Both the position numbers and the translations under genes were made by a program. Under the pieces are notes generated by a model that ran no database searches, was not told the DNA's origin, and saw only the letters and a program-made list of their open reading frames with translations. From Verrucomicrobiaceae bacterium (GTDB taxonomy: Bacteria > Verrucomicrobiota > Verrucomicrobiia > Verrucomicrobiales > Verrucomicrobiaceae), in NCBI GenBank assembly GCA_016795465.1, contig JAEUHK010000108.1, positions 1 through 64,000 of the forward strand: a stretch of DNA of 64,000 nt, in the 5' to 3' direction. Shown here piece after piece: positions 1 through 64,000 of the stretch. Each line of letters opens with the position of its first letter. Position 1 is the first letter of the stretch.

Positions 1-135
1 CAGCAAACGAAGGACCTTTATGCCCGTCATGGCTTCGAGCCGAAAGGTGATGACGGGCAATTTTGGACGAAGGCGCTGGAACCGCTCGAAAACTTCGCCA
101 TTCCGGCCTATCTGGACCTTTCCTATGACGAGTGA
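1..135 (+). CDS. C-terminal end of FkbH-like protein (partial)
   Basis: Frame 1 is open from the left edge to a TGA at 133-135 and gives a 44-residue tail. The stretch LYARHGF followed by a DGQFW segment resembles the C-terminal GNAT-like part of FkbH-family proteins (HAD phosphatase plus acyltransferase that loads a glycerate-derived unit on an acyl carrier protein). The next gene is an acyl carrier protein whose start overlaps this stop by 11 bases, as expected for translational coupling of an FkbH with its carrier. The identity rests on a short tail plus context, so it is likely but not certain; the bulk of the gene lies outside the window. Confidence 0.6.
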   Translation, partial: QQTKDLYARHGFEPKGDDGQFWTKALEPLENFAIPAYLDLSYDE

Positions 136-367
136 TGCCATCCAACCGCGCCTGAAGCGTGTCTTTGCCCAAGTTCTCGGCCTTGAAGAAGGTGCGATCT
201 CCGACGCCACCGCTCCCGACAATGCCCCGCAGTGGGACTCGCTCGCGCATCTGCGCCTCGTGATGGCCGTGGAGGAGGAATTTGGCATTTCGATCCCGGC
301 GGAGCAGGTGATGGACATGGTGTCCTTCAAGATCGCCGCGTTGATGGTCGAGGAACTGGCCGCTTAA
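125..367 (+). CDS. Acyl carrier protein
   Basis: An 80-residue acidic protein with the carrier-protein signature WDSLAHL around residues 38-44, where the Ser is the predicted 4'-phosphopantetheine attachment site. The length is typical of a free-standing acyl carrier protein. The ATG at 125 is preferred over the in-frame ATG at 20 because it removes a basic non-homologous extension and overlaps the upstream FkbH-like gene by only 11 bases. It lies 3 bases before a dehydratase/reductase fusion, so it probably carries the acyl intermediate used by both neighbours, possibly a glyceryl or hydroxyacyl unit for glycan decoration. The substrate is inferred from context only. Confidence 0.85.
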   Translation: MTSDAIQPRLKRVFAQVLGLEEGAISDATAPDNAPQWDSLAHLRLVMAVEEEFGISIPAEQVMDMVSFKIAALMVEELAA

Positions 368-370
368 AAC

Positions 371-1537
371 ATGGACTTCCACGCCGGCCAGGAATTCACC
401 GAACGCTTCGTGCTCGACGCGGAGGTGGTGAAGCGCTTCGCGGCCTTTTCCGGCGATGTGAATCCGCTGCACATGGACTCGGCGGAGGCCCGCTCGTATG
501 GCTTTCCGCAGGCCGTGGCGCATGGCGCCATCCAGGTGGCCTATCTCTCGCGCATGATCGGCATGGTGGTGCCGGGTGCGGGTGCGCTTTGGACCGGTCA
601 TCAGCTCCGCTGGCTGAAGCCGGTCTATGTCGGAGATGAAATCGAATTGAAAGTGCAGGTGCGCTCGTGGTCTGCGAGCGCTGGCCTGCTGCAACTGCAG
701 TTTTTTGCAAGCAACACGAAAGGAGAACACGTCATGCAAGGTGAAGCCGAAGTGAAAGTTGGACGCAAACTGGCCGCGAATGCCCCGACGGGGCCTGCGG
801 GCGAACGCGTGGCACTCGTGACCGGAGCCTCAGGCGGCATCGGAGCTGCCACAGCTCTCGCCTTGGCCGCGAATGGTCCCGTGGCCGTGCATTACCATGC
901 GAACGCGGCAGGCGCTGAGGCCGTGGTGAAGCAGATCATTGATGCCGGTAGCAAGGCGCGTGCCTTCCAAGCGGATCTCGCTCAAGCCGGTGCTGCGGAA
1001 CAACTCGTGCAGGCGGTGGCCGCGGAGTTTGGCCAGCTCGACGTGCTCGTGCATGGCGCGACGACTTCGCTCACGCCGGTGGCGCTGAAGGATTCGAATC
1101 CGGCGGACTTCGAGGCCTTCTGGCGTGTGCAGGTGGTGGCTTCGCAAGAGCTGCTGAAGACGGTGATTCCCGTCATGGGTGCTCGGAAGCATGGGCGCTG
1201 CATCTTTTTGGGCACGTCGTATCTCTTTGGCCAGCCTCCGGCCGGTCTCGCGCACTATGTAGCGTCGAAACAAGCCCTGTGGGGCATGGTGCGCTCTGCT
1301 TCGCTGGAGCTCGCGCCTCTCGGCATCACGGTGAACATGATCTCACCCTCGATGACGGTGACCGCGTTGAGTGCTCACGTGCCGCAACGTGTGCGTGAAG
1401 TGGAGGCGATGAAGAATCCCTGCCGCCGCCTGGCCACTCCCGACGACTCTGCGGCCGCCATTGCCTGGCTGGCATCGGACGCCGCATCGTTTGTCAACGG
1501 CGTGAACCTGCCGGTGACGGGCGGGCCGGTGGTTTAA
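371..1537 (+). CDS. MaoC-like dehydratase fused to SDR ketoreductase
   Basis: A 388-residue two-domain enzyme. Residues 1-130 are a hot-dog MaoC (R-hydratase) domain with the FSGDVNPLHMD segment (D29, H34) and AVAHG (H51). Residues 145-388 are a short-chain dehydrogenase/reductase with the NAD(P)-binding motif TGASGGIG (151-158) and the YxxxK catalytic pair Y296/K300. The pair of activities matches hydration/dehydration and keto reduction of an acyl-ACP, and the acyl carrier protein is directly upstream. The two activities are normally on separate polypeptides. The stop overlaps the stop of the convergent methyltransferase gene. Domain calls are firm; the substrate is not known. Confidence 0.85.
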   Translation: MDFHAGQEFTERFVLDAEVVKRFAAFSGDVNPLHMDSAEARSYGFPQAVAHGAIQVAYLSRMIGMVVPGAGALWTGHQLRWLKPVYVGDEIELKVQVRSWSASAGLLQLQFFASNTKGEHVMQGEAEVKVGRKLAANAPTGPAGERVALVTGASGGIGAATALALAANGPVAVHYHANAAGAEAVVKQIIDAGSKARAFQADLAQAGAAEQLVQAVAAEFGQLDVLVHGATTSLTPVALKDSNPADFEAFWRVQVVASQELLKTVIPVMGARKHGRCIFLGTSYLFGQPPAGLAHYVASKQALWGMVRSASLELAPLGITVNMISPSMTVTALSAHVPQRVREVEAMKNPCRRLATPDDSAAAIAWLASDAASFVNGVNLPVTGGPVV

Positions 1538-2319
1538 TCCCGCTTGCGGGCGAGGATGGCGATCACGCCGGCGAAATGCGAGACGCCGGGAATGAGGAAC
1601 AAAGCCTGATCGATTGTGCTGAGGACGCGCTCGCCCGTGCGGAACCAGGCGTCCGGCAGCAGACGGCGCAGGCGTGCGAGCATGAGAAAATGGCGTTTTT
1701 CCTCAATGATGAAGCGTTTGCCGATGAGACGGATTTCATCGGCCGAGAGCTGGCGTTCATCCGGGCTGACGTCCTTTTCGACCGGGGTGCGGTTCCGCAG
1801 CCACTGCAGTGTGCGCGAGTAGGCGACGGGTTCGAGGAAGGCGATGCGGCCGCCGGGGCGGAGGAGCCTTTCGAGGGCATTCAACGCATCTTCCGCCGGC
1901 ATATGATGCACCACGGACATGGCGAGCACAGCATCAAAAGCGCCATCGGTGATGGGTGCGGTGGCAGCGTCTGCCACCACGAATTGCACGCGGTCCTCGA
2001 CCCCCTCCATCCGGGCACGCTCGCGAGCCACTTCGATGAGGTCCGGTGACACGTCGATGCCCGTCACCTGGTAGCCGAGCAGGCCCAAGCGGCAGGCCAT
2101 TTCACCGCTGCCGCAGCCAAAGTCCCCGATATGGGCGGGTTTGTGCTTGGTGAGGAAGTGAATGATGCACTCCGGGTAGTAGGTGCGCCAGCGAGAGCAG
2201 GTTTTGTAACGCTCGAGCACCGCCGGGGATATCTTCTGAAGAGCGTCTCGCTCCCGCTTCGCAATTTCTGCATGGAACTCCACCTCATTTTTTAAGCGGT
2301 CCTGAGTTGCTTCATCCAT
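1534..2319 (-). CDS. Class I SAM-dependent methyltransferase
   Basis: A 261-residue protein with the SAM-binding motif I (GDFGCGSG, about residues 60-67), an acidic motif at the end of strand 2 (GIDVSPD) and a later LLRPGGRIAFLEP segment typical of methyltransferase domain 11/25 proteins. The N-terminal 45 residues are charged and helical. It is transcribed against the polysaccharide genes on both sides and converges on the MaoC-SDR gene with a 4-base overlap. It may methylate a sugar or lipid-linked intermediate, but no substrate can be read from the sequence. Confidence 0.8.
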   Translation of the reverse strand: MDEATQDRLKNEVEFHAEIAKRERDALQKISPAVLERYKTCSRWRTYYPECIIHFLTKHKPAHIGDFGCGSGEMACRLGLLGYQVTGIDVSPDLIEVARERARMEGVEDRVQFVVADAATAPITDGAFDAVLAMSVVHHMPAEDALNALERLLRPGGRIAFLEPVAYSRTLQWLRNRTPVEKDVSPDERQLSADEIRLIGKRFIIEEKRHFLMLARLRRLLPDAWFRTGERVLSTIDQALFLIPGVSHFAGVIAILARKRD

Positions 2320-2395
2320 AAATCTAGAGAGGTGTGAGTGTCGTTGTATTCTCGCTTCTGCTCGCCCTCAATCACCGCGCCCGACATTCTCCGCA

Positions 2396-3223
2396 ATGAA
2401 AAACCTCCTCCGCCACCTCGCAGACTGGGTCACGCTGCCAGTCCTCCGACTTTCGTGGGCGGACCGGTTCGCGGGCTTTTTGTCCTACCAGAGGCGGCGT
2501 GCCACGAGGCGGAAGATTGAGACCCGGCTGTATGCCGCGGGCGTGTATGGTGATGAGGTCACCGCGGGACCGTTCAAGGGCCTGCGCTATCCGCCGCTCG
2601 ATCAATGGGCCTCGTGCCGGTTTGAGAAGATCATCGGGGCCTACGAGCATGAGCTGCACGGCCTGGTGACGCGGCTGGCTGCGACGAAGCAGTATGATCT
2701 GATCGTGAATGTGGGCGCGGCGGAAGGCTTTTACACCGCCGGCCTGGCCATGCTCTTTCCCAAGGCGAAGCTGGTGTCCTTCGAGGGGGACGAGGACCGC
2801 ACGCGCTTCTGCCGCAACTTTTGCCGCATCAACCAGGTGTGGGAGCGCATCGAGACCCGCGGTTTTTGCACCGCGGAGGATCTGGTGGCGCTGAATCCCA
2901 CGGGACGCGTGCTCGTGTGGATGGACATCGACACGGGCGAGCGTCCAGTGTTGGATCCGGTGAAGGTGCCCTGGCTTCGCGGCGCAGACATTCTGGTGGA
3001 GCTCCATGATTGCCTGGAGCCGGGCCTCACACCGCTGATCCGCGGGCGTTTTGAAGGCACGCACCACATCGAGCAGTTCACTACCACAGGCCTGGAGTAT
3101 GGCCGCTTCCCGCTGCTCAGAGACATGCTCTTTAATGAGATCGAGGCGCTGGTGGGTGATGACCGTCGCGGCTTGCAAGACTGGTTTTTCATGGAGCCCT
3201 TGAATGCTTCCCGGGCCGCTTGA
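2396..3223 (+). CDS. FkbM-like methyltransferase family protein
   Basis: A 275-residue protein with a Rossmann-type SAM-binding segment (VNVGAAEGFYTAG, about residues 104-116) followed by a second-strand acidic motif (FEGDE) and a WMDIDTGE segment further on. This pattern fits FkbM/class I methyltransferases, which often O-methylate sugars in capsule and exopolysaccharide loci. The first 50 residues are basic and not part of the core fold. It is 22 bases upstream of a second methyltransferase gene and probably cotranscribed with it. No acceptor can be assigned. Confidence 0.65.
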   Translation: MKNLLRHLADWVTLPVLRLSWADRFAGFLSYQRRRATRRKIETRLYAAGVYGDEVTAGPFKGLRYPPLDQWASCRFEKIIGAYEHELHGLVTRLAATKQYDLIVNVGAAEGFYTAGLAMLFPKAKLVSFEGDEDRTRFCRNFCRINQVWERIETRGFCTAEDLVALNPTGRVLVWMDIDTGERPVLDPVKVPWLRGADILVELHDCLEPGLTPLIRGRFEGTHHIEQFTTTGLEYGRFPLLRDMLFNEIEALVGDDRRGLQDWFFMEPLNASRAA

Positions 3224-3245
3224 CGCGTTTTTCTGATTCTCCCGC

Positions 3246-3959
3246 ATGATTTCCCTCGGACGCCTTTTCCTCCCCCGCCGCTGGCATGAACGACTCCAGG
3301 TGGATCGCTACCCCATCCTTGCCTTTATCCGCCGAGAGGCGATCCCGCGGATGCGCGAAGGCATGAAGGTGCTCGATGCCGGCTCCGGCCGTCTGCCGGA
3401 GCAGACGCTGCGCGGCGAGATCTTGGCCACTGGAGCAGTGCTGCACACGCTGGATTTTTGCCCGGGCGAGGGCGTGGATTTCACGGGCGATGTCTCCGCG
3501 CTGCCCTTTGAGGAGGCCAGCTATGACATCGTGCTCTCCACGCAGGTGCTGGAGCATGTGCAGGACCCGCAAAAGGTCTGCTCGGAGATGGCGCGGGTGC
3601 TGAAGCCCGGCGGTCATCTCTTTCTGACCACGCCGCAGTCCTCACCGATTCACAACGAGCCGTGGAACTACTTCAATTTCACGCACTACGGCCTCACGCT
3701 GCTGTTTGAAAAGGCTGGGCTGCAGGTGGTGAAGAAGGAGGCGCAGGGCGGTCATTTCACGCAACTAGCCTTCCAGCTCCACTGGACGGCGCGGTATCTG
3801 CAGACCTGCGATGCGCCCAAAGTGATCAAAGTGCCGCTGCTGCTCGCGGCGAAGGTTCTGTTCGGATTTGTCACGAAGGTCCCCTTGCTGTTGCTGGACC
3901 GTTTTGACACGAAACGACTCAATACACAGGGCTGGAATTTCCACGGCACGAAGCCCTGA
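3246..3959 (+). CDS. SAM-dependent methyltransferase (type 11)
   Basis: A 237-residue protein with motif I LDAGSGRLPE near residues 43-52, the acidic GDVSALPFEEASYDIV stretch typical of methyltransferase type 11 domains, the VLEHV signature and a VLKPGGHLFLTTP segment. The C-terminal part is hydrophobic and basic, suggesting contact with the membrane or a lipid-linked acceptor. It follows the FkbM-like gene closely and precedes the sugar dehydrogenase/aminotransferase fusion by 33 bases. Methylation of a glycan or lipid carrier intermediate is a reasonable guess from context. Confidence 0.8.
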   Translation: MISLGRLFLPRRWHERLQVDRYPILAFIRREAIPRMREGMKVLDAGSGRLPEQTLRGEILATGAVLHTLDFCPGEGVDFTGDVSALPFEEASYDIVLSTQVLEHVQDPQKVCSEMARVLKPGGHLFLTTPQSSPIHNEPWNYFNFTHYGLTLLFEKAGLQVVKKEAQGGHFTQLAFQLHWTARYLQTCDAPKVIKVPLLLAAKVLFGFVTKVPLLLLDRFDTKRLNTQGWNFHGTKP

Positions 3960-3992
3960 GCATCAACTCCTCCTTTTTCTCATCCTCCCGGC

Positions 3993-6326
3993 ATGGCAAG
4001 CATACCCCAGCGCATCCTCAACAAGCTGCAACGCATCGCGGTTCGCCGCCTCACCCAGTTCCGCTCGCCGCTGAAGGCGGCCGTGATCGGCTACGGTGGC
4101 ATCGGTCCGGATCATGCGGATGCCTACGACCTCTGCGGGCAGGCGAACGTGGTGGCGGTGAGTGATGTGAATCCGGGTGCGCTGGCTGCCGCGATGCGCC
4201 GCCGCCCGCATGTCCGCGCCTACCTGGACTTCAAGCACATGCTGGCGGAGGCACGTCCGGATGTGGTGAGCATCTGCACCTGGCCGCAGTTTCACGCGGG
4301 CATGGTGGAGGAGGTGGCCGCGGCGGGCGTGAAGGCCATCCTGTGCGAAAAGCCGCTGGCTCTCACCCTGGACGACATCGAAACCATGGAGCGCGTGTGC
4401 CGCGAGCGTGGTGTGAAGTTTGCCGTGGCGCACCAGTATCGCTTCAATCCATGGTTCATCGCCGCGCGTGAGATGGTGAAGGCGGGCGCTTTCGGCACCG
4501 GCCTTCGTGTTTCCGGCCACGTGATGGGCGTGCTGGCCGACAACGGCCCGCACCTGCTCGACGCGGTGCGTTTCATCCTCGGTGATGCATCGCCAAAGAC
4601 CGCCCGCGGTGTCTGCCGTCGCGAAAAAGGCGGCATGCGGCAAGGGATGCCGTGCGAGGAGTCCTTTGAGGGCGTGGTGGGCTTTGACAATGAGGTCAGC
4701 TTCGAAATCAAGACCGGCGAGACGGCGCCTTCCTTCTTTGAAATTCGCCTGGAAGGCTCCAAAGGCGGCGCGGTGATCACCCCTTCGAGCTTTGAGGTCA
4801 GCGGTCAGGTGACAGCAAGGCCCGTTCGCGAGGACAAGGCCTGGTACACGGGCATGTTCCGCGAGCTCATCCGCTGGGCGAAAGGCTCCCGCAGTGATCT
4901 GCCCACGGTGGCGGAGCACGGCCGGAAGTCCGTCGAGATGATGCTGGCGCTGTATCAATCCTCCGCTCAAGGCGGTGTGGAGGTGCCGGTGCCCGCACCA
5001 GAACGTGGCGAGGTCCTGCGCAAGCATTTCCCGGGCAGCCCCGATGTGCCCGCGATCACACGTGCCTCTCCGAAAGAGGAGGTGAAGCGCCTGCCTGCCC
5101 CGGAACGGCTGGCCGTTTACGGAGGTGAACGTGCCCTGCCGAAATCGTTCGATGCCTCACCCACCTTTGGGATGCCCGAATTGAAAAACCTGACGCGCGT
5201 GATCCTCTCCCGCCGCCTCACCTGCACGGAAGGGGACATGGTGAACCGCTTTCAGAGCGAGTATGCGGAGATGATCGGCGCATCACACGCAGTGGCGTCC
5301 ACTTCCGGCACCTCGGCGATTCACGTGGCCTTGGGCGCCCTGGGGCTGAATCCGGGGGACGAGGTCGTCACCACGCCGCTGTCGGACATGGGGACGGTCA
5401 TCCCGATCCTGGCGTGCAACTGCCTTCCCATTTTCGCGGACATCGATCCCGCCACTGGCAATCTCTCGGCACAGACTATCGCTGCGAAGCTCACACCACG
5501 CACGAAAGCGGTCATCGTGGTGCATCTCTTTGGCCGTCCGGCGGACATGGATCCGATCATGGAGCTGGCTCGCAGCCGCGGCCTGCGAGTGATCGAGGAC
5601 TGCGCCCAGGCGCACCTCGCCGAGTATCGTGGGAGGAAGGTCGGCACGATTGGTGATCTGGGCTGTTTCAGCTTCCAGCAGTCCAAGCAGATCACATGTG
5701 GTGATGGTGGCCTCACCGTCACAAACAATGAGGATCTGGCCGAGCGTGCCGCGTTGTTCTCGGACAAGGGCTGGCTCCGCAGCCGTGCGGGACGTGCCGG
5801 GCGCAATCACAAGTTCCTCGGCATGAATTACCGCATGACGGAACTGCAGGGTGCCGTGGCGCTGGCGCAGACGCGGCGGCTGCCTGGCTTCATCCAGGCA
5901 CGGCGTGAGAGTGCCACATTGCTTCGTGATCTGCTCAACGAGATTCCAGGCATTGAAATGCCTTACGATCCTCCTCATACGAAGCCCTCGTGGTGGATGT
6001 TTGCGTTCAGGCAGGTGGCGACAGGCACAATTTGCCCCAAAACATTTGGTGAATTGTTGCAAGTCGAAGGAATTCTGGCGGGGAACGCCTATCTTCCAGT
6101 GCCGCTCTTTGAGTATGATGTCCTCAAGCATCGCATGACTTACGGGACAAGTGGCTATCCGCTGACGGCATTCGGCTGGGAGCAGCCGCGAATCGAGAAC
6201 TATCCCGGCTTCCGCGCCTTCAACGAACAAAACTTGCTCATTTTTTGGAGCCATCACGCGAAGCCGGAGCACGCTCGGCAGATCGCGAAAGCTGTGAGAA
6301 AGGTGACCGAGCAGTGGGTGCCATGA
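3993..6326 (+). CDS. Gfo/Idh/MocA oxidoreductase fused to DegT/DnrJ/EryC1 aminotransferase
   Basis: A 777-residue fusion. Residues about 25-340 form a Gfo/Idh/MocA dehydrogenase with the NAD-binding GYGGIG (33-38) and the conserved EKP (119-121). A Pro-rich linker (about 335-385) joins it to a DegT-family PLP aminotransferase that has a TSGTSAIHVAL cofactor loop and the SFQQSK motif with K565 as predicted Schiff-base lysine. Known paired but separate enzymes of this kind, such as WbpB/WbpE or GnnA/GnnB, oxidise a UDP-sugar at C3 and aminate the ketone. The following gene, overlapping by 4 bases, is an N-acetyltransferase, so the three activities could turn a hydroxyl into an acetamido group. 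The sugar and carbon position are inferred. Confidence 0.88.
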   Translation: MASIPQRILNKLQRIAVRRLTQFRSPLKAAVIGYGGIGPDHADAYDLCGQANVVAVSDVNPGALAAAMRRRPHVRAYLDFKHMLAEARPDVVSICTWPQFHAGMVEEVAAAGVKAILCEKPLALTLDDIETMERVCRERGVKFAVAHQYRFNPWFIAAREMVKAGAFGTGLRVSGHVMGVLADNGPHLLDAVRFILGDASPKTARGVCRREKGGMRQGMPCEESFEGVVGFDNEVSFEIKTGETAPSFFEIRLEGSKGGAVITPSSFEVSGQVTARPVREDKAWYTGMFRELIRWAKGSRSDLPTVAEHGRKSVEMMLALYQSSAQGGVEVPVPAPERGEVLRKHFPGSPDVPAITRASPKEEVKRLPAPERLAVYGGERALPKSFDASPTFGMPELKNLTRVILSRRLTCTEGDMVNRFQSEYAEMIGASHAVASTSGTSAIHVALGALGLNPGDEVVTTPLSDMGTVIPILACNCLPIFADIDPATGNLSAQTIAAKLTPRTKAVIVVHLFGRPADMDPIMELARSRGLRVIEDCAQAHLAEYRGRKVGTIGDLGCFSFQQSKQITCGDGGLTVTNNEDLAERAALFSDKGWLRSRAGRAGRNHKFLGMNYRMTELQGAVALAQTRRLPGFIQARRESATLLRDLLNEIPGIEMPYDPPHTKPSWWMFAFRQVATGTICPKTFGELLQVEGILAGNAYLPVPLFEYDVLKHRMTYGTSGYPLTAFGWEQPRIENYPGFRAFNEQNLLIFWSHHAKPEHARQIAKAVRKVTEQWVP

Positions 6327-7135
6327 TACGTCGCTTTAAAAAGCAGGTGAAGCATCTGCTGCGAATGTGCCGCCAGCCCTGGCTGACACGGCCGCGCCTG
6401 ACCGCAGAGCTGCGAAGGCTGGGTGTGCGTCCGGGTGGCGTGCTGCTGGTGCATTCGTCCCTTTCGAGCCTGGGCTTCGTTCCTGGCGGGCCGGCGGCGG
6501 TGATTGCCGCGTTGCAGGATGTGCTGGGACCGGAAGGCACGCTGATGATGCCAACTCATACTTGGGAGTGGATGAACCGCGGCCTGCGTGTCTTCAACGC
6601 CCGCTCCACGCCCGGCTGCGTGGGAGCGATCGCCGAGACGTTCCGCCAGATGGAGGGGGTGAGCCGGAGTTTGCATCCCACGCATTCCGTGAGCGCGAAA
6701 GGCCCGCGGGCGGCGGAGATGCTGGAAGGCCACGAAACGGCTGAAACGCCCTGCGGAGCCGGCACGCCCTACGCACGGCTGCTGGAGGCTGACGGACAGG
6801 TTTTGCTGTTGGGCGCCACTTTGGACTCCAACACGGCTTTTCACTGCATGGAGGCCCTTGGCGGCTATCCGGACCTGCTGAGGGTGGAGCGTGACGAGTT
6901 CGAAATCGTGGATTGGAACGGCGGGAGCCGCCGCCTGCGGGTCTCGCAGCAGCGTGAGGGCATCGTGCGGCGCTATCGGGCGATGCGTGAGCCCCTGCTC
7001 GATGCGGGCGCAGCCGTGGCGGGGCGTGCAGGCGGAGCGGAGCTGTTTTTGATGCACGGGCGGCGCTTTCACGAGGTGGTGAAGGAGTGGCTGCGGAAGG
7101 ATCCATGCCATCTGGTGGGGAAACAACCGGCCTGA
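6323..7135 (+). CDS. AAC(3)-family N-acetyltransferase, probably acting on an amino sugar
   Basis: A 270-residue protein of the aminoglycoside 3-N-acetyltransferase family, with the HSSLSSLGFVPGG segment (44-56) and the conserved HPTHS (118-122) that corresponds to the catalytic His region. The ATG at 6323 overlaps the upstream stop as ATGA; the longer in-frame ORF from 6245 is rejected because it lies inside the fusion gene. Members of this family are frequent in polysaccharide loci, where they acetylate amino sugars made by DegT aminotransferases; that role fits here far better than antibiotic resistance. Family assignment is firm and the substrate is inferred. Confidence 0.8.
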   Translation: MIRRFKKQVKHLLRMCRQPWLTRPRLTAELRRLGVRPGGVLLVHSSLSSLGFVPGGPAAVIAALQDVLGPEGTLMMPTHTWEWMNRGLRVFNARSTPGCVGAIAETFRQMEGVSRSLHPTHSVSAKGPRAAEMLEGHETAETPCGAGTPYARLLEADGQVLLLGATLDSNTAFHCMEALGGYPDLLRVERDEFEIVDWNGGSRRLRVSQQREGIVRRYRAMREPLLDAGAAVAGRAGGAELFLMHGRRFHEVVKEWLRKDPCHLVGKQPA

Positions 7136-7144
7136 CGACACACC

Positions 7145-8668
7145 ATGGGACTCGGAAAAAGCCTTCTGCGCGGCTCCGGCATGAACATGCTGGACTTGGT
7201 CGTGAAGACACTCGCCGTTTTCTTCACCACGCCCGTGCTGATCGCCTCGCTGGGCAAGGAGAACTATGGTGTGTGGCTGCTGGTGATGGCCGTGGTGGCC
7301 TACTTTTTAATGGCGGATCTCGGCCTGACCTTCGCCGCCACCCGGTTCCTGGCCATCGCGGTGGGGAAAAAGGACGAGGCGCGTCAGGCGGCGATCCGGC
7401 AGGTGTGTTTGCGCTACTACCGCATGGCCGCGGTCGTGGTGGCGGTGCTCATCGTGCTGCTGCTGCCACTGCTGCCGTGGCTCGCTGGCACGGACAAGGG
7501 AGCGGGGGAAATGCGGCTGGCCTTCATCCTGGCAGGTGGCGCGGTGGCGGCGCGGCTGTGCTTCCGCCTGCCGGTGATCCTGCTGCGGGCGCATGTGCGT
7601 TATGACCTCCAGGCGCTTGCCTCCACGGTGCGTGTGTTGGTGCAGTCCGGGACGCTGGTGCTGGTCCTGTGGCGTGGAGGAGGTCTCGTGGCGGTGGCGC
7701 TGGTGCAGGCTGGCGGCGAGTTTTTGGAATTGGTGCTGCAGGCGATGATGGCGGCACGTTTCCGGCCCGACGAGAAGGCGGAGGAGGCCATCGCGGACAG
7801 CGGATTGCGTGGCGAGCTGTTCCGTTACTCGCGTTCGATCGTCTTGGGGAACCTCGGGGACAGTGTGCGGCTGCAGCTCAACCCTTTGATGATCTCCAAG
7901 ATTCAGGGCGTGGAGGCGCTGCCGGCGTTTTCCATCGGCACGCGGCTCATCACGATCCTCGAGGATGCTGTGAACTCCCTTTTCGGCGGCCAGGTGCTCT
8001 CGGCCTTTGGTCAGATTCACGGGGCGGATGACACGCAGGCGCTGAGACGGCAGTTTTTGCGAATGGTGCATGTCACGACTGGCTTCGCCTCGGCAGCCAC
8101 GGTGGGCATGGTCATGGTGTCCGGTGCGTTTTTGCAGCGCTGGGTGGGGCCGGAGCTTCAGGATGCGCGCATGGTGCTCATGATTCTGGCCGGAGCCTAC
8201 GCGGTGCACTTTTCACAGTATCCGGCCTACAATCTGATGTACACCATCGGCCGGACGGACTGGGTGGTGCGCGTGTGCCTGTGGGGAGGTGGTGTGGGGG
8301 CGCTGGTGAGCCTGGCGCTCGGATTGAAGTTCGGCCTGTTTGGCGTGGTGGCGGGCACAGCCGCGGAAATGATCGTCTCGCGCGGGCTGGTGACCGCATG
8401 GCTGGTGGGGCGATGCATGCCGGTGGGCATGGCGGAGTATCTCGTCCGGCATGTGCTGTGGACGGCGGTGAAGGCCGCGGCGCTGCCCGGACTGGCTGGC
8501 GCCTTGCTGCTGCCGATGCTCACCCCCGAGTATCCGCGGATTTTCGCGTTTATCGCGATTTACGGGCTGGCAGTCACTGTTTCGTTTCCGTGGACGGTGC
8601 TCGATCAGGAGGGACGCAGCATGCTGTGGCGTCACTTGGGGCTGAGGCGGTCTCAGGCGGCCGGGTAA
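7145..8668 (+). CDS. Wzx-like polysaccharide flippase / MATE-fold exporter
   Basis: A 507-residue integral membrane protein with about 12-14 hydrophobic helices spread over its whole length. The opening (SLLRGSGMNMLDLVVKTLA...FTTPVLIASLGKENYGVWLL) is typical of the polysaccharide transport (PST/MOP) superfamily. It would flip an undecaprenyl-linked repeat unit across the inner membrane. It lies 9 bases after the N-acetyltransferase gene, so it probably shares its transcript, and its last 16 bases overlap the convergent acetyltransferase gene. Together with the polymerase-like genes at 17-20 kb it suggests a Wzx/Wzy-type pathway. Confidence 0.82.
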   Translation: MGLGKSLLRGSGMNMLDLVVKTLAVFFTTPVLIASLGKENYGVWLLVMAVVAYFLMADLGLTFAATRFLAIAVGKKDEARQAAIRQVCLRYYRMAAVVVAVLIVLLLPLLPWLAGTDKGAGEMRLAFILAGGAVAARLCFRLPVILLRAHVRYDLQALASTVRVLVQSGTLVLVLWRGGGLVAVALVQAGGEFLELVLQAMMAARFRPDEKAEEAIADSGLRGELFRYSRSIVLGNLGDSVRLQLNPLMISKIQGVEALPAFSIGTRLITILEDAVNSLFGGQVLSAFGQIHGADDTQALRRQFLRMVHVTTGFASAATVGMVMVSGAFLQRWVGPELQDARMVLMILAGAYAVHFSQYPAYNLMYTIGRTDWVVRVCLWGGGVGALVSLALGLKFGLFGVVAGTAAEMIVSRGLVTAWLVGRCMPVGMAEYLVRHVLWTAVKAAALPGLAGALLLPMLTPEYPRIFAFIAIYGLAVTVSFPWTVLDQEGRSMLWRHLGLRRSQAAG

Positions 8669-9237
8669 ACATTTGAGACGTAGCCGTGAGAGCCTTCTTC
8701 GGAGAGCACACGGGCAGGGATGCCTCCCACGACGGCCTTGTCGGGCACATCGCGGGTGACGACGGCGTTGGGTGCCACCACGACATCATTCCCGATGCGG
8801 ATGCCGCCGAGGATTTTGGCCCCGCAGCCGAGGTACACACGGTCTCCGATCACCGGCACGCCCGGGTGTTTGCTGCGCTCATGCGTCTGGCCCAGCGTGA
8901 CGCCGTGGCTGAGGGTGCAATTCGCCCCGATGACGCTGCGGGTGTTGATTACGATGGAGTTCGCATGGCCCACGTAGAGTCCGGGGCCGATCTGGGTCGA
9001 AAACTCGATGTAGGTGCCGTAACGCACCTGCATGCGCCGATGCAGCCAGAGGAAGAAATGATATACCCCGTAGCGTGTGAGGGGCTGTGAGCGAAGGAAG
9101 GCGCACAAACGCATCATCACGGTGAAGCGAAAACCGCTCTCCTTCAGCCACTGGCGCATGAAGTCCCTCCACCCGGTGCCGGCGGCATAGCGGTGCTGGT
9201 CAGCGGCGATGCGGTGCCGGAGTTCACGAAACGTCAT
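8653..9237 (-). CDS. Serine acetyltransferase-like hexapeptide acyltransferase
   Basis: A 194-residue protein. The N-terminal third is helical; the C-terminal two thirds show left-handed beta-helix hexapeptide repeats (IGANCTLSHGVTLGQ, IGDRVYLGCGAKILGG, IGNDVVVAPNAVV) ending in the usual GIPARVL. This matches the LbH serine acetyltransferase group, many members of which sit in exopolysaccharide loci and O-acetylate sugars rather than serine. The SHG histidine (about residue 114) would be catalytic. It is on the minus strand, overlaps the flippase 3' end by 16 bases, and has its own upstream region before the divergent deacetylase. Confidence 0.8.
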   Translation of the reverse strand: MTFRELRHRIAADQHRYAAGTGWRDFMRQWLKESGFRFTVMMRLCAFLRSQPLTRYGVYHFFLWLHRRMQVRYGTYIEFSTQIGPGLYVGHANSIVINTRSVIGANCTLSHGVTLGQTHERSKHPGVPVIGDRVYLGCGAKILGGIRIGNDVVVAPNAVVTRDVPDKAVVGGIPARVLSEEGSHGYVSNVYPAA

Positions 9238-9362
9238 GGCGGACTAACAGCAGGCACAAGCCGTGCTGTAAAGCTTGATGTGTCACACAAAAAAATGCCG
9301 AGGCTTCCTTGACGAAGGCAAGGAGGATGCTTGAAGACTAAGCGAAAAAAGCCACCCGAACA
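9238..9362. other. Divergent intergenic region with short stem-loop
   Basis: This 125-base gap separates a minus-strand acetyltransferase from the plus-strand deacetylase and must hold their start signals. A hairpin can be drawn at 9247-9269 (ACAGCAGGC paired with GCC-G-TGCTGT around an ACAA loop), with no T-run. A TTGACG at 9309-9314 could be a -35 element but no convincing -10 follows. An AAGGAGG at 9319-9325 is too far from the ATG at 9363 to serve it. Confidence 0.3.
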
Positions 9363-10385
9363 ATGCCCTGGCGTCATGTCATCCACGACACTGTCTCATC
9401 CGTCTGCAACGGATGGGGTAAGCAGCGCCATCGTGGCAAACTGCGGGTGCTGATGTTTCATGGGCTCACCGACCGTGAGCACGATGGTTTGGAAAACTGC
9501 CAGCACAAGCATTTGCATGTGGAGCGATTCCAGATGCTCATGTCCCACCTGGCAGCACACTACGACGTCCTTTCGGTCGATGAGCTGGCGGGCCTTCTCG
9601 AAAATGGCCGCCCGCTTCCGTCCTACCCGGCCGTGCTGACGTTTGATGACGGCTTTGCCTCCAACTACCACCTGGCCTACCCGGTGCTGAAGCGCCACGG
9701 CCTGCCCGCGACGATTTACCTTGAAACGGAGTTTGTGGATGAGAAAAAGCCGATCTGGGTCGACCGCGTGGATTACGCCATGCAGCAGGCCGGGCGCACT
9801 CGCGGTGATCTGGTATCCTTCAAAGAAACACTCAAATTGCTGCCGCAAGCGGAGGTCCTGGCCGCGGTGGAGAAACTGGAGTCTGAAACCGGGCACCGCC
9901 TCGGCCGCGCTGACCGCGATGACGTGCCTGCGATCTACCGTGCGCTGGACTGGAGCCAGGTGCGGGAGATGGCGGCCAGCGGGCTGGTCTCGTTTGGCTC
10001 GCACACCCACTCGCATGTGATCCTGGGCCGGGCGGCCCCGGAGGTCATCCGGCACGAGCTCGAGACGTCCCGCCGCATCATCGAGAGGGAAACGGGCACC
10101 CCATGCACGCATTTTTGCTACCCCAATGGTTCGCCGGGCGATTTTTCAGATGCCTCGGAGGAGATTTTGCGCTCGTGCGGCTTCCGTTCATCGCTGACGA
10201 CCGTGGGTGGGCTCAATTCGATCCCTTGCAGTCCTTTTCTACTACGCCGGCTGGGCATGACGAACGACCTGCGGGAATCGCAATTTGAGCAGTACCTGGC
10301 CGTCGGTAGTGCTTCGATGACCGGAATCTTCGGGGGGCAGCGTCATGAGAAGGCCCAACCGGTTAGTCATCCTAACCCATCATGA
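9363..10385 (+). CDS. Polysaccharide deacetylase (NodB homology domain)
   Basis: A 340-residue carbohydrate esterase family 4-type protein. The NodB motifs are visible: LTFDDGF (92-98, catalytic/metal Asp pair), the metal-binding SHTHSH (H214, H216, H218) and a CYPNG segment later on. No signal peptide is evident, so it may act in the cytoplasm or at the membrane face on lipid-linked precursors. It would remove N- or O-acetyl groups from a glycan. The stop overlaps the start of the next gene (ATGA), so the two are coupled. Confidence 0.85.
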   Translation: MPWRHVIHDTVSSVCNGWGKQRHRGKLRVLMFHGLTDREHDGLENCQHKHLHVERFQMLMSHLAAHYDVLSVDELAGLLENGRPLPSYPAVLTFDDGFASNYHLAYPVLKRHGLPATIYLETEFVDEKKPIWVDRVDYAMQQAGRTRGDLVSFKETLKLLPQAEVLAAVEKLESETGHRLGRADRDDVPAIYRALDWSQVREMAASGLVSFGSHTHSHVILGRAAPEVIRHELETSRRIIERETGTPCTHFCYPNGSPGDFSDASEEILRSCGFRSSLTTVGGLNSIPCSPFLLRRLGMTNDLRESQFEQYLAVGSASMTGIFGGQRHEKAQPVSHPNPS

Positions 10386-11116
10386 TTACGATCGAGTTCC
10401 CTCCGAAGGCGGGATGCCGTGTGCGACACATGTGGCTTGCCCCCAGGCCTTTGCTGCGATCGGCGGCGGGTTTTTCCGTGTATTACAATTGTGCGAGCAT
10501 ACGGGCTTGGCCGGGGTTTGTCCGGGAGATGAAGCGCAAGCTGGAGGTGGATATCTCTGCTGGTGGTGAGGCCGTGGTGGCTGCCATGGGCCAGGATGCC
10601 AGATACAAACTACGCCGCGCCCAGCGGGAGGGGGGGCAGACGATCAGGGACGCAGACATGGAAGGTTTCCTGGGCTTTTACAACGAGTTTGCCACTGCCA
10701 AGAATCTTCCGCAGATGGATGGCAGCCATCTTGGGGTCTATTGGCAGCATCTCATCGTTACCACGATGTGGATCGATAATGAGAGGGCCAGCTCCCACGC
10801 GTGGGTAATCTCACCCGAGGAGAAGAAGGCCTCCCTGCTCTGGGCGTCATCGTGTTTCCGTCAGATCAGCGGAAGCCAGGAGCGCAACCGGCTTTCCCGG
10901 GCCCACCTGTTGCATTATTTGGATGACATGACAACCGCCGCGGAGGCTGGCTGCACCACCTATGATTTTGGCTACTTCGGGCAGTTGTCCGAGGAGATGG
11001 AGGCGGTCAACCGCTTTAAGTCCCAGTTTCCTTGCACGTCTGTCGAGGTCAGCACCTACACATCCCTTCCCCTATATGTTTGGACAAAGCTCCGCCGCCA
11101 TGCCGTCCAGTCCTGA
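10382..11116 (+). CDS. FemAB/CelD-like acyltransferase (GNAT fold)
   Basis: A 244-residue protein with the tract YKLRRAQREG near residues 78-87 and the GCTTYDFGYFGQ segment near the C-terminus. Both are typical of the acetyltransferase-6/CelD and FemAB-like group, in which a basic helix is followed by a GNAT core and a final 'YDFG' strand. Proteins of this type are common in exopolysaccharide loci and are thought to acylate or aminoacylate glycan or lipid. It is coupled to the deacetylase upstream and its end overlaps the likely start of the glycosyltransferase downstream. The donor and acceptor are unknown. Confidence 0.65.
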   Translation: MITIEFPPKAGCRVRHMWLAPRPLLRSAAGFSVYYNCASIRAWPGFVREMKRKLEVDISAGGEAVVAAMGQDARYKLRRAQREGGQTIRDADMEGFLGFYNEFATAKNLPQMDGSHLGVYWQHLIVTTMWIDNERASSHAWVISPEEKKASLLWASSCFRQISGSQERNRLSRAHLLHYLDDMTTAAEAGCTTYDFGYFGQLSEEMEAVNRFKSQFPCTSVEVSTYTSLPLYVWTKLRRHAVQS

Positions 11117-12389
11117 AGCGATGCCCGGGTATGTTGCCGGTTCAGACACGCAGCGTGGCCGTATCCTGCTCGTCTCGCACAATTTTCCTCCCACCCAGGG
11201 GCCTGAGTCATCCTTGGTGCGCTTGAACACAATCGATCTAAGCTGCAGGGGCTGGAAGCTCTCCGTGCTCACCACGACAATGATGCACATGCATCAGCGG
11301 ATGGATTTGAAAATGCTGGAGGGGCTGCCGGAGGGGCTGGAGATCATGCGCACGCCGAGTTGCGACGCTGTCTTCAGGCAGCGCTATCCACGTCTGGCTG
11401 GAGGCGTTTTGCGTGTGTTGATGCATGTGTTGCCTGAGATCTTTCTCGGATGGGCCTTTTCCGCCGTGCCTGAGGGGAGACGCTGGCTGTCGCGCAATCC
11501 TGCATCGATCATTTATTCACGAGCCACGAAACATGTCAGCAATGTCACCGGGCTGTACCTGAAGCGCTCCACTGGATTGCCTTGGGTGGCGCATTTTAGC
11601 GATCCTTGGCTCGGCTACCCCATGAACCCCTGCCAGATCAGGCTGGGCAGGATGATCGAGCGTCGGATTTTCCGGGAGGCAGATGCCGTGGTCACGGTGA
11701 GCCGACAGCTGGCAGCTCATTTCGCCAGCATTCATCCCTACGCAGCCTCAAAGATACATGTGATTCCCCACGGCTATGAGGCTGAGGTAACCCACGCAGG
11801 GGCCAGGAACACACAAACGGCCGGCAGAGAACTTCAGGTCATCCATGCGGGTTCCTTCATGCCTGGCTTGCGTGAGCCGCTGTCATTTTTTTCCGGTCTC
11901 GCACGACTGCACCGGGCCACGAATCTGCTAGGGCGCATCAAAGTGACAATGGTTGGGGAAGATACCAGACGTTACCAAGCTGCTGCTGAAGCCATGGGCA
12001 TTGCTTCGCTGCTCGATTTGAGGGACTCTGTGCCGTTCCATGTTTGCAAGGAGATGATTGACAGGGCTGACTTGTTACTGGTTCTGGACACACCAGGATT
12101 TGAAGGAGTTTTCCTTCCGACGAAGCTCGTGGAGTATCTTCCTTTTAGAAAGCCCGTGCTGGGCGTCACGGAGCACGGCAGCGCAGTGCATGACGTGTTG
12201 CAAGAATGCGGGCATCATTTCGCGGCCATTGATGATGAAGTATCGATCGCCACCACCATCGCCAGCCTTCTGGAGCGTTGGGACTATGGCCGTTGGGATG
12301 ACTTATCCTCAACGAACAGGTTCGAACGTTATCGAATCGACCGGGTGAACACCCGTCTCGACGAACTCTTCCTCAGCCTGCTCACCTGA
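11100..12389 (+). CDS. Glycosyltransferase family 4-like protein
   Basis: A 429-residue glycosyltransferase with an N-terminal RILLVSHNFPPTQGPESS segment (a GT4-type beta1/loop) and a C-terminal GT-B half with FEGVFLPTKLVEYL and RKPVLGV, corresponding to the nucleotide-sugar binding site. The ATG at 11100 is chosen because upstream codons belong to the overlapping acyltransferase gene; ATG 11121 is also possible. It is clearly paralogous to the glycosyltransferase at 14530-15801: the segments VSHNFPPT.GPESSLVRLNT, YSRA.KHVSNV and LPWVAHFSDPW occur in both. The sugar transferred is not known. Confidence 0.8.
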   Translation: MPSSPEAMPGYVAGSDTQRGRILLVSHNFPPTQGPESSLVRLNTIDLSCRGWKLSVLTTTMMHMHQRMDLKMLEGLPEGLEIMRTPSCDAVFRQRYPRLAGGVLRVLMHVLPEIFLGWAFSAVPEGRRWLSRNPASIIYSRATKHVSNVTGLYLKRSTGLPWVAHFSDPWLGYPMNPCQIRLGRMIERRIFREADAVVTVSRQLAAHFASIHPYAASKIHVIPHGYEAEVTHAGARNTQTAGRELQVIHAGSFMPGLREPLSFFSGLARLHRATNLLGRIKVTMVGEDTRRYQAAAEAMGIASLLDLRDSVPFHVCKEMIDRADLLLVLDTPGFEGVFLPTKLVEYLPFRKPVLGVTEHGSAVHDVLQECGHHFAAIDDEVSIATTIASLLERWDYGRWDDLSSTNRFERYRIDRVNTRLDELFLSLLT

Positions 12390-12408
12390 AGCAGACTGCC
12401 TCTCCCTC

Positions 12409-13209
12409 TCAAGAAGTCGGCTTCTGGCAGATATAGCACACCGGGCAGGATACAAAGGCAGGATCATCCGGATTCTGCTGCTGTCCTTCACGATCGATTG
12501 CCGTCACATCAGCAAACCCTGCACGGAGCAATTGGCGTTTCTGCTGTGCTGGATTCACCAAGCATCTCAGCAGTTTGAAGTTGTGGGCTTGATCCACGCG
12601 GATGGAATAATCGGCGTGCGAAGCCTCATGAGTGCGCAGCTTCAGGAAATGAATCAAACCCGCTGACCATTGGATCATGCCGTAGATCAACCCTTTGAGG
12701 CTGGGGCGGATCCCCATGTTACGGATGGCGGTGAAGGTCCAAGGGCGAGGAGGCAGGTTGCGCCCATTGGCTGATGAAAAGGCAAACATGCCGCCAGGGC
12801 GCAGTAGCCTGAACACCTCCCGCGCTACCGATTCCCTTCCTTCATAGTCCACGCTGTCGATTCCATTCCACGAGAACAAAACGAAGTCTAAACTACCGCT
12901 TTCGAAGCCGGGCATGGACCTTGCGTCCGCCACCCTGAAGTCGAGCGCTGGGAAGCGCTTGCGGCAGTTCTCGACCATGCTGGCAGAGTAGTCCACACCT
13001 GTATACGAAGCAGGTTCCAGGCTCATCAGGTGTGGAGTCGTCCGGCCTGCGCCCACGCCGATGTCGAGCACACGTCCGCCAGTGATATGATTTCGGGCGA
13101 TGCGCAGCATGGCTTCCTCGCTGAACAACAAATCCTGCCTCTCCGCATAGTAGCTGACTGTGCTTGGGTCCTCGTACAGTTGCTGGCTTGGGTCTGATGG
13201 CATGCTCAA
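12409..13209 (-). CDS. Class I SAM-dependent methyltransferase
   Basis: A 266-residue protein with motif I VLDIGVGAGRTTPHL (about residues 46-60), the acidic TGVDYSASM strand, and a LLRPGGMFAFSSANGRN segment. This is a standard methyltransferase domain 11/25 layout. The C-terminus ends in FVSCPVCYICQK, three cysteines in nine residues, which may bind a metal or form disulfides and is unusual for the family. It converges on the glycosyltransferase with a 19-base gap. A methionine codon two residues downstream is an alternative start. Confidence 0.8.
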   Translation of the reverse strand: MSMPSDPSQQLYEDPSTVSYYAERQDLLFSEEAMLRIARNHITGGRVLDIGVGAGRTTPHLMSLEPASYTGVDYSASMVENCRKRFPALDFRVADARSMPGFESGSLDFVLFSWNGIDSVDYEGRESVAREVFRLLRPGGMFAFSSANGRNLPPRPWTFTAIRNMGIRPSLKGLIYGMIQWSAGLIHFLKLRTHEASHADYSIRVDQAHNFKLLRCLVNPAQQKRQLLRAGFADVTAIDREGQQQNPDDPAFVSCPVCYICQKPTS

Positions 13210-13299
13210 GAGAAATCAGTCTGGTAAAAACTGGATGTCGCACGCTGCCCAATCGGCGTCAAAGCTTTTGTCTGCAGGGCCACGGGGCAAGCGGGGCTC

Positions 13300-14439
13300 T
13301 CAATGATCTGCTGTGCCGCTTTTACGAGCGCGTGGCTGCTTGAGGCGTTTCAGGGCCTCGAAGAGCTTGCCGCAAATGGAGCGTGGATTCGCGGCCTGAA
13401 TGTCCACGATCTGTCGTTCGCTGTTGGCCCATTCGCTTTTGTAGCTGGCCTCCCCGCCGAGGAAATCATACTCCGAGAGCCCGTGCTCGATGCACCAGCG
13501 CATCATCGCGGTGAGCATCATCTTGCCCGCACGTTCCTTTTCCCACTCCGGCAGCCAGCCGCCCTGAAAGCACCATGCCTTGCCAGCATAGGCAAAGTCA
13601 TAACGACCCGCCACGATCTGCCCATCCGCCTCGATGAACAGCATCGCCAGATGCCCGGCCGCCAGCATGCGGGCCGAGACTTCATCATGAAAACGGCGGT
13701 AGCGATCGGAGAGAAAGCTGCGGCGGCGGTCTCCCCAGCGTTTCTCATTCAAATCGCGGATGACCTGCATGCCCTCGGCCACCGCCATGTTCACGCCCGC
13801 CTCTTTCATCACGATGCGATGCTCGCGATGAAACTTGTTCCATCGCGTGCGGAAGGTGCCGGAGCGGCTCGCAAGGAAGCCATCCCAGCTCGCAGGCAGC
13901 GTCAGATAAGGCGAGGTCGTGGCGGGAGTGATCGTCAGCGAACGTCCATGCACGGCGAAGGCCTTTTCCAGCAGCGGCAGCGTGGGCGAATCACCGCACA
14001 TCGTTTCAAAACGCAGCAAATCCCACGAACGGCCTTCCTCACGAAGCAGGTAATCGCAAAACACCGATGCCACTGCCTCCTCGTGCCCCCTACGCATCAC
14101 CCAGTCGAGGTATTCGGAGGCTGTGTCCGCCTTTTGCCCCACCAAAATCACACGCCGCATCCAGCGGCCGACATGGCCAGCACCGCGATCGAGCATCATC
14201 GGAGCCACGCCGAGCAGTTTCCCATCCACCGCGTCACGTGCCACCAGCACCAGCCAGCGTCCGCCATCGCCATAGACACCCATCCAGGTGTCCAGCCAGG
14301 GCCAGGAAAGGAAGATGGCATCCGCGGCGCTGTTCACGGCCAGTTCAGGCCATTCCGCGGCCAGCTTGCTCCACTCTCCCGGAGCACTCACGCATGACAC
14401 GCGTGGACGGAGCTGGGCGGGAGTGCTGGGAGAGGCCAT
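13300..14439 (-). CDS. CelD-like GNAT acyltransferase (acetyltransferase-6)
   Basis: A 379-residue protein with an FRTRWNKFHREHRI segment in the middle and an AWCFQGGWLPEWEKERAGKM segment further on, then a YDFLGGEASYKSEWA motif. These are hallmarks of the acetyltransferase-6/BioF2-like (CelD) family found in cellulose and exopolysaccharide loci. It is divergent from, and 90 bases from, a glycosyltransferase that is paralogous to the one coupled with the other CelD/FemAB-like gene at 10382. The acyl donor and acceptor are not evident. Confidence 0.72.
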   Translation of the reverse strand: MASPSTPAQLRPRVSCVSAPGEWSKLAAEWPELAVNSAADAIFLSWPWLDTWMGVYGDGGRWLVLVARDAVDGKLLGVAPMMLDRGAGHVGRWMRRVILVGQKADTASEYLDWVMRRGHEEAVASVFCDYLLREEGRSWDLLRFETMCGDSPTLPLLEKAFAVHGRSLTITPATTSPYLTLPASWDGFLASRSGTFRTRWNKFHREHRIVMKEAGVNMAVAEGMQVIRDLNEKRWGDRRRSFLSDRYRRFHDEVSARMLAAGHLAMLFIEADGQIVAGRYDFAYAGKAWCFQGGWLPEWEKERAGKMMLTAMMRWCIEHGLSEYDFLGGEASYKSEWANSERQIVDIQAANPRSICGKLFEALKRLKQPRARKSGTADH

Positions 14440-14529
14440 TTGATGAAGTCACACATTGTCTCGCGAAACTCATGGTCAACCATTTCGCCCATAAATGCGG
14501 AGTTTCTTGCCTTCAGTCCCTCGGAGACT

Positions 14530-15801
14530 ATGACCAAAGTCGTCCTTATGCCGGGTTCTGCTCGCATCCTTCTCGTCTCGCACAATTTTCCGCCCACCTC
14601 CGGGCCGGAATCCTCGCTCGTGCGGCTGAACACCGCGTGGATGCTGAGAGCGGGATTTGACGTACGCGTGCTCACCACGACGCGATCTCACACGCTGCAG
14701 GCAATGGATCGCACGCTCATGGCAGGTTTGCCGGAGGATCTGGTGGTCGAGAGGCAGGCCAGCCCGGAGGCGGTGCTCAGCGAGGTCTATCCGCGTGCGG
14801 GCCGGCACATCGCGGTGCTTTTGGGGCGTCATGTGCTGCCGGAGATTTTCCTTCCGTGGGCGCTGCCTGCCACGGAGGCTGGCTGCCGCATGGTGAGGCA
14901 GTGGCAGCCGCATGTCATTTACTCGCGTGCGCCGAAGCATGTGAGCAATGTGGTCGGCTGGCGCATGAAACACCAAACCGGCCTGCCGTGGGTGGCGCAT
15001 TTCAGCGATCCGTGGATCACCGCGGGCCTTCCTTATCGCCGGCTGCAGCGTCTGCTGGGCCTGCCGCTGGAGAGGCGCATCCTGCGGGATGCGGATGCGC
15101 TCGTGTTTGTGACACGCCAGGCGATGGAGCGCATGCTCGCGCCACATCCAGCAGCATGGCGTGAACGTGCCCGCATCATTCCGCATGGCTACGAGGCCGC
15201 TCCGGCGGATGCGGGGGTGCCTCCGGCGGAAGGACCGCTGACGGTGATTCACGCCGGTGCCTTTTATCCCGGCATTCGCGGTCCGGAGACATTGATCGAA
15301 GCCTTGAAACGCATGCATGCCGCGGCCTCGCTCGATGGCAGGCTGGTGGTGGAGTGTGTGGGTGATGACAGCGTGCGTTATCGCGAGCAGGCGGATGCCG
15401 CCGGGCTGGCCGGTGTGCTGCGTTTTGTGCCACCGGTGCCGTTTGATGAGTGTCAGAGAAAAATCGCGGCGAGTCATCTCACGCTCATTCTCGACACCGC
15501 AGGCTATGGCGGGCTCTTTTTGCCCACAAAGCTCTTCGAGGCCTTTGCCTCACGGCGTCCCGTGCTAGGCCTCGCGGAGCCCGGCAGTGCCGTGGCGGAG
15601 ATTTTGGAGCAGGCGAGCCTGCCGTGGGCGGACGTGCGCACGCCAGCGCACATCGCCGAGGTTTTCACCCGGTTGCTCGAGGCGTGGGAAACGCGTGGTG
15701 AGGCTCCGACGGCTGGTAATCGCGATGTCGTGGAGCGTTTCGAGATCAATCGTGTGAACGAGCCGCTTGCCGCGCTGCTGCACGAGATGGCGGGACGTTG
15801 A
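14530..15801 (+). CDS. Glycosyltransferase family 4-like protein (paralogue)
   Basis: A 423-residue GT-B glycosyltransferase. The N-terminal RILLVSHNFPPTSGPESS and the C-terminal GLFLPTKLFEAFASRRPVLGL match the paralogue at 11100-12389 over the full length. The ATG at 14530 aligns with the paralogue's N-terminus better than the upstream ATG at 14440, which would add 30 non-homologous residues into the divergent promoter region. It would transfer a sugar from a nucleotide donor to a lipid-linked acceptor in the cytoplasm. The stop is 8 bases from the end of the convergent gene. Confidence 0.82.
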   Translation: MTKVVLMPGSARILLVSHNFPPTSGPESSLVRLNTAWMLRAGFDVRVLTTTRSHTLQAMDRTLMAGLPEDLVVERQASPEAVLSEVYPRAGRHIAVLLGRHVLPEIFLPWALPATEAGCRMVRQWQPHVIYSRAPKHVSNVVGWRMKHQTGLPWVAHFSDPWITAGLPYRRLQRLLGLPLERRILRDADALVFVTRQAMERMLAPHPAAWRERARIIPHGYEAAPADAGVPPAEGPLTVIHAGAFYPGIRGPETLIEALKRMHAAASLDGRLVVECVGDDSVRYREQADAAGLAGVLRFVPPVPFDECQRKIAASHLTLILDTAGYGGLFLPTKLFEAFASRRPVLGLAEPGSAVAEILEQASLPWADVRTPAHIAEVFTRLLEAWETRGEAPTAGNRDVVERFEINRVNEPLAALLHEMAGR

Positions 15802-15809
15802 TCAGGTGC

Positions 15810-17135
15810 TCACTTCCAGCTCGTCTCGATCAAATCCGGGCTGAAGACCTGCGGGAAGCACCGATGCAGCTCGTCGTAGGCTGGCCGCAGACGCTCGCGA
15901 TCGGCCTCGTGCGCCAGCGTGGGATGAGGCCGCCAGTGCGGCTGCGCGATGTCACTCGTCCATGGCTTGCCGTGACGCTCCGCGGAGGTTTTGAGGAGCT
16001 GGTTGAGCTTCTCGCGGGAGAGATGACAGGCCAGATGATCGACCGCCCACTGGCGTGGCGTGATTTGGGAAGCCTTCGCCAGCAGCGCCATGAGATCCTC
16101 ATGCACATGACCAGGCCGCAGCCGCCGCCCCGTGTGCTCATTGATGTAAGCCAGCGGCCCTACATGGGCATCCTCGCGCATGGCGAGCGCACAACCGGCA
16201 AAGAGGCTCTCCACCGCGGCCACGCAGCAGCCCTCACGGCGGGTCATGATCACGGAGACCTTGGCCTGGCATTGCAGGCGGGCCACTTCGGCGATGGGGA
16301 TGGACTCATGGATTTCGAGTTGTTGAGGCACGCCATGCGCCCGTGCGAGCGCCCGGATGGTCTCGGTGCTGCGGCCGGGCTCACGCTGGCCGATGAGCAC
16401 GATCTTCAAATGCGCCGGCATGCGCCGCAGGGCGCGGAAGAGCTCCCAGTGCCGTTTGAACTCGCCCCAGTTCGCCACCATCACGATGTCGGTCTCCCGC
16501 TCGGAAGGCGCTTTCGGCTCATAAAGCACCGGATTGATCCAATCGCACGGCAGCGTCTGCAGGCAGCGCAAACGCGTATGAAAGGCCTCAATGGCCTCGA
16601 TCTCGCCGTAGTTGCAGCTTTGGACAAAAACATCCCCCGTCGTGCAGGCCAACGCGAGCCCGAGCACGGCGTAATCGGTGGGTGACCAGCTCGTGGAGAG
16701 CACGAGGTTGTAGTTCTCATCGATCCAGCGGCGTCCAGCGGCATCGAGACCGAGAAGCAGTCGTGCCCAGTTGTACTCAAAGGTCATCAGCAGCAGGCCT
16801 TTCTCCCCGCCGGGGCCAGGAGCCTTCAAAATCACGCTGCGTGTGAGATGCGGTTTGTCCTTCAACAAGCCCGCATAGCGAGGCTCAGCCCGCACCGCGG
16901 CCTCCCACGGCGCTGGATCGTCAAAACCGGGCTTTCGATGCAGCGCATCGACTGCACGGCGACGGCTGGCGGGACTCTCCAGCATCGTCAATGCTCGCGT
17001 GAGTCGTGCGATGCGCTCCGCTGGCTCCTGGGCTGTGAGACCCCGGGCATGCGCCAGCCATCCGCCCACATGCCGAAGACGGCGCGAGTAGCGGAGAGCA
17101 TCCTTCAGCGGCAGCAGGGAAGTGGTGAGAGACAT
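15810..17135 (-). CDS. Glycosyltransferase family 1-like protein
   Basis: A 441-residue protein. The C-terminal half has a GT-B look: DIVMVANWGEFKRHWELFRAL, LKIVLIGQREPGRS and then ESLFAGCALAMRED, the usual position of the nucleotide-sugar site. The N-terminal half is helical and basic. The minus-strand frame is open much further upstream, but the ATG at 17135 is chosen because everything beyond it lies antisense to a polymerase gene and shows no homology. Two trailing residues form SWK at the end. The donor sugar cannot be read. Confidence 0.7.
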   Translation of the reverse strand: MSLTTSLLPLKDALRYSRRLRHVGGWLAHARGLTAQEPAERIARLTRALTMLESPASRRRAVDALHRKPGFDDPAPWEAAVRAEPRYAGLLKDKPHLTRSVILKAPGPGGEKGLLLMTFEYNWARLLLGLDAAGRRWIDENYNLVLSTSWSPTDYAVLGLALACTTGDVFVQSCNYGEIEAIEAFHTRLRCLQTLPCDWINPVLYEPKAPSERETDIVMVANWGEFKRHWELFRALRRMPAHLKIVLIGQREPGRSTETIRALARAHGVPQQLEIHESIPIAEVARLQCQAKVSVIMTRREGCCVAAVESLFAGCALAMREDAHVGPLAYINEHTGRRLRPGHVHEDLMALLAKASQITPRQWAVDHLACHLSREKLNQLLKTSAERHGKPWTSDIAQPHWRPHPTLAHEADRERLRPAYDELHRCFPQVFSPDLIETSWK

Positions 17136-17240
17136 CAAAGGTGGGAGCGTCCTATAGGAACTCGAGCCGCCAAGGCAAGGCGCATGAGAGCGATCTGTTG
17201 ATTGCGCCTCGCCGAGGTGGTACATCCCGGCCCTCCTCTC

Positions 17241-18737
17241 ATGCCCTCTCTCTCTTCCGCTTTTGAACCTGCGGCCGGAATCCAGCCGGCAGAGGAGGAA
17301 CTCACGCCTGAGGCCTTGGGCGATCGTGGTCAGTGGAGCTACCGGGTGGCGCTGCTGTTTTTGGCGCTCTATTACATTCGTCCGCAGGACTGGGTGCCGG
17401 GCATGGCCGGCTTCAGTGTGATCCGCCCGGTGATTTTCATGTGGGCGGCCGTCAAGCTGGCGGGCGGGCTCACGAGTCCCTTGCGTGGCTTTTTCCGCAC
17501 GCCACACGACTGGGCGATGCTGGTCTTCTACGGCTATGTGGTGTGGAATGCGCCTCCCCAGGCGGACGCCGCCATGGGCATGTTCTCCCTCGTCATTTTC
17601 TTTTACCTGACCACCCAGGCACTGTCGAGCTGGGACAAGCTGCTGGGTTACGCCCGCATGTGGACCTGGATGCTGATCATCGTGGCCCTGTTTGGCGTGC
17701 TGCAGACCATGGGGCTGGACATCACTGGCGGCAAAGATATCACCGAATACGGCCTCGGCCGCCTGGCTCTCGGCACCTGGACCTGCAACAACGCCAACGC
17801 GCTCGGCCACACCGTGGTCGCTGCCTTGCCGCTGAGCTATTTGATGCTCTTCTGGCGTTCCAGCGCATTCAGCCGCGTGGTGCTCTTTCCCATCGCAGTC
17901 GCCCTGATTGTCATCTGTGCGTGGGAGACACAATCGAAGGGCTCCTTCCTGGTGGGTGCGGGGCTTTTGGTGCTGATCTTTGTCGTGGGCCGGCCCAAAT
18001 GGATGCAGATCCTGGTGCTCTCCTTGGCGATGACGGCGGGAGTGGGATCCCTGAGCTTCATGCCGCGCATGGAGAACATGGGTGATCTGCGGACCGATGA
18101 GGGCGTGCTGGGCCGTATCATGGCCTGGGAAAACGCGTATCGTGCCATGCAGCGAAACGAAACAGGTGCCGGCTGGAGGCAGTTTGAGTCGTGGATCACC
18201 TTCATCGATGAAGGTGGTCGTCTTGTGACCGAGTCCAAATCCACGCACAGCAGCTACGTGCAGGTCGGCGCGGACCTGGGCAAGCCTGGCATTTACCTCT
18301 GGCTGCTCGTCCTTCTCTGCACCTTCCGAGGCGTCGCGTTTTACAAGCCTGAGAATGATGTGCAGGAGCGTTGTCGACGCGCCATTTTGCTCATTCTGAT
18401 CGGTTACCTTGCTTCCGGCTGGATGATCAACCGGGAGTATCACACCGAGTACTACCTCGTCGCGGCGCTTGGCGCGGCCTTTCATCGTCTCACCACTGCC
18501 GCCGCCATGCGTGCGGCCTCGCGGCCCGCGTCTGCGACTGAGGAAAAGCCGGAGGAGAATCCAGCGCCGCCGTGGGCGCTGCCCTCCTACGACAAGGTGG
18601 ATTGGATCAATCCCGTGACCGGACCTCCTGTAACCCGGAAACTTTGGACCCGTCTTGATTGGGTCGATTTTGTCGCAGCAGCCATGGGCACATGGATCGT
18701 TTTATACATATGGGAGGCCGTTCGGGCGATCATCTGA
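17241..18737 (+). CDS. O-antigen ligase / Wzy-like polymerase
   Basis: A 498-residue membrane protein with about ten or more hydrophobic segments and a large periplasmic loop carrying AGWRQFESW and the STHSSYVQVGADLG motif, which corresponds to the conserved H-x-x-Y-x-x-x-x-x-x-x-G region of the Wzy_C/O-antigen ligase family. The start at 17241 aligns with the start of the paralogue next door (MPSLSSAFE versus MTSLSSAFE), so the longer ORF from 17202 is rejected. It would polymerise or ligate glycan repeat units in the periplasm. It is a tandem duplicate of the following gene. Confidence 0.8.
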   Translation: MPSLSSAFEPAAGIQPAEEELTPEALGDRGQWSYRVALLFLALYYIRPQDWVPGMAGFSVIRPVIFMWAAVKLAGGLTSPLRGFFRTPHDWAMLVFYGYVVWNAPPQADAAMGMFSLVIFFYLTTQALSSWDKLLGYARMWTWMLIIVALFGVLQTMGLDITGGKDITEYGLGRLALGTWTCNNANALGHTVVAALPLSYLMLFWRSSAFSRVVLFPIAVALIVICAWETQSKGSFLVGAGLLVLIFVVGRPKWMQILVLSLAMTAGVGSLSFMPRMENMGDLRTDEGVLGRIMAWENAYRAMQRNETGAGWRQFESWITFIDEGGRLVTESKSTHSSYVQVGADLGKPGIYLWLLVLLCTFRGVAFYKPENDVQERCRRAILLILIGYLASGWMINREYHTEYYLVAALGAAFHRLTTAAAMRAASRPASATEEKPEENPAPPWALPSYDKVDWINPVTGPPVTRKLWTRLDWVDFVAAAMGTWIVLYIWEAVRAII

Positions 18738-18782
18738 TCGCTTGTTGGCCTCGGCACTGCTCCACTTTCTCCTCCTGACTCC

Positions 18783-20273
18783 ATGACTTCCCTGTCGTCC
18801 GCCTTTGAATCTGAAACCGGCTCGCATGCCGGACAGGAGGCCGTGCCGCAGTCGGATGAATCACAAGGCCTGTGGAGCTATCGCGTCGCGCTCTTGTTTC
18901 TGGCGCTCTATTATATCCGCCCGCAGGATTGGGTGCCGGGCATGGCTGGGTTTAACATCATCCGTCCGGTGATGCTGATGTGGGGGATGGCCATGCTCGG
19001 GGAGGGAATTCAAAGTCCTCTGCGTGGATTCTTTCGCACACCTCACGACTGGGCGATGCTCATTTTTTACGGCTACGTGGTCTGGACGGCACCCGCCCAG
19101 GCTGGGGCAGGCATGGGATTGTTCTCGGTTGTGATTTTCTACTACCTGACCACCCAGTCGCTTTCGAGTTGGCGGAAGCTGCTGGGCTATCTACGTGTGT
19201 GGACATGGCTGTTGATCATCATCGCGCTTTTCGGCGTGCTGCAGACCGTCGGTGTGGACATTACCGGGGGTAGGGAGATCACCGAGTTTGGCCGTGGACG
19301 GCTCGCGCTTGGCACCTGGACGTGTAACAATGCGAACGCGCTTGGCCACACCGTGGCTGCCGCCATGCCGCTGAGCTACTTGATGCTCTTCTGGCGTTCC
19401 AGCGTCTTCAGCCGCATCGTGTTGTTCCCGGCTGCCGTCTCTCTCATCGTCGCCTGTGCGTGGCAGACGCAATCCAAGGGCTCTTTCCTCGTTGGTGCCG
19501 GGCTTTCGGTGCTCATCTTTGTCGTGGGCCGGCCCAAGTGGGTGCAGATCCTCGTGCTTGCCGCCGCGATGACAGGTGGGGTCGGTGCTCTCAGCTTCAT
19601 GCCGCGCATGAAATCCATGGACAATCTGCGGTCCGAAGAGGGTGTCATGGGCCGTCTGATGGCCTGGGAGAACGCCCACCAGACCATGGACCGAAACACC
19701 ACGGGTGCTGGTTGGAGGCAGTTTGAGTCCTGGATCAGCTTCATGGACAAAAGCGGCCGCTTCATCACGGAGTCGAAGTCCACTCACAGCAGCTATGTCC
19801 AGATCGGCGCGGACCTCGGCCGGCCCGGCATCTACCTCTGGCTTCTCATCTTGTTCTGCACCTTCCGCTGCGTCGCTTACTACAAATCAGAGGATGATGT
19901 CCAGGAGCGCTGTCGAAGGTCCGTCCTGCTCATTTTAATCGCTTACATGATTTCCAGTTGGATGATCAACCGCGAGTATCATACCGAATACTACCTCATC
20001 GCGGCCATCGGAGCGGCCTTTCATCGTCTCGTCATCGCCAACTCCATCCGGCCTGTCTCGAAGGCAGGTGCCGAAGACGAGGATGAGGCGGCGCCAAAGA
20101 ACCTTGAATGGAAGCTCCCCGCCTATGAGCAAGCCTCGTGGCTCAATCCTGGGGATGCCACCACCGTCACGAGGAAGCTGTGGATGAGCCTCGACTGGAA
20201 GGACTTCCTCGCCGCCGGAGTGGGCACCTGGGTGGTGCTCTACATCTGGGATTACGTTTTGCGCAGCCTCTGA
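18783..20273 (+). CDS. O-antigen ligase / Wzy-like polymerase (tandem paralogue)
   Basis: A 496-residue paralogue of the preceding protein, colinear over the whole length (LFLALYYIRPQDWVPGMAGF, LRGFFRTPHDWAML, GTWTCNNANALGHTV and STHSSYVQIGADLG all recur). It has the same transmembrane layout and the same periplasmic Wzy_C-type motif. The N-terminal 25 residues and the C-terminal 60 residues differ most. The 45-base spacing suggests cotranscription. One copy could be a polymerase and the other a ligase, or both could act on different chains; sequence alone does not decide. Confidence 0.8.
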   Translation: MTSLSSAFESETGSHAGQEAVPQSDESQGLWSYRVALLFLALYYIRPQDWVPGMAGFNIIRPVMLMWGMAMLGEGIQSPLRGFFRTPHDWAMLIFYGYVVWTAPAQAGAGMGLFSVVIFYYLTTQSLSSWRKLLGYLRVWTWLLIIIALFGVLQTVGVDITGGREITEFGRGRLALGTWTCNNANALGHTVAAAMPLSYLMLFWRSSVFSRIVLFPAAVSLIVACAWQTQSKGSFLVGAGLSVLIFVVGRPKWVQILVLAAAMTGGVGALSFMPRMKSMDNLRSEEGVMGRLMAWENAHQTMDRNTTGAGWRQFESWISFMDKSGRFITESKSTHSSYVQIGADLGRPGIYLWLLILFCTFRCVAYYKSEDDVQERCRRSVLLILIAYMISSWMINREYHTEYYLIAAIGAAFHRLVIANSIRPVSKAGAEDEDEAAPKNLEWKLPAYEQASWLNPGDATTVTRKLWMSLDWKDFLAAGVGTWVVLYIWDYVLRSL

Positions 20274-20311
20274 AGGATGTGCCCGGCGGCGTCGTTGAGG
20301 CGGTTCCAGCC

Positions 20312-21643
20312 ATGAAATCGCTCCTCTTCCTCGCTTTGACCGCCACTCTCGCCGCCGCCGCGCCGCGGCCGAATGTGGTCTTCTTCCTCATCGACGACCT
20401 CGGCTACGCGGACTGCGGCTTCAACGGCGGCACCGACATCAAAACGCCGAACATCGACAAACTGGCCGCGGAGGGCGCCATCCTCGAAAACCACTACGTG
20501 CAGCCCGTCTGCTCACCCACGCGTGCCTCGCTCATGACCGGCCGTTACGTCTCTCACACCGGCGTTTACACCATCGTGAGGCCGCATTCGAAGTGGGGCC
20601 TGCCTTTGGAGGAGCGCACGCTGGCTAATGCGCTCAAGGACGCGGGCTACACCACCGCCATCACCGGCAAGTGGCACCTCGGTGAGTTCCAAGATGCCTA
20701 CAAGCCCACCTCGCGTGGCTTTGAGCACCAGCATGGGCACTACTTTGGCGCCATCGACTACTTCACGCATGTGCGCGATGGCTCGCACGACTGGTATCAC
20801 GACGACAAGGAGCTCAAGGAAGAAGGCTACAGCACGCATCTCGTCGCCAAAGAGGCTGTCCGGCTCATCGAAGCACAGTCGAAGGACAAGCCGCTCTTCC
20901 TCTACATGCCCTTCAATGGCGTCCATAGCCCCATGCAGGTGCCTGACAGCTACTTGCAGCCTTATGGATCTCTCACAGGTGGTCGCAAACAGCTCGCCGG
21001 CATGCTCGCGGCCGTCGATGAGGCCATCGGGCAAGTCGTCGCCGCTTTGGAGAAGCAGGGCATGCGTGCCAACACCCTCATCGTTTTCTCCGCTGACAAC
21101 GGCGGCCCGCCTCCTGGCAGCAACACTCCTCTGCGCGATTTCAAAGGCAGCATCTACGAAGGTGGCGTGCGCGGGGCTGCTTTCGCCAACTGGCCCGGCA
21201 AGATCCCCGGCGGACAACGCCTAACCGCTCCGATGCACATCATCGACTGGTATCCCACGCTCGTGAAGCTCGCCGGCGGCACGCTGGAGCAGAAGCTCCC
21301 TCTCGACGGCCGCGATATCTGGCCTGTGCTCACCGAAAAAGCCCCTTCACCGCACGATGCCATCCTCTCCGCCCAGTCCATCCAAAACGCCGCCGTGCGC
21401 ATGGGTGACTGGAAGCTCATCGTGAGCAGCGGAGCCGTCGAAGATGACGAAGCGCCCAAAAAGAAAAAAGCCAAGGCAAAGGCCAAAGGCGGCAAATACG
21501 AGCCTGTGATGCTCTTCAACCTCGCCGCCGACCCGTCGGAGAAAACCAATCTCGCCGCCAAGGAGCCCGAACGTGTGGCCACGATGAAAGCGAAGCTCGC
21601 GGAGTTGCTGAAGGACGCGGTGCCGTTGGGCGTGAAGCCCTGA
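20312..21643 (+). CDS. Secreted sulfatase (S1 family, arylsulfatase type)
   Basis: A 443-residue sulfatase with a signal peptide (MKSLLFLALTATLAAAA). It has the metal-binding FLIDDLGYADCG near residue 30, the formylglycine motif CSPTRAS with C67, GKWHLG, and the SADNGGP segment. A KKKKAKAKAKGG stretch near the C-terminus is an unusual lysine-rich insert. The start at 20312 gives an intact signal peptide; the longer ORF from 20138 overlaps the polymerase gene and is rejected. It would hydrolyse sulfate esters of polysaccharides in the periplasm. It needs a formylglycine-generating enzyme, which is not seen in this window. Confidence 0.9.
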   Translation: MKSLLFLALTATLAAAAPRPNVVFFLIDDLGYADCGFNGGTDIKTPNIDKLAAEGAILENHYVQPVCSPTRASLMTGRYVSHTGVYTIVRPHSKWGLPLEERTLANALKDAGYTTAITGKWHLGEFQDAYKPTSRGFEHQHGHYFGAIDYFTHVRDGSHDWYHDDKELKEEGYSTHLVAKEAVRLIEAQSKDKPLFLYMPFNGVHSPMQVPDSYLQPYGSLTGGRKQLAGMLAAVDEAIGQVVAALEKQGMRANTLIVFSADNGGPPPGSNTPLRDFKGSIYEGGVRGAAFANWPGKIPGGQRLTAPMHIIDWYPTLVKLAGGTLEQKLPLDGRDIWPVLTEKAPSPHDAILSAQSIQNAAVRMGDWKLIVSSGAVEDDEAPKKKKAKAKAKGGKYEPVMLFNLAADPSEKTNLAAKEPERVATMKAKLAELLKDAVPLGVKP

Positions 21644-21657
21644 GGCATCCTCCGTGG

Positions 21658-21900
21658 TCACTCCACCGCTTCCACTTTCGTCTTCGGCGGGGTGGCGGGC
21701 ACCGGGGCTGGGATGATGATGGGCTCGGCTGCCGGTGTGAGCTGCACCGCCGGGGGAGGCATTTGCTGCCAGTAAGGCATCGGCGGGCGCTCTGTCTGCG
21801 CTTTGATCAGCAGCCAGAAAAGAAAAGCCAGCACGACGGCCACCAGCTTCTCGCGCCAGTTGCGAACGAGCATGTTGCTAAACCGTGTGCCCCAGTTCAT
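21658..21900 (-). CDS. CdaR-like membrane stub downstream of cdaA
   Basis: An 80-residue protein with one N-terminal membrane helix preceded by NWREKLVAVVLAFLFWLLIK, resembling the first segment of CdaR/YbbR proteins. The rest is a Pro-rich tail with no YbbR repeats, so only the anchor is kept. The ATG at 21900 overlaps the end of cdaA by 23 bases. Its position directly after the diadenylate cyclase is where cdaR normally lies, so it may be a minimal regulator of CdaA. The 93-residue version starting at 21939 is less likely. Confidence 0.5.
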   Translation of the reverse strand: MNWGTRFSNMLVRNWREKLVAVVLAFLFWLLIKAQTERPPMPYWQQMPPPAVQLTPAAEPIIIPAPVPATPPKTKVEAVE

Positions 21901-22690
21901 GGCCCTCCTCCTTGTCTTTATTGGTCGTGGCATCGCCATTCACGTCACCAGCCAGGATTTCATTGATGCGCTGGCGCAGTTCCTCCGGTTCCAGGTCATG
22001 CTCCAGCTTTCCCTGGTAGCAAAGCGAGAGCGCACCGGTCTCCTCGGAAACGACGAGGGCGATGGCATCCGTCTCTTCGGTGATGCCCATGCCGGCGCGA
22101 TGGCGCAGGCCGATGGCACGATCCTGGATGTCGCGCTGGCTCACGGGGAAGACGCAGCCCGCACTGGCGAGGCGGCCCTGATCAATGATCACGCCGCCAT
22201 CATGGAGCACGGTCTTCGGATGGAAAATCGTCGCGATGAGCTCGGTGGAGATGGCCGCGTCGATCTCCACACCTGACTCGGCATACGGTTTGAGATCGAT
22301 GCCACGCTTCAACGCAAAAAGAGCCCCGCAGCGGCGCGAGGAGAGCTGCTGCATGGCTTCCATGAGCAGATCGAGCGCCTCGGGGTCCGGGCGGTTGAAG
22401 GAGAACATCCGGCTGCTGCCCAGCTCCGCCAGCACGCGTCGCAGCTCCGGCTGGAACAGCACCACCAGGGCGATGGCGAGGAAGACCGACACGCGTTGCA
22501 GCAGCCACGTGATGACCTCCAACTCCAGCAGCAGCGAGATCAACGCGAGGCTCAGCAGCAGGATCAACAAACCCGTCAGGATGCGGGCACCACGCGTGGC
22601 ACGGAAGAAAAGATACCCATGATACGCCAGCGCGGCGAGGATGAGGATCTCCACGCCGTCGCGCCAGTGCGTTGTCAAAAAGTCCCACAT
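21878..22690 (-). CDS. cdaA: Diadenylate cyclase (CdaA/DacA family)
   Basis: A 270-residue protein with three N-terminal membrane helices (about residues 15-80) and a cytoplasmic DAC domain that makes cyclic di-AMP from two ATP. The catalytic motifs appear as HDGG (163-166) and GLRHRAG (194-200). The RHR triplet (196-198) is intact, but the usual DGA is DGG and the usual GTRHRA is GLRHRA. Topology and length match CdaA rather than DisA. It is upstream of a shortened CdaR-like protein. The family call is strong; activity should be normal unless the Gly and Leu changes matter. Confidence 0.88.
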   Translation of the reverse strand: MWDFLTTHWRDGVEILILAALAYHGYLFFRATRGARILTGLLILLLSLALISLLLELEVITWLLQRVSVFLAIALVVLFQPELRRVLAELGSSRMFSFNRPDPEALDLLMEAMQQLSSRRCGALFALKRGIDLKPYAESGVEIDAAISTELIATIFHPKTVLHDGGVIIDQGRLASAGCVFPVSQRDIQDRAIGLRHRAGMGITEETDAIALVVSEETGALSLCYQGKLEHDLEPEELRQRINEILAGDVNGDATTNKDKEEGHELGHTV

Positions 22691-22745
22691 GCGATCGAGT
22701 GCGGCCCATGATGCCGCTCAGCGAGGTTTTGGCAAAAGGAAGGTC

Positions 22746-24212
22746 TTACTTCTTCGCCTTAACCGGGATCTGCTGCGTCGCTTCAGGATGAGTCGCTAGG
22801 AGCTGGCGAAGCTCGGAAATGACCTCAGGCTGCTCTGCGGCGAGGTTCTTTGTTTCGGCGGGATCGGTTTGATAGTCGTAGAGTTCGAGAATGGCGCTTT
22901 CGGATGGTGCGCCGGGCTTTTTCCATTCGACGAGGCGATGCCGCGCGGTGCGGATGGCACGGCCGATCAGGCCCTGCGGGCGGGGATAGACGTGGATGAC
23001 ATGGTCTCGCGTGCTGGCGGTGGGATCGGCGAGCACTTGGGCGAAGCTGCGGCCATCGCCTTGTTTCGGTGTGGGTAGTTTCGCGAGCTCGGCGAGCGTT
23101 GAGTAGATGTCGCAGGTCTCGATGAGGGCCTGTGTGCGCTTTCCACCGGCGATGCTGGGGGTGGCGACGATGAGGGGGATTCGCGTGGCCTGCTCGTAGT
23201 TGGAGTGTTTGCACCACATGCCGTGATCGCCGAGGTGCCAGCCGTGATCGCCCCAGAGCACGATGATCGTGTTTTCGGCAAAACCATTCGCGTCGAGGGC
23301 ATCGAGCACCTTGCCGAGCTGCGCGTCCATGTAGCTGGTGGCCGCGTAATAGCCGTGGATGAGGTGGCGGGCCTGCTCCGGTGTCACCGGGCCTTTTTCA
23401 GGCATGTCTTTGTATTGGCGCAATTCGCCCCAGGTGGTCGGCGCAAAGTCAGGAGCGCCTTCGGGAGCTTTTTGGAGTTCTGGGAGCTTGAAGACCGCGG
23501 GATCGTAGAGGTCCCAATACTTCTTCGGAGCCACAAACGGCAGGTGAGGCTTCAAAAAGCCGACGGCGAGGAAGAAGGGCTCGTCAGGCTTCGCTTTGGC
23601 CGCGGCGAGTCTTTTGATGGCTTCATCCGCGATGATGCCATCGCCATAGCGATTGTCCGGCACGTCGGCGGATTCGGTGGGAGCCCCGCGAGGCAGTTTC
23701 CATGGCTCTTTGAGCTTGTTGTCGAAGAGCGCCTCCTCGCGGGTGGACTCCGGAGGATTGTTCTCGGGCAACGCGTAGCTGATCGTCTTCGGGGTGAAGT
23801 GCGGCACGCTCCACGAGGCGGTGTCATTCACATTGCCATGGCCCACGTGGAAGACTTTTCCGAGCGCCTCGGTGCGATAACCCTGCGCCATGAAGTGCTG
23901 CGGCAGCGTCAAGGCATCCGGCACGGCTTTGCGGAAGTTCGTGCTCAGCTCGTAGATGCCGAGCGTTTGAGGCCGCAGGCCGGTGAGCAGCGTGTTTCGC
24001 GAAGGAGCGCATACGGCCTGGTTGCAAAACGCCTTCTCAAACAACACACCGCGGGCGGCGAGGCGGTCGATGTGTGGCGTTTTCACGATCGTGTCGCCGT
24101 AGCAACCGATCACCGGCTTCAAATCATCCACGCAGATGAGCAGGACATTCGGTTTGGAAGCCGCCGCAAGGGTGGAGACGAGGGCGAGGAAGGTGAAAAG
24201 AGGGCGGAGCAT
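22746..24212 (-). CDS. Secreted sulfatase, iduronate-2-sulfatase-like
   Basis: A 488-residue sulfatase with a signal peptide (MLRPLFTFLALVSTLAAAS), the metal site CVDDLKPVIGCYGD, and the formylglycine motif VCAPSRN with C68. The LKP after the Asp pair and the GDHGWHLGDHG segment near residues 320-330 are typical of iduronate-2-sulfatase-like (S1_7) members. It lies in a minus-strand row with another sulfatase 42 bases upstream. A role in removing sulfate from uronic-acid-containing polysaccharides is suggested by family resemblance only. Confidence 0.88.
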   Translation of the reverse strand: MLRPLFTFLALVSTLAAASKPNVLLICVDDLKPVIGCYGDTIVKTPHIDRLAARGVLFEKAFCNQAVCAPSRNTLLTGLRPQTLGIYELSTNFRKAVPDALTLPQHFMAQGYRTEALGKVFHVGHGNVNDTASWSVPHFTPKTISYALPENNPPESTREEALFDNKLKEPWKLPRGAPTESADVPDNRYGDGIIADEAIKRLAAAKAKPDEPFFLAVGFLKPHLPFVAPKKYWDLYDPAVFKLPELQKAPEGAPDFAPTTWGELRQYKDMPEKGPVTPEQARHLIHGYYAATSYMDAQLGKVLDALDANGFAENTIIVLWGDHGWHLGDHGMWCKHSNYEQATRIPLIVATPSIAGGKRTQALIETCDIYSTLAELAKLPTPKQGDGRSFAQVLADPTASTRDHVIHVYPRPQGLIGRAIRTARHRLVEWKKPGAPSESAILELYDYQTDPAETKNLAAEQPEVISELRQLLATHPEATQQIPVKAKK

Positions 24213-24254
24213 GCGTGCGTGTGAAACGCCTGCTGCCCGAGTGCCTTTCTCGCC

Positions 24255-25652
24255 TCAATCCCCAAACACCTTCGTCAAATCCACCTCGTCGTGTAAATCA
24301 GCGGAGAGCTTCACGAGGCGCTGGAGCAGGTCTTTGACCTTCGCGGCATGCTCGGGCTTCGCGGCGAGGTCCTGCATCTCCTGCGGATCGTCGGCGAGAT
24401 GGTAAAGACGCAGCACTTTGGCCTTTGGATAGGCGATGAGCTTCCAGCCGTCGTGCGTGATGGCACGTTGTAGCTCGACGTAAGCACCATAGACAGAGTC
24501 GTAGCGGCTTTTCTCGCCGTTCAAAAGGGGGCGCAGGCTGTTGAAGAAGACATGCGCGGGCTTTTCCGCGCCAGCGAGATCGAGAGCGGTGGCCATCACA
24601 TCCTGGAGGTAGATCGCGGCGTCGTTTTTCGCGCCTTTCGCCACGCCGGGACCGGCCACGAGGAAGGGCACGCGCACGCTGTGGTCATACAGGTTTTGTT
24701 TGCCGAAGAGCCCGTGATGTCCCACGGCGAGCCCGTGGTCGGCGGTGAAGAAAATCCAGGTGTTCTCGGCCTGCCCGGAGGCGTCGAGCGCGTCGAGGAT
24801 GCGGCCGATCTGGGCGTCGAGATGCGTGATGAGGGCGTAGTATTCGGCGCGGTGCGTTTTCACCGCCAGCTCCGTGCGCGGCATAGGCGCGAGGTTTTCA
24901 TCCCGCAGCCTGTGCGAGCAGCCGATGGAATCTTTGTGCGGATACTCGGGCTGGAAGTTCGTGGGCATGGCGATGCGGCTGAGCGGGTAGCGGTCCACGA
25001 ATTCCTTCGGCGCCTGCCGCGGGTCATGCGGGGCATTGAAGGCCGCGTAGATGAAGAAGGGATCGCCGCCCTGCTTTGCATCGGCGAGGAAGTCGAGCGT
25101 GTGATTCGACACCACCTCGCTCCAATGCGTGCCACCTTCCCAGAAGCCGCCGAGGGACTTGTCGAAGGGACTCCACGCGTCCGGCTGGCCTGCGATGGGC
25201 CGGTTGTAGGACGAGGGAACCGTCTTCGGCATGCCGGCGCGGACATCGCGGGTGATGTCGAAGCACTTCGCAGCATCGGTCTCGATGTGCCACTTGCCGG
25301 TCATGTAGGTCTTGTAGCCCGCTTTTTTCATGAGCTGCGGCCAGAGCACGCCGGCCTTTCGCTCGGCATCGGTCGTTTTCCAGATTTTGCCAGCGTTCCA
25401 CACGCTGCGACCGCTGATGAGCATCGTGCGACTCGCCACACACACCGCGCCGCTCCACGAGCCCATGTTGTAGGCCCGGGTGAAGGTGGTGCCGCGGGCC
25501 GCGAGGCGGTCGAGGTTCGGCGTGTCGATGTCCGTGTGCCCAAAGGCCCGCACCGCCTCATACGAAAAGTCATCGGCAAAGAGGAACAGCACATTCGGCT
25601 TCGCCGCGAGCAGCGGCGAGGCCAGGAGAAACAGGGCGAGCAGGGCTTTCAT
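24255..25652 (-). CDS. Secreted sulfatase with CxAxR active-site motif
   Basis: A 465-residue sulfatase with a signal peptide (MKALLALFLLASPLLAA), the metal site FADDFSYEAVRAFGH and the catalytic stretch VCVASRTMLISG in which C71 is the predicted formylglycine. The second conserved position is Ala instead of Pro (C-x-A-x-R), an accepted variant. TGKWH and TADHG segments complete the fold. It is just upstream of the iduronate-type sulfatase on the same strand, so the two are probably co-expressed. Substrate is unknown. Confidence 0.88.
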   Translation of the reverse strand: MKALLALFLLASPLLAAKPNVLFLFADDFSYEAVRAFGHTDIDTPNLDRLAARGTTFTRAYNMGSWSGAVCVASRTMLISGRSVWNAGKIWKTTDAERKAGVLWPQLMKKAGYKTYMTGKWHIETDAAKCFDITRDVRAGMPKTVPSSYNRPIAGQPDAWSPFDKSLGGFWEGGTHWSEVVSNHTLDFLADAKQGGDPFFIYAAFNAPHDPRQAPKEFVDRYPLSRIAMPTNFQPEYPHKDSIGCSHRLRDENLAPMPRTELAVKTHRAEYYALITHLDAQIGRILDALDASGQAENTWIFFTADHGLAVGHHGLFGKQNLYDHSVRVPFLVAGPGVAKGAKNDAAIYLQDVMATALDLAGAEKPAHVFFNSLRPLLNGEKSRYDSVYGAYVELQRAITHDGWKLIAYPKAKVLRLYHLADDPQEMQDLAAKPEHAAKVKDLLQRLVKLSADLHDEVDLTKVFGD

Positions 25653-25697
25653 GGAGGCGCTGCGAACGCCCGCCGCGTCGTCACTCTGTCAATCACC

Positions 25698-26474
25698 TCA
25701 CAACGGCCGCTTATACGCCTCGCAGCGGTTGTGCCAGCCGGCCAGCCAACGCTGCTCGCCGCGTTCGGGCGGGGAATTCGCCACGCGGCGGCTGAGGACG
25801 CGTTTCGCGGCCTCGGCAAAGGCGGCTGGGGTGCCGCCGCGCATGTCTTCGAGCACCTGCATGAGGCCCCAGCCCTGGCTGCGGTAGCGTTCTTTGGGAT
25901 TGGTGCCCTCGCCTTTGAAGTTTACGTAGTCGATCAGGCAAAACATCCCCTCCGGCGTGGTGCTCAGGGCTGCGAAACCACTCTTCGCCGCGCCGGTCAT
26001 GCTGCCGGAGGCTCGCTGAAGCCGCAGCATGATGTACTCGGTTTGCAGGCCCACGTTCGCGGCCAGGATCTTGCGCAGTTCGGCCTGCCGGGGGCCATTT
26101 TTATCCGCATCAAAAGCCCCTTTCGAGTCCCAAACACACGCTCCTTTGGTCCAGCCAGGCATCGGCACGCCGCGGGCCTCCAGATGACGGACGAGACCGG
26201 GAAAGCTCTCCTCAAACGGCCCGGTCCGCCCCGCCGGATACCAGATGAAATGCCCGATGCCGAGCGACGCGAAGTCCTCCCCGCCGTTCCAACTCGTCAG
26301 GCCCGCCACGGTGCCGGCGCACTCGTTTTGCCAGATGCGTCGGCCCACCCGGTCCATCTGCGCCGGGGTCAAACCGGCCTGCGCCGGGGGTAGCGGAGCC
26401 GCGCAGCCGAGCAAAAAGGCCGCTCCGGCCAGGGTGAGAAGCCATAAATCGCGCCGGTAACTTTGGGTGGTCAT
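25698..26474 (-). CDS. Lipoprotein with lysozyme-like fold (uncertain)
   Basis: A 258-residue protein with a lipoprotein signal: a hydrophobic stretch ends in LLGC at residues 21-24, so Cys24 would be lipidated. The segment RIWQNECAGTVAGLTSWN followed by FASLGIGHFIWYP is reminiscent of lysozyme-like glycoside hydrolases, with the Glu of QNEC as possible acid and the later GIGHF strand. The C-terminal half (YRSQGWGLMQVLEDM) is also conserved-looking. It may cleave or bind peptidoglycan or another glycan. I do not recognise a named family. Confidence 0.6.
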   Translation of the reverse strand: MTTQSYRRDLWLLTLAGAAFLLGCAAPLPPAQAGLTPAQMDRVGRRIWQNECAGTVAGLTSWNGGEDFASLGIGHFIWYPAGRTGPFEESFPGLVRHLEARGVPMPGWTKGACVWDSKGAFDADKNGPRQAELRKILAANVGLQTEYIMLRLQRASGSMTGAAKSGFAALSTTPEGMFCLIDYVNFKGEGTNPKERYRSQGWGLMQVLEDMRGGTPAAFAEAAKRVLSRRVANSPPERGEQRWLAGWHNRCEAYKRPL

Positions 26475-26631
26475 ATTTTGGTATTCTTAATTGATTGCTT
26501 GGAATCGGACTGATTTTTGAAACAATAGCCGCCCCATCTTCCCTCTTGTCCGCCAAATTTCATTAAGATTGCTTCACTGATTTTCCCCCGCTAGTTTAGC
26601 CTCTTCACCCGCCCTTTTCTGCGCCCGCCGC
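26475..26631. other. AT-richer divergent promoter region
   Basis: This 157-base gap separates the lipoprotein gene from the divergently transcribed giant FHA protein gene. It is visibly richer in A and T than its surroundings (for instance 26477-26530 and 26555-26585). Several TTGnnn and TAnnnT-like words are present but none form a clearly spaced -35/-10 pair, so no promoter is called. No Shine-Dalgarno sequence is obvious before the ATG at 26632. Confidence 0.35.
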
Positions 26632-29600
26632 ATGCCGTATCTGGCCTTCAACCTCAACGATGGAAATGAATTCGTCTTCGACGTCCTCGAAGACCGTCTC
26701 ACCATCGGGCGTGACGGCAAGAACGACATCGTCATCGACAACACCTTCATCTCCGGCTTCCACGCCGAGTTCCTGAAGCAGCCGGACGGCTCCTACGAGC
26801 TGATCGACCTCAAGTCCTCCAACGGCACCTTCGTCAACGGCAAGCGCATCGAGCGCTCCCGCGTGAAGGGCGGCGACCGCATCATGTTCGGGCAACTGGA
26901 GAGCCGCTTCCGCGAGCGGGCCCCGAAGGGCCTCGCCCCCGTCGGCAGCTCGAAAGCCGTCTCCGCCTCCAAAAACGAGCCCCAGCGCATCGACGGTCGC
27001 CGGGGCGACACCGAAGGCATCCCCGCCCGTGACAAGGAGGACACGCCGCCGCCTTCGCCAGACACCGGGAAGATCGAGCCGACCAAGCCGGTCGTGCACC
27101 GCATGGCCACCTCGACGGGTGATGCGCAAAAATCCCCGCCCACGCCGCCACCGGCCCTCATCCCGAAGCCCGATCCCGCCGCTGCGAAACAAGCCGCCGA
27201 CCTCCGCGAGGAGATCGACAAGCTCCGCCAGCAGCGCGACGCCCTCAAAATCGAGGCCGAGATCGAGCAACGCCGCCGCGACGAATTGCGCAGCCTCGAG
27301 GCCACCCTCGAAGTCCGCAAAAAAGAGCTCACCGAGACCCAGGCCAGCCTAAGCAGCATCAAAGCCGATGCCGAGAAGCTCCGCGCCGAGGCAGACGCGG
27401 CGAAATCGGAAGCCGCCAAATTTGACCAGAAGCGCCGCGACCTCGGCAACCTCGAAAGCAAGCTCGACTCCACCCGCACCCTCGTCACCAAAGCCGAGGC
27501 CGATCTCGCCACCGCCCAGAAAGCCCTCGAAAGCATCCACAGCGCCGCCGAGGCCAAGCGAGCCACCGACACCGCCAGTGCCGAGCAAAAGCTCGCCGTC
27601 CTTCAAAAAGACATCGCCGCCGCCGAGGCCCGCCTCGCCGAGCTGACAAAACTCAAAGGCGATGCCGAGAAGTCGGAGTCCGAGCTCAAATCCAAGCGCA
27701 GCAGCGAACTCCAGGCCCTCGAATCGAGCCTCACCTCGAAGCAGGCCGAACTCGCCACCCTTGTCGCTCTTTTCACCGCCCGGAGCGCGGACGCCTCGTC
27801 CGCCGAAGCGAAGCTCCAGCAGCTCACCGCGCAGTCCAAAGCTCTCGAAGCCAAGCTCCCTGAACTCACCGCCGCCGAGCAAAAGCTGACCACGCTTCAA
27901 AAAGACATCGCCAGCAGCGAGTCACGCCTCACCGAGCTGACGAAGCTCAAAACCGACGCCGAAAAATCCGAGGCCGAACTCAAATCCAAACGCAGCGGTG
28001 AGCTTCAAGCCCTCGAAAAAGACCTCGCCGCCAAGCAGGCCGACCTCGCCAAACTCACCGAGCAGCTTTCCCTTCGGAGCGCGGACGCCTCGTCCGCCAA
28101 CGCCAAAGCCGAACAGCTCACCGCACAGCTCAAAGCCCTCGAAAGCTCCCTCGCGACAAAAACCGCCGAAGCCTCGTCCGCCGAAACGAAGCTCTCCAAA
28201 CTCACCACCGACATCTCGATGGCCGAAAGCCGCATCACTGAGCTCACTGCTCGGAAGGCTGACGCCGAAAAATCCGAAGCGGAGCTTCAATCGAAGCGTG
28301 GAGCCGAGCTGAAGGCCCTCGAAGCCGCGCTCACCGAGAAGCAGGCCCTGTTTGACCAGCTTACCAGCGCCGCCGCCGCCGCAGAAAAGAAGCTCGCGCA
28401 GCTCACCGAGCAGTCGAAAGCCACCGAATCGACCCTCTCGTCGAACATGGCCGAGGCGGCCGCCGCGAGCCGCAACCTCTCCAAACTCGTCGCCGACATC
28501 GCCACGGGCGAAAAACGCGCCGCCGAGTTCAAGGGCCTCGAAACCTCCCTCACCGCCAAACAGGCCGAGTTTTCAAAACTCAGCGAAGACGCCACTGCTG
28601 CCGAGGCGAAGCTCAAACAGCTCACCGAGCAGACCAAGGCCCTCGAGGCGAAGCTCCCCGACCTCAGCGCTGCCAACGAAAAGCTCGCAAAGCTCACCGC
28701 CGAAATCAGCGTCGCCGAGGCACGCGTCAAAGAGCTGGCCCAGCGCCGCACCGAAGCCGAAAAATCCGAGACCGAGCAAAAAACCAAACGCAGCGCCGAT
28801 CTCCAGGCCCTCGACCAGCAGCTCGATGCGAAACAATCCGAGCTCGCGAAGCTCACCGAGCAGATCACCAGCCGGACGAAGGAGGCTTCCGCCGCGGAAA
28901 CAAAGGCCAAGCAACTCACCGAGCAGACGAAGAGCCTCGAAACCAAGCTCGCCGACCTCACTGCCGCAGAGCAAAAGCTCGCCACGCTGACCAAAGACAT
29001 CGCCGCGGGCGAACAACGAGTCGCCGAACTCGCCAAGCTCAAATCCGAGGCCGAGAAATCCGAAACGGAGCTGAAGGCAAAGGGCAGCGCCGAGCTTCAA
29101 AAGCTCGACAAAGACCTCGCGAAGCTCACCGACGACCTCGAGGCCAAAAACGCCGCGTTCCAAAAAGCGCAGGAGCAGCTTCTCGACACGCAGCAGCGCC
29201 TCGCCCAGACCAGCGGCGAGGAAACAGCGCTCAAAGCCCGCGTTGAGGCGCTTCGCGGCAATGAGGCGAAGCTCGTCGAGGTCACGAAGCAGCTCGGCCA
29301 GATGCAGGATCAGCGTGGTGTGCTCGAAACCGCCATCGCGGCGCTTCTCGCCACGCAAACGACGCATCAAAAGGAGGTCGGCACCTCCGAGCAGCGCCTC
29401 ACCACGCTCCGTGCGGAGATCGATGATTTCACCGCGAAGCAGCAGACCGCGAAGGCGGAGCACGATCGCATCTGCAAAGAACGTGATGCCGCGCAGGCGG
29501 ACTTTGACGCGAAGCAAAAAGCCGCCGAAGCCAAGCTGGCCGAGCTTCAAAAACAAACCGCCGAAGCCCAGGCCAAGGCCGCCGAGGAACAGAAGAAGGC

Positions 29601-32600
29601 CGCGAAGGAGCGCGACGAACTCGATTTGCAGATCGAACTGCGCACCACGCGTTCGAACGATCTCGCCGCCCAGGTCAAAGCCCTCGAAGACAAGGCCGCC
29701 GACCTCGAAAACAAGCTTTCCGATCTCGCGGATACCGATTCACGCCTCAAAGACAGCAACGAGGCGCTCAAAGCCGTCGAATCGCACAAGGCGGAGGTCG
29801 TGGCCGCCGTGGCCGCGCTGGTCAAAGACCGCGACGAACGCACCCGCGAGCTTCTCGCCGCCACCGAGCATGGCCGGGCGCAGCATTTGCTCATCCAGAC
29901 GCTCACCACGCGTCGCGAGGCCGTCGAAAAAGAAGTCCGCACCATCGAGGACCAGCAGACCACCGCGTCGCAGGACCTCGGCAAGCTGCGTGCCGACATC
30001 AAGCAGGCCGAGACCGATCTCAGCGAGCGCCAGGCCCAGATCGCCACCGCGGATCAGCACCTCAAAAACGTGCAGGAACTCACCGCCACGGCGGAGACGC
30101 AGTTCAAGACCACGCAGGCCGAGGACAAGAAGCTCGCCGCGCAGGTCGCCGCCGCCAAAGGCGACCTGGAGCAGCTCACCGCGTCCATTGCGGAGAAGTC
30201 GAAGGAGCTCGCCGCATCCGTTGCCTCGCTGGAAAAGAATTCGCAGACCCACCTCACGCTCGCGGAGAAGATCAGCGGACTGGAAGCGGTCATCGCCACG
30301 CTCACGAGCACTCACGCCACCGCGCAGCAGAGCGTCGCAGCGGCGCAGTCCGATTATCAAAACCTTCAGGACAACCTCGCCGCCAGGCAGAAGGAGATCG
30401 CCAACGCCGAGAAACGCGTGGCCGAGCTGACCAGCCAGACCGCCGGCCTCGAAGATCGCCTCAAAGAGCTCAACCAGGCCAACAAGCAGCACGCTGAGCT
30501 TTCCGCCGCCATCACCGCCGCCACGCAAAATCGCGACAAGCTCGCCTCCGAGGCTCAACGTCTCACCAAGGAGCGAACAGACCTCGAAGCCTTGCTGCCG
30601 GATCTTCGTGGCAAGGTCGAGCAAACGCGTGCGCAGGCCCAAAACCTCGCCGACGAGCTGGCGGCCTTGAACAAGGACAAAACGGCTGCGCTTGATGCGA
30701 TGCAGCAGGCCGCCAAACAACGTCAGGAAGCGGAAACAGCGACCGAAGCGCTTCGCATCGAGGCTGCGAACCTCGAGAAGCTCCTCGGCGAAAAGCGCTC
30801 CACCTTGGATGCGGAGGTCAAAACGAAGCTCGCCGAGGCCAACGCGGCCGAAACACGCCTCAAAGGCTTGCAGGAGCGTGTCGTCGCTGGCGAAAGCCGT
30901 TTGAAGGAACTCGAAGACGTGAACGAGCGCCTTGCCGCCGCCACGACGAATCTCAAAGACACCGAGAAGACCCGCATCGCGGAAGAAAAGAACGTCGCCG
31001 CGCTCGGCAAGCAGCAGGACAAGCTCCGCATCGACCTCGCCAACCTCGAAGGCGAAATCAAAGCCGAGTCCGCGAAGCTGGCCGATCTCACCAAGACCTT
31101 CAAAGCCACCGAGACGAAGGCTGCCGATGCTGAGACGCGTCTTCAGAAGGCTCTCGCCGCCCAGCAGGCCGCCGAAAAGAGCCGCAACGAAGCGGATGCC
31201 AGCCTCGAGCTTGCCCGCACGGAGGAGAAAGCCCTCCGCAAACAGATTCCCGCGCTCAACACCGAGCTGGCTGGCATCCAGGCCGCGCTTTCCACCTTCA
31301 CGAAGCAGCGTGACGAGGCCTCGCAGTTCGTCACACGGCTGAACGTCACCACCGAGAATCAGAACAAGAAACTCGCCGAGCTGCAGCAGCAGATCGAGCA
31401 GCTCGAAGAGGCGCAAAAAGTCCGCGAGCAGCGTGTGATGAAGGCGCAGGAGGATGTGGACAAGGAAGGCCTCAAGCTCAAAGCCGCCATCGAGCAGACC
31501 CGCGCCGCGGAGGCCGCCCTCGCCGATGCCGACAAGGAATTGAAGGACATGCGGGCGAAGGTTTCCGCCACGAAGAAGGAGGCTGCCACGCTCGAGGATG
31601 AGCTGCGCACCCGCCTTGACCGCGTGCAGAACCTCAAGGCTGATGAGGAGCGCCTCACGAAGATCGTGGACAATCAAAAGCTCGACCTGCAAGGCGCCGA
31701 CAGCATGCTGAAGGAGCTGCAAAGCAAGATCGACAGCCACCAGACCCGCCTGAGCGACTTCATCCACGTCGGTGGAAAGATGCTCGGCCTCGGCGAGGCC
31801 ATCGCGAACCTCGAATCACGCCAGAGCGAGATCACGAAGGCCATCCGCAAGGCCTCCGAAGAAGATCTGGCCATCCAGGTGAAGCTCAATGCTGCTCAAG
31901 AGGCGCTCAATCGCGAGCTCACCCGCGCCGAGCAGGCTCGCAAGGACCGCGAGGCGGCCGAGGCGGAGTTCAAGAAGTTCAGCAGCGACATCCAGAAGCA
32001 GGCCGCCACGCTGCAAAACTACGAACTGGAGCAGAAGAAGCGCATCGCCGAGCTGGAGAAGCGCATCAACGACCACGCCGCCGCCGAGGCCCGCATCGTC
32101 ACGCAGATCGAGCAGACGAAAGCCGAGCTCACCCGCCTCGACGAGCAGCGCAGCGAGATGGCACGCGCCGAGGCGCAGCTCAAGCACTGGCAGGAGATCG
32201 AAAAGCGCCTCCGCGGCCAGCTTGGCGAACTCGAGGAGAAGCACGAGATCCTCCGCCGTGGCCTCGGCGCCGAGGAATCGACCGTGATCATGTTCGCCAA
32301 CGATTTGATCAAGCGCATCGACCTGATCGACGCGCTCAAAGAACGTTACGCTGGCGTGAATGGCGGCGTGGACATCGTCGCCCAGCTCGTGACGTTGCGT
32401 CAAAGCTTCGAGGACATTCTCCTCCAGCATGGCGTGAGCGAGTTCGAGGTTGCCTCCGGCACGGAAGTCGATGTCGAGCTGCGCAAGCGCATCGCCGTCG
32501 TGGACAGCACCCCGGGCAAGAACAAGCCCCGCGTCATCGAAAGCTGCCGCACCGGATTTGTTTACTCGCGAAGCGAAGGACACGAGGTAATCCTGCGGAA

Positions 32601-32628
32601 GGTCGAGGTCAGGACTTCCAGTCAATGA
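26632..32628 (+). CDS. Giant FHA / coiled-coil / GrpE-like protein
   Basis: A 1998-residue protein. Residues 1-95 are an FHA phosphothreonine-binding domain with IGRDGKND (25-32), SGFHAEF (41-47) and NGTFVNGKRI (64-73). A Pro-rich linker follows. From about 185 to 1890 the protein is an almost unbroken Ala/Glu/Lys/Leu coiled coil with repeats of about 98 residues. The last ~110 residues are globular: DLIKRIDLIDALKERY, then LRQSFEDILLQHGVSEFEV, then CRTGFVYSRSEGHEVILRKVEV. This order (L-D pattern, GV after a long helix, a 'GY...LR.a.V.V' strand end) resembles the GrpE nucleotide-exchange domain. An Hsp70 gene follows 176 bases later. FHA and coiled coil are firm; GrpE-like is by eye. Confidence 0.85.
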   Translation: MPYLAFNLNDGNEFVFDVLEDRLTIGRDGKNDIVIDNTFISGFHAEFLKQPDGSYELIDLKSSNGTFVNGKRIERSRVKGGDRIMFGQLESRFRERAPKGLAPVGSSKAVSASKNEPQRIDGRRGDTEGIPARDKEDTPPPSPDTGKIEPTKPVVHRMATSTGDAQKSPPTPPPALIPKPDPAAAKQAADLREEIDKLRQQRDALKIEAEIEQRRRDELRSLEATLEVRKKELTETQASLSSIKADAEKLRAEADAAKSEAAKFDQKRRDLGNLESKLDSTRTLVTKAEADLATAQKALESIHSAAEAKRATDTASAEQKLAVLQKDIAAAEARLAELTKLKGDAEKSESELKSKRSSELQALESSLTSKQAELATLVALFTARSADASSAEAKLQQLTAQSKALEAKLPELTAAEQKLTTLQKDIASSESRLTELTKLKTDAEKSEAELKSKRSGELQALEKDLAAKQADLAKLTEQLSLRSADASSANAKAEQLTAQLKALESSLATKTAEASSAETKLSKLTTDISMAESRITELTARKADAEKSEAELQSKRGAELKALEAALTEKQALFDQLTSAAAAAEKKLAQLTEQSKATESTLSSNMAEAAAASRNLSKLVADIATGEKRAAEFKGLETSLTAKQAEFSKLSEDATAAEAKLKQLTEQTKALEAKLPDLSAANEKLAKLTAEISVAEARVKELAQRRTEAEKSETEQKTKRSADLQALDQQLDAKQSELAKLTEQITSRTKEASAAETKAKQLTEQTKSLETKLADLTAAEQKLATLTKDIAAGEQRVAELAKLKSEAEKSETELKAKGSAELQKLDKDLAKLTDDLEAKNAAFQKAQEQLLDTQQRLAQTSGEETALKARVEALRGNEAKLVEVTKQLGQMQDQRGVLETAIAALLATQTTHQKEVGTSEQRLTTLRAEIDDFTAKQQTAKAEHDRICKERDAAQADFDAKQKAAEAKLAELQKQTAEAQAKAAEEQKKAAKERDELDLQIELRTTRSNDLAAQVKALEDKAADLENKLSDLADTDSRLKDSNEALKAVESHKAEVVAAVAALVKDRDERTRELLAATEHGRAQHLLIQTLTTRREAVEKEVRTIEDQQTTASQDLGKLRADIKQAETDLSERQAQIATADQHLKNVQELTATAETQFKTTQAEDKKLAAQVAAAKGDLEQLTASIAEKSKELAASVASLEKNSQTHLTLAEKISGLEAVIATLTSTHATAQQSVAAAQSDYQNLQDNLAARQKEIANAEKRVAELTSQTAGLEDRLKELNQANKQHAELSAAITAATQNRDKLASEAQRLTKERTDLEALLPDLRGKVEQTRAQAQNLADELAALNKDKTAALDAMQQAAKQRQEAETATEALRIEAANLEKLLGEKRSTLDAEVKTKLAEANAAETRLKGLQERVVAGESRLKELEDVNERLAAATTNLKDTEKTRIAEEKNVAALGKQQDKLRIDLANLEGEIKAESAKLADLTKTFKATETKAADAETRLQKALAAQQAAEKSRNEADASLELARTEEKALRKQIPALNTELAGIQAALSTFTKQRDEASQFVTRLNVTTENQNKKLAELQQQIEQLEEAQKVREQRVMKAQEDVDKEGLKLKAAIEQTRAAEAALADADKELKDMRAKVSATKKEAATLEDELRTRLDRVQNLKADEERLTKIVDNQKLDLQGADSMLKELQSKIDSHQTRLSDFIHVGGKMLGLGEAIANLESRQSEITKAIRKASEEDLAIQVKLNAAQEALNRELTRAEQARKDREAAEAEFKKFSSDIQKQAATLQNYELEQKKRIAELEKRINDHAAAEARIVTQIEQTKAELTRLDEQRSEMARAEAQLKHWQEIEKRLRGQLGELEEKHEILRRGLGAEESTVIMFANDLIKRIDLIDALKERYAGVNGGVDIVAQLVTLRQSFEDILLQHGVSEFEVASGTEVDVELRKRIAVVDSTPGKNKPRVIESCRTGFVYSRSEGHEVILRKVEVRTSSQ
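27706..29100 (+). repeat. In-frame ~294-base repeats in the coiled-coil coding region
   Basis: The words ELQALESSLTSKQAEL (27706), ELQALEKDLAAKQADL (28000) and ELKALEAALTEKQALF (28306) recur at spacings of 294 and 306 bases. A second set, KALEAKLPEL (27835), KALEAKLPDL (28633) and KSLETKLADL (28927), includes one 294-base step. The repeat unit is therefore about 98 residues and degenerate. It suggests growth of the coiled coil by internal duplication and could cause length variation between strains. Confidence 0.7.
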
Positions 32629-32764
32629 CGAAACCAGAATGACGAATGACGAATTAAACCCGAAATCCGAAGCCTGAATGCCATGAAAACACGCTCCAAT
32701 ACCTCCCGCCGCCCTTCCGGCTTCGTCATTCCTTCGTCATTCTGAATTCGTCCTTCGTCATTCC
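32624..32764. repeat. TGACGAA-type inverted repeat element
   Basis: The left part (32624-32655) has three copies of AATGACGAA-like words; the right part (32721-32764) has three copies of the reverse complement TTCGTCATT. About 65 bases lie between them. The left arm begins inside the stop codon region of the giant gene, whose TGA is part of the first AATGACG word. A fragment with similar words is present at 38278-38312. It fills most of the 176-base gap before the Hsp70 gene and could form a large hairpin in the transcript. Confidence 0.6.
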
Positions 32765-32804
32765 CCGCTCCGCCACCTTCCCGACTCTTAACCCACTCTC
32801 TCTT

Positions 32805-34295
32805 ATGGCTGAATACGTTGGCATCGATCTCGGCACGACCCTTTCGGGTCTCGCCTACCTTAAACCGGACGGCAATCCGGAAATCGTCCCCAATGCCGAT
32901 GGCGAGCGTCTCACGCCCTCCGTCGTCTTTTTCGACGCCCACGAGGATGTGAAGCTCGTCGGCTCCGCCGCACGCGATGGCGGGGAGCCGGACCGCACCA
33001 TCTTCCAGATCAAGCGCCACATGGACGACCCCGAGCATCTCGTGGAGATCGACGGCAAGAAGTGGACGCCTGCCGAGATTTCCGCGCTCATCCTTTCCAA
33101 GCTGAAGCGTGATTGCTCCAAAATCTGCGGGGACATCAACGAGGTGGTCATCACCGTGCCGGCGAACTTCAACGAACTCGCCCGCAAGAGCACCATCGCC
33201 GCCGCTGAAATGGCCGGCATGAAGGTGAAGCGCCTCGTGAACGAGCCCACCGCCGCCGCCGTGTATTACGCCCACTCGCAGGGCGTGAAGGGCCGCATCC
33301 TCGTCTATGACCTGGGCGGTGGCACGCTCGACACCACGATCCTCGAAGTCGAGGGCGATAACATCAAGATCCTAACCTCCGAGGGCGCCCGCCACCTCGG
33401 CGGCAGCAACTTTGACGACATCCTCCTCGAAGCCTATGCCGAGCAATACAAAAAGCAGACCGGCGCGGACCTGTATGCTGACGAACGCCATCGCCGCCGC
33501 ATCCTCCAGGCCACGGAAGATGCCAAAAAGATGCTCTCGAAACTTCAGCGGGTGAATGACACCGTCGCCAACGATCAAAACTCAGGCATCGCCCGCATCG
33601 ACCTCTCCCGCGATCACTTTGAGAAGATGATCCGGAACATGCTCACCCGCACCGTGCTGCTCGTCGAGCAGGCGCTGGACTCCGCTAAGCTCAAGGCGAG
33701 CGACATCGACCACGTCGTGCTCGTCGGCGGCTCTACCCGCATTCCGAAGGTGAAGACGATCCTCGAGAAAATGTTCGGCAAGACGCCGAAGAGCTGCGGC
33801 AACGTCGATGAATGCGTCGCCCTCGGCGCGGCGCTCTTTGCGAAGAAGTCCGCCAAGATCCAGGAAGTCTGCAACGCCAGCTACGGCACTCTCGCGATGG
33901 TTTACAACGCCAAGACGAAGGAGGAGAAGCTCATGAACTCCATCGTCATCCCGAAAAACTCTCCCATCCCCTGCTCCCGCACCCAGGTGTATCAGACCAG
34001 CGAGGACAACGAGCGCATCATCGAGGTCGATATCACCCAGGGCGAGGACGAGGACGCGAAATACGTCGATGTCATCGGCCGCATCACCCTCGACGTTCCC
34101 GCCGGGCGTGCGAAGGGCTGCGAGATCGCTGTGACCTTCAGCTACGATGAAAACCAGCGCGTCCGCGCGCTCATCGTCGATAAACAATCCGGCCGCAGCA
34201 AGGAGGTCGCCGTCTCTTACAAGGGAGCCGGCGTCCTCAGCGAGGAGGAGCTCAAACGCCGCAGCGCCCACCTGCGCACGATGCGCATCGAGTAA
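32805..34295 (+). CDS. Hsp70 (DnaK-like) chaperone with shortened C-terminus
   Basis: A 496-residue Hsp70. The ATPase domain is complete, with GIDLGTT (6-12), NEPTAAAVYYA, DLGGGTLDTTI and VGGSTRIPKV. The substrate-binding part is represented by the beta sandwich only (NSIVIPKNSPIPC... to the end), and the helical lid present in the ~640-residue DnaK is missing. It ends in RRSAHLRTMRIE. It follows the giant FHA/GrpE-like gene and precedes a small J-like gene, so it probably works with those two rather than as the main housekeeping DnaK. The family call is firm; the partnership is inferred. Confidence 0.92.
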   Translation: MAEYVGIDLGTTLSGLAYLKPDGNPEIVPNADGERLTPSVVFFDAHEDVKLVGSAARDGGEPDRTIFQIKRHMDDPEHLVEIDGKKWTPAEISALILSKLKRDCSKICGDINEVVITVPANFNELARKSTIAAAEMAGMKVKRLVNEPTAAAVYYAHSQGVKGRILVYDLGGGTLDTTILEVEGDNIKILTSEGARHLGGSNFDDILLEAYAEQYKKQTGADLYADERHRRRILQATEDAKKMLSKLQRVNDTVANDQNSGIARIDLSRDHFEKMIRNMLTRTVLLVEQALDSAKLKASDIDHVVLVGGSTRIPKVKTILEKMFGKTPKSCGNVDECVALGAALFAKKSAKIQEVCNASYGTLAMVYNAKTKEEKLMNSIVIPKNSPIPCSRTQVYQTSEDNERIIEVDITQGEDEDAKYVDVIGRITLDVPAGRAKGCEIAVTFSYDENQRVRALIVDKQSGRSKEVAVSYKGAGVLSEEELKRRSAHLRTMRIE

Positions 34296-34328
34296 CCCAG
34301 GACTCACGAACCCCGAAACCACGCTTTT

Positions 34329-34667
34329 ATGTTCAAGATCCTCAAATCCCTCTCGAAGTCCCTTAGCGGCAACAAACCTGCCGCCGAGGTCAAAAAGCCC
34401 GTCGAAGCCGCTCCCAAGGGCGGCGTGCTCGAACAGGTCGCCAAAGGCAAAACGCCCGCAGCGGCCCCGGCGAAGCCCAAAACCGCCGAGGAGCTCTGCG
34501 AAATCACCCCCAAGATGAGCAAGGACGAGATCAAAGCCCGCCTGAAGCTCCTCTTCCGCCGTTTCAACCGCGGCGCAAGTTCCCTCGACGCCAAGGTGCG
34601 CGAAGAAGCCGAGGTCATGCTTAACGCCGTTGTCGAAGTCCGCGAAAAGCACTTCGGCGAGCTGTGA
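34329..34667 (+). CDS. Small helical protein, possible J-like domain without HPD
   Basis: A 112-residue protein 33 bases after the Hsp70 gene. The first 50 residues are Lys/Pro/Ala-rich and look flexible. Residues about 54-112 (EELCEITPKMSKDEIKARLK, then LLFRRFNRG, then REEAEVMLNAVVEVREKHF) follow the helix order of a J domain: a short first helix, the 'S.DEIK..' start of helix II, and a helix III of the 'A...lN.a.ev' kind. The HPD tripeptide, needed to stimulate Hsp70, is not there (NRG at that place). It might be a non-catalytic J-like adaptor. I do not recognise a named family. Confidence 0.55.
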   Translation: MFKILKSLSKSLSGNKPAAEVKKPVEAAPKGGVLEQVAKGKTPAAAPAKPKTAEELCEITPKMSKDEIKARLKLLFRRFNRGASSLDAKVREEAEVMLNAVVEVREKHFGEL

Positions 34668-34714
34668 GCATCCGCGCTTGAGCGCCTTTCCGTCCTGCGC
34701 TCCAGTGGCAGCCT

Positions 34715-35938
34715 GTGAAGGAAGCCTTGGAAGATCTCGAAAACTTCGTGACGGAAGTGGTGGTGCATAACCGCCGCGGCATTCGTGCTTCCTTGCTGCG
34801 AGTAGCCTTCCGCGGACTCGCGGTTGTTTATTCAAGCGTCGTTTCCTTCCGTCTCATGCTCTACCGCGAGCGTTTCATCCACGACCACCACCTCGGCGTG
34901 CCGGTGGTGAGCGTGGGAAACCTCACCGTCGGCGGCACCGGCAAGACACCGGTCGTCGAGCTGCTCGCCAAATCGCTGCGCGACAAAGGCCGCCGCGTTT
35001 GCATCCTCAGCCGCGGCTACAAGAGCAAGCGCCAGAAGAAGGCCCCTTTCCTCAAACGCATCGGCGCGAAGCTCGGTCTTGTCGAAAAACCTGCCTCACC
35101 GCCTCCGCGTGTCGTCAGCGATGGTGAAAAGGTGCTGCTCGACTCCCATGTGGCGGGCGATGAACCCTTCATGCTCGCCCGGAACTGCCCCGGCGTGCCC
35201 GTCGTGGTGGACAAGAACCGCGTGAAGGCCGGTGCGCATGCCATCAAGCATCTCGGTGCCGACGTCCTCGTGCTCGATGACGGCCTGCAGTATCTCAAAT
35301 TGAAGCACCGGCACGACATCGTGCTCATCGACAAGACCGCGCCCTTCGGCAGCAACGGCCACATGCTCCCCCGCGGCACCCTGCGCGAGCCGCCACGCAG
35401 CCTGCGCCGCGCCAGCTACATCTTCATCACCAAGAGCGATGGCGAGAGCGACGACCTCGTGAAGCAGATCCGCCGCTACAACAAGGCTGCCGAAATCATC
35501 GAGTGCCGCCACCGCCCGATGCACTTCGAGGAGATCCAGACTGGCGAAAAAATGTCGCTCGAGGAGATGCGCGGAAAATTTGTCGGCGCCCTCAGCGGTA
35601 TCGCCGTGCCGGAGAGCTTTGAGAATGGCCTGCGTCGCCTCGGTGCCCGCGTGGAGGTCACCGCGCGGTTTCCTGATCACCATCGCTTTCACGGGCCGGA
35701 GATCACCCAGTTCATCGAGCGCTGCACGCGGCGTGATGTGCACTGCATGGTGACCACGGAGAAAGACTTCGTTCGCTTCCCGAAGCTGCCGAAGCTCGAC
35801 ATCCCGTTCTATTTCATGCGGGTGGAGATCGAGATCGTGAAAGGTCGCGAGGTCTTCGACAAGCTCGTGCGCCTCATCGCCGAGCCGCGTCATGTGCCTG
35901 CCGGCATCCTGCCCGCTGATTTCATGGAGGCGACCTGA
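34715..35938 (+). CDS. lpxK: Tetraacyldisaccharide 4'-kinase LpxK
   Basis: A 407-residue LpxK that phosphorylates the lipid A disaccharide precursor at the inner membrane. The P-loop [17 protein letters not shown] is visible with K77 as the nucleotide-binding Lys, followed by SRGYKSK and by the LDDGLQ segment. A hydrophobic N-terminal helix precedes the P-loop. The start is GTG at 34715; the region before it has no good ribosome-binding site, so the exact start is less sure. It shows that the organism makes lipid A. The stop overlaps the fdhD start (TGATG). Confidence 0.92.
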
Positions 35939-36753
35939 TGGAAACACCACCCGACGCTGCCGTCAAAATGCTCAAAGTGGATGCCGCGGGCGCATTTCAT
36001 GAGGTCGCCGATGTCGCCGCGCGTGAGGAACCGCTCGAAATTCGCGTCGAAGGCCGCGCCGTGGCCGTCGTCATGCGCACGCCCGGCCACGATGAAGAAC
36101 TCGCCGCCGGCTTCCTCGTCAGCGAAGGCGTCGTGAAGCATCCGCGGGACATTCTGGAGGTGTCGCAATGCCCCAGCATCAACAACAAGCACGGCAACGT
36201 CGTCGATGTGCTGCTCGGCGGAGCCGTGGTGAACTGGGACTCGCTCACAAGGCATGTCTTCAGCGCCTCAAGCTGCGGCCTGTGCGGCAAAACGAGCATC
36301 GAAAGCGTCTTCGGCCAGTTTCCGCCCGTCACGGCTGAATGGGCTGTATCGCCCAAATTGATCGCTTCGCTACCCGACAAGCTCCGCGCCACGCAGGAGA
36401 CCTTTTCCAAAACCGGCGGCCTGCATGCCTGCGCCGTGTTTGACCTCGAAGGCAACCTCATCGTCTCCCGCGAGGATGTGGGCCGGCACAACGCTCTCGA
36501 CAAAATCCTCGGCCACGCCCTCATGCATGACCTCCTGCCGCTCGACCGGCATGTTTTGCTGCTCAGCGGCCGCGTGTCATTCGAGATGATCCAAAAAGCT
36601 CTCGCCGCCGGCATTCCTCTCGTCGCGGCCATTTCTGCTCCCAGCAGCCTCGCCATCGAATTCGCCCGTGAGGCCGGCCAGACCCTCATTGGCTTCCTCC
36701 GTGGTGAAACGATGAATGTTTACACGCATGAAGGGCGATTGAAGACCGCATGA
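35938..36753 (+). CDS. fdhD: Formate dehydrogenase sulfurtransferase FdhD
   Basis: A 271-residue FdhD protein. The sulfur-carrying CGLC motif is present (C113 and C116) in SSCGLCGK, together with EELAAGFLVSEG and SREDVGRHNALDK, which are conserved in the family. FdhD moves sulfur from a cysteine desulfurase to the molybdenum cofactor of formate dehydrogenase. A cysteine desulfurase is two genes downstream, which fits. No formate dehydrogenase is in this window. The gene overlaps its neighbours on both sides, so translational coupling is likely. Confidence 0.93.
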   Translation: METPPDAAVKMLKVDAAGAFHEVADVAAREEPLEIRVEGRAVAVVMRTPGHDEELAAGFLVSEGVVKHPRDILEVSQCPSINNKHGNVVDVLLGGAVVNWDSLTRHVFSASSCGLCGKTSIESVFGQFPPVTAEWAVSPKLIASLPDKLRATQETFSKTGGLHACAVFDLEGNLIVSREDVGRHNALDKILGHALMHDLLPLDRHVLLLSGRVSFEMIQKALAAGIPLVAAISAPSSLAIEFAREAGQTLIGFLRGETMNVYTHEGRLKTA

Positions 36754-37178
36754 AGCTCCTGCCCGCCCAATTCACCGTCTTCGTCATCTGGTCCGCGCTC
36801 ATCATGGGGCTGGTCACCATGGCCTTCGTGGTCACGGTCCAGGACGGCACGCGGTCGGAGCAATCCCTGGCCGCCACCTTCGCGCTGATCGCCGGAGTGA
36901 ATGCCGCGCTGTCATTCGTGGCACGGCATCTCATGCTTGGTGGGTTTCGCAACGGCACGCTTTCACTTGATACGCCGCAAGGGCAGGGGGCCTACATCAC
37001 CGGGCATGTCGTTGTTTTTGCGCTCAGCGAGAGCATTGGTGTGCTCGGCTTCGTGAACGGTCTGAACTCGCGCGGCGAGACCGATGCCTGGCTTCCTTTC
37101 ATCGGCGGCGCGATCATCCTGCTGCTGCTTCATATCCCGCTGCCGTCTCGTTTTCAGCCGCAAAACGTGCGCATCTGA
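36750..37178 (+). CDS. Small integral membrane protein of unknown function
   Basis: A 142-residue protein with about four hydrophobic helices, near residues 10-30, 43-62, 82-102 and 115-132. Its start overlaps the fdhD stop (ATGA) and its stop is 3 bases before the cysteine desulfurase, so it belongs to that operon. I see no catalytic motif. Length and topology resemble uncharacterised proteins in which a helix pair is repeated. A part in molybdenum-cofactor or sulfur traffic is possible only by position. Confidence 0.7.
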   Translation: MKLLPAQFTVFVIWSALIMGLVTMAFVVTVQDGTRSEQSLAATFALIAGVNAALSFVARHLMLGGFRNGTLSLDTPQGQGAYITGHVVVFALSESIGVLGFVNGLNSRGETDAWLPFIGGAIILLLLHIPLPSRFQPQNVRI

Positions 37179-37181
37179 TCC

Positions 37182-38252
37182 ATGAACCGCTACTTCGACT
37201 TCAACGCCACCACGCCGCTGCTTCCCGAGGCTCGCGAGGCCTGGCTGCGGGCAAGCGAGCGGCACTGGCACAATCCTTCGAGCCTCTATCGCGATGCCGG
37301 CATTGCCAGCCAGATGCTCGAAGCGGCACGCGAGAGGCTGGCGGAGCTGTTCGGCGTGGAAGCGGAGCGCGTTGTTTTCACCTCCGGTGCCACCGAGGCG
37401 AACAACATGCTCTTCGCAGCCTTTGCGGGTCAACGGACGGCCATCTCGACCATCGAGCACCCCAGCGTGCGCGAGGCTGCACGGCATTGGACCCGCATGA
37501 GCGAGTTCAATGCCCATGGCGCGATGCCGGACGATGCGGCTCTCGTCTCGGTGATGGCCGCGAACAATGAAAGCGGCGAGCTTTTGCCCTGGCGTGAGCT
37601 TGCGGCGCGATGCCGCGAGGCGGGCATTCCTTTCCACACCGATGCCACGCAGTGGATTGGCAAGCTCGCGGCTGATTTCAGCGGCTGCGACTATGTGACC
37701 GGCTCCGCACACAAATTTGGCGGGCCGAAGGGCGCGGGCTTTCTGGTGCTGCGTGATCCCGATGAATGCATCAGGCTGCTCCGCGGCGGTCCTCAGGAAA
37801 ACGGCCGACGTGCCGGCACGGAGAACTATCCGGCCATCGAGGCCATGGTGACGGCGCTGGAAACGGTCACCGCGAGTATGACCGCTTGCCAGGCCTCGGG
37901 TCGCGATGCCTTTGAGCACGCCATGCAGGCCTCGTTTGAAGGGCTGCGCATCATTTCCGCCGAGGTGCCGCGGCTGTGGAATACCTCGCTGCTGGTCATG
38001 CCGCGTCATGAGAATCTCAAATGGCTCACGCGGCTCTCGCGTCGTGGCTTTAGCATCTCCACCGGCAGTGCGTGCAGCTCGGGGAAGGAGGGCTCGTCCG
38101 TCGTCGTGACCGCCCTCGGAGCCTCGCCGGAGGAGCTGCGCCGTGTGGTGCGCCTGAGCGGCGGCTGGGAGACGACGAAAGAGGACTGGCTGGACCTGGC
38201 GGCCGTTTTTGCAGAGGTCGGCGCGGAGCTCGATGCGGGTGGAAAAGGCTGA
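37182..38252 (+). CDS. Cysteine desulfurase (NifS/IscS family)
   Basis: A 356-residue class V aminotransferase. YFDFNATTPLLPEAREA at the N-terminus, the cofactor-binding GSAHKFGGPKG with K178 as Schiff-base Lys, and the GSACSSGKEGS loop with C298 as persulfide-forming Cys are all present. It removes sulfur from cysteine for Fe-S cluster or cofactor assembly. As the last gene of the row lpxK-fdhD-membrane protein-desulfurase it is a likely sulfur donor to FdhD. No IscU/SufU is next to it. It is slightly shorter than E. coli IscS. Confidence 0.9.
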   Translation: MNRYFDFNATTPLLPEAREAWLRASERHWHNPSSLYRDAGIASQMLEAARERLAELFGVEAERVVFTSGATEANNMLFAAFAGQRTAISTIEHPSVREAARHWTRMSEFNAHGAMPDDAALVSVMAANNESGELLPWRELAARCREAGIPFHTDATQWIGKLAADFSGCDYVTGSAHKFGGPKGAGFLVLRDPDECIRLLRGGPQENGRRAGTENYPAIEAMVTALETVTASMTACQASGRDAFEHAMQASFEGLRIISAEVPRLWNTSLLVMPRHENLKWLTRLSRRGFSISTGSACSSGKEGSSVVVTALGASPEELRRVVRLSGGWETTKEDWLDLAAVFAEVGAELDAGGKG

Positions 38253-38349
38253 GGAGCGCGAGGCGAAGTTCCGCATGCCATTCGACATTCGTTATTCCGC
38301 GTTCGTCATTTTTTGAATTTCACCCCAAGATAGGCGGCGGAGGTTCGTC

Positions 38350-38925
38350 ATGCGCGGCGAACACGTTCTCATGGCTGCCCCGGACACCCTCTTCCTCGAA
38401 ACCCTTCAGCGCTACGAGCGGCCTCTCATCCGCTATGCGCACGGCTACACGGGCGATCTGGAGGAGGCTCGGGACATCGTGCAGGACGTGTTTGTGAAGC
38501 TCAGCCAGTCCCTCCACACCCTCGATCACGAGCGGCTGGCCCCCTGGCTCTTCACCGTCTGCCGAAACCGTGCACTGGACCACCAGCGCAAACACCGCCG
38601 CCTCGTCGTCATGGAAACTGAAACACTCGACCTCGAAATGTCCGCCGATCCCTCGCCGCATGAGGAGATGGACCGCTCGGAGACCGCCACCACGCTCCGC
38701 CAGCTCATCGATACCCTCCCTTCACGCCAGCAGGAGGCCGTGCGGCTCAAATTCATCGCCGGGTTGGACTACCAGCAGATCAGCGCCGCGATGAAAACGA
38801 GCATCGGCAATGTCGGCTACCTCATCCACCACGGCGTGGCCGCCCTGCGCACGAAATGGCAGGCCATGGAAAACGAAGCACCCGCCTCCGGAAAGGCACG
38901 CAGCCCCGCACTCGCCGCCGCGTGA
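38350..38925 (+). CDS. ECF-type RNA polymerase sigma factor
   Basis: A 191-residue sigma-70 family protein. Region 2 is YERPLIRYAHGYTGDLEEARDIVQ with the DIVQDVFVKL helix; region 4 is LPSRQQEAVRLKFIAGL plus the helix-turn-helix YQQISAAMKTSIGNVGYLIHHG. The ATG at 38350 is supported by a GGAGG 6 bases upstream; ATG 38371 is the alternative. The next gene starts with an anti-sigma-like domain, a usual arrangement for ECF pairs. The C-terminal ~15 residues are Ala/Pro-rich. Confidence 0.9.
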   Translation: MRGEHVLMAAPDTLFLETLQRYERPLIRYAHGYTGDLEEARDIVQDVFVKLSQSLHTLDHERLAPWLFTVCRNRALDHQRKHRRLVVMETETLDLEMSADPSPHEEMDRSETATTLRQLIDTLPSRQQEAVRLKFIAGLDYQQISAAMKTSIGNVGYLIHHGVAALRTKWQAMENEAPASGKARSPALAAA

Positions 38926-38960
38926 ACCGGAACCCCCAAACCTCCACCATCGAACCTTTT

Positions 38961-41432
38961 ATGAAACACGAACAGATCACCGCCTGGGCCCTCGACGAGC
39001 TGAGCCCGCAGGAACGCGAGCAGATCGAGGCCGCGCTCCGCGAAGATCCGCAGATCAAAGCCAGCGCCGAGGAAACCAAGTCCTTCTGCGACCTCCTCAT
39101 CACCGAGCTGCGGGATGAATCTCTCGAATTGACCTCCGAGCAGCGCTCCCGCCTCCAAACGATGCCGCCCGCCTCGAACATCATCGTGCCATCATCCACC
39201 TCGAAACCCGTGCGCTGGAGCTTCGCCTCCCGTTTTGGTTCACTCGCGGCTGCGGTGGCCTGCATCGGCATCGGTGGCTACTGGATGTATCCATGGCTCA
39301 TGCCGCAAAAGGAGCAGATCGTGGCGCAAGCGGTGGAGGAGGAGAGGATGTTCAGGGTGGGCCTGCCTGAGGTGAAACAGCAAGCAGCAAGCGGTGCCAT
39401 GGCCGATCCGAATAACCCGCTAGCAAAAAACTCACAGCAGTTACTTGGTGCCTTGAATGAGCCGTTAGGGGTACCACTGCCAGGGCTGGCGGCTGCCCCA
39501 GCCGCAGCGACCAAGCCCGACGAGTCGAACATCACGCTTAGCGGAGCCAATTCCTACTCTGGAGACACGACCGTCAATAGTGGCATTTTGATGGTCAGTT
39601 CAGGTGGCTTGGCTTCGAACAAGACAGACAGGCGACGTGAACTCAGTGGAGGGTCTATTGGTATTCAGTCAGCTGCGGGCAAAGTCCTTGCTGCCGAAAT
39701 GCCAGTAACTCCATCAGCTTCACCGAGGCCCGCAGCCGCTGAGAGTGGCTCTATAGTTGTCGGTTCATCCACATCTCCAGCCGTTGTTTTTCGGTCAGGG
39801 TCCATTGCCACGTCTGCTTCTGGGACAGGAGTCGCCAATTCGAACGGTTCGCGCATGGTTGTCGTTGAACCAACTTCCGAAGCTCCTGCCGAAAAAGAAG
39901 ACCCTCGACTTCAGGCTGCAATCAAGATGCTGTTCAGTCCTCCCAAGACCAACAACGAATCCTACACCCGCATCCTCGAAAACGAGCTCAAGGACGTGCG
40001 GGCCGAGCCGCTCTCGACCTTCTCGATTGATGTCGATACTGCGTCGTATGCCAACGTGCGGCGTTTCCTGAACCAGAACATGCTGCCACCGGCGGACGCG
40101 GTGCGCCTTGAGGAGCTCATCAACTACTTCCCCTCCGACGAGGAAGGTCCTGCGGCCGATGCGAAAGAACCTTTTGCGGCCCGCGTGGAGCTGGCGGCCT
40201 GCCCGTGGCAACCGCACCATCGCCTGGCTCGCATCGCGATTCAGGGGAAGCAGGTCCAAAAGGGCAGCAAGGCCAGCAACCTCGTCTTCCTCGTCGATGT
40301 CTCCGGCTCGATGGATGATCCGCAGAAGCTCCCGCTCGTGAAACAAAGCCTGCGCATGCTCGCCGAGCAGATGGGCGAGGGTGACCGCGTCTCGATGGTC
40401 ACCTATGCCAGCGGCACGCAGGTCGTTCTGCCGCCCACGAATGGTGAAAACCGTCCGCAGATCATCGCTGCGGTGGATCAGCTCAATGCTGGTGGCAGCA
40501 CGAATGGCGCAGGCGGCTTGCGGCTCGCTTACGAGCAGGCGGTGGCCGGTTTCATCAAGGAAGGCATCAATCGCGTCATTCTCTGCACTGATGGCGATTT
40601 CAACGTCGGCATCAGCGATCCCGGGGAGTTGGAAAAATTCATCGCGGAGAAGGCCCGCAGCGGCGTCTTCCTCAGCGTGCTCGGCTTTGGCAGTGGCAAT
40701 CTCAAGGACCGCACCATGGAAACCCTCGCCGACAAGGGCAACGGCAACTACGCCTACATCGACGGCCTCGCCGAGGCCCGCAAAGTGCTCGTCGAGCAGA
40801 TGGCCGGCACGCTCGTCACCATCGCCAAGGATGTGAAAGTGCAGATCGAGTTCAATCCCGCCAAGGTGCGTGCCTACCGCCTCATCGGCTACGAAAACCG
40901 CCTGCTCGCCAAAGAGGACTTCAACGATGACACGAAGGACGCCGGTGAGATTGGCAGCGGCCATCGCGTCGTTGCCCTCTACGAAATCGTGCCCGCCAAT
41001 CTGCCACCCGGTGTCGGTCCTGACCGTCTCGTTGATACGCTCAAATACCAAACGCTCGCCTCGCCCACATCGAAAGACCTCAACGAGGTCAAACCTGCCA
41101 CCGCCACCGCTTTGGATGCCGCCGCGAGCAAGGAACTCATGACCGTGAAACTCCGCTACAAGCAGCCCACCGGCGAAACGAGTTCGAAAATCGAGCTGCC
41201 CGTCACCGATGAAGGCAAGACGCTGGAAGCCGCCAGCGGCGAGTTCCAGTTCAGCGCCGCCGTGGCCGGTTTCGGCCTCCTGCTGCGTGATTCGAGCTAC
41301 AAAGGCACGCTGAACTGGGAAGCCGTGCGCAAGCTCGCCCTCGCCGGCAAAGGCACCGACAATCTCGGCTACCGTGGCGAGTTCCTCCAGCTCATCGACA
41401 AGGCCGCCGGCCTGAAGCAGACGAGGCGTTGA
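38961..41432 (+). CDS. vWA domain protein with anti-sigma-like N-terminus and PATR-like repeat
   Basis: An 823-residue protein. Residues 1-50 (ITAWALDELSPQERE) resemble the start of anti-sigma factors. A membrane helix lies at about 95-112. Residues 190-220 (NITLSGANSYSGDTTVNSG and following) match the autotransporter-associated beta-strand repeat. A YfbK-type vWF N-domain (SIDVDTASYANVRRFL) leads into a vWA domain with MIDAS DVSGS (D446), then a DUF3520-like C-terminus. The start at 38961 follows the sigma factor by 35 bases; the ORF from 38856 overlaps it and is rejected. It probably anchors an ECF signalling output at the envelope. Confidence 0.82.
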   Translation: MKHEQITAWALDELSPQEREQIEAALREDPQIKASAEETKSFCDLLITELRDESLELTSEQRSRLQTMPPASNIIVPSSTSKPVRWSFASRFGSLAAAVACIGIGGYWMYPWLMPQKEQIVAQAVEEERMFRVGLPEVKQQAASGAMADPNNPLAKNSQQLLGALNEPLGVPLPGLAAAPAAATKPDESNITLSGANSYSGDTTVNSGILMVSSGGLASNKTDRRRELSGGSIGIQSAAGKVLAAEMPVTPSASPRPAAAESGSIVVGSSTSPAVVFRSGSIATSASGTGVANSNGSRMVVVEPTSEAPAEKEDPRLQAAIKMLFSPPKTNNESYTRILENELKDVRAEPLSTFSIDVDTASYANVRRFLNQNMLPPADAVRLEELINYFPSDEEGPAADAKEPFAARVELAACPWQPHHRLARIAIQGKQVQKGSKASNLVFLVDVSGSMDDPQKLPLVKQSLRMLAEQMGEGDRVSMVTYASGTQVVLPPTNGENRPQIIAAVDQLNAGGSTNGAGGLRLAYEQAVAGFIKEGINRVILCTDGDFNVGISDPGELEKFIAEKARSGVFLSVLGFGSGNLKDRTMETLADKGNGNYAYIDGLAEARKVLVEQMAGTLVTIAKDVKVQIEFNPAKVRAYRLIGYENRLLAKEDFNDDTKDAGEIGSGHRVVALYEIVPANLPPGVGPDRLVDTLKYQTLASPTSKDLNEVKPATATALDAAASKELMTVKLRYKQPTGETSSKIELPVTDEGKTLEAASGEFQFSAAVAGFGLLLRDSSYKGTLNWEAVRKLALAGKGTDNLGYRGEFLQLIDKAAGLKQTRR

Positions 41433-41444
41433 GTGATGCTGTAG

Positions 41445-41508
41445 GTCGGGAATGTTCGGCAGAAGCAGCGTCAAAAGCAGCCCAGCAACCTTTGCCGAAC
41501 TTCCCGAC
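41445..41508. terminator. Inverted repeat between convergent genes
   Basis: GTCGGGAATGTTCGGCA (41445-41461) and TGCCGAACTTCCCGAC (41493-41508) are inverted repeats that pair over 16 bases with one extra T. The loop is about 31 bases. It lies between the stop of the vWA gene and the end of the convergent transporter gene, so it could end transcription from both sides. There is no T-run, so an intrinsic terminator is not proven; it may instead be a small repeat element. Confidence 0.4.
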
Positions 41509-41535
41509 TCTTCCGAGTGTCTCCTGACGACCGCC

Positions 41536-42786
41536 TCACTCCTCCATCGCCCTCTCGACCTTCATCAGCAGCCAGAAAACAGCTCCCACGATGTAAAGCG
41601 CACCAAACGCCCCCAGCACCGCATTCCATCCACCGGCATGCGCCAGCAGCCAGGGCACTGCGAGAGGAAAGGACGCCGCGCCAAAGTTGCCGCACATGTT
41701 GGTCACCGCGCTCACCGCGGCCACATGCGGACCACCGAGGCGCATCACCGTCGCTGCGAGGCATGGATTGGCCACCGCGGCGCAAAACATCCCCGCGCTG
41801 ATCACCAGCACCGCCATCAGCGGGTCTGCCGCACGCCATGCGGCAAAGATCAGCCCCGCGCACATCAGCAGCGCCGCCGCGCTCAATCCCTGGCGTGCCA
41901 GCCTCGCACTACCACGATGCTTCAGCAGCGCATCGGAGAGCACACCACCGGCCATGCATCCCGTCACATCCGCGAGCAGCGGCAGCGTCGTCAGCCATCC
42001 GGAGCGCAGGATGGTCACGCCGCGTGCTTCTTGAAGGTAAGTGGCAAACCAGCTCGCGAAGAAGATGTAGCCCGCCGCTCGGCAAAACTGCTGCAAGCAC
42101 AGGCACCACATCGCCGGGCTGCGTGCCAGCAGGCTCCACGGCAACGCTGTGGTTCCCAGGGCGGCCCCGTTGCCATCCTGCATGATCCACTGCCTCTCCG
42201 CCTCGTTCGCCGCTGGATGCTCCGCGGGCGAGTTTCGATACCAAAGAGCAAACCACAGTGCCCACACCAGGCCGGGCACCGCATACCACACAAACATCCA
42301 GCGCCAGCCACACGTCACCACCAGCCACGCGGTGAGCGGCGCCGCCACGATGCTGCCCACGGACATGAACCCGCTGAACGCACCCGAGGCCGATGCCTGC
42401 GCCGAGCGTGGAAACCAGCGAGCCATCGCCGCCGTGCCCACGGGCACCAGTCCCGCCTGCGCCACGCCCATGAAGGCCCGCGAAGCCGTCATCACCATCA
42501 CATTGCCAATCGAAAGCCCCGCCGTGGCAAGCGACCACAGCGCGCCATACAGCGCCAGCGCCCATCGCGTGCCGATGCGCCTCGCCAGCAGTGCCGCCGG
42601 GATTTGGCAGAGGGCATACGGCCAGAAAAACGCGCTCATGAGCATGCCGGATTCCTCCTTCGTCAGCCCCAGCTCCGCGCGGATCGTGCTCTCCGCCGGT
42701 GCCACGCCATTCCGCGTGAAATACGCCAGCGCCGCCGCCGCGCAGAGACCTGCGAGGACGATGTGGCGGACATGGCTGCGCTTCAT
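41536..42786 (-). CDS. MFS transporter, anion:cation symporter-like
   Basis: A 416-residue protein with twelve predicted membrane helices. The segment RNGVAPAESTIRAELGLTKEE with an early ALCQIPAALLARRIGTRWAL loop, and later GTAAMARWFPRSAQASASGAFSG, fit the major facilitator superfamily, ACS type (hexuronate/organic acid uptake). It would take up sugar acids or other products released by the secreted enzymes nearby. It is 4 bases from the upstream deacetylase gene on the same strand. The substrate is not evident. Confidence 0.85.
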   Translation of the reverse strand: MKRSHVRHIVLAGLCAAAALAYFTRNGVAPAESTIRAELGLTKEESGMLMSAFFWPYALCQIPAALLARRIGTRWALALYGALWSLATAGLSIGNVMVMTASRAFMGVAQAGLVPVGTAAMARWFPRSAQASASGAFSGFMSVGSIVAAPLTAWLVVTCGWRWMFVWYAVPGLVWALWFALWYRNSPAEHPAANEAERQWIMQDGNGAALGTTALPWSLLARSPAMWCLCLQQFCRAAGYIFFASWFATYLQEARGVTILRSGWLTTLPLLADVTGCMAGGVLSDALLKHRGSARLARQGLSAAALLMCAGLIFAAWRAADPLMAVLVISAGMFCAAVANPCLAATVMRLGGPHVAAVSAVTNMCGNFGAASFPLAVPWLLAHAGGWNAVLGAFGALYIVGAVFWLLMKVERAMEE

Positions 42787-42790
42787 GGCT

Positions 42791-43519
42791 TCATTTCTTC
42801 ACGCTCACAAACTTCGCCAGATCGCGCATCGCGATCACGGTGCAGTCTTCGTCTTTGAGATGCTGCATGTAGGCTTCGAACTTCGCGGGATCGGTGTTCA
42901 CCCACGGATGCTTGATGTCCGGCACGCCGTGAAAGGTCATCACGGCAATCTTGCCATCCTTCGCCTGCGCCACGGCGGCTTTGAACTGCTCCAGCGTGCT
43001 GTCCGGCTTGCCGTCAAAGGCTTGCGGCATCAGCAAAGGATTGTCGGTGGCCGGATCGAAAGACTTCGCGCCACCCGCGCGGGCAAACAGGTAGCCGCGC
43101 TTACCCAGCAGCTTCGCCGCGGCTTCGCTGGTGGCGTAGCCGGGATAGCAAAAGCTCACCGGACGCGGGATGCCGGCCTTTTCGCACTGCGTTTCGATGA
43201 ACTCGACATCGGCCGCCAGTTGCTCCGGCTTCTGCTTCGTCACTCCGGCATGCTTCCGCGTGTGATTACCGATTTCGAAGCCTTGATCGTGCAGCGCTTT
43301 GATCTGCTCCCAGGTCATGTAGTTCTTCTTGTCGATGAGGAACTCAAAGCCCTCCGTGATGAAGAACGTGGCACCAAAGCCATGCTTCTTCAGCAGCGGT
43401 GCCACAAACGTCGCCTGACTGGCCACCGAGTCATCGAAGGTGAGCACTACCACCTTGTCCGGCACCGGATCAGCGTGCAGCGAAGTGGCGAGGAGCAGGG
43501 CAAAGAGAAAGCGTTTCAT
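42791..43519 (-). CDS. Secreted polysaccharide deacetylase
   Basis: A 242-residue protein with a signal peptide (MKRFLFALLLATSLHA) and a NodB domain: VLTFDDSVASQ (Asp pair) near residues 26-36, GNHTRKH for metal binding, and FCYPGYA. It should remove acetyl groups from a glycan in the periplasm. Position 5 of the first motif is Ser rather than Gly, a variant. It is upstream of, and close to, the MFS transporter, so both may be one transcript. Confidence 0.85.
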   Translation of the reverse strand: MKRFLFALLLATSLHADPVPDKVVVLTFDDSVASQATFVAPLLKKHGFGATFFITEGFEFLIDKKNYMTWEQIKALHDQGFEIGNHTRKHAGVTKQKPEQLAADVEFIETQCEKAGIPRPVSFCYPGYATSEAAAKLLGKRGYLFARAGGAKSFDPATDNPLLMPQAFDGKPDSTLEQFKAAVAQAKDGKIAVMTFHGVPDIKHPWVNTDPAKFEAYMQHLKDEDCTVIAMRDLAKFVSVKK

Positions 43520-43602
43520 GCAGGCGGAGGGAACGCCACTGGCACGGCTTTCTCACATGCCGTGGAAGTTCACGCCGTCTCCCGGCTCCCAAAAACGCGC
43601 CA

Positions 43603-43732
43603 GCAAGGTAGCCATCTCGCTCCGCGAGATGAGCCGAACGCATGGCTGGCTCAACGACTGGCGAATTCCGAGCACCAGACGAGCTGGCGATAGCCTTGTG
43701 CTCATCTCGACGGAGCGAGATGGCTACTTTGC
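43603..43732. repeat. 130-base palindromic element with ~30-base inverted ends
   Basis: The ends are inverted copies: left GCAAGGTAGCCATCTCGC and onward to 43633, right 43701-43732. Over about 30 bases they differ by one substitution and one base insertion. The middle of about 67 bases has no reading frame of note. The element fills most of the 232-base gap between the deacetylase and DUF4838 genes. Non-coding DNA with long inverted ends and no transposase suggests a MITE-like or large hairpin repeat. Confidence 0.7.
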
Positions 43733-43751
43733 TTCGCCGGTTCGCAGCGTT

Positions 43752-46700
43752 TTACTTCCGCGCTTGTTGAACGGCTTCGATGGATTTGGTGAAGTGAGTC
43801 TTCCAGATGCCTTGGAGTTTTTCGGGCTCGGCGCGGTTCAGGGTCTTCAAGGCCTCATCAAACTGGCCGCGACGCGTTTGGATGCGGGCGATGCCTTGCA
43901 GGGCGGAATACTCATCTGCGCCGCCGAGGCGTGTTTTGCCCGCGAGAATGGCTTCGTAGGCTTCGAGGGCCTTCGTATCGTCTTTGAGGTTGTTTTCGCG
44001 GTTTTGGGCGAGGACGAGCATCGCGGACTCGCGGGTGCGTGGATCGCCGATCCATTCCAAAGCGGCGCTGAGGTCGGTTTCTGCCTTTTCGCCGTTTTTG
44101 GCGATGAAATGAGCGCGGCCGCGATGATGCAAACCATCGCCGCGCTTCCAGAAAGGCCATTTCGAGAAGTCTTCGGCTCCGAACTGCTTCACGACTTCAA
44201 CCGCCTGAAAGTTGGCGAGCATGTTTTGCATCTGCGCGGCTTTCTTGACGGCTTCGATGGGGATCTGGTCGATGAAGTTGGCCTTTTTGTCGTGCAGAGC
44301 GGCTTGTTCGAGCGCGGCGGCTTTTTGGAAGTCGGTGATCTGGCCGCTGGCGAGGGCGAGGAAGGGCTCGGCTTGGCGTTTTTGCATCGCGGCGTGAAAA
44401 CCGAGCGCGAAGTCGGTGACGCTCGGATCGGCGTCGAAGCGGTGCGATTTGCCGTCGTAGAAGTGGGCGAACTTCATCGGCTCGTGGAAGCCTTCGATGC
44501 CGGTCGGGGAGAAGGCGCTGTGCTCCTGACCGTCTTCGCGAATGCGCTGGCGGCAGAGGTTGATGTGCCAGGGCAGGCTCTGCGTGGGTTTGCGACCGAT
44601 GAGCTGATGCAGCGGATCGTTTTCATCCGTGGTGATGGGCAGGCTGATTTCGAGTGTCCAATGATCATCCGCGATGTGTGTGGCGACTTCGGCTTTCGAA
44701 TCCCAGCCGAACTGCTGCCCGCGTGGTGCTGCGCGATCGAGATCGACGACGTGACCGGCAGGGCTGATGGCGATCTGGTAGTAGCTGTGCGTTTCGGTGG
44801 CGATTTCGAGTTCGATGGCATCGCCGTGCCAGATGGCCTGATCGTCTTCGCGTGTGGAGGTGCTCACAGGCTTCTCGCCGCGTCGCTCATCGCATCGAAT
44901 GGCAAAGACGACGTTGCTGCCCTGCCAGCCGGCTTTGAAGGAGGTGCCAAAGGTGGGCACGCGACCGGTTTGCAGCTCGCGGAAGCGACCGGTGGCTGCG
45001 GCGGGGCAGTTTTGCCAATATTCGTCATCGAGTTTGCCATCGATGACGACGCCCTTCGCATCGCCGACAAGCCGCAGCGTGGGCACGGGGCCGCGTTTCT
45101 GGCCGAGCTGCACGGATTTCATGCGAAGGCCCTTCAAGAAGTCGTCGATGAGGGCGAGGCGTTTGCCAAAGACGCTCGCTGCATCGGCTTTGGCTTTCGC
45201 TTTCTCGAAAAGCGCGAGTGCTTCATCGGCTTTCGATTTGTCCTCGCCCATCGCTTTCCAGTGCTGCTCGCAGTAGCTGAAGAAGCTGAGCATCTCCTTT
45301 TCAGCGGGGCCGTAGAAGAGCTGGCAATACTCGCGCAGCATCGCGTCGGCGTTTGTGTCCTTGCCGCCCCAGTAGGCGCGGGCGGTGAAGTAAACGAGGA
45401 AGTGATTGAAGCCGATGGCGACCTTGTCGAAATCCTGCCGCACGCTCAGCCAGATATCTTCGCCTTTGGAGATGCCCTTGGTGGCGTTCACGCTGTCCAC
45501 GATGGCCCGCGCGGCGTAACTCGGCAGATACCAACCGCGATCGGTGAACGGGTAGTTTTCAAAGTTGAGGATGGGCAGGTCGGTCTTTTTCATCCACGCG
45601 GCACGCAGCGCATCCGGCGCGTTTTCGCCCTCGGTCTTGGCGCTGGCGATGCTGATCGGGCGGCGACCACCGACGATGCAGACCTGCACATTCGGCTCCA
45701 GTTTGTCGATCTTCAGCGGTGGCAGCGTGTAAACGCCATACGCGCAGTTGAGGATTCTGCGCTGCGGATGTGTCTTGCCGACTTCTTTGGCGACGCGATT
45801 AACGAAGTCCCACACATAGTCGCTGAGCTGGCCGCGCTCGTTGCGCTCGGGCGATTCTTTGCCTTTGCATTTCTCGCACTGGCAGATGGCGGTGTAGCCG
45901 TCGGGCGGCATGATGGACACGGTTTCAAATGGATAGCGATCAAAGGTCTCGCGGGCGAATCGCACGGTGTCGCGGAAGAGCGCGTCATCGGAGTAGCAGA
46001 GCTGGTTTTTGCTGTAGCCGGGTGTGTAGTCGCGTTTGCCGCCGTAGAGCGCGAACCACTCGGGATGCGCGGCGAAGGTGGCATCATTGCCGGTCATCAT
46101 GTCCATGCCATGCGCGATCATGAGGCGCTCGTCGTTGCGCATGCCGAGACGCATGGTCCACAGCGCGGTGTCCTGGCCGATGACGCCAAAACGAAAATTG
46201 AACTGACGCAGCGGGAAGTCGGGCGTGACGGTTTCATCGAGCTGCGGCAGCTCGATGGTCTTCATTGACGGAAGCACCTCGCCGAGTGGGCCGGGCAGAT
46301 ACCAGCGTGCGCCGAGTTTGCTGAGGTAGCCACAGACGGCATTGAAGCTGCCGCGCTCGTCGAGGCCCCAGATGTCGAAGGTTTCGTTCTTCGCGGTGGC
46401 GGCGCCGTCGGGCTTGCCGGTGTCCGCAGGCAGGCGCAGCTTGTTTTTGTAAAGACCCCGCGAAGGCAGGCTCCAGGTCGAGTTCGTGAGCTTTTGCCAC
46501 TCCGCCTCGGCACGCGGGATGTCGCTGTTGTTCTTCGCAAAGGGCTCCGGTGGCGTGAAGTCGCTGTCCTCGCCGATCAGCGCCAGCCAATCTGCACCGC
46601 TGGCGATGCGATACGCGCCGTGTTTGAGGCCGTCGGCCTTCACGGGGCAATTTTCGCTCGCGCCGATGAAAACTTTGACCGCTTTGCCAGTCGTCTGCGT

Positions 46701-46886
46701 GACGATAGGCAGGCGTGCGCCGCTGATTTTCTCGATCTGCTGCCGAAACTCATGCGCGGCGACGCGCTGCATGCGCGTGGGTTTTTCCGCGATGACGATC
46801 TCCGCACGAGGCTGGCTATTTTCGACGAGGAAAGGCTGGGCGAGGGCGGATGAGACGAGAAGGAGGCTGAGGGCGATGCGGTGCAT
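43752..46886 (-). CDS. Secreted DUF4838 protein with CBM9-like and TPR-like C-terminus
   Basis: A 1044-residue protein with a signal peptide (MHRIALSLLLVSSALA). The N-terminal part resembles the N-domain of alpha-glucuronidases (RVAAHEFRQQIEKISGARLPIV). The middle has the DUF4838 core, including HPEWFALYGGK and ICQCEKCKGKE. Residues about 630-800 look like a family 9 carbohydrate-binding domain (VIDGKLDDEYW..., AIWHGDAIELEI). The rest is TPR-like helices. The ATG at 46886 is used because the upstream extension has no signal peptide. It probably degrades a uronic-acid or amino-sugar glycan. Confidence 0.85.
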   Translation of the reverse strand: MHRIALSLLLVSSALAQPFLVENSQPRAEIVIAEKPTRMQRVAAHEFRQQIEKISGARLPIVTQTTGKAVKVFIGASENCPVKADGLKHGAYRIASGADWLALIGEDSDFTPPEPFAKNNSDIPRAEAEWQKLTNSTWSLPSRGLYKNKLRLPADTGKPDGAATAKNETFDIWGLDERGSFNAVCGYLSKLGARWYLPGPLGEVLPSMKTIELPQLDETVTPDFPLRQFNFRFGVIGQDTALWTMRLGMRNDERLMIAHGMDMMTGNDATFAAHPEWFALYGGKRDYTPGYSKNQLCYSDDALFRDTVRFARETFDRYPFETVSIMPPDGYTAICQCEKCKGKESPERNERGQLSDYVWDFVNRVAKEVGKTHPQRRILNCAYGVYTLPPLKIDKLEPNVQVCIVGGRRPISIASAKTEGENAPDALRAAWMKKTDLPILNFENYPFTDRGWYLPSYAARAIVDSVNATKGISKGEDIWLSVRQDFDKVAIGFNHFLVYFTARAYWGGKDTNADAMLREYCQLFYGPAEKEMLSFFSYCEQHWKAMGEDKSKADEALALFEKAKAKADAASVFGKRLALIDDFLKGLRMKSVQLGQKRGPVPTLRLVGDAKGVVIDGKLDDEYWQNCPAAATGRFRELQTGRVPTFGTSFKAGWQGSNVVFAIRCDERRGEKPVSTSTREDDQAIWHGDAIELEIATETHSYYQIAISPAGHVVDLDRAAPRGQQFGWDSKAEVATHIADDHWTLEISLPITTDENDPLHQLIGRKPTQSLPWHINLCRQRIREDGQEHSAFSPTGIEGFHEPMKFAHFYDGKSHRFDADPSVTDFALGFHAAMQKRQAEPFLALASGQITDFQKAAALEQAALHDKKANFIDQIPIEAVKKAAQMQNMLANFQAVEVVKQFGAEDFSKWPFWKRGDGLHHRGRAHFIAKNGEKAETDLSAALEWIGDPRTRESAMLVLAQNRENNLKDDTKALEAYEAILAGKTRLGGADEYSALQGIARIQTRRGQFDEALKTLNRAEPEKLQGIWKTHFTKSIEAVQQARK

Positions 46887-46889
46887 GGG

Positions 46890-46968
46890 GCGTGATGCGT
46901 GACGAGTGATGCGTGAGCCAAAAACGGAGCCCGCGCGGGTTTCACGCATTACGAAGCACGCATCACTT
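46890..46968. repeat. GTGATGCGTGA-type inverted repeat
   Basis: The left part (46890-46917) has GCGTGATGCGTGA and GAGTGATGCGTGAG; the right part (46942-46968) has the reverse words TCACGCATTACG and CACGCATCACTTC. A perfect palindrome CCCGCGCGGG (46930-46939) is at the centre. It spans the gap between two minus-strand genes and includes the last codons of the sialidase-like gene. It is similar in style to the TGACGAA element at 32.6 kb. It can form a strong hairpin. Confidence 0.55.
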
Positions 46969-48078
46969 CATCGCATCCGTGGTTTTCAGATCGAAGCGCA
47001 CGCTCACCACGCTGTGCTTCTCTTTGCCGGGGGCATACTTCACATAGGTCGTGGCGACGATGGTACCTTCGGGAAGCAGTTCCATGCCAGGATAGCCGCA
47101 ATCGCCCACACGTTCGGCGTGGTTGTGGAGGAGTTTCACACGGTATTGGCCGGGCTTGCCGTTCTTGATGTCATCATACGTGCCCACCCATGCCACGAAG
47201 TGGCCTTTCGTCGGGCTGTTGATCGCTTGATCGCGAAAGGCGACGACCATGCGACCATCTTTTGTGAAGACTCCAGCATGGCGGTCGCCCGTGAGGCCCC
47301 AATTCGTGTTCGTGGGCGTGCTCCACGTTTGGCCTTCGTTGCGGCTGAACATCACGAGGCTGCGTTCCTTGTGCGTGTTCTCGCGCATCAGGCAGCAAAG
47401 CTCAGCGCCGTCCGGCGAGCGGAAGACAAAGGGCTCGCACGGATTCTTGCCTGCCACGCTCGCGACGACTTTCGGCTCGCTCCACGTGAAGCCACCATCG
47501 GCGGTGATCGTTTGCAGCACTTCGAGCGGGGCCTTGTCCGCACCGCCGGGGCCTTTGTGGAAGAGCCCGAGGTAACGGCCATCCTTGAGCCGCACGATGC
47601 TGCTGAAGGTCATCACGCAGGGAAAACCCAGCGGCGGCATCTCCTTCCACGTTTTGCCCGCGTCCTCGCTCATGATGCTCGGCATGCCCGGGCCTTTGCG
47701 ATTGCCTTTCGCCGCCGAAAACACCCACAGCCGCTCTTTGCCCGCGGAATCCGTCATGCGGTAGATGCTCGGGCAGTTTTGATGCGTCTTGAAGCCCTCC
47801 GGCAGTGTGTCGTCGATGCGCGTCCACGTTTGGCCACCATCATTGCTGAGTGCCATCGGGCCTGCCGCGCCGCCGTGATTGATGCACCACACGCAGAAGA
47901 TCGTTTTGCCATCCGCGAGCAAAGTCGTCGTCGGATGCCCCTGATACACCTGCTCCGTCCCCGCCGCGATGATCGTGTGGCGGTCCTTTTGCCCGGAGAT
48001 GTCCACGATCGGCAGATCGGGTTTTTCTTCGGCAAAGACGAGCGAGGCGGTGAGCAGTGAAAGGGCGAGGAGGCGCAT
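46963..48078 (-). CDS. Secreted sialidase-like (BNR) protein
   Basis: A 371-residue protein with a signal peptide ([16 protein letters not shown]). Asp-box repeats occur at [22 protein letters not shown] and [11 protein letters not shown], giving a six-bladed propeller of the exo-alpha-sialidase type. Family members release terminal sialic acids, but many propellers of this kind act on other sugars. It is directly upstream of the DUF4838 gene and on the same strand, which suggests joint action on one glycan. Confidence 0.85.
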
Positions 48079-48128
48079 GGGCCATTCAAAACGAATGTCG
48101 TGAAGCCCTTTTGCGCGCTTTCACTCCG

Positions 48129-48770
48129 TCACAACCGCTTGATGCGGATGTTGCGATACAAAACGAGGTCGTTGTGCCCCGCGAAGCCGAAGTAGCCGCT
48201 CGCGCGGTCTTTGCCGGGGTGCGGCTTTTTGCCCATGACCTCGTCCATGTTCACTTTGCTGAGGTCGCAGTCGAGGATCGCCTCGCCGTTGAGCACGACT
48301 TTGATGGTGGAGCCTTTGACAGTGACTTCCTGCACGTTCCACTCGCCGGCGGGCTTCAAATGACCACGCTTCGCGGCCACCATGCCGTAAGCGGAGCCGT
48401 GATACTGGCGCGGATCGAGCTTCGCATACTTCGGCGCGTCGTTGTCGAGCACCTGGAGTTCGCACATGCCGACGTAGGCCGTATCGCCGCTGCCGGGATA
48501 GCGGATGGCGAGACCGTTGTTCGATCCCGCAGGAATCAGCACCTCAAAGTGCACGACGAAGTCAGCATATTCCTCCGCCGTGTAAATCGTGCCGCCTTTG
48601 CCGGCCTTGCACGCGATCGCGCCGTCTTTGACCTCGTAGTTTTCCACCGGGCCTTTCCAGCCGGTGAAGTCCTTGCCATTGAAGATGGACGTGAAGCCCT
48701 CCTCATCAGCGGAGAAGGCGGTGGTGGCAAAAGCGGCTAGGGCGAGCAGAAGGCGGCGGGTGAGTTTCAT
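48129..48770 (-). CDS. Secreted DUF1080 (3-keto-disaccharide hydrolase-like) protein
   Basis: A 213-residue protein with signal peptide (MKLTRRLLLALAAFATTAFS). The start of the mature part, FTSIFNGKDFTGWKG, is the signature of DUF1080 (3-keto-disaccharide hydrolase family, a concanavalin-like jelly roll). It is probably a periplasmic sugar-binding or hydrolysing protein. The ATG at 48770 gives the proper signal peptide. It is divergent from the DUF1592 gene with a 70-base gap. Confidence 0.88.
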   Translation of the reverse strand: MKLTRRLLLALAAFATTAFSADEEGFTSIFNGKDFTGWKGPVENYEVKDGAIACKAGKGGTIYTAEEYADFVVHFEVLIPAGSNNGLAIRYPGSGDTAYVGMCELQVLDNDAPKYAKLDPRQYHGSAYGMVAAKRGHLKPAGEWNVQEVTVKGSTIKVVLNGEAILDCDLSKVNMDEVMGKKPHPGKDRASGYFGFAGHNDLVLYRNIRIKRL

Positions 48771-48840
48771 GGTGGAAAGTGGCCTCGAATAACGTGGCAG
48801 GGCCGCGAGATATTTTCGCCACAGCCATCGTTTCGCCTCC

Positions 48841-51300
48841 ATGCGCCGACTTTTCATCCCAGGGCTCCTGTTTGCCGCCTCGCTTCATGCCTTTGAGCCA
48901 AAGGTGCGGCCGCTCATCGACGCGCATTGCATCGAGTGCCACGGAGAGGACGTGCAGAAGGGCAAATTGCGACTCGATGGCGAGGTGAGCATGAAGACCT
49001 GGATCAAGGTGCACGACCGCGTCGCGGCGGGCGAGATGCCGCCAAAGAAGTCCGAGCAGCCGCCGCAGGCGCTGCGCGATGAATCGCTGAAAGTCCTGCG
49101 TGAGTCGCTGCACGCGGCCTCGCTCGAACAACAGCGCACGCAGGGCCGCGTGCCGATCCGTCGTCTGAACGGCACCGAATACGAAAACACCGTGCGCGAG
49201 TTCGTCGGCACGCGGGTGAAGCTGAAGGACCTGCTACCGACCGACAACAGCGCGGGCGGTTTCGACAATGTCAGCGCCGTGCTCGACCTCTCCTCGACGC
49301 ATTTGCTGCTGTATCAAGAGGCGGCGGAGAAGGCCGTGAGCTCCGTGATTCCCGTGCATCCGCATTTGCCGGTCAAAGAGCGCCGCACGGGCCGCGAAAT
49401 CTCGGAAAAAGGCTCGAACTTTCAGCAGACGCTCACGCGCAGTTGCATGCTGAAGGGCGACGCGCTCATCGTTTACAGCAAACTGCCGCGCTACGGCCTC
49501 GTGTGCACGCCGGGCGTGCAAGGCGCGGGCCGCTACAAGGTGCGCATGTCCGCAGCAGCCGTCGGAGCGGCCAATGTGCCGGTGCCGGTCTCGTATTGCA
49601 CCATCGATCGCGGTCGCGAACCGCCGGTGGTGCGTGATGTCGTCGATTTCCCGCCCGGAGCGCCGCGCGTGATCGAAACGGAGATCGATCTCGAAGCCGG
49701 CGAGGCCTTCGTGCTGCAACTCCAGCTCAACTGGGACATCCGCGCGACGAAGAAGCCCATCGAGGAGCACACCGGCCCCGGTTTTCTCATCGAGTGGCTC
49801 GAAATCGAAGGTCCCATCGATCCTTTCCCCTCGCAGGCGTATCGCACGTTGTTTGGCGATGCCGAGTTGATGCCCAAATCCGCCGCCAAAGCGAAAGCCG
49901 AGGGCCGCAAGCCGCAGGACTGGAGCAAGCGCACTAACATCTACCAATGGCTCAATGACTCGCTCGAACCCGTGAGCGCCACGCCGAAGGAAGATGGCGA
50001 CAAACTGCTCCGCGCCTTCATTCCGCGCGCGTTTCGTCGCCCAGTCGATGAGGACACGCTGAAGCACTACATCGGCAAAGTGCATGCGAAGCTCGACGCA
50101 GGCGAGAGCTTCGTGAACGCGATGACCTACGGCTACAAGAGCGTGCTCACCTCGCCGCCGTTTCTCTTCTTCAGCGAAACACCCGGCGAACTCGACCGCC
50201 TCGCGCTCGCGAATCGACTCGCGTATTTCCTCACTTCGCTGCCGCCGGATGCCGAACTGCTCGCCGCTGATGTCACAAAGCCCGACGTGCTACGCAATCA
50301 AACCGAGCGCCTGCTCAAGTCACCACGCGCACGCGGTTTCACGGAGAACTTCACCGGCCAGTGGCTCGAACTCCGCAAAATCGACGCCACCATCCCCGAT
50401 CCGAACCTCTACGGCGACTTCGACGGCACCCTGCTCTGGTCCATGCCCGAGGAGACGCGCCGCTTCTTCGACGACGTGCTGCAAAACGACCGCAGCGTGC
50501 TCGAGTTCGTTGATTCCGCGTGGACGCTCGTGAATCGCCGCCTCGCAGAGCACTACGGCATCACGGAGGCCTTCAATTCAGCGAAACCCCAACTCTCCAC
50601 CACTCCATCACTCCAATCATCCGTCCCGCAGTCCGAATTCCGCCGCGTGAACCTCCCCGCAGGCTCGCATCGCGGCGGTGTGATGACGCAGGGCAGCGTG
50701 TTGAAGGTCACCGCCGATGGCACGACCACCTCGCCCGTGCTGCGTGGCAAGTGGGTGCTCGAGCACATCATCGGCAAGGCCACGCCACCGCCGCCGCCCG
50801 ACGTGCCTGCCATCGAGCCCGACATCCGCGGCGCGACGACGATCCGCCAGCAGCTCGACAAGCACCGCAACATCGCCGCGTGCAATTCCTGCCATCAGCA
50901 CATCGACCCACCGGGCTTCGCGCTCGAGTCTTTTGATCCCATCGGCGGCTACCGCGACTTTTACCGCGCCTCCGCCCGCACCCAGGCCGGCATCGTGCAA
51001 CTGCCCGGCTACACCGGCCGCGCCTTTTACCGCGGACCCGATGTCGAAAAAGGCGGCATCACGCATGATGGCAAAACCTTCACCACCATCGAAGACTACA
51101 AGCTCCTCCTGCTCGCCGATCCCGATCAAATCGCCCGCAACCTCGCCGAAAAACTCCTCACCTACGCCACCGGCGCCGAGCCACAGTTCGCCGACCGCGA
51201 AGTCATCGAGCAAATCGTCGCCCAGGTGAAAACCAAGAACTATGGCTTCCGCACACTCGTTCACGAGATCGTGCAGAGCCGCCCGTTTAAGCACAAATAA
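48841..51300 (+). CDS. Planctomycete-type cytochrome c protein (DUF1592/DUF1588/DUF1585)
   Basis: An 819-residue secreted protein. The N-terminal PSCyt1-like part has CIECHGED, a CxxCH haem site (about residues 32-36). DUF1587, DUF1595 and DUF1592 parts follow, then the DUF1588 part with a second CNSCHQHIDPPGF site and a DUF1585 end. This order is the normal one in Planctomycetes and Verrucomicrobia. The proteins are thought to be electron-transfer partners in glycan oxidation. The DUF1552 gene follows after 13 bases, the usual partner. Confidence 0.9.
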   Translation: MRRLFIPGLLFAASLHAFEPKVRPLIDAHCIECHGEDVQKGKLRLDGEVSMKTWIKVHDRVAAGEMPPKKSEQPPQALRDESLKVLRESLHAASLEQQRTQGRVPIRRLNGTEYENTVREFVGTRVKLKDLLPTDNSAGGFDNVSAVLDLSSTHLLLYQEAAEKAVSSVIPVHPHLPVKERRTGREISEKGSNFQQTLTRSCMLKGDALIVYSKLPRYGLVCTPGVQGAGRYKVRMSAAAVGAANVPVPVSYCTIDRGREPPVVRDVVDFPPGAPRVIETEIDLEAGEAFVLQLQLNWDIRATKKPIEEHTGPGFLIEWLEIEGPIDPFPSQAYRTLFGDAELMPKSAAKAKAEGRKPQDWSKRTNIYQWLNDSLEPVSATPKEDGDKLLRAFIPRAFRRPVDEDTLKHYIGKVHAKLDAGESFVNAMTYGYKSVLTSPPFLFFSETPGELDRLALANRLAYFLTSLPPDAELLAADVTKPDVLRNQTERLLKSPRARGFTENFTGQWLELRKIDATIPDPNLYGDFDGTLLWSMPEETRRFFDDVLQNDRSVLEFVDSAWTLVNRRLAEHYGITEAFNSAKPQLSTTPSLQSSVPQSEFRRVNLPAGSHRGGVMTQGSVLKVTADGTTTSPVLRGKWVLEHIIGKATPPPPPDVPAIEPDIRGATTIRQQLDKHRNIAACNSCHQHIDPPGFALESFDPIGGYRDFYRASARTQAGIVQLPGYTGRAFYRGPDVEKGGITHDGKTFTTIEDYKLLLLADPDQIARNLAEKLLTYATGAEPQFADREVIEQIVAQVKTKNYGFRTLVHEIVQSRPFKHK

Positions 51301-51313
51301 CCACATTACCGCC

Positions 51314-52570
51314 ATGCCACGCCACGTTCTCGACCGCCGCACGTTTTTGCGCTCCTCCGGCATTGCCATCGGGCTGCCGTTTCTCGATGCGATGATGCCT
51401 TTGAGCGCCGCGGACGCGAAAAAGGCCGCCAAAGCACAGAAACGCGTGCTGCTGGTCGGCAGGCCGCTCGGCATGCATGCACCGAACTTCTTTCCGACGG
51501 ACACGGGCAAGAACTACACGCCCAGTCGCTACCTGAAGTTCCTGCAAAGCCGCCGCGATGACTTCACCGTCTTCTCCGGTCTCTCGCATCGCTACGGCGC
51601 GGGGCATTACGCGGAGGTGGGACTCTTCACCGGCGTGCATCCCGACTTCATCCGGCCAAACGACATCAAAAACAGCATCTCGCTCGATCAGGAGGTCGCA
51701 TCGCACCTCGCGGGACAGACGCGCTTCAATTCGCTCGTCATCGGCGGCGGCAGCGCGGCGTGGAATCGACGTGGCGTGCGACTTCCCGCCGAGCAACGCG
51801 TGAGCAGCGTCTTTAAGCAGCTCTTCATCCAGGGCACCGCGGACGAAACCGCTCGAGAAATGCGCCGCATCAAGGACGGGCAGAGCATTCTCGATGATGT
51901 GCGCGGCCAACTCGGCAGCCTGAACGCCAAACTCGGCAGCGAGGACCGCGAGCGCCTTGATTTGTATGTCTCGTCCATCCGTGAGGCCGAGCAAAAGCTG
52001 CAACAGGACGAAACTTGGCAACTCACGCCCAAGCCGAAGCTCGACGTGAAGCCGCCGCAGGAGCTCAGCAGCGCGCAACTCGTCGAACGCAGCCGCCAGT
52101 GGTATGACCTCGTGCATCTCGCGTTTCAGACCGACAGCACACGTGCCATCTCACTCTGGCTCGGCTCGCAGGACAAGCCGGAGATCCAGGGCGTGAACAT
52201 CGGCCACCACGACGCCTCGCATCACGGTCAGGACCCCGGCAAGCTGGAGCAGCTCGCGCTCATCGAAGACGCCGAGATGCGCGTCTTTGGCGAGTTCCTC
52301 GACAAACTCAAAGCCAGCACCGAGGGCGACAGCACGCTGCTCGACCGCTCCTCGATCTTCTTCGCCAGCAACCTCGGCAACGCATCGAACCACGACAACA
52401 CGAACCTCCCTGTCATCCTCGCCGGCGGCGGCTACAAGCACGCGGGCCACATCGCCCACGACAAGCAGAACAACACCTTCCTCTCGAACCTCTACGTCCG
52501 CATGCTCCAGCAAACCGGCATCGAACTCGACAAGTTCGGCGCGAGTAGCGGCGTCCTCAGCGAGATTTGA
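51314..52570 (+). CDS. DUF1552 protein (Tat-type leader)
   Basis: A 418-residue protein whose N-terminus DRRTFLRSSGIAIGLP is a twin-arginine signal. The body (FTVFSGLSHRYGAGHYAEVGLFTG, then SIFFASNLGNASNHDNTNLPVILAGGGYKHAGH) is typical of DUF1552, a secreted family of unknown mechanism that goes with DUF1592 proteins. The start at 51314 gives the leader; the ORF from 51242 overlaps the previous gene. The pair likely forms a functional unit. Confidence 0.9.
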   Translation: MPRHVLDRRTFLRSSGIAIGLPFLDAMMPLSAADAKKAAKAQKRVLLVGRPLGMHAPNFFPTDTGKNYTPSRYLKFLQSRRDDFTVFSGLSHRYGAGHYAEVGLFTGVHPDFIRPNDIKNSISLDQEVASHLAGQTRFNSLVIGGGSAAWNRRGVRLPAEQRVSSVFKQLFIQGTADETAREMRRIKDGQSILDDVRGQLGSLNAKLGSEDRERLDLYVSSIREAEQKLQQDETWQLTPKPKLDVKPPQELSSAQLVERSRQWYDLVHLAFQTDSTRAISLWLGSQDKPEIQGVNIGHHDASHHGQDPGKLEQLALIEDAEMRVFGEFLDKLKASTEGDSTLLDRSSIFFASNLGNASNHDNTNLPVILAGGGYKHAGHIAHDKQNNTFLSNLYVRMLQQTGIELDKFGASSGVLSEI

Positions 52571-52597
52571 CGACGGTGTCCATTCGTGGTGAACGAG

Positions 52598-53089
52598 CTA
52601 CGCTTTGCGGGCATTCATTCGGGCTTCAAAGCGTTCAAGCAAGGCATCATCAGCGCGGAAGGTGGTCTGTTTGAGGGAATCAAGCATGGCCGTGCCGTCG
52701 AGAAGGCCCTGTTCGTCCGCCAGATCCAATATGTTCAGAGTGCCGACAGGAAGCAGACCCCGAGCCTCCGCTGCGGAGCGACCGCGACGCTCATCCATGA
52801 GCACGATGGATACCTTTTTCTCCACGGCGAGACTGATGGCTTCATTCTCGCCTTTGCCGAGCTGGATGGTGTCGTCCATTTGCGTCACCTTTACGACCCG
52901 GAGCCAGTTTGGCAGCCTTTGAAGCCAGTCAGACACAGCCACAGGTGCCTTGGGGTGCCGAAGTTCGATAAGCACCGCCTCAGGAATCAGCACTTCACCA
53001 AACAGCGTGTGCAAAACGTCTGTCTGGCCGATGAGGATGAGATAATTCAGCGGCGTGGTGTCCGCCACGACCACGCCTTTTTGATTCAT
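52598..53089 (-). CDS. PIN-like (DUF3368) toxin
   Basis: A 163-residue protein of the DUF3368 family, a PIN-related nuclease group. Predicted acidic metal ligands are D10 in VVADTTPLN, the Glu residues in GKGENEAIS and D in VLMDERRGR. It is coupled (4-base overlap, ATGA) to a UPF0175 protein, the usual partner. It would cut RNA when free of its antitoxin. Confidence 0.85.
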   Translation of the reverse strand: MNQKGVVVADTTPLNYLILIGQTDVLHTLFGEVLIPEAVLIELRHPKAPVAVSDWLQRLPNWLRVVKVTQMDDTIQLGKGENEAISLAVEKKVSIVLMDERRGRSAAEARGLLPVGTLNILDLADEQGLLDGTAMLDSLKQTTFRADDALLERFEARMNARKA

Positions 53090-53349
53090 GATTGGAGAAC
53101 CGCGCGGAGTTTCTCACCAGAGGCTTCGAGTTCCTCCCAGGTGGGCTGCTGTTCCGCTCCGCGGTGCTTGAAAAATGCCTCGGCCTCGTGAAACCCCAGT
53201 CCCAGCATTTCGGCAGCTTGCCCGCGAGAAAGCCTTCCTTCACGGTAGCTTTCCGTGATCAGCATTTGGCGGGCTCGAGCCGCTGCATCGCCCATGTCGA
53301 GGCCGAGCAGACGCTTCCAAGCATCTGGTAGTTCAAGAGTGAGTGTCAT
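53086..53349 (-). CDS. UPF0175 antitoxin
   Basis: An 87-residue protein with the UPF0175 pattern: a short N-terminal strand LTLELPDAW, then LITESYREGRLSRGQAAEMLGL, a helix-turn-helix-like segment, and FFKHRGAE. It precedes and overlaps the DUF3368 toxin by 4 bases. The helix-turn-helix suggests it represses its own operon. A sigma-70-like promoter ends 6 bases before the ATG. Confidence 0.87.
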   Translation of the reverse strand: MTLTLELPDAWKRLLGLDMGDAAARARQMLITESYREGRLSRGQAAEMLGLGFHEAEAFFKHRGAEQQPTWEELEASGEKLRAVLQS

Positions 53350-53355
53350 GGGCAG

Positions 53356-53384
53356 ATCATACTTTTCTTTTTTTGCCTTCGCAA
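53356..53384 (-). promoter_or_regulatory. Promoter of the toxin-antitoxin operon
   Basis: Read on the minus strand, TTGCGA (53384-53379) is followed after 17 bases by TATGAT (53361-53356). Six bases later the ATG of the antitoxin begins (53349). Spacing and words fit a sigma-70 promoter well. The start point would lie at or next to the ATG, so the mRNA would be leaderless or nearly so. A run of A residues in the spacer is visible. Confidence 0.65.
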
Positions 53385-53410
53385 GTCAGCGCTCAGACCC
53401 GCCTCAAGCA

Positions 53411-55135
53411 TCAGGGAAGCTTCACCAGCCTCACATAATCCAGACCCACGAAGCGGTTCTGCACCGCGTTGGGGTTCGTGCCGATGATCTTCAGGGTCAG
53501 CTTGTGAGTGCCAGCGGCGAGTTCGCCGGCGGCGTGCTCCAAAACGCCGGTCGTGCCGACTTTCGCGAACTGGTAGAGCTCGATCGGAGCCCCGAGCGGC
53601 TTCCCATCAAGCGCAGGCTGCACGATGGCGAAGTCGGGCGCGCGGGTGAGGACAAGTTCGAGGGTGTAGGTGGCTTTTTCGGGCGCGGTGAGCTCCATTT
53701 CGAGTGAATCGCCCTCTTTGCCGCCACTCCAGAAAAGTTGGGAATCTCCGCTCCAGCGTGCGCCGGTGAAGTTTTTCATGTTTTGGGTCTTTGCGGCTCC
53801 AGCGCTCACTTTGGCCGTCGCGGCGAGCGTTTCGCCTTCGAGCGCGTCCGGCACGCGACCGGTCGTTTCGTCGATGGGAGCCGGTTTGCCCGTCACAGGC
53901 GGCTTTTCGGTCACTTCGAGGCGTTTGGGTTGCGCGGCCTGCCATTCGGCCTCGCTGACGTTTTTCACGCGATGGATCAACAAGTGCGCGCCCTTCATGC
54001 CGCCTGCGAGGATGTCGGGCAGTTTGTCGCCATTCACGTCTTGAATCACGAGTTGGCGACCGATACCGGATTCGCCGTCGGCCTTCATCGGCAGCCAATC
54101 GACACCTTCTTTGCCACGGACGAGTTTGAACCAGTAAACGACCGCGCCGTCATCCCAGCCGTGGGATTTCTTGTGGTGCGACCAGTAAGTTTTACCGGTG
54201 ACGATGTCCTTGAGGCCGTCGCCATCCATGTCAGCGAGCTGGACGCTGTGCAGCTCGCTGAAATACACGCCGTAGCGATTTAGACCGGGTCGGTCGCCCA
54301 TGATGAGATGCTCCTTGAAGCCCTGCGGCGTCTGCTCATGCCACGCGAGGCCATATTCGTGCGCGGCGAGGCTGGTAATGACGTCGTTGTCGCCATCGCC
54401 ATCCACATCGTAGGCGAACATCTCCGCGCCGCCGCGGGGCGCGAAGACGGCCTTGTGCAGCGTCCACAGGCCCTGCGTGAGATCCTCCGGCTGCTCAAAC
54501 CAGCCGTCCTTCATGATCACATCGAGCCTGCCGTCGCGATTCACGTCGCCCACACCCAGTCCGTGGCCAAACTTGTCCGGGGCGATGCGTTCGGAGATCG
54601 GATAAAAATTCCACGGCTCCAATCCGTTCGCCGGATTGATCTCCACCCAGCCAAAGTAGCCGTCGCGCGTGCAAACGAGCTCCGGCGGATCATCGCCAAT
54701 GAGATTCACAAAGTGCGGCGACTCGTTCGAGACCCAATCAAAGACCTGATGCTTCGGCCACGGCGCCTCGTGGCCTTCTTTGCCCGGATTCTGATACACA
54801 AAGGCCGGCGTGCCGGGAAAGCCGGCCGTGAGCACATCGACGAGGCCGTCCTTGTTGAAGTCATATGGCCAGGAGAAGAAGTTGTTCGCGTAACCCTCGC
54901 GATTCTGCGGCGCGGCCTGGTAGATGAGCTTCTTCGTTTTGAAATCCGGCCCCGCGAACCAAAACGGGCCGTGGATCGCATCGACATGGCCATCGCCATC
55001 CACATCTGCCGCGTTGATGCCCTCCGAGTAGTAGCGATCGGTGAGCTGGATGCGCTCAAACGTGTGAAGCTGCCGTTCCGCAGCCTGCGTGGTGAGAGCA
55101 AAGGCGGCGAAAAAGGCGAGAGCAGGCGTTTTCAT
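53411..55135 (-). CDS. Secreted FG-GAP/VCBS repeat protein
   Basis: A 574-residue protein with a signal peptide (MKTPALAFFAAFALTTQA). Calcium-binding-like repeats recur at ADVDGDGHVDAI, DFNKDGLVDVL, DVNRDGRLDVI, DVDGDGDNDVI, DMDGDGLKDIV and DVNGDKLPDIL, giving a beta-propeller. The last ~140 residues form a separate jelly-roll-like carbohydrate-binding module. It may bind or act on a glycan at the cell surface; no catalytic residues are visible. Confidence 0.85.
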   Translation of the reverse strand: MKTPALAFFAAFALTTQAAERQLHTFERIQLTDRYYSEGINAADVDGDGHVDAIHGPFWFAGPDFKTKKLIYQAAPQNREGYANNFFSWPYDFNKDGLVDVLTAGFPGTPAFVYQNPGKEGHEAPWPKHQVFDWVSNESPHFVNLIGDDPPELVCTRDGYFGWVEINPANGLEPWNFYPISERIAPDKFGHGLGVGDVNRDGRLDVIMKDGWFEQPEDLTQGLWTLHKAVFAPRGGAEMFAYDVDGDGDNDVITSLAAHEYGLAWHEQTPQGFKEHLIMGDRPGLNRYGVYFSELHSVQLADMDGDGLKDIVTGKTYWSHHKKSHGWDDGAVVYWFKLVRGKEGVDWLPMKADGESGIGRQLVIQDVNGDKLPDILAGGMKGAHLLIHRVKNVSEAEWQAAQPKRLEVTEKPPVTGKPAPIDETTGRVPDALEGETLAATAKVSAGAAKTQNMKNFTGARWSGDSQLFWSGGKEGDSLEMELTAPEKATYTLELVLTRAPDFAIVQPALDGKPLGAPIELYQFAKVGTTGVLEHAAGELAAGTHKLTLKIIGTNPNAVQNRFVGLDYVRLVKLP

Positions 55136-55144
55136 GCCCGTAGT

Positions 55145-56014
55145 CTATGGATTCCGCAGCTCGGACGCCAGCTTTGTTGCGGCCTTTTCCCATCCTGCGG
55201 CATCGCTGGCTCCAAAGGCGGTCACCATGCGCCAGGTGCCTTCGAAGCCGGCGGGCACGGTGGCGTTGTTGAAGCACTTCAGGTAGAATTTGCGGTAGGA
55301 GTTCGGCACGTTCCAGATCATCGCGATGGGCTCGCCGAGCTCGGGCGCTGAAAACAACCGAGAGACGCCGAACTGGCTGCTTTTCGGCTCAAACACCGCC
55401 ATCCAGTCGATGCGCTGGTTGATGAAAAACTTCCGTGCGGTGTCATCGCCGTCGTTGAGCGGGCCGGAGAGCGTTTTGGCGGGCTCGGCATCGGTTCCAG
55501 CACAAAAGGCCGAAACACTCGGCGCCCACGCGTGCATGAAGTGATACACCAGTTTCAGCGGCACGGCCTTCGCGGTGCGCACGGTGGTCGTTTCGTGCAG
55601 TTGGTTATTTTTCAGCTCGATGATGCAAGTCAGCTCGAAGTCGCGGATGCGTGATTTGCGCTCGAAACGGAAGGTCTGGCCCTTCAGCACGGCCTCGGGC
55701 TTTTCGACGGGTTTGCCATCGAGGATGAGAGCTAGTGATTCGAGCGGCTCGGGCTCGTTTTCGAGATGTGCAGTGCCAATGAAGCCGCAATCGGGAAACG
55801 AGAACACCGTGCCGTAGGCGCTGCGCTCCGTCGTCATTGCTAGGCCACGGAAGTCGATGCGCCCGGGCGTCCACTGCGAAGCCTGCCGCAGTAGAAGCGA
55901 GACCTCACCGCACGTCACCGTGATGGTCGGCAAATCGGGGCCGAGATTCGGCACGAAGGGCTTCGCGGCCTGAAGAGCCGTTGTGAAGGCGAGAAGGCAG
56001 AGCAGGGTTTTCAT
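55145..56014 (-). CDS. Secreted protein of unknown function
   Basis: A 289-residue protein with a signal peptide (MKTLLCLLAFTTALQA). I do not recognise a family. The predicted structure is mostly beta, with segments such as FSFPDCGFIGTAHLENEPEPLESLAL and LKLVYHFMHAWAPSVSAF. Its stop is 9 bases before the FG-GAP gene and its start overlaps the end of the sialidase-like gene (ATGA), so the three are one operon. A carbohydrate-binding or esterase-like role is possible. Confidence 0.7.
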   Translation of the reverse strand: MKTLLCLLAFTTALQAAKPFVPNLGPDLPTITVTCGEVSLLLRQASQWTPGRIDFRGLAMTTERSAYGTVFSFPDCGFIGTAHLENEPEPLESLALILDGKPVEKPEAVLKGQTFRFERKSRIRDFELTCIIELKNNQLHETTTVRTAKAVPLKLVYHFMHAWAPSVSAFCAGTDAEPAKTLSGPLNDGDDTARKFFINQRIDWMAVFEPKSSQFGVSRLFSAPELGEPIAMIWNVPNSYRKFYLKCFNNATVPAGFEGTWRMVTAFGASDAAGWEKAATKLASELRNP

Positions 56015-57609
56015 TTCAGCACCTCCACATCGATCACCATCGCACTCATCTTCGGCGCATCGTGGATGTAGAGCAGACGGCCGGGGCTGATCTCGCGGAT
56101 GCTGGTGTAGTTGAAGCCGACTTTTTCGCTGATGACGCGATGCACGGGCCAGGTCTGGCCGCCGTCGAGGCTGAACATCAGGCAGCTCGCGGGGCGGCCG
56201 TAGCTGCAGGCGAGCACGCCGTTGCTCATGAGCACGAGATCGGGCAATACGCGGCCGACTTCGAGTTCGACGGGCTTCGTCCAGGTTTTGCCGGCGTCGT
56301 GCGAGAACATCTGTTTCATGCGGCTGTTCCGATCACCGCGGATGACGGCGACTTGCTCGGTGTCGCTCAGGCGGCACACGGCGGGCTCGCCACCGGGCCC
56401 GATGGTGCTGAAGTAGGTCCACGTCCTGCCTTCATCGGTGCTGCGCATGAGGTGGGACATGCGCAAGGTGTTGTTGCGGCCATCGGGCAGCTTCACGGCC
56501 TTCCGACTCCACACGACCATCGTCGCGCCGCCATCGGCATCGTCCCAGATGTGGCGCTCGCAGATGATTTGATCGCCTTTGGACTCGTTGGTGAACTCTT
56601 TGGGCAAACGGATCTCGTTGTCGATCATCTCAAAGCTGGTCGCATCGGCATTGAGGTGCACCGTTTTGCCCGTGACGCGTCCGTCCGGCTGCGTGCGTGT
56701 CCAGCGTGACACGGCGAGGATTTTTCCATCGGGGCGGCGCACACAGGGCAGCGGTGTGGTGTCGAGTTTGTCGAGTCCGGGGATCGGTGTCCATGTTTTG
56801 CCTGCGTCGGTCGATTTGATCAGGCCGTAGGGCTCATAGAAGGCATCCGGCCCTTGGGCGACGCTCATGAGGAGCAGTCCGCGGCCCATGTCGTAAAGAT
56901 AAGGCCGCGTTTGGCGGATGTCGTCGCGCTTGATCTCCCAGGGCTCGCTGAGGGTGAGCTTGATCGGTGATGGCGGCAATGGCGCGGTCGTTTTGCGCGT
57001 GCCGAGCTTCACCGACTGCCAGATCGCCTCGCCCGTGGCGGTTTTGGCGCTCGATCCGAACTGGATGAAGGCCTCCGTCGAGTCGGCAGGCTTCCAGAAC
57101 GCGCCCTGACCTTCCACCTTCTTCATGCCATCGACCCACATTTCCATGTCCGTGCCGCGAATGATGAGGCGGTAGGTGTGAGAGCGGTTCGTCGTGTCCA
57201 TCGGGATGAAGCGGTCCGTGTGGCTGGCCGCCTGATTCGCGAAAAGCACGAGTCCTTCCTGATGCCGCCCATCGCTGACGAGCACGGACACCGGCGCCCC
57301 GTCGCGCCAAGGCCACAGCGAGGCGGAGGTTTTGTTCTTTTGCGATCCCGTCGTCGCCAGCACCTTCGCCACGACTTCGACGATGATTTCCTCATCGGCG
57401 ATTGGCTTCCACGCGGCGCGGAAGTTCGCGAACGCCTTGTCATCATCGGTCAATCGCAGGCCGTCGGCTTCGAGCGTGGCCTTCGGCGTGCCCGTGGTGG
57501 CCCACGGCGCGGCCGGCAGCGATTTGGCCTCGTATTGAAGCTGCCACGTGATGTCCTCGGCGTGGAGGGAAACAGCGAGGAGCGGGAGGAGAAGAGCGCG
57601 GAGAAGCAT
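56011..57609 (-). CDS. Secreted two-domain sialidase-like protein
   Basis: A 532-residue protein with a signal peptide (MLLRALLLPLLAVSLHA). Residues about 20-210 form a jelly-roll (lectin-like) domain. The rest is a BNR propeller with STDAGKTWTPI, STDEGRTWTYF, SHDAGKTWTKP and SLDGGQTWPVH Asp boxes. The ATG at 57609 gives the leader; the frame continues through the repeat element upstream, which is rejected as coding. The layout suggests an exo-sialidase with a binding module. It overlaps the next gene by 4 bases. Confidence 0.83.
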   Translation of the reverse strand: MLLRALLLPLLAVSLHAEDITWQLQYEAKSLPAAPWATTGTPKATLEADGLRLTDDDKAFANFRAAWKPIADEEIIVEVVAKVLATTGSQKNKTSASLWPWRDGAPVSVLVSDGRHQEGLVLFANQAASHTDRFIPMDTTNRSHTYRLIIRGTDMEMWVDGMKKVEGQGAFWKPADSTEAFIQFGSSAKTATGEAIWQSVKLGTRKTTAPLPPSPIKLTLSEPWEIKRDDIRQTRPYLYDMGRGLLLMSVAQGPDAFYEPYGLIKSTDAGKTWTPIPGLDKLDTTPLPCVRRPDGKILAVSRWTRTQPDGRVTGKTVHLNADATSFEMIDNEIRLPKEFTNESKGDQIICERHIWDDADGGATMVVWSRKAVKLPDGRNNTLRMSHLMRSTDEGRTWTYFSTIGPGGEPAVCRLSDTEQVAVIRGDRNSRMKQMFSHDAGKTWTKPVELEVGRVLPDLVLMSNGVLACSYGRPASCLMFSLDGGQTWPVHRVISEKVGFNYTSIREISPGRLLYIHDAPKMSAMVIDVEVLK

Positions 57610-57660
57610 GCGGCGGGGTAAACGCGATGGCTGGTGCTGGTCTTCGCGGTTTGCGACATG

Positions 57661-57820
57661 GACTGCGGCAGCCTGCTGCCGCTTTCGGAAGGTCAGCCTG
57701 CTGGCCGTCGAGTGTTCCAAGATGTGATGTGGCGATGGAGGCGATAGTGCTCTGCGTCCACCTGGAGCCTTCGGCGGCAGCAGGGCTGCCTCGGACAAGC
57801 GGCAGCAGGCTGCCGCAGTC
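57661..57820. repeat. REP-type element, solo copy (A)
   Basis: A 160-base element whose ends are perfect 24-base inverted copies starting GACTGCGGCAGCC. Each end is itself a hairpin (GCGGCAG/CTGCCGC with CCTG loop); second hairpins, GGTCAG/CTGGCC and GGCAGC/GCTGCC, lie inside. The same design recurs at 60643 and 61480 beside a RAYT gene. It sits in the gap before the sialidase gene and near no transposase of its own. Confidence 0.82.
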
Positions 57821-57836
57821 CAGAGTGCTGCGCACT

Positions 57837-58679
57837 TTAGGCTCGTGCACGTTCGAGTGCCGCGGCGATCTCTTTTTCGATCACGGGCAGCGGATTGAGC
57901 AGATCGAGCGGGTTCTCGACGGGCGTGACCTCGTTGGTGCGCGGGTCCCAGTTCACGGGGCCGAAGCGGCACGGGGCGGGATTGCCGGTGAGGATGTGCA
58001 TGCCGGCGTCGTCCTTGTCGAAGTGCCAGAACTCGAAGGGGAAGTGGATGAAGCCGTGCTTCTCCATCATCGCGCAAATGTCGAGACGCGTGGCGACGTA
58101 CTCGGGGGCCACAAAAGGCGAGCGCATGGGCGTGTGCTCGCTCATTTCGAGATAGGGATAACCACGCCACACTTCCGTGCCGTCATCGCGACGAAACACG
58201 GAGATGTCGATGGCGGAGCCGGACATGTGCGCGCCGATCTTTGGCATGTTCGCCGTGAGCACGATGGCGCGACGAAACATCATCTCCGGCGTCGGAATCT
58301 GGCCGCCGAGCTCCCACATGGTCTTTTTGAGCACGTTGTCGAAGACCGACGGCTTCCGCACGAGCTGCCGCTGCATGTCGAGCGAGCGAAAACCGTCCTC
58401 GATCTTCAGAATCCAGCCGCGCTCATTCATCTCGCGCCCGATGGTGATGACATCGTGCACCAGACTCTCTCGCAGGAAGTAAACACGGTCGAGATCACCG
58501 GCGATCTTCGAAGTGGAGAACAGCATCTCCACGCCAGCATCGACTGCGGCATCTGGGATCGAGGCAAAGCGCTCGCCGCATTCGTTCACCGGGAACTCGA
58601 TGAGCTTCTGCACGATGGCATAGCCTGCTTCCATCTGCTCGGCCCAGTAGGCGCGGCGTGCTTGGTCGTCGGTGGTCAT
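57837..58679 (-). CDS. M15-type D-Ala-D-Ala dipeptidase-like peptidase
   Basis: A 280-residue protein. The zinc ligands and catalytic Glu of peptidase family M15 are visible: H151-x6-D158 (HMSGSAID), E216 and H219 (FEFWHFD). An Arg in DGFRSL (R98) matches the conserved one of VanX. There is no obvious signal peptide with the ATG at 58679, so the enzyme may be cytoplasmic. The ATG overlaps the stop of the upstream gene. It may cut D-Ala-D-Ala or a similar dipeptide. Confidence 0.8.
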   Translation of the reverse strand: MTTDDQARRAYWAEQMEAGYAIVQKLIEFPVNECGERFASIPDAAVDAGVEMLFSTSKIAGDLDRVYFLRESLVHDVITIGREMNERGWILKIEDGFRSLDMQRQLVRKPSVFDNVLKKTMWELGGQIPTPEMMFRRAIVLTANMPKIGAHMSGSAIDISVFRRDDGTEVWRGYPYLEMSEHTPMRSPFVAPEYVATRLDICAMMEKHGFIHFPFEFWHFDKDDAGMHILTGNPAPCRFGPVNWDPRTNEVTPVENPLDLLNPLPVIEKEIAAALERARA

Positions 58680-59218
58680 GGATTCAAATTTTCTGATGCT
58701 CCGTCGTCTGTGGCGACGACATAATGTGGCGTTTCCTTCGCTGGTTGGAAAAGTCGCCAAAACTCGAAGTTGGGCGAAGTCGAAGCACAGTTTGGAAACA
58801 CGCTGAACGTCAAATCCTCGCCGAGCCAGAGTGTGAAGGTGCCGACGGAATCGCAAAGGATACGGGTGACGGGTGGCGGCGTGAACTCAAACTCTTGATT
58901 CAAGGTAGCCGCATGCCGATCAAAACGACTCACACCGTCTTTCTGCCAATCAAATTCGCGGCCTTGCTCAGCGAACTCTGAACTGGCTTCCGAGTAATAA
59001 TAGAGATCGCGGGTTCCGACGATGATTCGTGAGTCGCGAACGAAATTCCACGGTGTCTGTATGTGCAGTGCCCATTCGCCCACACGCCGCGTGCCACCTT
59101 TGCGAGACGGCACCTCCCGCCATTCTCCAAATTGGAGCCATAACAAATCCGCTGCCCTTCCAATGTGCCTGAGCGGCAGGTTCAGCAACACTTGCAGGGC
59201 TTGTTGGTGGTCGTTCAT
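58676..59218 (-). CDS. Hypothetical cytoplasmic protein
   Basis: A 180-residue protein without a signal peptide. It is rich in Trp, Phe and Arg (for example LLWLQFGEW, LYYYSEASSEF, FWRLFQP). Its stop overlaps the start of the M15 peptidase gene (ATGA). The ATG at 59218 lies 11 bases after the end of the ceramidase-like gene; the longer ORF from 59740 overlaps that gene and is rejected. I recognise no family. Confidence 0.7.
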   Translation of the reverse strand: MNDHQQALQVLLNLPLRHIGRAADLLWLQFGEWREVPSRKGGTRRVGEWALHIQTPWNFVRDSRIIVGTRDLYYYSEASSEFAEQGREFDWQKDGVSRFDRHAATLNQEFEFTPPPVTRILCDSVGTFTLWLGEDLTFSVFPNCASTSPNFEFWRLFQPAKETPHYVVATDDGASENLNP

Positions 59219-59229
59219 GAGAGCATTTG

Positions 59230-60579
59230 TCACTTCGCTGGTGCACTTTGCAATCTCGCCTTCTCCTCCGCCTCGCGCTTCTGCATGTCCTTCGGATGCT
59301 TCGAGAACGACGCGAAGACATCGCCGACGACGCGATCGGCGAGTTCGCCGAGCTTTTTCAGAATGATGGCCTCGGCCTCGGGCTTGAGTTTGGAGAGGTT
59401 TGGCTCGTAGCCGCCGACTTTGTGCGCTTCGGCGGTGGCGATGTAGCCGATGTTGCCGTTGGCGTAACCGATGATGACGGGCATGGCGCGGTCGGCGATG
59501 GCTTGTTCGAGTTTGAAGCCGTATTCGACCATCGGCTCGCCGGGCATGGTGAGGAGCAGGTAGGGGCCGATCTTCATCGCCATGAGTTCGGCTTTGATCG
59601 GCTGTTCTTTGCCCGGAAGCTCGATGACTTCGCTGGCGACGCGGATGGGGTAGTAGGTGGCGCGTTTGGCGAGTTGCTCGCGCGTGAGGCTGAAGGCCGC
59701 GGCACGCACGACGGCTCCGCCGAGATCGCGACCGGCCCACTGGATGTCGGCTTCATCCGCACAGCGATACGGATAGCCGGGCAAATTCGGCCGGATGTCG
59801 CCGGCACAGCCTTGGATGAACATCGAGGCCGTTTTTCCGCCGTAGATCGACTCGACAAAGGTCTGCGCCTCGCCGGGAAAGTCGGCGGTCATCATCGGGA
59901 AGCCTTTCGGGTGCGGCTGCGAGCCTTTGTCGCCCCAGGTGAAGAAGCAGGGATGGCAGAGCGCGTGCATGAGAATGGCCACCGGTGTGAGCGACTGGCC
60001 GTCGTCGAAGCGCAGCACCTTCACGCGCGTGTCGTTTGGGCCGTCGGGGTTCAGGCGCACCACCGCGCGGCCGTCGATGGTCTTGCGGCGGTTGATGCTG
60101 AAGCTGATGCGATCTTCCGCGAGGCCGATGCTGGTTGGACGCAGGTTCGCGGCGGCTTCTTTGGCGGCAGTGGTGAGCTTTTTGATCACATCCGAGGCCC
60201 AGCGCATGTTTTCCACCCAACCGGGACCGGAATGATTGTGCGAGGCACAAATCATGATGTTTGCCGCGGGCACGCCGGTCTCTTTTTCAATCGCCGCACG
60301 CGCCAGCGCCACCATGTCCTCCCACGCGCCGATGACATCCATCGTCACAATGGCCGCCTTCGTCTCGCCATCGTCCAAAACGAGCACGCCAGCACGCAAC
60401 GGATCACGCACGCCATTCACCACCCGCGTGTGCCCGGCCACGGTGATGTCCTTCACCTCCGCCGGTGTGATGTCCACCTTCGCCGCACCGGCTTTGAGAT
60501 TCGAGACGACAGGAAACTTGCCGTCGATGACCTGCGCGTGCGCGGTGAGGGCGAGAAGGAGGAAAAGCAGGTGTTTCAT
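59230..60579 (-). CDS. Secreted neutral/alkaline ceramidase-like protein
   Basis: A 449-residue protein with a signal peptide (MKHLLFLLLALTAHA). The N-terminal part has LKAGAAKVDITPAEVKDITVAGH and the metal site ICASHNHSGPG (H114, H116), both typical of neutral/alkaline non-lysosomal ceramidases. The rest fits the same family. In this phylum such proteins are common near sulfatases and may act on other amides or esters than ceramide. Confidence 0.85.
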   Translation of the reverse strand: MKHLLFLLLALTAHAQVIDGKFPVVSNLKAGAAKVDITPAEVKDITVAGHTRVVNGVRDPLRAGVLVLDDGETKAAIVTMDVIGAWEDMVALARAAIEKETGVPAANIMICASHNHSGPGWVENMRWASDVIKKLTTAAKEAAANLRPTSIGLAEDRISFSINRRKTIDGRAVVRLNPDGPNDTRVKVLRFDDGQSLTPVAILMHALCHPCFFTWGDKGSQPHPKGFPMMTADFPGEAQTFVESIYGGKTASMFIQGCAGDIRPNLPGYPYRCADEADIQWAGRDLGGAVVRAAAFSLTREQLAKRATYYPIRVASEVIELPGKEQPIKAELMAMKIGPYLLLTMPGEPMVEYGFKLEQAIADRAMPVIIGYANGNIGYIATAEAHKVGGYEPNLSKLKPEAEAIILKKLGELADRVVGDVFASFSKHPKDMQKREAEEKARLQSAPAK

Positions 60580-60642
60580 GTGTGCCTAAAACGCTGTGCG
60601 ACGAGTGGTTTTGCCACAGATGGTCTCTACCTGACATGGACG

Positions 60643-60830
60643 ACATGGACTGCGGCAGCCTGCTGCCGCTTTCAGGAGGCCAGCCTGCTGGCCGTCAAAC
60701 GGTCGAGGCCAATGTTTCGTCGAGGCGCTTCCGCGTTGGCGCCTGCCGAGGATGTTCTTCGTTCACCGGGAGACTTCGGCGGCAGCAGGGCTGCCTCGGA
60801 AAAGCGGCAGCAGGCTGCCGCAGTCCATGT
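60643..60830. repeat. REP-type element (B), left of RAYT gene
   Basis: A 188-base element with inverted ends (ACATGGACTGCGGCAGCC... and its reverse copy). It has the same double-hairpin ends as element A and shares interior words such as AATGTTTCGTCGAGGCGC with element C, in the same orientation. It ends 56 bases before the RAYT start. Elements B and C bracket the gene as direct copies. Confidence 0.85.
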
Positions 60831-60886
60831 GGTTCCTGGGAGTCCATGCTTGACCGCCTCATCACGTTTCGTTCATCCTGCCCATC

Positions 60887-61465
60887 ATGACCCCTGATGT
60901 CCCATCCGAGGAACAATGCCTGCGCGGCACCCGGCATTGGCCGCACGCGCCGCCGCATCGGCTCTCGGAAAGCGGGGTTTACTTCGTGACAGCACGCGCC
61001 CGGGATCAAGCGCACCTGTTTCACTCGCCAGAACGTCGTGACTGGTTTGAGCAGATGCTGTTCGATGCCTTCGCGGAGACAGGTTGGAAACTGGAGGCGT
61101 GGGCGGTGCTTTCGAATCACTATCATGTCGTCGCACACAGTCCTCCGGGAGGGTCTGAGACGCTACGAACGGTTATTCAGAAGCTGCACAGCCTTGCGAC
61201 CAAACGATTGAACCTGGAGGATGGAACGCCAGGCCGGTCGCGCTTGTGGCAGAACTATCGCGAGACACATCTCACCTATCCGCAGAGCTATCTGGCGCGG
61301 TTGAATTACGTGCATCAAAACGCACGGCATCACGGCCTGGTGACGCTGGCCTCGCAGTGGAAGTGGTGCAGCGCCGCAGCCTTCAAACGCGAAGCCACAC
61401 CCGCGTGGGTCAAGACCATCGCCAGCTTCCCCTTTGACGAAATCGCCGCCGAAGATGGCGAGTGA
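60887..61465 (+). CDS. REP-associated tyrosine transposase (RAYT, Y1/IS200-like)
   Basis: A 192-residue single-strand transposase of the Y1 (HUH) family. The HUH motif is SNHYHVV with H78 and H80, and the catalytic Tyr is predicted to be Y141 in YVHQNARHHG. The N-terminal GVYFVTARARD also fits. It is flanked by copies B and C of the same palindromic element, the typical RAYT/REP arrangement. It would nick the hairpin ends and so spread the REP elements. Intact and probably active. Confidence 0.9.
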   Translation: MTPDVPSEEQCLRGTRHWPHAPPHRLSESGVYFVTARARDQAHLFHSPERRDWFEQMLFDAFAETGWKLEAWAVLSNHYHVVAHSPPGGSETLRTVIQKLHSLATKRLNLEDGTPGRSRLWQNYRETHLTYPQSYLARLNYVHQNARHHGLVTLASQWKWCSAAAFKREATPAWVKTIASFPFDEIAAEDGE

Positions 61466-61479
61466 GATGGATTGGTCTG

Positions 61480-61664
61480 ACATGGACTGCGGCAGCCTGC
61501 TGCCGCTTTCGGAAGGCCAGCCTGCTGGCCGTCGAATGGTCCAGGACGATGTTTCGTCGAGGCGCATCCGCGTTGGCGGCAGCCTAGAGGCTTCTTTGAT
61601 GCCTTGGAGTCTTCGGCGGCAGCTGGGCTGCCTCGGAAAAGCGGCAGCAGGCTGCCGCAGTCCA
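61480..61664. repeat. REP-type element (C), right of RAYT gene
   Basis: A 185-base element with inverted ends matching elements A and B (GACTGCGGCAGCC... and its reverse copy), with internal hairpins GGCCAG/CTGGCC and a GGCAGC/GCTGCC-like one. It starts 15 bases after the RAYT stop and ends 13 bases before the stop of the convergent DUF4838 gene. Its interior shares GTTTCGTCGAGGCGC with copy B. Confidence 0.85.
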
Positions 61665-61676
61665 GGGTCTTCTACT

Positions 61677-64000
61677 TTACTCGAACACAATCTCGCCCAT
61701 CACGGACGTGTCATCCATGCTCGTGCTGTTGAGCGATGAAGACCAGATCGCTCGGTCGATGATTTCGCGTGGCATCGCGTGGTTGCGGCCGAAATTGGCT
61801 TTCCAAGTGATGCCTTTGCTTGGTGGTTCGACGCCGAGGGTGGTGAACGGAATGACGAGATGGGCGTGCCAGCGCTTCGTTTTCGGATCGACGCGGGTTT
61901 CGCTGGTCCAGTCGCCGTTCCACGTCGGATCATCCTTCCCGTGACGCGGATCCATCACGTCGGTGATGCGGCCGTTGAGAGCGTCATACTTGGATTCGGC
62001 GTTTGCGCCTTGGGTGAGGCGATAAAACAGCGGTTGGGCGTGATTCGGAGCCAAATAGACATCAAAGGCTTCTTGATTGGTAAGAAGGCGGTCGCGGTTG
62101 TAGGCGGCGAAGGTCGTTTCGTCTCCGAGTTCGGCCTCGGCGCGGAGGTGAAGGGCTTTTTCGTCGTAGAGGAGGCGGATCGTCGTGTTGCGCGGCAGCG
62201 TGTGCAGCGGTGGGAGGAGCGTGAGTTCGTGTGCGGTGGCGTTTTGCCACTCGGGGCTGTCGAGTGTGAGTTTGGCGGTTGTTTTGGCGATGGAGAGTTT
62301 CTTGAGGCCCATGGGCGGGGCGTTGCGCATGGCCTTGGTGTCCCAGTTGAAGCACGTGCTGGCGTAGGGCTCCTGGTAGCCGTCGTGGGCGAGTTGGAGG
62401 TGCTTGGCGTCGTGGCCGGGAAAGGGGAACAGAATGTGGTTCCACTCCTTTTGATGCCCTTTGACGTAAAGCGTGGCGATGAAGGCGTTTCGCGCGTCGA
62501 TGGCATCGAGCAGGCGATGCAGCGAGCCGGTATCGGGCAGCATCTGCCAGGCCTGATGCAGGTGCACGACCTTGGCGAAGTGCTTCAAGTAGTCGAACTC
62601 GGCGCGCACGAGCGCCAGGCGTGTTTTCACCTTCGGCGTGGTGGCGAGCTTTTCCGCCTGTGCGAGGTGACCCTCCATCGTGGCGAGCACACGCGGCGTG
62701 TAGAGGAAGGCGATGAGCTGAAACGGGTCCTGCACCGTTTTGCGCCCGCGAGCATCGGTGGGCAGCGGTTTGTAGGTCCACACGTCGGTGCGCGTGCCGA
62801 TGTGGTCGGAGTAAAGCGCGATGGCGTGATACAGCTCGTCGTAAAAGGCGCGCATCGAGAAGGCGATGCTTTTGTTTTGAAACGCGGCCTCGCAGAACTC
62901 GGGCACGAGGTCCTTCGCGTGGTTGTTCGCCGGATCGTCAAACATGCGGCCCATGGTGTAATAGACGGGGCCTTCGAGGCCAAAGAGCTGGCCGGGGCCG
63001 TCGCGATAGAGCGACTGGATGCGGTTCACGGCGAGTCGTTGCACCTGCTGCTCGATGTAGCCGGGCGTGCGCATCGGCGTGTAGCGCGTGCCGAGGTTCG
63101 GGCACCAGTTGTAAACGTAGCCGGTGAAGCCGCGCGGCACCTCGATGCCACGCCACGGGGCGATGTCCTCCTCGTTGGTGCCGGTGAGCATGATGCAGGT
63201 GTTTGAAGGGAAGGCTTTGAAGCTCTTCGGCGGCGCGGCAGTGAGGATGTAGCTCATCATCGTCACCTGCCTGCCCGGATGCGACTTCTCCAAACGCCGC
63301 GCGACATCGCGGTGGAAGATCCAGATCTTCTCCGACCAGTCTTTGCCCGTGCCATAGAGTGCGTCGCACTTCTCGCACTGGCACTCGCGAAAGCCATCCG
63401 GCTGGCCGAGATCGACGCTGTCGTAGCCTTTGTCGAAGAAGCCCGCGAGATCGCGGTGGATGCGCTCCTGCACGTCGGGATTCGACAGGCAATACTGCCC
63501 GTTGCCCTCCGGCTTCAAACGCGAGCCGCTGATCAGCGCGAAGTATTCCGGGTGCTCCGCAAACAACTCCGCCGGCACCGCCCGCTCCCACGTGTGCCCG
63601 CCGAACTGCTCGTCCACGCGCGGGAAGCGATTGTGCGCGAGATCGTAAAACGATGCACCTGCCGGATGTGCCGTGTTCACCCGCAGCAGCGGCGTGGTGG
63701 TCACGTTCAGCGACTCCGGCACCGTCATCGTCGCCATCGGCAAAAACTCGATCGCGGGCGACGCGAGCAGGTCGATCTTCGCCGCGCCGCTCACCGGCGT
63801 GTAGCCCGGCAGATCGGGATACAAAAAGCGCACGCCCATGAACTGCCGCGCAAAGTCCACCGCTGCCTTCGCCGTGCCCACGCGATCCCAATTCGGCCGT
63901 CGCGCATTGTCCGTCGGTGCCTTCGACCGATGATCATGCCCCGCGATGATCACATCCTTGCCCACCACGCGATGCACAAAGCTCCAATCCCGCAGCTTCG
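61677..64000 (-). CDS. DUF4838 protein with C-terminal CBM9-like domain (partial)
   Basis: A gene open to the right edge on the minus strand; about 774 residues are visible. An in-frame GTG at 63977 is not a likely start because the frame (LRDWSF before VHRVVGKDVII) stays open to the edge. The DUF4838 core is present with HPEYFALISGS and CQCEKCDALYG, as in the paralogue at 43.7 kb. A CBM9-like domain (LLYDEKALHLRAEAE...) forms the end. The signal peptide, if any, lies outside the window. Confidence 0.8.
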   Translation of the reverse strand, partial: KLRDWSFVHRVVGKDVIIAGHDHRSKAPTDNARRPNWDRVGTAKAAVDFARQFMGVRFLYPDLPGYTPVSGAAKIDLLASPAIEFLPMATMTVPESLNVTTTPLLRVNTAHPAGASFYDLAHNRFPRVDEQFGGHTWERAVPAELFAEHPEYFALISGSRLKPEGNGQYCLSNPDVQERIHRDLAGFFDKGYDSVDLGQPDGFRECQCEKCDALYGTGKDWSEKIWIFHRDVARRLEKSHPGRQVTMMSYILTAAPPKSFKAFPSNTCIMLTGTNEEDIAPWRGIEVPRGFTGYVYNWCPNLGTRYTPMRTPGYIEQQVQRLAVNRIQSLYRDGPGQLFGLEGPVYYTMGRMFDDPANNHAKDLVPEFCEAAFQNKSIAFSMRAFYDELYHAIALYSDHIGTRTDVWTYKPLPTDARGRKTVQDPFQLIAFLYTPRVLATMEGHLAQAEKLATTPKVKTRLALVRAEFDYLKHFAKVVHLHQAWQMLPDTGSLHRLLDAIDARNAFIATLYVKGHQKEWNHILFPFPGHDAKHLQLAHDGYQEPYASTCFNWDTKAMRNAPPMGLKKLSIAKTTAKLTLDSPEWQNATAHELTLLPPLHTLPRNTTIRLLYDEKALHLRAEAELGDETTFAAYNRDRLLTNQEAFDVYLAPNHAQPLFYRLTQGANAESKYDALNGRITDVMDPRHGKDDPTWNGDWTSETRVDPKTKRWHAHLVIPFTTLGVEPPSKGITWKANFGRNHAMPREIIDRAIWSSSLNSTSMDDTSVMGEIVFE

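Follow-up and report, generated by a model that had tools for sequence, protein, structure and literature searches.

A gene cluster in Verrucomicrobiota encoding an FHA–coiled-coil–GrpE protein, a lid-less Hsp70 and a J-like small protein

The window analysed here was a stretch of 64,000 nucleotides from a Verrucomicrobiaceae bacterium (positions 1 to 64,000 of contig JAEUHK010000108.1). Three adjacent genes on its plus strand encoded a 1998-aa protein with an FHA domain, a coiled-coil rod and a GrpE domain (26632..32628), a 496-aa lid-less Hsp70 (32805..34295) and a 112-aa J-like protein (34329..34667). The initial annotation had described these genes as a possible dedicated chaperone system; its gene positions, the FHA domain at the start of the giant protein, the GrpE-like C-terminus and the missing Hsp70 lid were all upheld. 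Chance adjacency of the three genes was rejected by orthologous, mostly adjacent genes in dozens of genomes, and both ends of the 1998-aa protein were conserved in its orthologues (loci L006–L049 and L142–L161).

FHA domains are phosphothreonine readers. The FHA domain of the window protein (residues 24–87; 26701..26892, plus strand) matched Pfam PF00498 at 9e-20, and the phosphothreonine-site residues R27, S41, S63 and N64 were all present. In an alignment of 24 rows, the R and S were conserved in nearly all and the N in most. On sequence grounds, the protein belongs to the FHA family with the phosphothreonine-site R, S and N, and phosphothreonine binding is predicted.

The rod (residues 181–1835; 27172..32136, plus strand) was delimited by heptad periodicity and composition. 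Its hydrophobic periodicity was 3.45–3.55 residues in nearly all 70-residue windows, its composition was Ala- and Leu-rich and of heptad type, and only 5 prolines occurred in 1655 residues. Within the rod, a 294-bp (98-residue) unit was repeated in tandem, with 1.9 copies (27580..28143, plus strand), as detected by TRF and by protein autocorrelation, which peaked at a lag of 98 residues, equal to 14 heptads. The coiled coil suggested initially was confirmed by this periodicity, its length being about 1650 residues. If it formed one continuous coiled coil, the rod would be ~245 nm long (1655 × 0.1485 nm).

The very long rod, taken at first as a key feature, was not a constant one. In total length, the shortest FHA–GrpE proteins were those of L146 (276 aa) and L145 (294 aa) and the longest that of L033 (2388 aa), and at L145 and L146 the FHA domain almost abutted the GrpE domain with hardly any rod between them. 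Because this length was so variable, the rod is taken as a spacer and not a ruler, and it is dispensable to the layout. A structural scaffold, in which the rod would be an envelope or cytoskeletal filament or spacer, the GrpE domain a dimeric cap and the Hsp70 an actin-fold remnant, would suit a very long Ala-rich heptad rod, and the rod profile weakly resembled the crescentin rod and SMC coils, a likeness usual for coiled coils. Yet the nearly rodless L145 and L146 kept the FHA and GrpE domains, the Hsp70 and the small gene, and the ATPase residues and SBD-beta of the Hsp70 were conserved (see below); we regard a scaffold as improbable.

The last 160 residues of the protein (32146..32625, plus strand) formed a GrpE domain of helices and a beta-domain. 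PF01025 was matched with 27.6 bits by the whole 1998-aa protein and 31.1 bits by the last 160 residues (cut-off, 25.8), and at E ≤ 1 by 27 of 30 homologues. An AlphaFold model from the 30-homologue alignment had a pLDDT of 92, and a Foldseek search of the PDB with this model returned GrpE as all of the top eight matches (E 1e-5 to 0.03, probability 0.99–1.00). In VIA, five GrpE entries gave Z 11.8–12.6, against 8.3 for the best non-GrpE chain; the best of them, 1dkg_A (Z 12.6), was aligned over 146 residues with an rmsd of 14.8, the long helices being bent differently. By sequence, the profile of the GrpE end matched PDB GrpE weakly (4ani, E 0.21). The beta-domain alone matched a canonical GrpE profile (E. 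coli and relatives) at E 1.8e-6, and none of 200 column shuffles scored as high.

GrpE searches of 19 whole genomes, with 6–24 candidates each, recovered canonical GrpE, the FHA-rod C-terminus and few others; beyond these two, two or three extra GrpE matches were found, in G015 alone. Canonical GrpE (130–167 bits) was present in all 19, and in most genomes of the same genus the FHA-rod protein came second. Coiled-coil noise as the cause of the GrpE match was excluded by this search together with the beta-domain-only profile test. As modelled, the C-terminal domain is a genuine GrpE fold, with long helices and a C-terminal beta-domain; it belongs to the GrpE sequence family PF01025, and exchange activity is predicted for it.

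The product of the second gene matched PF00012 with 352 bits and consisted of an NBD, an SBD-beta and a stub of helix A, as judged by Pfam, alignment with E. coli DnaK and orthologue lengths. D8, T11, K70, E171 and T199 (E. coli DnaK numbering) were retained in the alignment, so it is predicted to have an actin-fold ATPase domain with its catalytic residues. The SBD-beta was complete, and the protein stopped some 15–20 residues into the first helix. All orthologues lacked the helical lid (lengths, 493–518 aa) and every one of them terminated at the same position, which ruled out a truncated or frameshifted gene. The hydrophobic VLLLD linker of DnaK was not conserved: its site in the window protein was occupied by the divergent interdomain linker SAKIQEVCNASYG (33849..33887, plus strand, by alignment), and most orthologues had EVCN.SYGT. 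Phylogenetically, the order's lid-less Hsp70s grouped in one clade separate from the DnaK of the same genomes (support 99/98); the tree had long branches, and the placement of far members in it is uncertain. Its features class the window protein as an Hsp70 without a lid and not a canonical DnaK. Pairwise identities of the lid-less Hsp70s followed those of DnaK (Spearman 0.82; mean 69% vs 83%) and therefore point to mainly vertical inheritance.

The small protein was an ORF whose orthologue lay beside the Hsp70 gene wherever the contig permitted. It began with a basic amphipathic helix, MFKILKSLSKSL (34329..34364, plus strand), a candidate membrane-binding element with a hydrophobic moment of 0.55 vs 0.25 in shuffled sequences (p 0.008); of 32 homologues, 20 had such a helix at p<0.05. 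In the AlphaFold model the middle of the protein was of low confidence and the core (last 60 residues) had a pLDDT of about 90, with one short helix followed by a helical hairpin. This J-like helical core (residues 51–112; 34479..34664, plus strand) was defined by AlphaFold, Foldseek, profile register and alignment. The best Foldseek match of the core was the Tid1 J domain (E 0.71), and most of the first 14 were J domains (E about 1–3). In a profile alignment with J domains, helix II was in register and ended at the HPD site; hhalign gave E 0.005, and two of 200 shuffles were as good, a modest significance.

HPD itself was absent, the site reading YNR, HNR or WN with the N invariant; in the window protein, N80 sat at the proline of the J-domain HPD. 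Because HPD is missing, the protein is called J-like here instead of being classed with the J-domain proteins, and it could not stimulate the ATPase in the textbook way. The J-like nature that the initial annotation had thought possible is suggested by the fold, while the hallmark motif was not found. The protein might instead be a helical-hairpin adaptor and no J protein, the module then having no J partner or borrowing the housekeeping DnaJ. This would agree with the missing HPD, with the lack of any Pfam match to the small protein and of any Pfam J match in 32 members, and with the VIA scores of the core, which were Z 5–6 to J domains and equally to ribosomal L29 hairpins, so that the structure score is common to other hairpins. 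A plain hairpin would account less well for a short helix before two long ones, for a substituted site placed exactly at the HPD position and for J domains as the leading Foldseek matches.

A relative of the small protein from another class bore further on this. DjlA is a membrane-anchored co-chaperone with the order TM–TerB–J. In G369, a gene at L229:4007-5161 encoded an N-terminal hydrophobic helix, a TerB domain (Pfam 4.6e-12) and the same J-like C-terminal domain, and its only NCBIfam match was DjlA (2e-4). In G303, the J-like domain was the end of a membrane-anchored protein. Both genes lay immediately downstream of lid-less Hsp70 genes. The kinship of the small protein to J domains is suggestive, and the DjlA-like architecture of the G369 relative is the stronger argument for it. 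We consider it likely that the small protein is a degenerate, membrane-bound J protein, and the adaptor reading rather unlikely.

Orthologues of the lid-less Hsp70 were defined by a score of at least 690 bits when the gene was not cut off, canonical DnaK scoring at most 266. They were found in 71 of 142 genomes of the order, as was the small gene; the two occurred together in 69 (Fisher 3e-35). A match to the profile of the C-terminal GrpE domain was present in 62 of the 71 Hsp70-bearing genomes (Fisher 1e-16), mostly as FHA–rod–GrpE, a count that takes in some short proteins other than FHA fusions; both Fisher tests ignore the kinship of the genomes. The co-occurrence in other Verrucomicrobiota that the initial annotation had raised was thereby borne out. 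The gene order FHA–GrpE, Hsp70, small gene was conserved in families f1, f3 and f6, and the rod gene adjoined the Hsp70 gene in 37 of 42 judgeable loci; in the non-adjacent cases looked up (G093, G100, G122 and G137), it was on another contig. The module was absent from all sampled f2 genomes, many of them small, and was rare outside the order, where it turned up in one further genome out of 286 from the class and in one or two out of 387 from the phylum. The source genome also encoded canonical GrpE and DnaJ (contig C45) and DnaK (C27), and the conserved module occurs in genomes that have the canonical set as well.

The three genes were not inseparable. The C-terminal GrpE domain had homologues in 14 of 76 genomes without the lid-less Hsp70; about six of these were true or likely FHA–(rod)–GrpE proteins of the module's family (found in G060, G007, G017, G108 and G105/G130), the rest being mostly shorter stand-alone FHA–coil–GrpE proteins. 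G017 retained FHA–GrpE between the neighbours seen in G021, read as polyprenyl synthase and radC, and G060 retained FHA–rod–GrpE by the lysozyme-like neighbour seen in G033; in each, the Hsp70 and small genes were both gone. Since they were lost together with the neighbours kept, the Hsp70 and the small protein appear to act as a pair. The exchange factor can outlive this pair, and would then be either decaying or serving DnaK. The initial annotation had expected a C-terminus like GrpE in structure and FHA genes regularly accompanied by the Hsp70 gene; the former was found, but FHA–GrpE homologues without the Hsp70 do occur.

These losses could be explained if the FHA–rod–GrpE protein served the housekeeping DnaK as a targeting exchange factor and the other two proteins, the lid-less Hsp70 and the J-like one, were a separate pair in a shared operon. 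The persistence of FHA–(rod)–GrpE without the pair, a second, stand-alone FHA–coil–GrpE family in f3 and a tighter linkage of the Hsp70 gene to the small gene (69/71) than to the GrpE domain (62/71) speak for such a division. We nevertheless consider it unlikely, as adjacency and order were maintained in three families over large distances, and DnaK is already served by the canonical GrpE found in every one of the 19 whole genomes.

Variant loci were also recorded. The stand-alone FHA–coil–GrpE proteins of f3 (about 530–675 aa) had no Hsp70 neighbour (L211:5658-7631, minus strand; L235:1483-3171, minus strand; L209, about 3843-6291, plus strand, broken by a run of N). Among f4 genomes, G051, G055, G059, G066, G070 and G032 had the Hsp70 and no homologue of the C-terminal GrpE domain by profile search. 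In G018 and G076 an FHA-rod protein was found with GrpE not present, and at L195:7647-10874 and L196:7131-10265 (minus strand) an FHA-rod gene without a detected GrpE end lay upstream of the lid-less Hsp70 gene. L208:4193-5544 (minus strand) of G110 was a single 335-aa ORF in which FHA was followed by half of GrpE and the terminal part of Hsp70; a deletion or an assembly error is the probable cause. The distant locus of G303 had a GrpE-like gene (weak, Pfam 0.01), a lid-less Hsp70 gene and the gene of the TM protein with the J-like end, in this order. That of G369 had two lid-less Hsp70 genes followed by the TM–TerB–(J-like) gene; the tandem Hsp70s were very similar, and the region (L229:2843-8359, minus strand) also held an M48-peptidase-like gene and lay near a putative type I restriction gene. 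L193 (G015:C46:142000-153000) was a further extra Hsp70 locus: at about 4346-7448, separate from the canonical set, genes matching DnaJ and GrpE and one for an Hsp70 of ~660–690 aa adjoined one another.

The neighbours of the module were constant within a family and differed between families, with a lysozyme-like gene in f1, a putative cysS in f3 and a putative polyprenyl synthase and radC in f6; because they differ, they name no client. In the window, the lysozyme-like secreted protein (25698-26474, minus strand) had no Pfam match, and its gene adjoined the FHA-rod gene in divergent orientation in many f1 members. Elsewhere in the window were a CdaA-type diadenylate cyclase gene (21878-22690, minus strand; Pfam DAC 3e-36) and, at 38350-41432 (plus strand), a sigma-70 family factor gene followed by that of an 858-aa protein in which vWA and YfbK_C domains are combined with a passenger-transport repeat (PATR) barely above cut-off, an odd mixture. 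PADLOC matches to LmuB, JetC and similar proteins were rejected as coiled-coil noise.

A defence or conflict module was weighed by comparison with the GAP1-N2 GTPase conflict systems. These systems carry extra Hsp70, GrpE and DnaJ gene sets, and some of their Hsp70s lack the peptide-binding domain (PMC7159879). The accessible text on them describes no FHA–GrpE fusion. The module had no recognised GTPase, tubulin or effector gene nearby, and it was near-universal in its family and vertical, its identities tracking those of DnaK. We regard a defence role as very improbable.

The module resembles the canonical DnaK–DnaJ–GrpE machine in its GrpE fold, its Hsp70 NBD and SBD-beta, its J-like fold and its three-component logic. 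It differs in that it is additional to the canonical set, its GrpE is fused to FHA by a rod, its Hsp70 lacks the lid and the VLLLD linker, and its J-like protein lacks HPD and has a basic amphipathic N-terminus. Specialised Hsp70s beside a housekeeping DnaK, tied there to a particular envelope process, are known from the dedicated DnaK1/DnaJ3/GrpE set of cyanobacteria, which shares the one ordinary GrpE (PMC9239167), and from SglK and StkA of Myxococcus xanthus (PMC8265645, PMC4319316); no FHA domain or rod is described on their exchange factor. The distant G369 relative matches the TM–TerB–J order of DjlA with a J-like domain in the last place, but the HPD site reads WN, YNR or HNR, and the window protein has only the amphipathic helix and neither TM nor TerB. 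Pam16/Tim16 is a degenerate J-like protein regulating a membrane Hsp70 motor (PMC3806816); unlike the module, in which no second J protein was seen, Pam16 pairs with the HPD-bearing Pam18. A literature search for FHA with GrpE, or Verrucomicrobia with DnaK and FHA, returned no paper with such a layout among openly licensed papers, in keeping with the first impression that the layout was undescribed, and the accessible text of the papers found on related Hsp70 systems described no targeting domain on an exchange factor. Dedicated DnaK/DnaJ/GrpE sets were already known, and the module reads as a variant of them.

On balance, we favour a dedicated Hsp70 machine beside the housekeeping DnaK/DnaJ/GrpE, with a phosphothreonine-steered exchange factor and mostly vertical descent in one order of Verrucomicrobiota. 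The steering, the clients and the Hsp70–GrpE pairing are those we infer, and the domains make phospho-regulation and anchoring plausible. GrpE dimerises via long N-terminal helices. By sequence and structure prediction, GrpE is covalently joined to FHA via a coiled coil that ranges across homologues from 0 to about 2100 residues, and the rod may be a parallel extension of the paired N-terminal helices of the GrpE dimer. The far tip would then carry two FHA domains and the opposite end the exchange head, up to about 245 nm away in the window protein by the rise per residue. The small protein, on the inner membrane, would dock the lid-less Hsp70, which would grip a client segment weakly and exchange quickly; fast binding and release, and a drive unlike that of DnaK, would be expected because the Hsp70 has no lid and a changed linker. 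Binding of FHA to a threonine-phosphorylated protein would deliver exchange activity there, and the Hsp70 cycle would turn over at the kinase-marked place, the outcome being a kinase-addressed conformational or assembly switch and not bulk folding. We put forward only tentatively the full scheme, in which a Ser/Thr kinase mark recruits the exchange step, on a coiled-coil arm as long as about 300 nm, to a lid-less Hsp70 docked at the membrane, and in which the altered J partner of this Hsp70, with its new, conserved signature of N for HPD, couples to the altered linker and so gives a different ATPase drive.

Hsp70 specificity is usually attributed to J proteins. In the module it is the exchange factor that bears a targeting domain, the J-type partner is without the hallmark motif and the Hsp70 has lost both lid and linker. 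The module would offer a conserved natural experiment on which parts of Hsp70 a working cycle requires, and it is small, present in cultured relatives such as Brevifollis gellanilyticus (L025) and testable in vitro. For the biology of these bacteria, it may be a direct link from Ser/Thr phosphorylation to chaperone action.
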